A DNA stretch of 21,702 nucleotides from a virus: positions 1-21,702 of the IMG/VR virus record IMGVR_UViG_3300007354_000021. One strand, 5' to 3'. The notes under the pieces were generated by a model. It was not told where the DNA came from and searched no databases. It was given only the letters and a program-made list of their open reading frames with translations. Below, in pieces: positions 1 to 21,702 of the stretch. Numbering within the stretch: the stretch's first letter is position 1; the number at the start of each line of letters is the position of its first letter. Position numbers and translations under genes: made by a program.

Positions 1-38
1 CTAAGCTCTTTCCCTTTAGCTATCAACAACTTCCAATG

Positions 39-93
39 TTTTTAGGTTCCAGTGGGGCAACCCTTGAGAGTTCGAGTCTCTCCATTCGCACCA
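39..93 (+). other. attP: Phage attachment site core: 3' part of a tRNA-Leu(UAG) gene
   Basis: The stretch reads as the 3' part of a tRNA: anticodon loop TTTAGGT (41-47, anticodon TAG), 3' anticodon strand TCCAG, a long class-II variable arm (about 53-67), T arm GAGAG/CTCTC around TTCGAGT, acceptor strand CATTCGC and encoded CCA ending at 93. The bases before 41 do not pair with the anticodon strand (CTGGA would be needed) and no D arm is visible, so this is a fragment, not a working tRNA gene. Tyrosine integrases commonly use such tRNA 3' ends as attB. The integrase lies 150 bp away. Because non-tRNA sequence is on the 5' side while the integrase is on the 3' side, the arrangement fits attP of an unintegrated or circular phage genome better than an integrated junction. 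Confidence 0.85.
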
Positions 94-148
94 TCCAAAT
101 GGTTGTTTATCAAGGTATTTCCACTGGTTATAGCTTAAGTGTGACAAG

Positions 149-196
149 AGTGTGCCCTTTGGTTAGACACACTTCAGGGCACATTTAGGGCACACT
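149..196. repeat. Candidate integrase arm-binding repeats
   Basis: AGTGTGCCCT at 149-158 is repeated as its exact inverse AGGGCACACT at 187-196, with a partial copy AGGGCACA at 176-183. A further exact copy AGTGTGCCCT lies at 4893-4902. Short repeats between a tRNA-type core and the integrase gene are typical of arm-type sites bound by the N-terminal domain of tyrosine integrases. The role is inferred from position only. Confidence 0.5.
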
Positions 197-201
197 TCAT
201 C

Positions 202-213
202 GCGATGGATCGC
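202..213. promoter_or_regulatory. Operator-like dyad beside integrase
   Basis: GCGATGGATCGC is a perfect dyad (GCGAT, 2-bp spacer, ATCGC). It matches the dyads at 4635-4680 and 2322-2350 and lies just downstream of the integrase stop codon and next to the candidate arm sites. It could be an operator or an accessory site for excision control. Confidence 0.4.
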
Positions 214-242
214 TTCGAGACGCACCCTCCAGCCTCTTTTTG

Positions 243-1277
243 TCACTCTTGAGGTTCAGAAGATTTTACTCCGTTCAGTGTCTCAGTAGCCTTCCGTAGT
301 CTCTCAGGATCAAGATGAGCATACTTTAACGTGGTCTGTATGCTCTTATGCCCTAAGAACTCTTTCACTATCATCAAGTCCATACCAGCATTCACCAAGC
401 GGCTAGCTGTAGCATGTCTCAACGCATGGATCACAAACCCATTATCCTCGGATAACCCTATTCTCTCCTTTGCCCAGTTCCAATAATACTCACACTTATC
501 TTTAGTGAGCGATCCAAAAGGTTTATTCCCGAACCGTAGCCTGTCCTCAAGAATACCCTTAACTCTATCAGTAATAGGTAACATCTTAGGATGATCTGCT
601 TTATTCTCCCATACGTATATAACACCCTTGGATAAATCGATATCCTTTTCCTCTAATGCTAATCCCTCTGATAGTCTAACTCCAGTATCTCGTAGGAATT
701 CCACAAATGAAGCCATTAGACAACGATAATATCCACCTTTGTCTCTCAATACTCCAGTTATAAGGGATTCTTCTTTATCAGATACCCACCTTATTCTATT
801 ATTATTCTCCTTCATTCTAGGTATCTTTGGTATATTAGATACTTCTCCCCATTCTACAGCTAGGGCGAGTATCTTACTTATAAGGGATAGTTTTCTGTTG
901 ATAGTAGCTAGAGCGTATTCCTTCTCTATCATAGTAGATACCAAGGCATTAAGCCTCGCTCTGTCAATATCATATAATAGGGTATTACCCCCTATTATCT
1001 CTTCAATTATCTTCCAATTATGGTCATAGGTTTCAGGAGATTTACTATTGATAGACCAAAACTCTTTATAAGCTCTGTCATAAGCTTGCTTTAGGGTTAG
1101 TCCACTAGGCTTTCCCTTTGGCTTTAAACCATGCTCTTGAGTATAAAGCTCTTTCATTCGAGCATCGTGAAACTTCTTAGCTAATCCCTTATCTTCTGTC
1201 TTGGTGGATTCCCTAAACCTTTTTCCGTTGACTGTTATGTCTATCCACCAGACATTACCACGTTTCTTTAGTGCCAT
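243..1277 (-). CDS. int: Tyrosine recombinase / phage integrase
   Basis: 344-aa site-specific recombinase that would join attP to the host tRNA-Leu gene. An N-terminal arm-DNA-binding-like segment (about residues 1-50, RGNVWWIDITVNGKR) precedes a SAM-like core-binding domain (about 60-155) and a catalytic domain (165-335). Visible catalytic residues are R201 (DTGVRLSEGL), K226 in the beta-hairpin, H284 and R287 (HALRH), H310 (LGHKS) and the nucleophile Y319 (TLKYAHLD). All the expected residues are present, so it should be active. The ATG has an AAGGA Shine-Dalgarno that overlaps the end of the upstream regulator gene (3 bp between genes), so the two are translated from one message. Attachment core and candidate arm repeats lie directly downstream. 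A T7-like phage with an integrase is expected to be temperate. Confidence 0.96.
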   Translation of the reverse strand: MALKKRGNVWWIDITVNGKRFRESTKTEDKGLAKKFHDARMKELYTQEHGLKPKGKPSGLTLKQAYDRAYKEFWSINSKSPETYDHNWKIIEEIIGGNTLLYDIDRARLNALVSTMIEKEYALATINRKLSLISKILALAVEWGEVSNIPKIPRMKENNNRIRWVSDKEESLITGVLRDKGGYYRCLMASFVEFLRDTGVRLSEGLALEEKDIDLSKGVIYVWENKADHPKMLPITDRVKGILEDRLRFGNKPFGSLTKDKCEYYWNWAKERIGLSEDNGFVIHALRHATASRLVNAGMDLMIVKEFLGHKSIQTTLKYAHLDPERLRKATETLNGVKSSEPQE

Positions 1278-1280
1278 CTT

Positions 1281-1604
1281 TTAGATTCCTTCTATGTTCG
1301 AGACTAATTCTTTCCCTTTGGCTGTCAACTCGATAGTCTTATATCGTCTATCGGGATAACCTTCTTTTAGGGATACTAGGCGATAACCTTGATGCCGTTT
1401 AGGAATCCCAACGGATAGATAGCTAGCGTTCCTGCTAGCGCTGGCGTTCGACATGCCTAAGGCTCTTTCCAAGTCCTGTACCGTACATTGTCCTTGTTTT
1501 TGGGCAATAATGATAAAGGATTGAATTGTCTGCAACGGTAGCTCTGAGTTACCTGTTGCTGCCTTGATTAAGTCTAAGGCTTTGTTCAACTCTTGAAGCG
1601 TCAC
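1281..1604 (-). CDS. Winged-helix (MarR-like) transcriptional regulator
   Basis: 107 aa, starting at a GTG preceded by AGGGGAAAGG. Residues about 23-100 look like a MarR-type winged helix: a helix with TIQSFIIIAQKQGQC, a helix-turn-helix around VQDLERALGMSNASASRNASYL (recognition helix near SNASASRN), and a wing with YPDRRYKTIELTAKGKEL. It lacks the long dimerisation helices of full MarR proteins (usually 140-160 aa). It lies directly upstream of the integrase in the same transcription unit, so it probably controls lysogeny, integration or excision; it could also act as a recombination directionality factor. The operator it binds is unknown; the repeated GYGAT-2-ATCRC dyads are one candidate. 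Confidence 0.75.
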   Translation of the reverse strand: MTLQELNKALDLIKAATGNSELPLQTIQSFIIIAQKQGQCTVQDLERALGMSNASASRNASYLSVGIPKRHQGYRLVSLKEGYPDRRYKTIELTAKGKELVSNIEGI

Positions 1605-1749
1605 TTTCCTTTCCCCTGTTTAATTTGCTGATTGTTATTTTTGTTCGACAAAGCCTGACGAATAAATTCCTTTCGTCTTTATCTATCCATGCTCCCTTAA
1701 TCCCGTCGAACTCGATGAATATTTCAGCATAAAAAAACTTAAAAAACAT
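1549..1749 (-). CDS. Possible 66-aa leader protein upstream of the regulator
   Basis: An ATG-started frame inside the leader of the regulator-integrase message, beginning with an aromatic-rich MFFKFFYAEIF stretch followed by a charged half. It overlaps the start of the regulator by 56 bp in another frame, which is unusual for this compact genome, and the nearest Shine-Dalgarno-like AGG is about 12 nt from the ATG. A longer version starting at TTG (1818) is unlikely because that TTG is the -35 box of the promoter. No family recognised; it may be an untranslated leader. Confidence 0.25.
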   Translation of the reverse strand: MFFKFFYAEIFIEFDGIKGAWIDKDERNLFVRLCRTKITISKLNRGKESDASRVEQSLRLNQGSNR

Positions 1750-1790
1750 GTGAATATTGCCTAAATCTGTAGGAATGTAAACGATCCTTA

Positions 1791-1818
1791 AGTGTAGCAG
1801 TCCATTGTTGTCCGTCAA
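1791..1818 (-). promoter_or_regulatory. Sigma-70-like promoter for regulator-integrase operon
   Basis: On the minus strand TTGACG (1813-1818), a 16-bp spacer ending in TGC, and TACACT (1791-1796). The -35 matches 5/6, the -10 matches 4/6, and the TGn gives an extended -10. It lies just after the terminator at 1866-1890 and is the only good promoter before the regulator gene. Confidence 0.55.
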
Positions 1819-1837
1819 ATTTAACTTCCAGGTGTCG

Positions 1838-1850
1838 CTTAATGAGATTC
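1838..1850 (+). repeat. CTTAATGAGAYTC repeat, copy upstream of the int promoter
   Basis: CTTAATGAGATTC is about 20 bp upstream of the -35 at 1818. Related copies are CTTAATGAGACTC at 2910-2922 and, inverted, GAATCTCATTAAG at 2971-2983. Three copies of a 13-mer in 1.2 kb suggest a protein-binding site; no function is known to me. Confidence 0.35.
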
Positions 1851-1865
1851 AGGGTGATGTGAGAT

Positions 1866-1890
1866 AAAAAAAGGGCGCTTCATGCGCCCT
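1866..1890 (-). terminator. Intrinsic terminator ending the accessory operon
   Basis: On the minus strand AGGGCGC, loop ATGAA, GCGCCCT, then seven T (1865-1871): a perfect 7-bp GC-rich stem with T tract. The TGA stop of the 134-aa gene (1880-1882) is inside the loop. It separates the accessory operon from the regulator-integrase operon. Confidence 0.9.
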
Positions 1891-2284
1891 CCCGATATGT
1901 GCAAGCGGCGTAATCTAAAGCATGGCCGCCGAGAACACCCGGTTTTAAGTTCCAGCCGCAACGATAGGCTTCGATCATGTTTGCCATCTCGCAGCGGAGA
2001 GCATTCCGCTGCCGATCAAAACTAAAGGTTTGCCGCCATTTGCAGTTCTTAGTGCATTCGGGCGGCACAGAGCCTATGGATGGATCAACTGGTGTTGGGC
2101 GCTTGGGGGCTGGACTTATGTAAGTCCAGCCGCCGTCCTCATAAACGTGGCGTCCTTGTAAAACTGGGTCATCTGAATATACGTCCATGAACACCGGAGC
2201 ATCACGCAATTCACCGGCTTGCACGGCCTCATACACGTTGAGGGTGCGAATTTCTTGGCATACATAATATATGGCGGAAATCAT
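1880..2284 (-). CDS. Hypothetical cysteine-containing protein, 134 aa
   Basis: Not recognised. The ATG at 2284 follows TAGGAGTAAAACA, a good Shine-Dalgarno. The N-terminal half is mildly acidic (MDVYSDDP); the middle has a Trp/Pro-rich segment (GGWTYISPAPKRPTP); the C-terminal half has five cysteines (PPECTKNCKW, NALRCEM, AYRCGW, YAACTY), which could bind metal or form disulfides. There is no signal peptide or membrane segment. It looks more GC-rich than the flanking small genes, so it may be a more recent cargo gene. It is last in the accessory operon, its stop codon lies inside the terminator loop, and two operator-like dyads precede it. Confidence 0.75.
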   Translation of the reverse strand: MISAIYYVCQEIRTLNVYEAVQAGELRDAPVFMDVYSDDPVLQGRHVYEDGGWTYISPAPKRPTPVDPSIGSVPPECTKNCKWRQTFSFDRQRNALRCEMANMIEAYRCGWNLKPGVLGGHALDYAACTYREGA

Positions 2285-2321
2285 TGTTTTACTCCTATAT
2301 ATTTGATTGTCGTGTACCTAT

Positions 2322-2350
2322 GCGGTCCATGAGTGTATGTGATCCATCAC
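2322..2350. promoter_or_regulatory. Tandem operator-like dyads upstream of the 134-aa gene
   Basis: GCGGTCCATGAG (2322-2333) and the perfect dyad GTGATCCATCAC (2339-2350) start exactly 17 bp apart, the same spacing as the three sites at 4635-4680. They lie 38-66 bp before the start codon at 2284, after the hairpin at 2367-2396, where a secondary promoter would sit. I see no convincing -35/-10 pair. Confidence 0.5.
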
Positions 2351-2366
2351 TTTTTATAAAACAAGG

Positions 2367-2396
2367 TCGCCCCTTGGCTGTCGGGCTTCGGGGCGA
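2367..2396 (-). terminator. Probable intrinsic terminator or attenuator
   Basis: On the minus strand TCGCCCC, a 16-nt loop, GGGGCGA, then CCTTGTTTTATAAAAAG. Stem of 7 bp, GC-rich, with an interrupted T tract a few bases later. It lies after the 68-aa gene and before the dyads at 2322-2350, so it may partly insulate the 134-aa gene. Confidence 0.55.
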
Positions 2397-2426
2397 TTGT
2401 TTAGGGTGTCGCTTTAGGCCGACGCT

Positions 2427-2633
2427 TTAGCTTGCTGTTATTTGTACATCTATGCCTTGATAGACCATAGCTAACCCAACAACGATACTTCCGGCATCCA
2501 TATCTTTTTGTAAATCCTCCAGTACGTAACAGAACGCTGCTAGTGCATTTCCATCCAATACCTTAATAATTTGTGTTGGAGTACCGGACATCTGTACTCC
2601 ATTTATCCAGCAAGTGACGTGTTTGATTTTCAT
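2427..2633 (-). CDS. Hypothetical small phage protein, 68 aa
   Basis: Not recognised. The ATG at 2633 is preceded by AAGGAAAAGAGAG. It starts with a short beta-like segment containing KHVTCWINGVQMSG, followed by an amphipathic helix (NALAAFCYVLEDLQKDMD) and a hydrophobic C-terminal strand region (SIVVGLAMVYQGIDVQI) that is too polar at its ends for a clear membrane segment. It lies 18 bp behind the 67-aa gene in the same operon. Size, Shine-Dalgarno and packing support a real gene of the early accessory type. Confidence 0.65.
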   Translation of the reverse strand: MKIKHVTCWINGVQMSGTPTQIIKVLDGNALAAFCYVLEDLQKDMDAGSIVVGLAMVYQGIDVQITAS

Positions 2634-2651
2634 GGTATTTCTCTCTTTTCC

Positions 2652-2855
2652 TTACAGTTTAATAACCTTGCCTTTTGTCCCTCTATTCCATGGGATTCTA
2701 GGAATATTCAATCCCTTTATTTCCCTATGCTCTTCATAAGCCCATTTAATGTAATGGGGCTCAAAAGAACTAGGCAGTTTTCCGTTGTTTCGATCCGCTA
2801 AGCAGATCATTTCTTGTAAAGCCGTTCTTCTAACATTTGGCATATACCTACGCAT
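2652..2855 (-). CDS. Hypothetical basic protein, 67 aa
   Basis: Not recognised. The ATG at 2855 follows AAAGGAGAAAAACAA, a strong Shine-Dalgarno. Rich in Arg/Lys (MRRYMPNVRRTALQEM, IPWNRGTKGKVIKL) with a central amphipathic region, so it may bind nucleic acid or a host protein. Short basic proteins of this kind are common among T7-like early genes. Followed after 18 bp by the 68-aa gene. Confidence 0.65.
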   Translation of the reverse strand: MRRYMPNVRRTALQEMICLADRNNGKLPSSFEPHYIKWAYEEHREIKGLNIPRIPWNRGTKGKVIKL

Positions 2856-2909
2856 TTGTTTTTCTCCTTTGGTTATTCCTAGAGAGCATTACGCCACTCT
2901 CTTTAGGCG

Positions 2910-2983
2910 CTTAATGAGACTCACGATAATATGCGATCCTTGGGGAGTAATCTCCCCTGACTCGCTGTAGGAATCTCATTAAG
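2910..2983. repeat. 10-bp inverted repeat enclosing a perfect 6-bp hairpin
   Basis: CTTAATGAGA (2910-2919) and TCTCATTAAG (2974-2983) are exact inverse copies. Between them GGGGAG (2942-2947) and CTCCCC (2952-2957) form a perfect stem with loop TAAT. The right arm abuts the next hairpin (2983-3014). The whole gap between the 118- and 67-aa genes is therefore structured. Confidence 0.6.
2911..2979 (-). CDS. Possible 22-aa basic peptide
   Basis: A short ATG frame (MRFLQRVRGDYSPRIAYY..., Arg-rich) that begins immediately after the hairpin at 2983-3014, with GGGGA about 4 nt before the ATG. The position relative to the hairpin is like that of the 25-aa peptide at 3416-3493. It overlaps the inverted repeat, which may be the real reason for its sequence. 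Weak call. Confidence 0.2.
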   Translation of the reverse strand: MRFLQRVRGDYSPRIAYYRESH

Positions 2984-3014
2984 TATTCCCCTACGGAGTT
3001 ACTGTAGGGGATAC
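2983..3014. repeat. Intergenic hairpin 1 (loop GGAGTTACT)
   Basis: GTATTCCCCTAC (2983-2994), 9-nt loop GGAGTTACT (2995-3003), GTAGGGGATAC (3004-3014): an 11-bp stem with one bulged T. It directly follows the 118-aa gene. Its flanks (TTAAGTATTCC and ATACGTTAGTGTA) match those of the hairpin at 3508-3540. No T tract follows, so an RNA processing or stabilising role is more likely than termination. Confidence 0.75.
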
Positions 3015-3031
3015 GTTAGTGTAGATACTAC

Positions 3032-3388
3032 TTAATCAACTTCCGAGAATACGTCCATTATATATTCTTTGATACCGTTCTTATCCCTGCCGGTTACTCT
3101 AATGTCATATCTCCCGAATGCTGGGGTTATTATTACCTTATGCTCAGTCCATCCACTATAAAAGCCATTATCGTTCATATGGTGGAAACTGGTGATAAAC
3201 ACAAGCTTTTTACTTGTGGAGGCATCAATATCTAGTTTCGTTCCGCAGTCAAAACCTGCACCATGAGGGAGACGCCTACATAGGTCATCGAGATGCTCTC
3301 GATGTGTCTTTTCCCAAGCTTTATTACCTGATTTTTGGCAGTTCTTGAGAGCTTCTAAAATTTGCGCTATTTCTGTGTAAAGATTCAT
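3032..3388 (-). CDS. Conserved hypothetical phage/plasmid protein, 118 aa
   Basis: The ATG at 3388 follows CTGGAGGATTTACAAG. The N-terminal third is a helical segment (MNLYTEIAQILEALKNCQKS... with KTHREHLDDLCRRLPHG). The rest is a beta-rich domain with GFDCGTKLDIDAS, LVFITSFHHMND, GFYSGWTEHKVIITPAFG and YDIRVTGRDKNGIKEYIMDVF. From memory, this arrangement (GxGxDxGTK, FHHMN.NGxYxGWTEH, ITGRDxNxIKEY) is widespread as an uncharacterised protein in phages and mobile elements; no biochemical function is known to me. It lies between two hairpins in the accessory operon. Confidence 0.8.
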   Translation of the reverse strand: MNLYTEIAQILEALKNCQKSGNKAWEKTHREHLDDLCRRLPHGAGFDCGTKLDIDASTSKKLVFITSFHHMNDNGFYSGWTEHKVIITPAFGRYDIRVTGRDKNGIKEYIMDVFSEVD

Positions 3389-3415
3389 CTTGTAAATCCT
3401 CCAGTTGTGTATATA

Positions 3416-3493
3416 TCAGATAAATAAAACCACGTGCCCTATAGTCAATAGAGAGACCATAGGAATGAATGTGAAATATACTAGGGTAAACAT
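3416..3493 (-). CDS. Hydrophobic 25-aa membrane peptide
   Basis: ATG at 3491-3493 follows AAGGAG at ideal spacing (AAGGAGTACACA then ATG). The peptide starts MFTLVYFTFIPMVSLL, ends IGHVVLFI, and is almost entirely hydrophobic with no charged residue, so it should be a single membrane-spanning segment. It starts directly after the hairpin at 3508-3540 and ends 27 bp before the 118-aa gene. Function unknown; size and character fit host-membrane-acting phage micropeptides (toxic, superinfection-exclusion or regulatory). Confidence 0.6.
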   Translation of the reverse strand: MFTLVYFTFIPMVSLLTIGHVVLFI

Positions 3494-3507
3494 TGTGTAC
3501 TCCTTAA

Positions 3508-3540
3508 GTATTCCACTACAGTAACTCCGTAGTGGAATAC
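3508..3540. repeat. Intergenic hairpin 2 (loop AGTAACTCC)
   Basis: GTATTCCACTAC (3508-3519), loop AGTAACTCC (3520-3528), GTAGTGGAATAC (3529-3540): a perfect 12-bp stem. It lies after the 75-aa gene and before the Shine-Dalgarno of the 25-aa peptide. The loop is the exact reverse complement of the loop of hairpin 1 at 2995-3003 while the outer flanks are in the same orientation. Confidence 0.85.
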
Positions 3541-3558
3541 GTTGGTGTATATGTAGGG

Positions 3559-3786
3559 TTATTCAAAATCCCTTAAGGCTAACCTCACTGTACGGAGAGA
3601 ATAGCGAACTCCGTCTGGTGTTTTAGCTGGAAGACTGGAAAATAGGAGACTAGCAGCCTCATCCAGTGTCTTTGTTTGGTTAACGCACTCCTTCGCTAAC
3701 CTGTACAAGCCTTCGTCGTTGTTTATCCATAGAGACACGTTCCATGCGTTGTAGGATTCGTGTCCGTTATAGGGTTTAGATTTCAT
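3559..3786 (-). CDS. Conserved small phage protein (NAWNVxLWIxNDEGLY motif), 75 aa
   Basis: The ATG at 3786 follows CCTAAGGAGATAAGCC, a strong Shine-Dalgarno. It contains the motif NGHESYNAWNVSLWINND followed by EGLYRLAKECV, then a helical acidic region and a basic C-terminal helix (GVRYSLRTVRLALRDFE). The NGxxSxNAWNVxLWIxNDExLY pattern recurs in small uncharacterised phage and plasmid proteins (I recall a DUF of this kind, but cannot confirm the name). Soluble, function unknown. Its start-region leader is nearly identical to that of the 242-aa gene upstream. Confidence 0.8.
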   Translation of the reverse strand: MKSKPYNGHESYNAWNVSLWINNDEGLYRLAKECVNQTKTLDEAASLLFSSLPAKTPDGVRYSLRTVRLALRDFE

Positions 3787-3790
3787 GGCT

Positions 3791-3816
3791 TATCTCCTTA
3801 GGTTGATTGATTATGC
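3791..3816 (-). repeat. Duplicated translation-initiation leader, copy 2
   Basis: The 26 nt before the 75-aa gene (3791-3816) match the 26 nt before the 242-aa gene (4545-4570) at 24 positions; both contain ACCTAAGGAGATA on the minus strand. The copy overlaps the 242-aa stop codon (3811-3813). It may be a duplicated ribosome-loading element or a relic of gene duplication or cassette insertion. Confidence 0.7.
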
Positions 3817-4539
3817 AGCCACCAAGCGGGTGACAGCGATAATTTGACCGGCCTCGTTGCGAATAGCTGTAGGTCCGGTGTCCGGGGCATACATCCCAAC
3901 ACGACCGGGACAGGCACTCAATACGAGCGCCGACACCAGACATGGATTACCTTCTGTGGGTAGTCCTGTAACCTCACCAAACACTCTTTTAATGATTGGT
4001 GCGCCGGTGATCGGACAACTGCCTATGATTTCCTCAGTTGAGGAAACACGGGCAACAGTCCCACTAGGCGGGATAGTGGTCTCCGTGCCGTCTTGGGCGC
4101 GGATGGTTATTGCGTGTGGAGTTAAATTGATTAGCTCCTCCTGCTTTTTTTCTAAGATTTCCCTAATTACTCTAACTCGAGTCTTCCAGGCCGGTTCATC
4201 TTCTAATCCCATAGAAGAAAAATCAGGTGCTTCGCCCAGCACCTGAGTAACCTTTGAATGCGCCTTTTCAAAGGCTTCTAACATGTCCTTAGCTGCCGAT
4301 TCAGCCGCTTCTTTAGCAGCGGCCAGCCCCTCATCGCCTATCAACTCAATGAAGCCGCTAGCCCTGCTTTCTTGATTCAGGATTTCTTCCCAAATCTTAT
4401 GGCTAAGAATGCCCATGGCCGTCTTGTCACCGTCCTTGGCGACAAGCCATGTTTTCCATACGAATCCCGTCCGTTTCTCTTTGACGGAGAAACGGCCATC
4501 ATGAAAAGATACATCAGCTCTTACTTCTACTACGCTCAT
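3811..4539 (-). CDS. Two-domain accessory protein with C-terminal NLTPH domain, 242 aa
   Basis: First gene after the sigma-70 promoter at 4595-4622; the ATG at 4539 follows AAGGAGATACGAAG. The N-terminal part (about 1-60) is a small beta-rich module (EVRADVSFHDGRFSVKEKR); residues 60-135 are helical and Ala/Glu-rich (EGLAAAKEAAESAAKDMLEA, then IREILEKKQEE), possibly coiled coil. The C-terminal part (about 137-242) begins LINLTPHAITI and contains TIPPSGTVARV, RVFGEVTGLP, CLVSALVLSACP and APDTGPTAIRNEAGQIIAV. This NLTPH...GTGP..R...G.I.GV pattern is familiar as a stand-alone phage/cyanobacterial-type protein of about 100 aa with unknown function, so this looks like a fusion. No enzymatic motif can be assigned. 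Confidence 0.8.
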   Translation of the reverse strand: MSVVEVRADVSFHDGRFSVKEKRTGFVWKTWLVAKDGDKTAMGILSHKIWEEILNQESRASGFIELIGDEGLAAAKEAAESAAKDMLEAFEKAHSKVTQVLGEAPDFSSMGLEDEPAWKTRVRVIREILEKKQEELINLTPHAITIRAQDGTETTIPPSGTVARVSSTEEIIGSCPITGAPIIKRVFGEVTGLPTEGNPCLVSALVLSACPGRVGMYAPDTGPTAIRNEAGQIIAVTRLVAA

Positions 4540-4594
4540 CTTCGTATCTCCTTAGGTTGCTTGATTGTGCCCAGAACATCCAGGCTTGAAGCGA

Positions 4595-4622
4595 ACTATA
4601 CACGATCTTTTGAGCATGTCAA
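4595..4622 (-). promoter_or_regulatory. Strong sigma-70 promoter of the accessory/early operon
   Basis: On the minus strand TTGACA (4617-4622, 6/6), a 16-bp spacer and TATAGT (4595-4600, 5/6). It is about 55 bp before the start codon at 4539 and is the best host-type promoter in the window. Three operator-like dyads begin 12 bp upstream of the -35. A host promoter at this place resembles the early promoters of T7-like phages. Confidence 0.85.
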
Positions 4623-4634
4623 GCATTTTTGTAT

Positions 4635-4680
4635 GCGATCCATCACTGTGTGCGATCCATCGCTGTATTCGATCCATGAG
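4635..4680. promoter_or_regulatory. Three tandem operator-like dyads, 17-bp period
   Basis: GCGATCCATCAC (4635-4646), GCGATCCATCGC (4652-4663) and TCGATCCATGAG (4669-4680) start exactly 17 bp apart; the first two are good dyads of GYGAT, CC, ATCRC. They lie upstream of the -35 box of the early promoter on the same helical-phase-independent spacing. They probably bind a dimeric regulator, as activator or as cooperative repressor. Confidence 0.7.
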
Positions 4681-4689
4681 TGTAGACCC

Positions 4690-4736
4690 TTGGTGTCAAC
4701 GCTTGGGGTTGCTTGTGTTGAGACCAATGGTGTCTC
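4690..4736. promoter_or_regulatory. Second operator-like motif family (GTTGAGACCAA)
   Basis: TTGGTGTCAAC (4690-4700) and GTTGAGACCAA (4717-4727) form an 11-bp inverted repeat with one mismatch, and TGGTGTCTC follows at 4728-4736 so that GAGAC (4720-4724) also pairs with GTCTC (4732-4736). A second regulator may bind here, next to the 17-bp dyads. Role not established. Confidence 0.4.
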
Positions 4737-5028
4737 TCTAGGGGTCAAAAAAAACACTGATACTCAGGCTAACAGACACGCTCAGATAAAAGCATTCAGT
4801 CACCACCAAATGACCATCAAGTAAGCCCTCAATGCACCATCAATGGATATTCAATCCAGTTCAGTATCAATTAAATCAAAGAGATAGCATCGAGTGTGCC
4901 CTAGGTGTGTCAGCATGTACTCCACAAGAGACCGGATCGAGAGCCATCCAAGGCACCCCACCGGGGGGAATCCCCTCGCGTGAACGGTTGGATGGCTACA
5001 CGAATTTTTGAGACAAAACAAAAGGGTA
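4737..5028. other. Gene-free stretch between early promoter region and small ORFs
   Basis: No convincing gene on either strand. It contains an A8 run (about 4747-4754), AT-rich sequence to about 4890, an exact copy (4893-4902) of the 10-mer found near attP, and the GC-rich structured island at 4942-4997. By T7 analogy the physical genome end or terminal repeat could lie between the terminase gene and the early promoter, thus possibly here, but no terminal repeat can be seen in one window. Confidence 0.4.
4942..4997. repeat. GC-rich structured element with perfect 10-bp inverted repeat
   Basis: AGCCATCCAA (4942-4951) and TTGGATGGCT (4988-4997) are exact inverse copies. Inside are CCCC-ACC-GGGG (about 4957-4967) and GGGG-AAT-CCCC hairpin options. 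On the plus strand TTTTT follows at 5005-5009. It could be a terminator, a structured RNA, or a DNA-processing site. Confidence 0.6.
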
Positions 5029-5199
5029 CTACTTGTAAACGCATTTAGCGTACAGAACCCTATTAGTCATCTTAGGCTCAAGCAAAAGGCTTCTCTTAGC
5101 GTCCTCACAGGTGGTCTCTGAGAAGAATTCTTGGGAGTGAGTTGTAATTGCTCCTTCACCGGGAGAGATGAGCACTACCATCAAAATAACTATGTTCAT
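5029..5199 (-). CDS. Small exported protein with two cysteines, 56 aa
   Basis: ATG at 5197-5199 is preceded by AAGGTAAACAAC (Shine-Dalgarno AAGG, good spacing). Residues 1-18 (MNIVILMVVLISPGEGA) look like a short signal peptide or anchor without basic n-region; the remainder is hydrophilic with C31 (SETTCEDAKRS) and C53 (LYAKCVYK), suited to a disulfide in the periplasm. Many phages carry a similar short secreted protein with F..., C..A near the start and A.C near the end; function unknown. It lies in the lysis/holin neighbourhood, so an accessory lysis or superinfection role is possible. It lacks a lipobox, so it is not a standard Rz1. Confidence 0.65.
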   Translation of the reverse strand: MNIVILMVVLISPGEGAITTHSQEFFSETTCEDAKRSLLLEPKMTNRVLYAKCVYK

Positions 5200-5220
5200 G
5201 TTGTTTACCTTACTGTACTG

Positions 5221-5278
5221 CGAAATTAGCTCCGTTTTAGGGTAACCCGGTAGGGTAGTACAGGGTCACCCCATTACG
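5221..5278. repeat. 58-bp repeat, copy 1
   Basis: Pairs with 5420-5477. Core identity is highest over AACCCGGTAGGGTAG. On the minus strand CTACCC-TACC-GGGTTAG-type hairpins can form. In this copy the reading frame that is open in copy 2 is interrupted by a 1-bp difference after the GGGTTA. It immediately precedes the Shine-Dalgarno of the 56-aa gene. Confidence 0.75.
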
Positions 5279-5299
5279 TTCGAAATTTACCTTACTATC

Positions 5300-5398
5300 T
5301 TAGCAGCAAACGGCATTCCTATAGGTGACTTTAGGTCTCTTCGGTCGTTGTACAGACCCTTTGTTTAGATTGTGCGTTTCCTTTAGGAAGTCCCCCAT
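5300..5398 (-). CDS. Possible 32-aa basic peptide
   Basis: ATG frame between the two 58-bp repeats (MGDFLKETHNLNKGS..., with QRPKRPKV and ending NAVCC). The Shine-Dalgarno is poor and the C-terminal CC is the only distinctive feature. It may be a chance frame in a leader. Confidence 0.25.
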   Translation of the reverse strand: MGDFLKETHNLNKGSVQRPKRPKVTYRNAVCC

Positions 5399-5419
5399 GG
5401 AGTTCACTTAGACTGGTAG

Positions 5420-5477
5420 CCTAAATTAACCACGTTTTAGCTAACCCGGTAGGGTAGCTTAGGGTAATCCATTTACG
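5420..5477. repeat. 58-bp repeat, copy 2
   Basis: Same-orientation partner of 5221-5278, offset about 199-200 bp. It contains AGCTAACCCGGTAGGGTAGCT, which can pair AGCT with AGCT around ACCC-GGTA-GGGT. It lies inside the 30-aa frame 5421-5513. Confidence 0.75.
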
Positions 5478-5513
5478 TGTCTCTAAGAGGCTCTCAGGAG
5501 CTTCTACGGTCAT
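5421..5513 (-). CDS. Possible 30-aa peptide after the holin gene
   Basis: ATG at 5511-5513 follows GATAGGAGATAAAC, a very good Shine-Dalgarno, 37 bp after the holin stop. The peptide starts MTVEAPESLLETRKW and its C-terminal half (ITLSYPTGLAKTWLI) is coded by the 58-bp repeat. The other repeat copy can code RNGVTLYYPTGL in the same frame without a good start, so the repeat may be a decayed coding duplication. No family recognised. Confidence 0.45.
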   Translation of the reverse strand: MTVEAPESLLETRKWITLSYPTGLAKTWLI

Positions 5514-5549
5514 GTTTATCTCCTATCCAGAGGCGTATTTGTTAAATAG

Positions 5550-5981
5550 TTAAATCTTATTCCTCTCAACCCCTTTGATCCTCTCATACGTCCTAAACCC
5601 ACCAAGACCTAAGAGACCCATTAGCAACGTATTGAGGGCTTCGGTATTGACTGCTGGAAAAGCAGGTAGGCCGAAGATAGCCAATAGTCCGCTAATGATT
5701 GGCTGCATAAGAAACTCATAGGCTAGACCAGCAGCACACACCCATAGGGTTGCAGGGCGAGCGCCAGCAACAAAGACACTACTGTGATTAGCTTCAGCTT
5801 TGTTTACTTCAATCTGCTGAAGAATAGCAGACCATTCATTATCAAGTTCCTTAAGCTTACCCTCAAGTTCAGCCTTAGCGATCTCAGCCTTAGCTTTCTC
5901 TTTGGTGTCAGCATCAGGCCATATCTTATCTACGACACTGTTGATTAATTCAGCTACAGAACCTATTCCAAGTAAAGACAT
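5550..5981 (-). CDS. Holin of the 3TM (GTA-holin) type, 143 aa
   Basis: Membrane protein expected to form the inner-membrane lesion that lets the endolysin out. An N-terminal amphipathic segment (LLGIGSVAELINSVVDKIWPD) is followed by a charged helix (KEKAKAEIAKAELEGKLKELDNEWSAILQQIEVNKAEA, about 26-65), then about three hydrophobic stretches: VAGARPATLWVCAAGLAYEF, QPIISGLLAIFGLPAF and LNTLLMGLLGLGGF, and a basic tail (RTYERIKGVERNKI). This matches the GTA_holin_3TM layout (KA(E)-rich helix, ARPxxxW motif). Located behind the large terminase, where T7-like phages often place late lysis genes. The start has no good Shine-Dalgarno; SP6-like promoters at 6050-6081 and 6199-6221 are in position to transcribe it. 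Confidence 0.88.
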   Translation of the reverse strand: MSLLGIGSVAELINSVVDKIWPDADTKEKAKAEIAKAELEGKLKELDNEWSAILQQIEVNKAEANHSSVFVAGARPATLWVCAAGLAYEFLMQPIISGLLAIFGLPAFPAVNTEALNTLLMGLLGLGGFRTYERIKGVERNKI

Positions 5982-6049
5982 GATAATAAAGTTAACTTAA
6001 GTATATGATTGATATAGACATAGTAGTTATTATCCATACAACAAAGATA

Positions 6050-6081
6050 ATAAACTGTGTCTATAGAGACATCTATAGATT
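6050..6081 (-). promoter_or_regulatory. Candidate phage RNA polymerase promoter A (SP6-like)
   Basis: On the minus strand CTATAGATGTCTCTATAG (CTATAG at 6061-6066) is followed by ACACAG. Against the SP6 promoter core ATTTAGGTGACACTATAG it matches about 13 of 18. It shares TAGRTGTCTCTATAG with promoter B and directs transcription toward the holin. Confidence 0.55.
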
Positions 6082-6096
6082 GACTCTTAATGTTAA

Positions 6097-6140
6097 CCTA
6101 ACGAAACACTTACAGTTGAAACTTAGAGTGTTGTGTTAGG
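6097..6140. repeat. Long imperfect hairpin upstream of promoter A
   Basis: CCTAACGAAACACT (6097-6110) pairs with AGTGTTGTGTTAGG (6127-6140) at 12 of 14 positions; the interior holds AGTT-GA-AACT (6114-6123). A 44-nt hairpin in RNA of either strand. Its first half resembles the arm of the perfect repeat at 6214-6236. Confidence 0.65.
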
Positions 6141-6154
6141 ATGTTCTTAAGGTT

Positions 6155-6194
6155 TTATTTATAGTAATTTATTTACTATATTGTCTATAAATAA
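6155..6194. repeat. AT-rich nested dyad, possible unwinding element
   Basis: TTATTTATAG (6155-6164) and CTATAAATAA (6185-6194) are perfect inverse copies, and inside ATAGTAA (6161-6167) pairs with TTACTAT (6173-6179). The segment is almost entirely A/T. AT-rich segments next to phage promoters serve as origins in T7; that role here is inference. Confidence 0.5.
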
Positions 6195-6198
6195 TAAT

Positions 6199-6221
6199 AA
6201 ACCTATAGAGACACCTAAAGG
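6199..6221 (-). promoter_or_regulatory. Candidate phage RNA polymerase promoter B (SP6-like)
   Basis: On the minus strand CTTTAGGTGTCTCTATAG (CTATAG at 6203-6208) matches 15 of 18 bases of the SP6 promoter core ATTTAGGTGACACTATAG, followed by GTTTATT. Its upstream half is the end of the 23-bp inverted repeat. This is the best phage-promoter match I found. Confidence 0.65.
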
Positions 6222-6283
6222 ATCAACCTAATGAGACACTGTAAGTGATCTAGGAAGATTTCTCATTAGGTTGATCCTTTAGG
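6214..6283. repeat. 23-bp perfect inverted repeat (hairpin) behind the terminase gene
   Basis: Arms 6214-6236 and 6261-6283 are exact reverse complements (each arm includes GATCAACCTAATGAGA or its inverse), with a 24-nt spacer 6237-6260. Far longer than needed for a terminator and without T tract. Such a long double-stranded RNA arm could be an RNase III substrate; as DNA it could be a cruciform used in concatemer processing. Confidence 0.9.
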
Positions 6284-6315
6284 GTCTTCCCTATAGTATT
6301 ACTATAGATAATCTT
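6283..6315 (-). promoter_or_regulatory. Weaker candidate phage promoter C
   Basis: On the minus strand CTATAGTAATACTATAGGGAAGA (two CTATAG: 6302-6307 and 6291-6296; the second followed by GGGAAGA, like the T7 ACTATAGGGAGA start). It lacks the TGTCTCTATAG of promoters A and B, so it may be a chance match. Confidence 0.3.
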
Positions 6316-6317
6316 AA

Positions 6318-6342
6318 ATGCGCGCGTGTGCGTACGCGCGTA
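6318..6342. other. 25-nt alternating purine-pyrimidine tract (Z-DNA-prone) with CGCGCG arms
   Basis: Every base from 6318 to 6342 alternates purine and pyrimidine, and CGCGCG occurs at 6321-6326 and 6335-6340 around an 8-nt loop. It stands out from the AT-rich neighbourhood. Lies 29 bp after the terminase stop codon. A hairpin followed by ATTT on the minus strand could weakly terminate. Confidence 0.75.
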
Positions 6343-6370
6343 GCAAGAAGTGTGCCAATGCTGTAAGTCT

Positions 6371-8029
6371 TTAAACTTCAAAGAACTTATGTCTTTCTGA
6401 AGAGTACCCTAGAACATGCTGAGAGAACTTCTCTAGCTCTTTCTGCAGAAGCTCTTCCTGATGTCTTCTTTCGTTGTCCTCTGTGTTCTGTCCTAAGACC
6501 TTCATCCAGTAGCCTACAGCAATGGCTAGAGAGTCTATACGGTCGTCAAAGATCAAAGAGCCCTTGTCTTTAGTGATCCTTGAGAGTTGGTAGAAGAGTT
6601 GATATCTAGGGTCTTCAACCTTGAGATCAGCCTGAATGACAGCCTCGTCTACAACTAGACGGTGTTGATTCAGGACAGGCTCAAGGGTGTCTATGATCCT
6701 GAGTTCTTTTCTTTGAGATTGTCTTACTCCCTCAGGGTCAATGGTGCAGGGGTATATGGAAGATAATACAGGTTTGAATAACTCGGTGAACATACCATCA
6801 CCGAAGTTATCTTCTATTATTATCCAATTAACTCCATACCTTTTGGCAATACTAGCTAAACCCTTTAGCGTAGTATCCACATAACCATCCCTAAACCCAC
6901 CAGAGGCAACAAGATATAGTAATCCTCTGGAATGCTTAACTACTGCATAACCTGTCTCATTAGTGCCTCTACCTGATGGGTCGATAGCCATGACACACCC
7001 CTGATAATTATCCCACTCAGGGGAGACATACATGGGTTTATACCATCGGTCTCCAGTGAAACCTACTGATGGTAAATCTAGTATCTGATCTCTACCGGAA
7101 GCCCAAGCTAACTTGACTGGGGCTATAGTATTATCGCAGTTAAATACTATGAAGTCAGATATTTTAAGAGGGTATTTCTCCATGTCAGATAAACTAGTAT
7201 CTAACATGAACTGAAGAGCAAAGCCTGACCTTCCATAAGAGGCTTCACGCTCCCTTAAATCCAGGTCATTAAACCTTTTAGGATCAGTAGGGATACCAGG
7301 TTTAACAGCCCCATCTAATACCTTATCTAATACTATTGGTGCTAATCTACCTTGATACCTATTTAATTCAGTTTCTTTAGGGTATCTAGCTGGCCATATT
7401 CTTACCTGATACCCCCTTTCTGCTAAAGTATTATAGACAGATAATTCAGTTTGTGGAGTACCTAGATAAGTAATTTCTCCACCAGGCATTAATACTGCAT
7501 CAAACTCTTTAACGATTTCTAATAGTTTATCTCTTTGGGTTTGTGTTAAAGAGTTATTTAAGGATTCAATATCGTCTGCAATGATGAGTGTTGCACGGCT
7601 ACCAGTCATCTGCCCAGTGATGCCCACAGACTTCACAGAAGGAGCATGAGCAGGCTTGGTAGGACCGACATCAAAGGCTATGTTGGAGTCTCGCTGTCCA
7701 GATCTAGCCTTTAGATGTACCAGTACTGGAAGCTCCGATATCAGCCTTTTAGTGAACAGAGAGAAATCATCTGCACGAGTCTTGCTGGCTGAGACTACTA
7801 GGATTTTCTCATCAGGGTTTCTTAGTAGTCTCCAGCAAACATAGGCCGATGTGATCCAAGATTTACCCACACCACGGAAAGCCTCAATGATCCTTCGCCT
7901 AGGACCAGTTTGAAGATAATGGGCAATGTCGTATTGGACAGGAGTAGGGGAGGGGAGACCTAGTTTATTCCAGGTGTAGTAGAGGAATTTCCTAAAGTCT
8001 CCCTTAAGGGAATCTTCTAGGGAGGACAA
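6371..8029 (-). CDS. terL: Terminase large subunit (T7 gp19-like)
   Basis: 552-aa packaging ATPase/nuclease that moves DNA into the prohead through the portal and cuts concatemers. Residues 49-58 (EAFRGVGKSW) are the Walker A; 147-154 (TLIIADDI) the Walker B; YLGTPQTE after it is the coupling motif. The RNase H-like nuclease follows: AIDPSGRGTNETGYAV, then IIEDNFGDGMF and FDDRIDSLAIAVGYW supply the acidic metal ligands. Extended segments (GQRDSNIAFDVGP, SVKSVGITGQMTGSRA, YPLKISD) agree with T7 gp19 (586 aa). The first codon is TTG, 2 bp after the small-subunit stop; no in-frame ATG exists between, so a weak start and translational coupling are likely. Confidence 0.98.
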   Translation of the reverse strand: MSSLEDSLKGDFRKFLYYTWNKLGLPSPTPVQYDIAHYLQTGPRRRIIEAFRGVGKSWITSAYVCWRLLRNPDEKILVVSASKTRADDFSLFTKRLISELPVLVHLKARSGQRDSNIAFDVGPTKPAHAPSVKSVGITGQMTGSRATLIIADDIESLNNSLTQTQRDKLLEIVKEFDAVLMPGGEITYLGTPQTELSVYNTLAERGYQVRIWPARYPKETELNRYQGRLAPIVLDKVLDGAVKPGIPTDPKRFNDLDLREREASYGRSGFALQFMLDTSLSDMEKYPLKISDFIVFNCDNTIAPVKLAWASGRDQILDLPSVGFTGDRWYKPMYVSPEWDNYQGCVMAIDPSGRGTNETGYAVVKHSRGLLYLVASGGFRDGYVDTTLKGLASIAKRYGVNWIIIEDNFGDGMFTELFKPVLSSIYPCTIDPEGVRQSQRKELRIIDTLEPVLNQHRLVVDEAVIQADLKVEDPRYQLFYQLSRITKDKGSLIFDDRIDSLAIAVGYWMKVLGQNTEDNERRHQEELLQKELEKFSQHVLGYSSERHKFFEV

Positions 8030-8031
8030 AC

Positions 8032-8310
8032 TTAGTGCATAGCTATATCATCTTCATCGAACTCAGGGAGAGATTCGATAAGCCTCTCTAGGTCTTCTTG
8101 GGAAGCCTTGAGACCAGTCTCGGTAAGCTCTACGTTGTTGTCTTTAAGGAATTGACGGACGACATTGAGATAGGAAGCTCCAGGTTTGATCCTAGTGACC
8201 ATGCCCGACTCTTTGTCTACTATCTCGATGCCTTTAGTAACTCCTTCAAGGAGTGTCTTTAGGAGGGCAGTATGGAGAGCTTCTGCTAGATCGTGTTTAT
8301 TCTCTGCCAT
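8032..8310 (-). CDS. terS: Terminase small subunit (T7 gp18-like)
   Basis: 92 aa, directly before the large subunit, matching T7 gp18 (89 aa) in size and place. It begins MAENKHDLAEALHTALLKTLLEG (helical), has a middle GTKGIEIVDKESGMVTRIKPGASYLNVVRQFLKDN region and an acidic tail (LERLIESLPEFDEDDIAMH), which is typical for the segment that contacts the large subunit. Expected to recognise the concatemer junction and regulate the motor. Start overlaps the previous stop (TAATG). Confidence 0.88.
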   Translation of the reverse strand: MAENKHDLAEALHTALLKTLLEGVTKGIEIVDKESGMVTRIKPGASYLNVVRQFLKDNNVELTETGLKASQEDLERLIESLPEFDEDDIAMH

Positions 8311-8567
8311 TATTCAACGGGATCATAAGTAGCTTCGAAGATATCAGGCTTGCAGGGATAGAACTCTCCTCGGATTCCTTTGATAATCCAATCCCCAGGA
8401 TTAGCCTGCATATCTCCCTCAAGAGTTTTTATAAGAAGGAACTGTTTAGTATCGTAAGGATCAACTAATGCCTCTCCTACGAACTCTCTTATTTCTTGCT
8501 CATTGGTTAAATATCCTTTCCATTGGATAGCTTCAATAACGACAGGTTTCTTTACATACTTAGGCAT
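8310..8567 (-). CDS. Conserved hypothetical phage protein (PGDWIIKG family), 85 aa
   Basis: Small protein with KYVKKPVVIEAIQW at the start and GDMQANPGDWIIKG followed by EFYPCKPDIFEATY at the end. This pattern is very common in phage genomes as an uncharacterised protein (variants PGDYIIKGVxGExYPCKPDIFExTYE). Probably a compact beta-rich soluble fold. Function unknown. Its stop overlaps the start of the small terminase gene, placing it in the packaging/lysis cluster. Confidence 0.85.
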   Translation of the reverse strand: MPKYVKKPVVIEAIQWKGYLTNEQEIREFVGEALVDPYDTKQFLLIKTLEGDMQANPGDWIIKGIRGEFYPCKPDIFEATYDPVE

Positions 8568-8779
8568 TATACTAACCTTACGTGCTTAATCAGAAAGGCA
8601 TACAGGCTATATCCAGCAGCAACACCTGCAGTTATCCAGCGGATAACCTTTAGCACTCCATTAGCCTGTGTCCAAAGCTCAACCAGCTTGTCTACTTTAT
8701 GGATGAGTTCGTCTTGGGTTTCTTTAAGTTGGGATACTGTAGCTTTTAGTTCACCAAATTCCTGCGGGTCTATGGACAT
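8567..8779 (-). CDS. Small coiled-coil/membrane protein, holin- or XhlA-like, 70 aa
   Basis: The N-terminal half is a heptad-like helix (ELKATVSQLKETQDELIHKV, then DKLVELWTQ); the C-terminal part has one membrane segment (VIRWITAGVAAGYSLYAFLI) and a short basic tail KHVRLV. This layout resembles XhlA-like and class-II/III holin-associated proteins and occupies the place of T7 gene 17.5 (holin). I use the ATG at 8779; an in-frame GTG at 8818 would give 83 aa but lies inside the hairpin at 8806-8835. Neither start has a clear Shine-Dalgarno. With the 3TM holin at 5550-5981 there would be two lysis membrane proteins. Confidence 0.7.
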   Translation of the reverse strand: MSIDPQEFGELKATVSQLKETQDELIHKVDKLVELWTQANGVLKVIRWITAGVAAGYSLYAFLIKHVRLV

Positions 8780-8805
8780 TTCATAGGGGGAATATAAGAG
8801 AGAAA

Positions 8806-8835
8806 CCCGCTGGAACACTTTTAGGAACCAGCGGG
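8806..8835 (-). terminator. Hairpin after gp16, probable weak terminator
   Basis: CCCGCTGG (8806-8813) and CCAGCGGG (8828-8835) form a perfect 8-bp GC-rich stem with a 14-nt loop, followed on the minus strand by TTTCTCTCTTAT. It sits 6 bp past the gp16 stop codon, where a fibre gene would stand in T7. An RNase processing role is also possible. Confidence 0.6.
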
Positions 8836-8841
8836 GAAAGA

Positions 8842-11800
8842 CTATCGATTATGTAAACCGTAGTCCTGTACGTTTTTAGAAGGCAGGTCTTCTCCCGCAT
8901 ACTGGAAGAAATGTTTAAGGACAGGGATAGACGCTAAAGGCATCAATCCAAGGAGAGCACGATACTCCTTCTTGGTGAAGTCATAATCGTCTCTTAGGAG
9001 GGCATTCAGAGAACCTAGACCACCGTTATACATGTCGTCTAGTAAGTGGACTGAAGGGATACTCTGAACGATATCTGAACCCAATCCTGAGGATCGAGCA
9101 TAGTTGAATAGAGGCTCCTTGCCCATGTATAGGCCGGATATCCAACCAACCATAGCAGGAAGCATTGAGGCTTGCCCCATGCGGTTAATGGCTCCCTCAA
9201 CGATCTTCTGGGGAGACATCCTAGCTTCATAGGTGTCTGTTCCTCGATAGTTGTCATAGGTCTGAGCAATATAAGACAACATACCAAAGGTGAAACCATA
9301 GGCAACAGTTAACCATTGCACTTGGTCTCTAATAGCTACACCCCTCATGGTCTGCTTATAGATACCATTCATGGCAAAGCTACGGAATTGAAACAAGAGC
9401 TTTCCTATGGCCTTGTGCATGAAGGGCATGGTTCCTCCATAGGTACCCTCTTGGATGACCGTAGTGGTCAGCCTGTGGAGAGCCATAGCGAAACCATTCC
9501 ATACATCAGGGTCCCACTGATCTTCCTTGAAGACATGGACTCTACCCTTCTTACCAAACTGAACCTTAGAGGGATCGGCAAGATGAGCAAAGAGGGATTC
9601 AAGCTGTTCGTCAGATAATCCCAAGGAGCGAAGATTCCTTGCTTCTCCTGAGTTGTTCTTGAGTATTTCTTTGGCTGATCCTTTGTACTTCTTAGCCATA
9701 TCAACTAGCTTCTGGCTCATGCCAGCAAGCATCATTCTTTGTTCCATGGCAATGACAGCATTGAAGCCAGAGACATCAGACACAAAGTTGCCTACCTTGT
9801 GTAGAGCCTTATCCACTCCTTGAACAACTACCCCATCTTGAGGGTTGAAGTGAGTGAATATCTGCTGTCTAAGTCTACTGGCTCCAATACCTGTGACAGC
9901 CTCAAGCTGTCGTACAAGCTCATTGTTCAGCTTACCATCGGCTGCCAGAGTCACCATGTTCTTTAACTCGGGCATCTGCTTGTATAAAGCGGGTAACCCG
10001 ATGTTGGCCAACATGGGGGCGGCTTCGGTTAGCTGAGACCATACAAACTGACCACCACGTACAGCAAAGTTAAAGTCCCTGGCTCTTCTCCCCCAGGTTA
10101 CGAGGAATGAAGAAGGGTCCGAATCCAATGGAACACCAGTAACAGCGTCATAAAGGTAATTGCTATACGATATTGTTTTAGAAATTTCTTTATCAGAGAC
10201 ATCTACAGCTTCCTCTTTGTATTTGTTTAGAGCAGCCAAGAAGTCAGACCTTCCTTTTATTCCTGTAGTCTCAGCAACAGCTATATGACCAGCCATTTGA
10301 TGAGCGTACATAGGGACTAGCGTGTCTAAGTCTCTTTCAAACAGGTCTGCCATCCTGACAGTTACTTTCTCTCCATTCTTGTTTGTAAACTCCTGAGAGT
10401 AGGTCATATCTAGGTCTACTCTACGCTTTAATCTACTGGTCCCTGGCTTAGTGTCCCTTAGGTTAAGCGTGTTGAGAATCTTATCTATTTCCTCAGCAGG
10501 AGTGTCAACATCCTTAAGGAGAGCCTTAAGAGTACCAGCATCTTTATATGACATTCCACCATATTCTAGTGAATGTCTGAAATTTCCATAGTGAAGGACG
10601 TTCTTAACGTACCCTCTAGCAATCTTATCGTATAGCTTTTCAAGAAGCTCTTGGTGTTCCTTAAGGTTAAAGTCTTCCCCCATATCAGCTTTCTTAGGGG
10701 AATATGTACCGTCCTTTATATCGGCTGAGCGTAGGGAGTTCTTAAAGAGGTCTACAAGGTCGGCACTTTGCCTTGATAAAGAGTCTGCCGTTTCTCTGAA
10801 CTTCTGGGAAGAGATTATGCGGGGAAGATAAGGACCATCATTAAGCTTCTCTATGGGTGCATCAGGGCCTACAAGACCAGAGGAAGTTAACCTTTTCTTA
10901 TATGTCTCGAAGAATTCTCTAGTAGCCTTAACCGCCTTAGCCTCTTCTTCGGTCATTTGAGATAGAGGAATACCAGACTCATGTAAGTCAGCAATACGGT
11001 ATATAAAAGATTTCCTTCTAGCTTCTCGTCCTAACCATGATCCTCCTTTGTCGAATTCCTTGAATGCCTGATTAAACTCTCTAAGCCAATTAGTCTGAGT
11101 GGAGTGGATCAGAACATTTCTTACTTCTTCAGCAGAGTGACCAATAGCTTTGTTCTCTGCGTTGATTCCTATAGGGTCTTGGCCTAGACGGGATAAAACC
11201 TGTGCTGTAGGCTGCTTACGGCTAAGGAGCCAGCCAGAGGCATCAAACCTGAGTCTTTCATACTTAGCTCCTACGTTACCTTCTCTGATGTAGTCTTCTC
11301 TGAGTTCATCAAGGGTAGGGGAAACTTTACGCTCTCCCATCAGGTCATCTACATAGTCAGCCTGTTGAGCACCTACGGTAGATAAGCCTTCAGTAGAAGC
11401 CTTACGATACTCTTGCGCTGCCTTATGCAAGTCTCTCGTAAGGGCAGCTTGAAGCTCAGGACGATAGCCGAACTGTCCTAAGCCTCCCTGAAAGAGAGCA
11501 CCTGTAATAGAAGCCTCTAAGATTTCCTCAGCGGGCTTAGTCTCTTGCAGACCATAAAGCCCTGCTTCAATAGCTCCAGCACCAAGCGCACCAAGGCCCA
11601 TCTGACCAGCCGTATAAGCTGCCCTACCTTGAGCAACCAAGAAACCTGAGCCTGCCGTTGCTGCACCAACGAGTAAACCCGCAGGGTCAGCAACACCAGT
11701 GAGAAGGTTGATGATGGTTCCACGTAACCCTGTTTTACCCAAGGTACGTCTGGCGTCTTGTTCCTCTGCAATATTGTTGAGGATAGCTGAGAAATGCTCT

Positions 11801-12507
11801 TGTGATCTAGCCTCGTAGAGTCTTGGGGCGTACTCCATACCCAATCCTCGCCCCAACAATAATCTCTCCATTTCATCAGGATCAGGAGGAACATAATTAG
11901 GATCAGAATCAGATAGTAGCTCCTTGATCTTCTGGATAGCTGAGGTATGGGTGAAGTTCAGCCTGGCTCCTGCCGAGAAGATATCACCAGTGTCTACCGT
12001 AGAGCCTTGCCTCTCCAGAATGTTTTCATCTGCTTCCTCTTGGATAGCTTTGCTGATAGCGTTCTGTTGCTTCTGAGCAGGCGTGAAGTAGTTAGGTACT
12101 GAGATAGAACCATAGGTATCGAGATCAACTCCAAGGACTTTCTTGACGTAATCTCGGGTTTCCTTAGGGGCTTTCTCTAAACCATGCTTGGAGACATTAC
12201 CTTCCCCCCAATTATAAGCCGCTACAGCCTTGACTCTATCTCCATCGAAAGTCTTGATAAGGTCTTTCATGTACTTCCCCATGCCCTCTATAGAGGACAC
12301 AGGGTCGTCAACATTAACACCATACTGCTTAGCAGTATCAGGCATAAACTGAGCGATTCCTTTTGCTCCTTTAGGGGATACTGCTTGAGTATTAAAGCTG
12401 CTCTCAGCCCCAAGCATCTTGGTCATGATGTCAGAGGGAACCCCTGTTTTCTTGGAGACCCTATCTATAACAGAGGCATATTCATTGCGAAGGATCGCTT
12501 CATTCAT
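8842..12507 (-). CDS. Internal virion protein with lytic transglycosylase domain (T7 gp16-like)
   Basis: 1221 aa (T7 gp16 is 1318). Ejected core protein that opens the peptidoglycan and forms part of the conduit through the envelope. Residues about 10-125 are an SLT domain: SDIMTKMLGAESSFNTQAVS with catalytic E35 (T7 uses E37), then PKGAKGIAQFMPDTAKQYGV and AAYNWGEGNVSKHG. The rest is long, mainly helical, with several Gly/Ala hydrophobic stretches (LLTGVADPAGLLVGAATAGS, TAGQMGLGALGAGAIEAGLY) suited to membrane insertion, and a C-terminal region with FQFRSFAMNGIYKQTMRG followed by hydrophobic segments (WLTVAYGFTFGMLSYIAQTY). Start ATG overlaps the gp15 stop (ATGA), indicating coupling. Confidence 0.95.
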   Translation of the reverse strand: MNEAILRNEYASVIDRVSKKTGVPSDIMTKMLGAESSFNTQAVSPKGAKGIAQFMPDTAKQYGVNVDDPVSSIEGMGKYMKDLIKTFDGDRVKAVAAYNWGEGNVSKHGLEKAPKETRDYVKKVLGVDLDTYGSISVPNYFTPAQKQQNAISKAIQEEADENILERQGSTVDTGDIFSAGARLNFTHTSAIQKIKELLSDSDPNYVPPDPDEMERLLLGRGLGMEYAPRLYEARSQEHFSAILNNIAEEQDARRTLGKTGLRGTIINLLTGVADPAGLLVGAATAGSGFLVAQGRAAYTAGQMGLGALGAGAIEAGLYGLQETKPAEEILEASITGALFQGGLGQFGYRPELQAALTRDLHKAAQEYRKASTEGLSTVGAQQADYVDDLMGERKVSPTLDELREDYIREGNVGAKYERLRFDASGWLLSRKQPTAQVLSRLGQDPIGINAENKAIGHSAEEVRNVLIHSTQTNWLREFNQAFKEFDKGGSWLGREARRKSFIYRIADLHESGIPLSQMTEEEAKAVKATREFFETYKKRLTSSGLVGPDAPIEKLNDGPYLPRIISSQKFRETADSLSRQSADLVDLFKNSLRSADIKDGTYSPKKADMGEDFNLKEHQELLEKLYDKIARGYVKNVLHYGNFRHSLEYGGMSYKDAGTLKALLKDVDTPAEEIDKILNTLNLRDTKPGTSRLKRRVDLDMTYSQEFTNKNGEKVTVRMADLFERDLDTLVPMYAHQMAGHIAVAETTGIKGRSDFLAALNKYKEEAVDVSDKEISKTISYSNYLYDAVTGVPLDSDPSSFLVTWGRRARDFNFAVRGGQFVWSQLTEAAPMLANIGLPALYKQMPELKNMVTLAADGKLNNELVRQLEAVTGIGASRLRQQIFTHFNPQDGVVVQGVDKALHKVGNFVSDVSGFNAVIAMEQRMMLAGMSQKLVDMAKKYKGSAKEILKNNSGEARNLRSLGLSDEQLESLFAHLADPSKVQFGKKGRVHVFKEDQWDPDVWNGFAMALHRLTTTVIQEGTYGGTMPFMHKAIGKLLFQFRSFAMNGIYKQTMRGVAIRDQVQWLTVAYGFTFGMLSYIAQTYDNYRGTDTYEARMSPQKIVEGAINRMGQASMLPAMVGWISGLYMGKEPLFNYARSSGLGSDIVQSIPSVHLLDDMYNGGLGSLNALLRDDYDFTKKEYRALLGLMPLASIPVLKHFFQYAGEDLPSKNVQDYGLHNR

Positions 12508-15500
12508 TTCTTATTAGCCAAATACTTAAATGTTTGAGGATTAGACGCCATGGCTCTAATGAAACCTAAAGCGGACTTCCTTCGATTGCTAGGGACTTCT
12601 GTCATGAGTTCACTAATGGAGTCCCATTTACCATCTTGCATTCTATCTATGGCCTTGGAGAAATCATTAGCTGTGTCTGTGGTCATAGCAAGGACTGATA
12701 AAGCAGCTTTGGTATTCTCTGGGAGAAGACTAAAGGTTTCTTCACCTATGATATCCAAAGCTCTCTTCTGTGCTCTCTCAAAGGAGTACTTAAGCAGATA
12801 CTCAGGCTGTGACCCTGAGAGACGCTTAGAGCCTGCTTTGAGGTCTTCTAGGACACCCTCATGGCCAAGGCCAATGAATGATGCAGGTATCAATGCCCTT
12901 GAGAAATCTATTTTCTCTTGGGTTAAATCCTTGTCAATCTTGTATCCATAACCTACCCTGAAGTTCCCTTGCTCATCCTTATAGGCAATGTTTGATCTTC
13001 CCCATACAGCCGTTGCTAAGGCTTCTCCATACTTCTTATCAGACATGAACTTATCGACCAACACCCTAGCCTCTTGTGAAGTAGGATCAGGGGTATTGGG
13101 TAGAGAAGAGTACATGACATCAATAGCAGAAGGTTCTTGAAGGAGATTCTTAACGGGAGACTGGATAATCTGTTGGAGCCTTGAGGATTCAGCCTGAAGT
13201 AGCCTCTGGGTCTTGAAATCGGATGACCAAGACTTAAGTCTATCGTTGGCTTTATCAAACTCTTTGGAGCCTATTACACCCAGACTATGGAAATGCTTTA
13301 GGTCTTCAGAGACTCTATCGAACTCTTCAGGACTCAAAATGCTCTTGCTTCTTGAGTGTTCCTCAATCTTACTCAGCGTTTCTCGTGCTGAGTGGATTTG
13401 AGAGGCTGTCAAGAAGTCCTTGCTTTGGGACTGCTTAAGAAAAGTCTCAAAGTCAATCGTCATCCCTGTAGGAGCATCATTGATAAGGACTAGATAATTA
13501 CCTGTTCCAGTATCTCCACGGACAGACTGAGGGACAGGCTTAAGGGAGATATTAACTGAATCAACATTCTCATCCTTGATGCCATAGAATTCCTTAAGAC
13601 CACTATCCCTAAGGAAAACTCTTTTGTATTCCGTTAACCCTTTCTCGAAGGCTTCCATATCGTCATCTGTGGGTCTGGTGGGAAGATGGCTAATATCTAT
13701 TAACTGTTTTCTTCCATCTACCTCAATCATCCGATGACTACCAGCAAAAGCACTGGAGGCTCCCGAGATAATTTCTTCAGGGGAAGCATTAGGATTGATC
13801 GCTACGTATTCCCTTATCTCTTCCTCGATCCAGTTACGAGCATAGAAGTTATCAGCAAAGTCTTTCCCTGAGTTCCAGAAGCCTCTAACATCAAGCTTCT
13901 CTACGGACTTGTTCAGGAGTTCCTTTACTGCCGAAGGCTCAGCCTTGATCCAGTCTCGTTTATCTAGGGGGAGTTCTTTGGTGAATAGATAAGCAGCCTC
14001 CAGGTTATGACCATTATGCTGTGCTCTATCGAACAGGTTAGACCAAAAGTAAGCTGCTCTCTTGTCTTCAATATTCCTTATGAAGTTATCCCTACCATTC
14101 TTATCGTTATAGTAGGAATAAGCTAAAGTCATAGCTTGCTTTACTCTATCCGGAATCTGTTCCTTACCGTCTGCTTTAGAGACAGGAGCATAAGCGGCAT
14201 CTATGAATAGCTTTTGATGGTCCGGATGGATGATACCATTAGTCTTTGCTAGGTAGAGTCTTTGGGCTTCTATAGCTTGAGGGTCACCAGCCTTACCAAT
14301 AGCATTAAGCTGAGCACTCACAGCCTTGTCTAAGACATACCCTAGCTTATCCTTAGGTACTCCTGCCGTAGCAATCCTGCCATCAAGAGCTTGAGGAATG
14401 AACCTATCGAGAGCTTTAGTTTCCCAATAGGTATTGAGATAGTCCTTGTAGTAGCTGGATACATCAGACCCTTTAAGTCTTTTCTCTTGGAAATGCTGAA
14501 GGAGGTTAGCCTCGAACTCTTCAGGCTCTACAAGAGGGGCCATGCCGTTCTTGAAGGCTTGGAGCTGATCCTGAATAGTATTCTTAGTTACAGCTCGGAT
14601 ACCTTCAGTGTTAGCCTTCATGCCCTCATCAAGAGCCTTCTGTGCTCTAGCCATAGCCTGTTGCCAAGCAGCAGCGTTATCTCCACCTCTTAGGGCATAT
14701 CCGGGTAGACCATCAGCAGTAGGCTTAATGAAAGACTCAAGTAAAGCAGGGTCTCCATTCTGTACAGCATAGGTAGCTGCTGCTTGGAAGACTTGCTGTT
14801 CAATATCTCCCCTTCTCATGTTGAGCATGGAGAATTCAGCCTTAAGGTCATCAAGCCAACTATCAGGGCGCTTAGGGTCTGTAAAGTGACTCATGGCCTT
14901 GGTCATAAGCATTCCCTGCTTATTATCTTCTACCTGCTGGATGTTATCCCTTATCGACCCATTAACGAAGTCTGTGACGGTCTTAGAAACTCGCTCCTGA
15001 TAACTCTGAAGGAACCTAGGGTCGTTGACTCCTTTGATATATTCACCAAAGAAACTATCAGCAAAAGTCCTAGAGTAACGAGGGTCATTGTTATTCTGAT
15101 CGTAATTATCCGCCGCATGTTGAGCAAAAGCCTGTTGAGCCTCAAGACCATATTTAGCTCCAAGCTGAGCCGTATAGGTTTCCTGAAAGATAGGGGAAGA
15201 CTCAGGGGAGATAGCCGAGAGGGCTTCCATAGGAGTACCCTTAAAGGATTGAGCCATAAGCTCAGCCCTTCGTATTTCCTCTTCTCTCTGCTTCTTTAGC
15301 AATAGCTCTTGTTGTCTAAGGTCTGCCTGTGCCTGTGCATTACCAAACTGCTGTAGACCCTCAGAGAGGCTGCCTAAGCCTATAGCGAGCTGTCTTAGCT
15401 CGGTGTACTGCTTAGGCTCTTGCCTCTGGGGGGCTATAAAGGGTTGTCTTACAGAGGTATCTACAGGCTGAGCGTTGACTTGCGTAATTACACTAGGATC

Positions 15501-15554
15501 AGTAATGTTTACTTGAGGTCTAGCAGATACTCTCTTTCTGTTCTCTCTAGCCAC
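12504..15554 (-). CDS. Internal virion core protein gp15-like with C-terminal lysozyme-like domain
   Basis: 1016 aa, starting with GTG that overlaps the gp14 stop (TAGTG). By position and size it is the T7 gp15 counterpart (747 aa) but about 270 residues longer. Most of it is helical and charged (for example QAQADLRQQELLLKKQREEE near the start), as for a stacked-ring core protein that forms the periplasmic tube with gp16. Residues about 840-1016 resemble T4-type lysozyme: AYKDEQGNFRVGYGY lines up with IYKDTEGYYTIGIGH, and KAIDRMQDGKWDSISELM with the later lysozyme helices. At the catalytic Glu position there is W851, and T26 is replaced by R866, while the Asp (D860) remains, so the domain is probably inactive and may bind peptidoglycan. 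Confidence 0.88.
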   Translation of the reverse strand: MARENRKRVSARPQVNITDPSVITQVNAQPVDTSVRQPFIAPQRQEPKQYTELRQLAIGLGSLSEGLQQFGNAQAQADLRQQELLLKKQREEEIRRAELMAQSFKGTPMEALSAISPESSPIFQETYTAQLGAKYGLEAQQAFAQHAADNYDQNNNDPRYSRTFADSFFGEYIKGVNDPRFLQSYQERVSKTVTDFVNGSIRDNIQQVEDNKQGMLMTKAMSHFTDPKRPDSWLDDLKAEFSMLNMRRGDIEQQVFQAAATYAVQNGDPALLESFIKPTADGLPGYALRGGDNAAAWQQAMARAQKALDEGMKANTEGIRAVTKNTIQDQLQAFKNGMAPLVEPEEFEANLLQHFQEKRLKGSDVSSYYKDYLNTYWETKALDRFIPQALDGRIATAGVPKDKLGYVLDKAVSAQLNAIGKAGDPQAIEAQRLYLAKTNGIIHPDHQKLFIDAAYAPVSKADGKEQIPDRVKQAMTLAYSYYNDKNGRDNFIRNIEDKRAAYFWSNLFDRAQHNGHNLEAAYLFTKELPLDKRDWIKAEPSAVKELLNKSVEKLDVRGFWNSGKDFADNFYARNWIEEEIREYVAINPNASPEEIISGASSAFAGSHRMIEVDGRKQLIDISHLPTRPTDDDMEAFEKGLTEYKRVFLRDSGLKEFYGIKDENVDSVNISLKPVPQSVRGDTGTGNYLVLINDAPTGMTIDFETFLKQSQSKDFLTASQIHSARETLSKIEEHSRSKSILSPEEFDRVSEDLKHFHSLGVIGSKEFDKANDRLKSWSSDFKTQRLLQAESSRLQQIIQSPVKNLLQEPSAIDVMYSSLPNTPDPTSQEARVLVDKFMSDKKYGEALATAVWGRSNIAYKDEQGNFRVGYGYKIDKDLTQEKIDFSRALIPASFIGLGHEGVLEDLKAGSKRLSGSQPEYLLKYSFERAQKRALDIIGEETFSLLPENTKAALSVLAMTTDTANDFSKAIDRMQDGKWDSISELMTEVPSNRRKSALGFIRAMASNPQTFKYLANKK

Positions 15555-16198
15555 TATTTAACTCCATAGGTTTTGGCCATAAGGTCTTTATTGTCTTGGT
15601 AGGATGTAATCTTTCCTGCTGTGTTTAAGCTCTGCCCTGCTATAGTCAAGCCAGCACCCAACCAAGAAGGGCCGTTATAGGAGGGCCTAGGTAATCTTTG
15701 GGAAGCCTGAGAGTAGATGGTATTAAGTTGTCCCTGAGTATCAGCCTGAATACCCTTAGCTCTAAGTCGAGCCTGTTTAACAGAGCTTGCTCGATTAGCC
15801 TCAAGGGAGGCTATGTCAGTGCCTAGATTAAATAGAGGTTCATTCTCTAGCCTTGTCATAGTGATACCACCAAGACCAGACTCACCAGCAGCTACTCGGA
15901 CCCTGGCTTGTTCCTTAAGGGCATTCCTGGCAGCTAAAGACATTTGGTCTACAGTTTGAGCATTTATCTGTGATATTTGCTCTGAAATCGTTTCTTGTTG
16001 AGCCTGATAGCTCTGCTGAATGGAAGCTGTTTGAGCTTCATAGAAAGCTTTCTGCTGAGCGTATAATTGCTGCTGATAAGCCACCTCAGCTTCATATTGG
16101 GCTTGTGCTGCTTGCTGTTGCTGCATGGTGCCTACTACTGTAGATGCAGCACTCATGGCAATACCAGCAACCATGATCGCTTCGGTTACGCCACACAT
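15554..16198 (-). CDS. Internal virion protein (T7 gp14-like)
   Basis: 214 aa (T7 gp14 is 196). Begins MCGVTEAIMVAGIAMSAAST, a short hydrophobic segment like the MCW... start of T7 gp14, then a long Gln/Ala-rich helix (GTMQQQQAAQAQYEAEVAYQ, with repeated QQ and YQAQQ) and LAARNALKEQARVRVAAGESGLGG, the conserved middle of the family, followed by helical C-terminus. After ejection it should form the outer-membrane pore. Overlaps gp13 by 13 bp and gp15 by 1 bp. Confidence 0.88.
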   Translation of the reverse strand: MCGVTEAIMVAGIAMSAASTVVGTMQQQQAAQAQYEAEVAYQQQLYAQQKAFYEAQTASIQQSYQAQQETISEQISQINAQTVDQMSLAARNALKEQARVRVAAGESGLGGITMTRLENEPLFNLGTDIASLEANRASSVKQARLRAKGIQADTQGQLNTIYSQASQRLPRPSYNGPSWLGAGLTIAGQSLNTAGKITSYQDNKDLMAKTYGVK

Positions 16199-16659
16199 TT
16201 AACAAACTGAATAAAAGGATGATTAAAAGGACCGTGAGGAATAGTCCTGTGAAACTCAAACCCTAGCCACTTAAGCCAACGGTGAGCGCTTACATTATGA
16301 ATATCGACAAGGTTAGTGAGGACAGGGAAAGCTTTATTCATCAAAGCTACCCACTCCTTACATCCTCTCAAGAATTGAACTTGATTCTGTTTAGAGTGAT
16401 CCATCACTAAAAATATATCTTCAGAACAGACAAACCAGGGGCACCCTACAAGGGGGAATCCTTCATATCTAGCTAGGCCGAAGACACCCAAAAGTTTCTC
16501 GTCGTCTCCTACCACAGTGTAGGACCAAATAGACTCTTCTACGCTGGACTTAAGGGCTTCCTTCGGAGACTTACCAGAAGATAAAAACCCTTCTGCTATA
16601 TCCGAAGGACGAAGCTTAAGGGTCTCTATATGGGCTTCTGTGGTAGGAATTGTTTTCAT
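16186..16659 (-). CDS. gp13-like protein with GNAT acetyltransferase resemblance
   Basis: 157 aa, between tail tube B and gp14, exactly the T7 gene 13 position (T7 gp13 is 138 aa). The sequence contains LRPSDIAEGF, SIWSYTVVGDDEKLLGVFGL, CPWFVCSEDIF, and a C-terminal part NVSAHRWLKWLGFEFHRTIPHG which looks like the end of a GNAT fold (N-x-x-A-x-R-x-L-x-x-L-G-F). The usual acetyl-CoA loop (RxxGxG/A) is not visible. T7 gp13 affects virion assembly without remaining clearly in the particle; an assembly role is the likeliest. Confidence 0.8.
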   Translation of the reverse strand: MKTIPTTEAHIETLKLRPSDIAEGFLSSGKSPKEALKSSVEESIWSYTVVGDDEKLLGVFGLARYEGFPLVGCPWFVCSEDIFLVMDHSKQNQVQFLRGCKEWVALMNKAFPVLTNLVDIHNVSAHRWLKWLGFEFHRTIPHGPFNHPFIQFVKCVA

Positions 16660-18785
16660 ATTCTCCGTGATCTCATTTGTACAAACTGCTCAAACTCTAG
16701 TGCCTGTATAGCGAACGGCCTATAGGAGCTTTCTTCAATTACTATAGCTGTATCCTTACCATCCCCCATAATAGGTACGCTAAACACTCCGGTTCCTATA
16801 GGGGTTACATTACCTTGTGAATCTAAAGGGTCTGTAGCTTTGAATTGATAGGAGTAGGTAGAGCGATCTTTAGGGGTAACTTTAATGGTGAACTGTCCGG
16901 TATCGTTATATACCGTCCTCATCCTCTTGAGTTTAATAGAGGATTGAGCCAATACCGAGTTATTGGAGGAATCTCTAGGGTACTGGGGGGAAAGCTGGTA
17001 TTTGGAGGTATAAGGGATACCTATAAATACTTTCTTTGTTAAATGATTGCCTGAGATGTCATAGTAATATGTTTCTACGCCAGCTATGTTTGTGTGAGAG
17101 GTCCATGCTATCTCATCTCCTATTTCATTATCAGGAAACCCTTTACCTTTAAAGACTTTAACCTTATCAAACAGGCTAGGATAGCTTATTCCAACAACAG
17201 CCATGCGGGTTGTGTTTGTGCCTGAATCATAGGAGACAGCACTATATTCTCTCTGTGCGATTTCTCCTACAGTTCCGTTATAGGCAATATCATCAAGGAA
17301 TATATCTGTTAACTCACTGTCAGTAGTTATTTCTTCCTGTAGATTTAAGTGCCACAATCTCAGTGTGTAATCTGTCTCTACTCCTGTGAAAGTTCTATAA
17401 GTAGTAATATATAGTTTACCTTCAATAACATCCATAGTAGCTATCTGTTCAACACCAAAGGTCCACTTAGACCAACTGGATTGAACCTTTTCATCACCCT
17501 TCCAATAATACTTGTAGACGTAGATAGCGTTTCTCTCATCGGAAGACAAGAAGAAGAGCAAGTCTTGGTTACTTGCTGTTGCTATCTTGACAATGTTCTT
17601 GGGGAGGTATGAAGGGCAATGTGCTGTAATGTTGTCAGCATCATTAGAGGTTACATAATCCTGAGCAAAGTACTCCAAAATGTCAGAGTTGTTCTGTTTC
17701 TCTGAAGCAAAATAGACATTAGGACCAGCAGCCACAGGGCGAACTTTAGGGGAACACTCGAACTCCGTTGTTTGGTGAATCTGGATAGCTTTTGGGGTTA
17801 GAGAATCACCAGACTCTACTTGGAATTGAGTAGTGTTAGAGAAGATCAAAAGAGATTTATCAAAGGGCACAGCATGGTTAAGAATGCTGATCTTTGTGTG
17901 ACTTATGGAGACATCTATGGGATCACTATCGAGGACCGCTGTAACTGTCTCAGGGAAGAAGTTGAAGAAATCTCCTGCTCTCGAAAAGATGATGTTTTCA
18001 TCAGCCAAGAAACCTAAGCGGTTCCTGAAGAAGAACATATCATTCATTTTCTTCCCAACAAAAGAGGGAAATGGAATAGAAGCTAAGTCACCCACTAAAC
18101 GATCATTCCATGAGATAGTTGAGAAAGTCCATGTACCGTCAGCATTCCTAACCAATTTATGGGGCATGGTAGCAGGGTCAAGCTGATAGTTCTCTCCAGG
18201 TCTACCATGTTCTACCCAAGCTGTTCCTGTGCCTCTAACATAATAATTATCGAAAGCATTGGTATTATCTCCAGCAATCTCCCATACATGCCCTGCTGTT
18301 GGAGTAGCGGGAAGATCAGAGAACCTTTGCTTAGTTCCCTGAAGAGTTCCGCTCATGGTAGTAGAGGTTTTCTTAGCTGGCTTTATACTCTTGTTCAGAA
18401 TGATTGTTGTGTCAGCTATGGTGAGGACTACTAGTTCTTCTGCGGGTTTCTGTACATTACCTAAATAAGCTACATAAGACCCTCCAGGGTCATCGGCTGT
18501 TACAAATGTATCTGTTGCAATGTTGTAGATTTCAGCCGTAAAGGGAGTGAAAGCTATTACATACCTCTCCGTTTCACTTCTATCTATGAAGTGTACGAAT
18601 GTTTCAGGGAAACCCTCAGACCATAGGTTTTTGAGAAACCTTAAAGGTGGACGCCTATGGAGACCATAGACGATAGAACTCATGCAATTTTCTTGTAGCT
18701 CCCCTTGGGACTCATGTCTGACTGAAGGGGCTTGCTGTGAGATTCCGTTATAGAGATTGGGGATTACTTTATTGACGAGTGCCAC
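16656..18785 (-). CDS. Tail tubular protein B / nozzle (T7 gp12-like)
   Basis: 709 aa (T7 gp12 is 794). Forms the hexameric nozzle at the tip of the short tail. Typical start ALVNKVIPNLYNGISQQAPS, VRHESQGELQENCMSSIVYG and RPPLRFL, all characteristic of the family, then beta-propeller-like repeats (FVHFIDRSETERYVIAFTP, NDMFFFRNRLGFLADENIIF, FPETVTAVLDSDPIDVSISH). The C-terminal region is beta-rich (TIKVTPKDRSTYSYQF). Start codon is GTG, overlapping the gp11 stop (TAGTG). The end overlaps gp13 by 4 bp. Confidence 0.97.
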   Translation of the reverse strand: MALVNKVIPNLYNGISQQAPSVRHESQGELQENCMSSIVYGLHRRPPLRFLKNLWSEGFPETFVHFIDRSETERYVIAFTPFTAEIYNIATDTFVTADDPGGSYVAYLGNVQKPAEELVVLTIADTTIILNKSIKPAKKTSTTMSGTLQGTKQRFSDLPATPTAGHVWEIAGDNTNAFDNYYVRGTGTAWVEHGRPGENYQLDPATMPHKLVRNADGTWTFSTISWNDRLVGDLASIPFPSFVGKKMNDMFFFRNRLGFLADENIIFSRAGDFFNFFPETVTAVLDSDPIDVSISHTKISILNHAVPFDKSLLIFSNTTQFQVESGDSLTPKAIQIHQTTEFECSPKVRPVAAGPNVYFASEKQNNSDILEYFAQDYVTSNDADNITAHCPSYLPKNIVKIATASNQDLLFFLSSDERNAIYVYKYYWKGDEKVQSSWSKWTFGVEQIATMDVIEGKLYITTYRTFTGVETDYTLRLWHLNLQEEITTDSELTDIFLDDIAYNGTVGEIAQREYSAVSYDSGTNTTRMAVVGISYPSLFDKVKVFKGKGFPDNEIGDEIAWTSHTNIAGVETYYYDISGNHLTKKVFIGIPYTSKYQLSPQYPRDSSNNSVLAQSSIKLKRMRTVYNDTGQFTIKVTPKDRSTYSYQFKATDPLDSQGNVTPIGTGVFSVPIMGDGKDTAIVIEESSYRPFAIQALEFEQFVQMRSRRI

Positions 18786-19372
18786 TAGAGGTTTCTATCA
18801 ACAATATCTAGGGTGCTGTAGCTTCCTGTAAGTATATTATAGTGATTACCGGAAGTATCTTGATCCTCTGCGGATGCAAGAGCCTGAGCTTCTTCTTCCT
18901 CTGTAAACCCATCTAAGAGTTCAGCGCTTATCTGTCTCTTTTGAAATTTCCTTGCAGCCTTGACCATAATGTAATGGCGTAGGGCTTGAGGTAGGTCAGT
19001 GAAGGGTAGAAGTCGAATAACGTCAAACTTAACAGGATCAGTGAATACAAAGGTTCTGTCCTTAATGTTGTATATCTTGGTTCCTCTTTGGGTGAGGATC
19101 AGATATTTATAATCTTTGGTAGGTTCTATACGGAGAATGTCAGAGTCTACATTCAAGTATCCGTTTACATCAGGGGTAAGCTCTAAGTCATACTCTTTGT
19201 TTACCATCCAGCCCCGCTCTTGGACTTGACGAGAGGATTCATCAAGATCGGCAAGAGCGTTGATTACATCCAAAGATGTAGGGCTAGATAGAGTAGACAC
19301 AGGCGCTTCCCCTATGATTCGAAGCATGGTATTGACTGCTTCGAGTTCAGATAGGAGGGTTACTGTGGTCAC
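18785..19372 (-). CDS. Tail tubular protein A / gatekeeper (T7 gp11-like)
   Basis: 195 aa, nearly the size of T7 gp11 (196). Begins TVTLLSELEAVNTMLRIIGEAPVSTL; the family signature of LxAVNxML...IGxAPV is clear, followed by SSRQVQERGWMVNKEYDLEL, PDVNGYLNVDSDILRI and DLPQALRHYIMVKAARKFQ. It forms the dodecameric ring between portal and nozzle. GTG start 3 bp after the SGNH gene stop. Confidence 0.96.
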   Translation of the reverse strand: MTTVTLLSELEAVNTMLRIIGEAPVSTLSSPTSLDVINALADLDESSRQVQERGWMVNKEYDLELTPDVNGYLNVDSDILRIEPTKDYKYLILTQRGTKIYNIKDRTFVFTDPVKFDVIRLLPFTDLPQALRHYIMVKAARKFQKRQISAELLDGFTEEEEAQALASAEDQDTSGNHYNILTGSYSTLDIVDRNL

Positions 19373-19375
19373 TGT

Positions 19376-20662
19376 TTAAAGTCCAAACACTCTTTCAAAG
19401 CTTCGGGTAGCTAAGGCTTCGTAACCAGCTACCGATAGATGAGCTTTGTCTGCTCCTCCATTTCCATACCAGCCGTTAGCTAGGCCCTCAGCGGTAGTGA
19501 ACATGGTTTGAAGATTGAAGGAGGCTACTCTAGGCTCTGTCATGGCTATCTCATCCGCTGCCCTAGAGAATGCTTCTCGGGCTAACTGAAAGGCTGAGCC
19601 TTCATCGTCATACCTGTGATCTACCATGAGTAGGAACCCTAGTTCTTCCTGATTTCCTCCTGCAAGAGAATAAGCCGCCCTAATCCACTCTATTGTCTCA
19701 ATAAGATTGGCCTTAAACTCGTCTCCAGAAACACTAGAGTCGTTAGCTCCCCAAATAAGAGCAACAACAATCTTTGGTGAATATCCAGAGAGCATTTGCT
19801 TACGTCTGATCCTAGCTAAATAAGCCCCGTTTCTTGCTTGGCTAGACGACCTAAGTAGTTTAAGGAAGCTTGTAGCAGATGATCCAGTAAGTAGCCAACC
19901 GCTGTAATAAGCCCAAAGATGGGTAGCTATACCAGCTACTCCAAGGCCATCCACACCAAGCCTGTCCACAGCCATATACCCAAACCAAGCATTAGCTGTG
20001 ATAGACGTGAAACCCATTGCATGTTGGTTAGTGGTGGGAATTTCGACATCCATGTAGGTAAGCTTTGAGTTATCGCCTACGTTACAAGGGATAGAGGCAG
20101 AGGTTTTAATTTCGGTATAAGGACTTTGCTCCAGGTTACAACGCATGGTGAAACTCCCTCCCCCACTTCCAAAGTCACCATATTCGAGCCAATACCTCCA
20201 CGTTTCGTTAGCGCTTGCTCCAAGCTTATCCGGTTTAAATGTAGTTCTCTTTACGATACCAGCGTTTACGGTTACGTAGGCATAATTGTGGGTAGTAAAG
20301 TCCGACATTAAAGAGCTTAAATGGCCCGGCGCTCCGGCCTGTGCCCCTATAGCTGCACTTAATGCTTCCATGTGTTGAGACACAAACCCTGATCCTACGA
20401 ATGCTGCGGACGGGACTAGCCCAATAGAGTATATGTTTCCTCCACAAGCTTTAAACCCGTGAGATAAACCCCAATACCAACCACTAGAGTTGGCTGCTAC
20501 GTTGGAATCTCCGACTAAAGGGACATCTACAAGACCCCTACCGTACTTAGCTGTTTCAAAAGCACTCTTAACCCAACTATCGGAAACACCGTAGTAGGTG
20601 TTGGTCTTGCTTATCTTTTCTCCGCTAATTACTGACTGAGAAGTTTCTAAAGGATTACTCAT
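19376..20662 (-). CDS. SGNH/GDSL-hydrolase-like tail protein, 428 aa
   Basis: Contains the block I motif VPLVGDSNVAANS (catalytic S53), block III GAND (N307) and block V ADKAHLS (D405, H408), as in SGNH esterases; the whole catalytic set appears present. About 250 residues separate blocks I and III, with a beta-rich region (150-240: RYWLEYGDFGSGGGSFTMRC, VEIPTTNQHAMGF), which suggests an inserted carbohydrate-binding or structural module. Phage-borne SGNH enzymes usually deacetylate or de-esterify capsule, O-antigen or exopolysaccharide. It lies between capsid and tail-tube genes, with no gene 17 fibre elsewhere in the window, so it is a likely receptor-binding/depolymerase component. There is no recognisable T7 fibre N-terminus. 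Confidence 0.78.
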   Translation of the reverse strand: MSNPLETSQSVISGEKISKTNTYYGVSDSWVKSAFETAKYGRGLVDVPLVGDSNVAANSSGWYWGLSHGFKACGGNIYSIGLVPSAAFVGSGFVSQHMEALSAAIGAQAGAPGHLSSLMSDFTTHNYAYVTVNAGIVKRTTFKPDKLGASANETWRYWLEYGDFGSGGGSFTMRCNLEQSPYTEIKTSASIPCNVGDNSKLTYMDVEIPTTNQHAMGFTSITANAWFGYMAVDRLGVDGLGVAGIATHLWAYYSGWLLTGSSATSFLKLLRSSSQARNGAYLARIRRKQMLSGYSPKIVVALIWGANDSSVSGDEFKANLIETIEWIRAAYSLAGGNQEELGFLLMVDHRYDDEGSAFQLAREAFSRAADEIAMTEPRVASFNLQTMFTTAEGLANGWYGNGGADKAHLSVAGYEALATRSFERVFGL

Positions 20663-20673
20663 CGTATATATCG

Positions 20674-20931
20674 TTATGAATAACTCAAGGACGCTCTATT
20701 GTCCCAAACATTATCGAAGTTACCATTACCATCAGCCCAGGTAACGGTAATAGAGCCTCCAGACGTTACCGTGCGTTTAATTCTCCAGACAGCAGCATTA
20801 GAGGCGCTTCCGGGTTCGGCATCTCCTTCGTACACGGTTCCAGCTCCGGGGTCATCTTTACGGTAGGCTAAGGCTCCCGCTATGGTGTGAGCATTACCAT
20901 CGGTGTATCTCTGACCAATTCTTATTGACAT
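20674..20931 (-). CDS. Conserved hypothetical protein, 85 aa
   Basis: First gene after the terminator at 20946-20980. Beta-rich: MSIRIGQRYTDGNAHTIAGALAY is followed by a Gly/Asp/Glu-rich middle, then VWRIKRTVTSGGSITVTWADGN, NFDNVWDNRASLSYS. The WRIK...TWADG..NFDNVWDNRASLxYS pattern recurs in short phage proteins near structural genes. It lies 11 bp before the SGNH gene, suggesting a virion or fibre-associated role. Function unknown. Confidence 0.78.
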   Translation of the reverse strand: MSIRIGQRYTDGNAHTIAGALAYRKDDPGAGTVYEGDAEPGSASNAAVWRIKRTVTSGGSITVTWADGNGNFDNVWDNRASLSYS

Positions 20932-20945
20932 TAGAGGAATAAATG

Positions 20946-20980
20946 AAAAAAAGCCTCCACAGGTAGGTTCCTATGGAGGC
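20946..20980 (-). terminator. Strong intrinsic terminator after the capsid genes
   Basis: On the minus strand an 11-bp stem, GCCTCCATAGG paired with CCTGTGGAGGC (one G-U), 6-nt loop, followed by seven T (20946-20952). Its place behind the capsid cluster corresponds to the T7 T-phi terminator after gene 10, which lowers expression of downstream tail genes relative to capsid. Confidence 0.92.
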
Positions 20981-20993
20981 TTTATGGTTGATA

Positions 20994-21221
20994 CTACTTC
21001 AGGAGTTGAACGGTAGATGGAATACCATTAGTGCCTTGAAGCGTCTTTTTGATGAGCATGTGAAGCTCTTTGGAGGGGGGAAGTTGATACCTTTTGGTTG
21101 TGGTAGCGTCAGCGAACCAAATACTACCATCATCCCAATACTCAACATCTAGCGTAGCTACCGTAAGAGAGCCAGCAGAGTTAAGGCCGCGAAGCTTAAG
21201 ATCGTACAGCTTAACTGCCAT
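20994..21221 (-). CDS. Hypothetical capsid-linked protein, 75 aa
   Basis: Lies 12 bp after the capsid gene and 13 bp before the terminator stem, thus co-expressed at capsid level. Two strand-rich segments (AVKLYDLKLRGLNSAGSLTV, then ATLDVEYWDDGSIWFADATT) precede a helical C-terminus (LPPSKELHMLIKKTLQGT). No family recognised. Position and expression suggest a head decoration or minor structural protein. Confidence 0.72.
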   Translation of the reverse strand: MAVKLYDLKLRGLNSAGSLTVATLDVEYWDDGSIWFADATTTKRYQLPPSKELHMLIKKTLQGTNGIPSTVQLLK

Positions 21222-21233
21222 AAGGGGAGACCA

Positions 21234-21702
21234 TTAGGCAGTCTTAAGCTCTACCGCAGCTTCGGGGCGGAGAGTTCCGTTACCCTTAGCCATCTTAGCT
21301 ACCAGCAAAGTACCCTGATGCCGTACCGAATACTCACTCTCAACAGCCATATCGAGCAAGGTAAGAGAACCTACAGCCGAACGGTGAAGGATAAGAGCAG
21401 CGGTATTAGAGGCGTCTACGTTGTACTTGGATGCAATCTGACCAGTCAAGTTGGTGGTCGGAAGAGTATTAGCCTTGACGATCTCAATACCAGCGATCTT
21501 TACGATAGTACCATCAGAGTAAGCACCAGAACCGCCATAGTCACGGTTAATGGCTACAAGGTTCTGAGACAAGAGGTAATACTGAGCAGGCTTAACGAAG
21601 CAGCGCCTTTCAGTATCGGGAATCCAGTTCTCATCAAAGGTTTGAGCAGCCTTGAATAGACCACCTGCAAGAGTCGTAGCGTCGGTCTTATAGTTAGCGT
21701 TA
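21234..21702 (-). CDS. Major capsid protein (T7 gp10A-like), C-terminal part, cut by window
   Basis: The frame stays open to the right window edge, so the start is outside. The visible 155 codons include GGLFKAAQTFDENWIPDTER, CFVKPAQYYLLSQN, AINRDYGGSGAYSDGTIVKI and AGIEIVKANTLP, which is the P-domain and C-terminal pattern of T7-type HK97-fold capsid proteins (phage-typical DE..vP..eR..v..P.qyy.L). The end EYSVRHQGTLLVAKMAKGNG plus RPEAAVEL is the conserved C-terminal strand (hqG..lv.k...G.g.lrPe.a). The apparent TTG at 21572 is internal, not a start. Confidence 0.95.
   Translation of the reverse strand, partial: NANYKTDATTLAGGLFKAAQTFDENWIPDTERRCFVKPAQYYLLSQNLVAINRDYGGSGAYSDGTIVKIAGIEIVKANTLPTTNLTGQIASKYNVDASNTAALILHRSAVGSLTLLDMAVESEYSVRHQGTLLVAKMAKGNGTLRPEAAVELKTA

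Follow-up and report, generated by a model that had tools for sequence, protein, structure and literature searches.

Twin intercistronic hairpins with mutually inverted loops in the accessory operon of a putative temperate T7-like phage

Our analysis of the window, which is the entire 21,702-base virus record, identifies a duplicated hairpin, with copies hp1 and hp2 at gene boundaries of an accessory operon, that share their arms and keep their outer flanks in the same orientation, yet carry 9-nt loops that are exact reverse complements of each other. A local inversion of the loop in one of the two copies is well supported by these observations. We consider it probable that hp1 and hp2 are paralogous intercistronic RNA stem-loops with a boundary role at the mRNA level, one copy of which had its loop flipped by a quasi-palindrome template switch.

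Gene context and anatomy of the hairpin pair

Gene content identifies the carrier of the hairpins as a predicted temperate T7-like phage with a leftward, accessory operon. The large terminase subunit is T7-type (best match LUZ100, 61%), long structural-region genes lie in a run, one of them with a transglycosylase domain, and the left end holds a holin-like gene, accessory genes, a MarR-like regulator and a tyrosine integrase, with all called genes on the minus strand. The regulator adjoins the integrase, an arrangement also reported for LUZ100, a T7-like phage of temperate type (PMC10134795).

On the plus strand, hp1 with its flanks reads CTCATTAA-GTATTCCCCTAC-GGAGTTACT-GTAGGGGATAC-GTTAGTGTA, where the middle three elements are arm, loop and arm, and its stem contains one bulged base; hp2 correspondingly reads CTCCTTAA-GTATTCCACTAC-AGTAACTCC-GTAGTGGAATAC-GTTGGTGTA, with a perfect 12-bp stem. 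On both strands, each is predicted to fold much more strongly than its shuffled versions, with z between -3.6 and -5.0. A compensated change in one arm pair distinguishes the copies, CCCC/GGGG against CCAC/GTGG (C-G to A-T, n=1).

In mRNA order, the 75-aa gene is followed by its stop, 18 nt, hp2, TTAAGGAG and the ATG of a 25-aa hydrophobic ORF, while the 118-aa gene, which has its own ribosome site, is followed by its stop, 17 nt, hp1, TTAATGAG and a 22-aa ORF of doubtful status. The near-identical distance of 17 and 18 nt after the stop codons supports the gene-boundary placement of both hairpins proposed in an earlier, sequence-only reading of this DNA. That reading also had each hairpin directly preceding a small start codon, which is credible for hp2, where AAGGAG and then ATG 3493 follow, but not for hp1, where ATG 2979 has no clear free ribosome site and may be unused. 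There is no T-run on either strand and neither hairpin appeared in a terminator scan, which sets aside an intrinsic terminator; an Rfam RNA family was likewise rejected, all covariance-model matches being below the gathering score and at chance level.

Table 1 Positions of the hairpins, their flanks and neighbouring genes in the window
Feature	Position	Strand	Details
hp1 intercistronic stem-loop	2983-3014	-	arms 2983-2994 and 3004-3014, loop 2995-3003; mRNA loop AGUAACUCC
hp2 intercistronic stem-loop	3508-3540	-	arms 3508-3519 and 3529-3540, loop 3520-3528; mRNA loop GGAGUUACU
hp1 upstream flank, conserved	3015-3023	-	mRNA sense TACACTAAC
hp2 upstream flank, conserved	3541-3549	-	mRNA sense TACACCAAC
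hp1 downstream flank	2975-2982	-	TTAATGAG, altered form of ribosome-site flank
hp2 downstream flank	3500-3507	-	TTAAGGAG, includes AAGGAG ribosome site (3500-3505)
Tyrosine integrase	243-1277		
67-aa gene downstream of hp1	2652-2855	-	no known family
22-aa ORF directly after hp1	2911-2979	-	read from sequence; may be untranslated
118-aa accessory gene between hp1 and hp2	3032-3388	-	diverse phages have homologues (34-56%); neither Pfam nor PHROG gave a match
25-aa hydrophobic predicted ORF directly after hp2	3416-3493	-	MFTLVYFTFIPMVSLLTIGHVVLFI; read from sequence
75-aa accessory gene upstream of hp2	3559-3786	-	DUF7249, phrog_871

The window contains several other notable features. Positions 50-95, which adjoin the integrase, resemble the 3' end of a tRNA gene (GTTCGAGTCTCTCCATTCGCACCA) and are a probable attachment core; ARAGORN found no whole tRNA there. 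A 17-bp tandem repeat, TGTATGCGATCCATCAC, occurs in 2.8 copies at 4630-4684 and in two diverged copies at 2317-2351, with single partial matches at 202-216 and 2930-2944; in total, 8 matches of this type were observed compared with 1.2 expected in shuffles, and the repeats could serve as operators to which the MarR-like regulator binds, or as iterons. A perfect 23-bp inverted repeat with a 24-nt spacer (6214-6283) separates the terminase from the holin-like gene. The third member of the hairpins' direct-repeat family, at 6212-6248, was rejected as a further hairpin copy, having a different structure. Finally, a 77% direct repeat (5236-5279 against 5435-5478) was rejected as a related hairpin, since its minus strand can be read instead as a duplicated protein motif, TLxYPTGL, in small ORFs.

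Orientation of loops and flanks

The loops of hp1 and hp2 show 0/9 mismatches when compared in inverted orientation and 7/9 when compared directly. In the sequence around the loop, 7/43 positions, plus one gap, distinguish the copies, and at this rate at least 7/9 loop differences would arise with a binomial p of 8e-5. A repeat finder reported the pair both as the best inverted match of the window (29 nt, 93%) and as its leading direct-repeat family. Since a palindrome reads alike both ways, it is the flanks that decide between inversion of the loop and inversion of the element. Direct flank agreement is 7/8 on the left and 7/8 on the right, or 15/20 over 10+10 nt, a match equalled by 2 of 200,000 random position pairs, while inverted flank agreement is 6/20, as expected by chance. 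With the flanks direct and the loop inverted, the loop alone has been reversed, rather than the whole element. These comparisons confirm the shared arms, same-orientation flanks and reverse-complement loops noted in the sequence-only reading, and support its proposal of a loop inversion in one copy.

Because the downstream flank is ribosome-site-like, functional convergence may account for some of the flank agreement. Matches to the conserved upstream flank are confined to the two hairpins in the window, even with up to 3 mismatches allowed. In a scan of 740 hairpins from the window and fetched loci (~605 kb), run with a relaxed inner-arm key where a stricter key misses hp1/hp2, no other pair within a locus combined matching arms with loop inversion, and between loci there was no such pair at all.

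Origin of the inverted loop

To account for these features, we favour duplication followed by a template switch. A module consisting of a stop codon, 17-18 nt, a stem-loop, a ribosome-site flank and a start would have been duplicated, and later, in one copy, the replication polymerase would have switched to the opposite strand as its template while crossing the hairpin. Such a switch would keep or restore perfect arms, invert the 9-nt loop and leave the outer flanks in place; one arm substitution followed by one template switch would account at once for the compensated pair and for the loop's inversion. Strand-switching replication, one of the causes suggested in the sequence-only reading, is documented: template switching between short inverted-repeat arms gives arm homogenisation and spacer inversion, only in arms >9 bp (PMC8604942), and 7-8 nt loop inversions with compensatory changes have been attributed to it in rRNA hairpins, bacteria included (PMC8794818). 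While we infer a template switch here, intramolecular recombination across the arms would give the same product and is inseparable from it in this case. With two copies, and no relative with the same hairpin, the flip cannot be polarised in direction or timing.

An RNA role is suggested because the hairpins are positioned after a stop codon and before a ribosome site, without a T-run. From this position and the predicted folding, we infer that the stem functions in RNA, where the module may stabilise the upstream message at its 3' end, provide a processing point, or modulate re-initiation at the ribosome site next to it; the effect of the module presumably rests more on the stem than on the loop sequence.

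The simplest reading of the 29-nt, 93% inverted repeat, taken by itself, would be that a palindromic element reached the second boundary, by copying or insertion, in the reverse orientation, the flank match then being coincidental or a product of functional convergence. The downstream flank, TTAAKGAG, is indeed a ribosome-site motif that occurs elsewhere in the window; however, the upstream flank with its adjoining arm (TACACYAACGTATYCC) has no other match there, and the upstream flank agrees directly at 8/10 positions whereas inverted flank agreement stays at chance, making this explanation unlikely.

Full complementarity of the loops also raises the idea that it was selected, with the hairpins pairing in the mRNA through a 9-nt kissing interaction or a 29-nt duplex, thereby looping out the 118-aa gene or forming an RNase III stalk. 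The predicted hp1-hp2 duplex, at -47.8 kcal/mol, is more stable than the separate hairpins at -15.5 and -21.7 kcal/mol (sum -37.2), and when the 600-nt segment is folded, its minimum-energy structure joins hp1 with hp2. Nevertheless, we judge such selection to be very unlikely: inverting a loop automatically makes it complementary to the original, in a translated mRNA local hairpins would be kinetically favoured over pairing at long range, and comparison with other loci lends no support, the loops of the paired hairpins at loci L005 and L003 (described below) not being mutually complementary. It is also very unlikely that the inverted loop was retained through pairing across the 118-aa gene as a self-encoded, intra-operon kissing or duplex switch.

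The anatomy of the pair, with 12-nt arms, an asymmetric 9-bp centre that is identical between the two sites, and inverted placement, is also reminiscent of loxP/FRT- or attC-like recombinase sites, which would make the 500-bp cassette invertible or movable, and the phage encodes a tyrosine integrase. We nonetheless regard this as very unlikely: no arm-like sequence is found near the putative att core (the best has 4/12 mismatches), a search of both strands within ~40 nt showed no attC R boxes (RYYYAAC/GTTRRRY), the gene in the cassette is collinear with those beside it, and the direct outer flanks are not predicted by such a recombinase. The central region of tyrosine recombinase sites is usually 6-8 bp, a length that the 9-bp centre exceeds. 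Inversion of the whole 500-bp cassette was rejected, as it needs two unrelated long palindromes as ancestors.

Distribution, parallel architecture and known systems

The suggestion in the sequence-only reading that the hairpins are mobile elements finds no support in their distribution, with two copies in the window and none in 2.9 million viral contigs or in phage or plasmid collections. The contigs were scanned with five DNA patterns (loop-plus-arm 21-mer and 17-mer, two arm patterns and a right-flank pattern), the collections were searched with the hairpin region by sensitive blastn, and the loci of four homologues of the 118-aa gene were also found to be without the hairpin. Within the window, the upstream flank with its adjoining arm is confined to the two hairpins, and no relative carrying a copy was found. 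Three matches to the 17-mer were rejected as relatives, since neither their stem nor their flanks correspond to those of the hairpins, and two of the three lie inside long ORFs; so were L056 and L057, which are unrelated sequence, and L058 and L059, which have AT-flanked hairpins without the flanks. The hairpin region is known from one assembled contig: L006 matches 10.4 kb of the window at 99.95% identity, but it stops at 6694 and the hairpins lie outside its coverage. Apparent loop inversions between L006 and the window were an artefact of L006 being stored in the opposite orientation, and none were found between related T7-like contigs.

At two loci with homologues of the 118-aa gene, we noticed a comparable arrangement. 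In L005, the homologue is preceded and followed by hairpins (9933-9956 and 10383-10413), and a third (11091-11118) lies ahead of the next gene. These hairpins have common flanks, with GCGCCA before the stem and an exact repeat of CGCTGGCCACCAGGTCAGACAACG at 9962 and 10417, and their stems differ yet are fully paired, while their loops differ, which argues that stem pairing rather than sequence may have been kept. The segment 9922-11166 of L005, with three stop-hairpin-leader-start elements between accessory genes, would be well suited to a study of intercistronic hairpin covariation. In L003, the homologue and a neighbouring gene lie between near-identical, terminator-like hairpins in direct orientation (9811-9835 and 10773-10797), a bracketed gene pair that resembles a moron cassette. 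Since the L005 and L003 hairpins are unrelated in sequence to hp1 and hp2, this represents parallel architecture and not homology. The presence of duplicated boundary hairpins around the 118-aa accessory gene at 3/5 loci examined argues for their recurrence there, and suggests that stop-hairpin-leader-start may be a recurring architecture. Together with hp1 and hp2, the unrelated L005 elements point to a recurrent habit of phage accessory operons, in which duplicated modules of this kind space genes; if general, such modules would help to explain how accessory genes are gained in phage operons with their own expression signals kept.

Among known systems, the intercistronic RNase III processing hairpins of T7 are stem-loops between genes without a terminator T-run. 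In the same way, hp1 and hp2 lie between genes of a T7-like phage and have no T-run, although RNase III cleavage is hypothetical here, and they are located at the accessory/lysogeny end rather than in the early region as in T7. Chloroplast genomes show small inversions in which the loop between two short inverted arms is flipped, in spacers outside coding sequence; those are plastid events seen between species, whereas ours lies between paralogues in a phage.

The closest named analogue comes from cluster K mycobacteriophages, whose extended start-associated sequences (ESAS) recur immediately before start codons of the non-structural region and consist of imperfect inverted repeats separated by 4-13 bp (PMC3203893). 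Similarly, hp1 and hp2 are inverted repeats with a short spacer just upstream of starts among non-structural genes, the hp1 start being doubtful. In contrast to ESAS, which have 17-bp arms of defined consensus, occur in many copies and are linked to the 13-bp SAS GGGATAGGAGCCC (PMC3203893), hp1 and hp2 have unrelated arms of 11-12 bp and two copies, and their stems are followed by TTAATGAG and TTAAGGAG, respectively, with no SAS.

At the level of the event, the pair resembles quasi-palindrome template-switch mutations (PMC8604942, PMC8794818) in its perfect or compensated arms, its reversed loop of kept length and its untouched flanks, and its arms, as in the yeast spacer inversions, are >9 bp (PMC8604942). 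The differences are that the reported cases concern alleles of related strains, in contrast to paralogous copies in one genome, and that 2-5 substitutions were reported in yeast genes (PMC8604942), compared with a 9-nt loop here. Template-switch loop inversion is thus an already known type of event, of which hp1 and hp2 are a clean example and not a new system; for a phage, paralogous hairpins in one genome with an exact loop flip and a compensated arm change make an unusually clean footprint of it.

Follow-up and report, generated by a model that had tools for sequence, protein, structure and literature searches.

Gene organisation of the record

The window analysed here is an entire IMG/VR record of 21,702 bases and represents a genome fragment. 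On its minus strand, the genes follow one another in the order gp10 (C-terminal part), p75, a strong hairpin, p85, a gene for an SGNH-family hydrolase, gp11, gp12, gp13, gp14, gp15, gp16 with its SLT domain, two small genes, TerS, TerL, a holin gene, further small genes, a gene for a MarR-like regulator, and a tyrosine integrase gene (int). The gp10-gp16 and TerL set stands in T7 order, as in the Autographiviridae (T7-like phages). The main features are as follows.

21234-21701, minus strand: major capsid protein gp10, C-terminal part, cut by the contig end (PF21703, 2.5e-35, Gp10A-like)
20994-21221, minus strand: p75, a small protein
20950-20983, minus strand: intrinsic-terminator-like hairpin between p75 and p85 (-24 kcal/mol, z -6.8)
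20674-20931, minus strand: p85, 85 aa, directly upstream of the SGNH gene
19376-20662, minus strand: SGNH-family hydrolase, 428 aa (open reading frame, motifs and a sub-threshold Pfam GDSL match)
18785-19372, minus strand: gp11 adaptor/tail tube protein (PF17212, 1.2e-47; alignment with T7)
16656-18785, minus strand: gp12 nozzle (PF25675, 4e-197; alignment with T7)
8842-12507, minus strand: gp16 with SLT transglycosylase domain (PF01464, 7.9e-21; phrog_342, 3e-166)
8797-8835 (region 8790-8845), minus strand: terminator-like hairpin after gp16 (-17.1 kcal/mol, z -5.3)
8567-8779, minus strand: protein of ~70 aa, coiled-coil-like at its N-terminus and with a single hydrophobic segment (open reading frame with in-frame ATG)
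8032-8310, minus strand: TerS (phrog_891, 1.2e-7)
6371-8029, minus strand: TerL (phrog_38, 2.7e-117)

The record ends within gp10 at one side and just beyond int at the other, and a search for contigs extending it at either end found none. In a relative of 42,385 bp (G002), int and the regulator gene are positioned as in the record, and int adjoins an open reading frame that, judged from its translation start, is T7-RNAP-like. This is followed by replication-type genes, portal, scaffold, and capsid, several of them judged from translation starts only, and the int-to-gp10 genes (RNAP, replication, portal, and scaffold) make up about half of the G002 genome. By this gene order, the record is without roughly the RNAP-to-capsid half of its genome (~20 kb).

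Just downstream of int, a 42-nt stretch at 52-93 resembles the 3' end of a gammaproteobacterial tRNA-Leu gene; it occurs within two mismatches in 52 of 369 genomes, with no occurrences of a reversed-pattern control. This stretch is likely to be attP, similar to the attP of T7-like cyanophages (PMC8776855). Two further observations concern other parts of the record. Between the holin gene and a gene for a 242-aa protein, ~1 kb (4540-5550) is without a substantial coding-strand open reading frame, and it is here that the promoter scan placed its best site (4622-4595). In gp15 (12504-15554), the last ~170 aa resemble, by eye only and with no Pfam match, a degenerate T4-lysozyme-type domain (YKDEQGNFRVGYGYKI).

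The SGNH-family hydrolase

The preliminary description of this locus reported a full Ser-Asn-Asp-His set at 19376-20662, and SGNH blocks I, III, and V are indeed present in order: G51-D-S53-N (residues 51-54), G305-A-N307-D (305-308), and D405-K-A-H408 (405-408). The codons of the catalytic residues lie on the minus strand as follows.

20506-20504, minus strand: S53
19744-19742, minus strand: N307
19450-19448, minus strand: D405
19441-19439, minus strand: H408

The ordered motif set arose in 67 of 200,000 composition shuffles; among the 756 other open reading frames of 300 aa or more in the loci retrieved, one contains it. Two Pfam profiles match the protein below their curated cut-offs, namely Lipase_GDSL_2 (PF13472; E=4.8e-5, 24.4 bits against a cut-off of 32.9) and Lipase_GDSL (PF00657; E 9e-4, 19.9 bits against 23.6). 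The PF13472 alignment spans residues 279-416, which include the GxND and DxxH blocks and exclude the GDSN block ~250 residues upstream; this spacing implies a long insertion after block I. Homologues of the protein were found neither in phages, plasmids, viral contigs, genome contigs, and the PDB nor in 369 genomes of the class to which the host of L183 belongs. Single-sequence AlphaFold2 prediction of the enzyme gave a pLDDT of 34 and is uninformative, so the SGNH fold is deduced from the motifs and the profile match. The product is most likely an SGNH-fold serine hydrolase acting as an O-acetyl esterase on a host surface polysaccharide. The earlier suggestion that it may deacetylate such a polysaccharide is plausible by analogy with proven SGNH tail enzymes of Aristophanes, G7C, and Klebsiella prophages.

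The gp10-gp11 slot

The gene had also been placed between genes 10 and 11, which is correct, with p75 and p85 likewise lying between gp10 and the SGNH gene. In T7, this interval holds the terminator Tphi only, and in 39 sampled phage records where one place covered both proteins, gp10 and gp11 lie within ~1.4 kb in total. One exception to this compact spacing was sampled, Pseudomonas phage Keeri, in which a 457-aa protein annotated as "structural protein with Ig domain" occupies the slot (L192, 12561-13934). In this protein, a complete SGNH hydrolase (PF13472, 3.8e-9; motifs GDSL, GTND, and DGTH) follows a Big_2 Ig domain, and both domains score above the Pfam cut-offs. Matches covering at least 80% of the protein occur in 27 phage records, Pifdecavirus and Ghunavirus among them, several of which are annotated as "minor capsid protein" or "structural protein with Ig domain". 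Ghual01 and Kompost-2, like Keeri, encode the SGNH protein between gp10 and gp11 with the catalytic residues present, and all three phages keep a PF03906 fibre after gp16. The SGNH domain of the P421 minor capsid protein has already been published (PMC9003214). Thus, the gp10-gp11 interval is already known as a slot for capsid-accessory genes, and, because at least two T7-like genera have an SGNH protein there in addition to a normal fibre, an enzyme in this slot does not imply fibre replacement.

The window gene is encoded at this same position, between gp10 and gp11. BLASTP gave no significant alignment between its product and the Keeri-type protein, and Pfam found no N-terminal Ig (Big_2) domain in it. 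Since homology to the Keeri type is not detectable, the two kinds of enzyme seem to have entered the slot independently of each other, although they may be very remotely homologous.

The SGNH stop codon and the gp11 start are separated by 3 nt, so the gene belongs to the late structural block; a single weak promoter-like match lies within the gene, and the sequence immediately before the gene has none. Both this arrangement and the slot precedent, which consists of structural proteins, argue against a gene for lysogenic conversion, whose non-virion product would act in or on the lysogen, for example by altering O-acetylation of the surface polysaccharide and thereby excluding other phages. The integrase, the MarR-like regulator, and the tRNA-Leu attP do suggest temperate potential, but we consider such a role very unlikely.

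The p75 and p85 genes

Homologues of p75 sit at the same gp10-gp11 place in the closest relatives, L002, L003 (34%), and L004 (45%), and the hairpin that follows p75 stands in place of T7 Tphi. These relationships also bear on whether the SGNH segment could have been artificially joined to a T7-like contig during assembly. The segment is covered by one contig only, since a second contig, L109, stops at 17125. However, p75 is in the right place and shared with relatives, gp11 starts directly after the SGNH stop, and the GC and GC3 of the SGNH gene are similar to those of its neighbours, which makes a chimera extremely improbable.

The p85 protein has 73 distinct homologues in 82 viral loci (L099-L180), and its conserved C-terminal domain follows the pattern Y-x-G-x-A ... 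W ... WADGN-x-x-FDNVWDNRASLSYS. AlphaFold2 predicts a four-stranded beta fold for this 65-residue domain (pLDDT ~95 over residues 21-85). The p85 of the window has no Pfam, NCBIfam, or PHROG match, and its predicted fold has no PDB counterpart, only unnamed viral relatives having been matched. Where neighbouring genes are recognisable, those before p85 homologues are mostly portal, capsid, and head-maturation genes, and those after them encode lectin, collagen, hyaluronidase, glycosidase, and tail-fibre proteins and, once, an SGNH protein. The last case is contig L175, in which a p85-like gene directly precedes the gene for a 594-aa protein that has SGNH motifs and matches Lipase_GDSL_2, the next product being a beta-helix protein. 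As in the window, a p85-family gene thus directly precedes an SGNH-motif protein; unlike in the window, no T7-like genes were found on the fragment, the SGNH domain is C-terminal, and the two SGNH proteins show no detectable pairwise similarity. In 13 of 77 loci, proteins downstream of p85 carry an N-terminal "KYDPxLGKL" tag, which is absent from the window SGNH protein. The order capsid genes, p85, enzyme in the window matches the p85 pattern, here set inside a T7-like genome downstream of the p75 terminator. Independently of the enzyme, p85 represents an unnamed, widespread phage family whose genes come after head genes and ahead of those for fibres or enzymes, and it merits a family description.

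The gene 17 site and the fibre docks

In the preliminary description, gene 17 was said to be missing from its usual place after gp16, where a hairpin and a small membrane protein were noted instead. Both elements are present, together with a second small gene (85 aa) before TerS: the gp16-TerS interval contains the hairpin, the membrane-type protein of ~70 aa, which occupies the place of T7 gp17.5 and may have a holin-like role, and the separate 85-aa protein, with no gene 17. Contig L109, from another sample, is 99.95% identical over 6694-17125 and has the same gp16-TerL interval, which indicates that the canonical gene 17 site is genuinely empty. The search for a fibre gene that had been proposed, run within the 21.7-kb record, gave no match to the Phage_T7_tail domain (PF03906) even at E<=10. 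The SGNH protein, which had been described as without a T7 fibre N-terminus, contains neither this domain nor any recognisable docking domain. Since about half of the genome lies outside the record, the absence of gene 17 applies to the available sequence alone.

Aligned with T7, gp11 has no deletion in the fibre-dock region, and the part of gp12 that aligns with the fibre dock is retained. A stretch of ~100 aa present in T7 gp12 around residues 137-250 is missing from the window gp12, a loss common to three relatives (L004, L059, and L069). The idea that this deletion removed the fibre dock, fibre and dock having been lost together, was rejected, because by the T7 gp12 domain order (PMC6702177) the ~137-250 part should be the nozzle tip domain; moreover, L069 has the same gp12 loss and yet a T7 fibre start after its gp16. 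With no deletion at the docks on gp11 and gp12, a fibre or another protein may still sit there.

Within this context, the SGNH protein could be a tail-attached receptor-binding enzyme that replaces gp17 and uses p85, or a short N-terminus of its own, to dock on gp11/gp12; in this scenario, the fibre gene was lost and the cassette was inserted beside gp11. PF03906 is absent from the record, as opposed to its presence in 26 of the 37 relatives identified by way of gp11 (the remainder being mostly short contigs) and in all five that also yielded TerL (G002, G007, G008, G009, and G012). The interval confirmed by L109, the retained docks, and the frequent position of p85 homologues before fibre, lectin, and glycosidase genes (in L175 before an SGNH gene and then a beta-helix gene) are likewise consistent with this possibility. 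Nonetheless, at least three of the phages examined combine an SGNH protein in this slot with a normal fibre, no docking domain is recognisable, and the kept docks suggest that a T7-type fibre could still exist in the unseen half. A tail-attached replacement for gp17 is therefore a serious but rather doubtful alternative.

It is also conceivable, with a probability that we place somewhat short of even, that an intact fibre is encoded in the ~20 kb outside the record, in which case the SGNH protein would be an accessory and nothing would have been replaced. The record stops inside gp10 and just past int, the genes between these points account for about half of G002, the docks are retained, and receptor-binding protein genes at other positions have been published for other Autographiviridae, such as PP1 and POP72 (PMC7693777). 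On the other hand, in the int-to-gp10 blocks listed for G002, no open reading frame could be recognised as a fibre gene, as judged by translation start and length only. As this alternative concerns the fibre and not the enzyme, it is compatible with a head-mounted enzyme. With a head-mounted enzyme, the missing gene 17 would be a separate fact, and the gene may have been lost or have moved to the unseen half. The broader proposal of the preliminary description, that the host-range determinant was relocated and replaced by an enzyme, is accordingly not established, as same-slot SGNH proteins coexist with a fibre and half of the genome is unseen. A more far-reaching version, which we regard as unlikely, would be a T7-like phage without any gp17 that adsorbs by means of a compact SGNH esterase mounted on p85, the latter being a previously undescribed adaptor from phages with other gene orders, at the retained gp11/gp12 docks or at the capsid. 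This arrangement would amount to a modular, non-gp17 adsorption system.

A candidate virion-exterior esterase

The explanation that we tentatively prefer, and to which we give close to an even chance, is that the SGNH protein is a late-made esterase on the virion exterior, encoded in the capsid-accessory slot and most likely located on the head surface, with p85 as its partner or anchor and the missing gene 17 as a separate matter. The enzyme would be produced late, along with the structural proteins, and would sit on the exterior of the particle. By analogy with Aristophanes gp41, G7C gp63.1, and Klebsiella prophage fibres, it would hydrolyse acetyl esters on a host surface polysaccharide and so may help the particle to engage or penetrate acetylated glycans. 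Mounting on the head, in the manner of a minor capsid protein, is suggested by the gp10-gp11 slot, and the small beta domain of p85 might serve as the partner or anchor of the enzyme. Two considerations count against a head location: without homology to the Keeri type and without an Ig domain, the precedent is one of position and fold only, and, with no visible fibre, something must bind the host. In addition, many genes downstream of p85 elsewhere are tail-fibre-like, and a tail location fits this as well. The Pfam score below the cut-off and the low pLDDT of the enzyme also count against the preferred explanation.

This class of enzyme is already known, as are T7-like phages that use it and that encode it in the gp10-gp11 slot. 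What is new is the combination of a slot SGNH protein that is non-homologous to the known ones, an empty gene 17 site, and pairing with p85. T7-like phages are a model for host range driven by tail fibres, and a member without gp17 at its site would show how the adsorption apparatus can be swapped. The gp10-gp11 slot appears to gain SGNH enzymes repeatedly without detectable relatedness among them, the p85 domain in many phages marks the point where head genes give way to genes for adhesins or enzymes, and heads, like tails, may serve as mounts for esterases. Cultured Pseudomonas phages, such as Keeri or P421, offer a direct test ground for head-mounted esterases.

Comparison with known SGNH enzymes of phages

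Several SGNH proteins of phages have proven activity. The gp41 tailspike of Aristophanes, which like the window phage is a T7-family phage (Autographiviridae) with an SGNH enzyme, deacetylates the capsule (PMC8471582), and the tail proteins G7C gp63.1 and the Klebsiella prophage fibres are proven deacetylases or esterases (PMC13123978). The Pectobacterium phages Q19, PP47, and PP81 resemble the window phage in being T7-like and having an SGNH domain; unlike the window protein, their tailspikes have a T7-type N-terminal anchor and are encoded at the canonical place, and the minor capsid gene is separate (PMC7693777). A separate GDSL esterase in a T7-like phage, as in the window, is known from Vibrio phage Peru-2, whose 473-aa P2_42 is abundant in virions by mass spectrometry and has no location in the cryo-EM map (PMC13320782); it therefore provides a parallel for virion association without a known mount. 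The P2_42 gene adjoins a T7-anchored tailspike gene, whereas the window gene lies between gp10 and gp11.

With respect to position, the closest counterparts are found in Keeri and Phi-S1 (Pifdecavirus), Ghual01 and Kompost-2 (Ghunavirus), and P421, in which, as in the window, an SGNH hydrolase is encoded exactly between gp10 and gp11. The Keeri-type protein is also of similar size (~450 aa). It differs in its N-terminal Ig domain and in its coexistence with a PF03906 tail fibre in the three phages checked, whereas the window protein is without the Ig domain and is preceded by p85.
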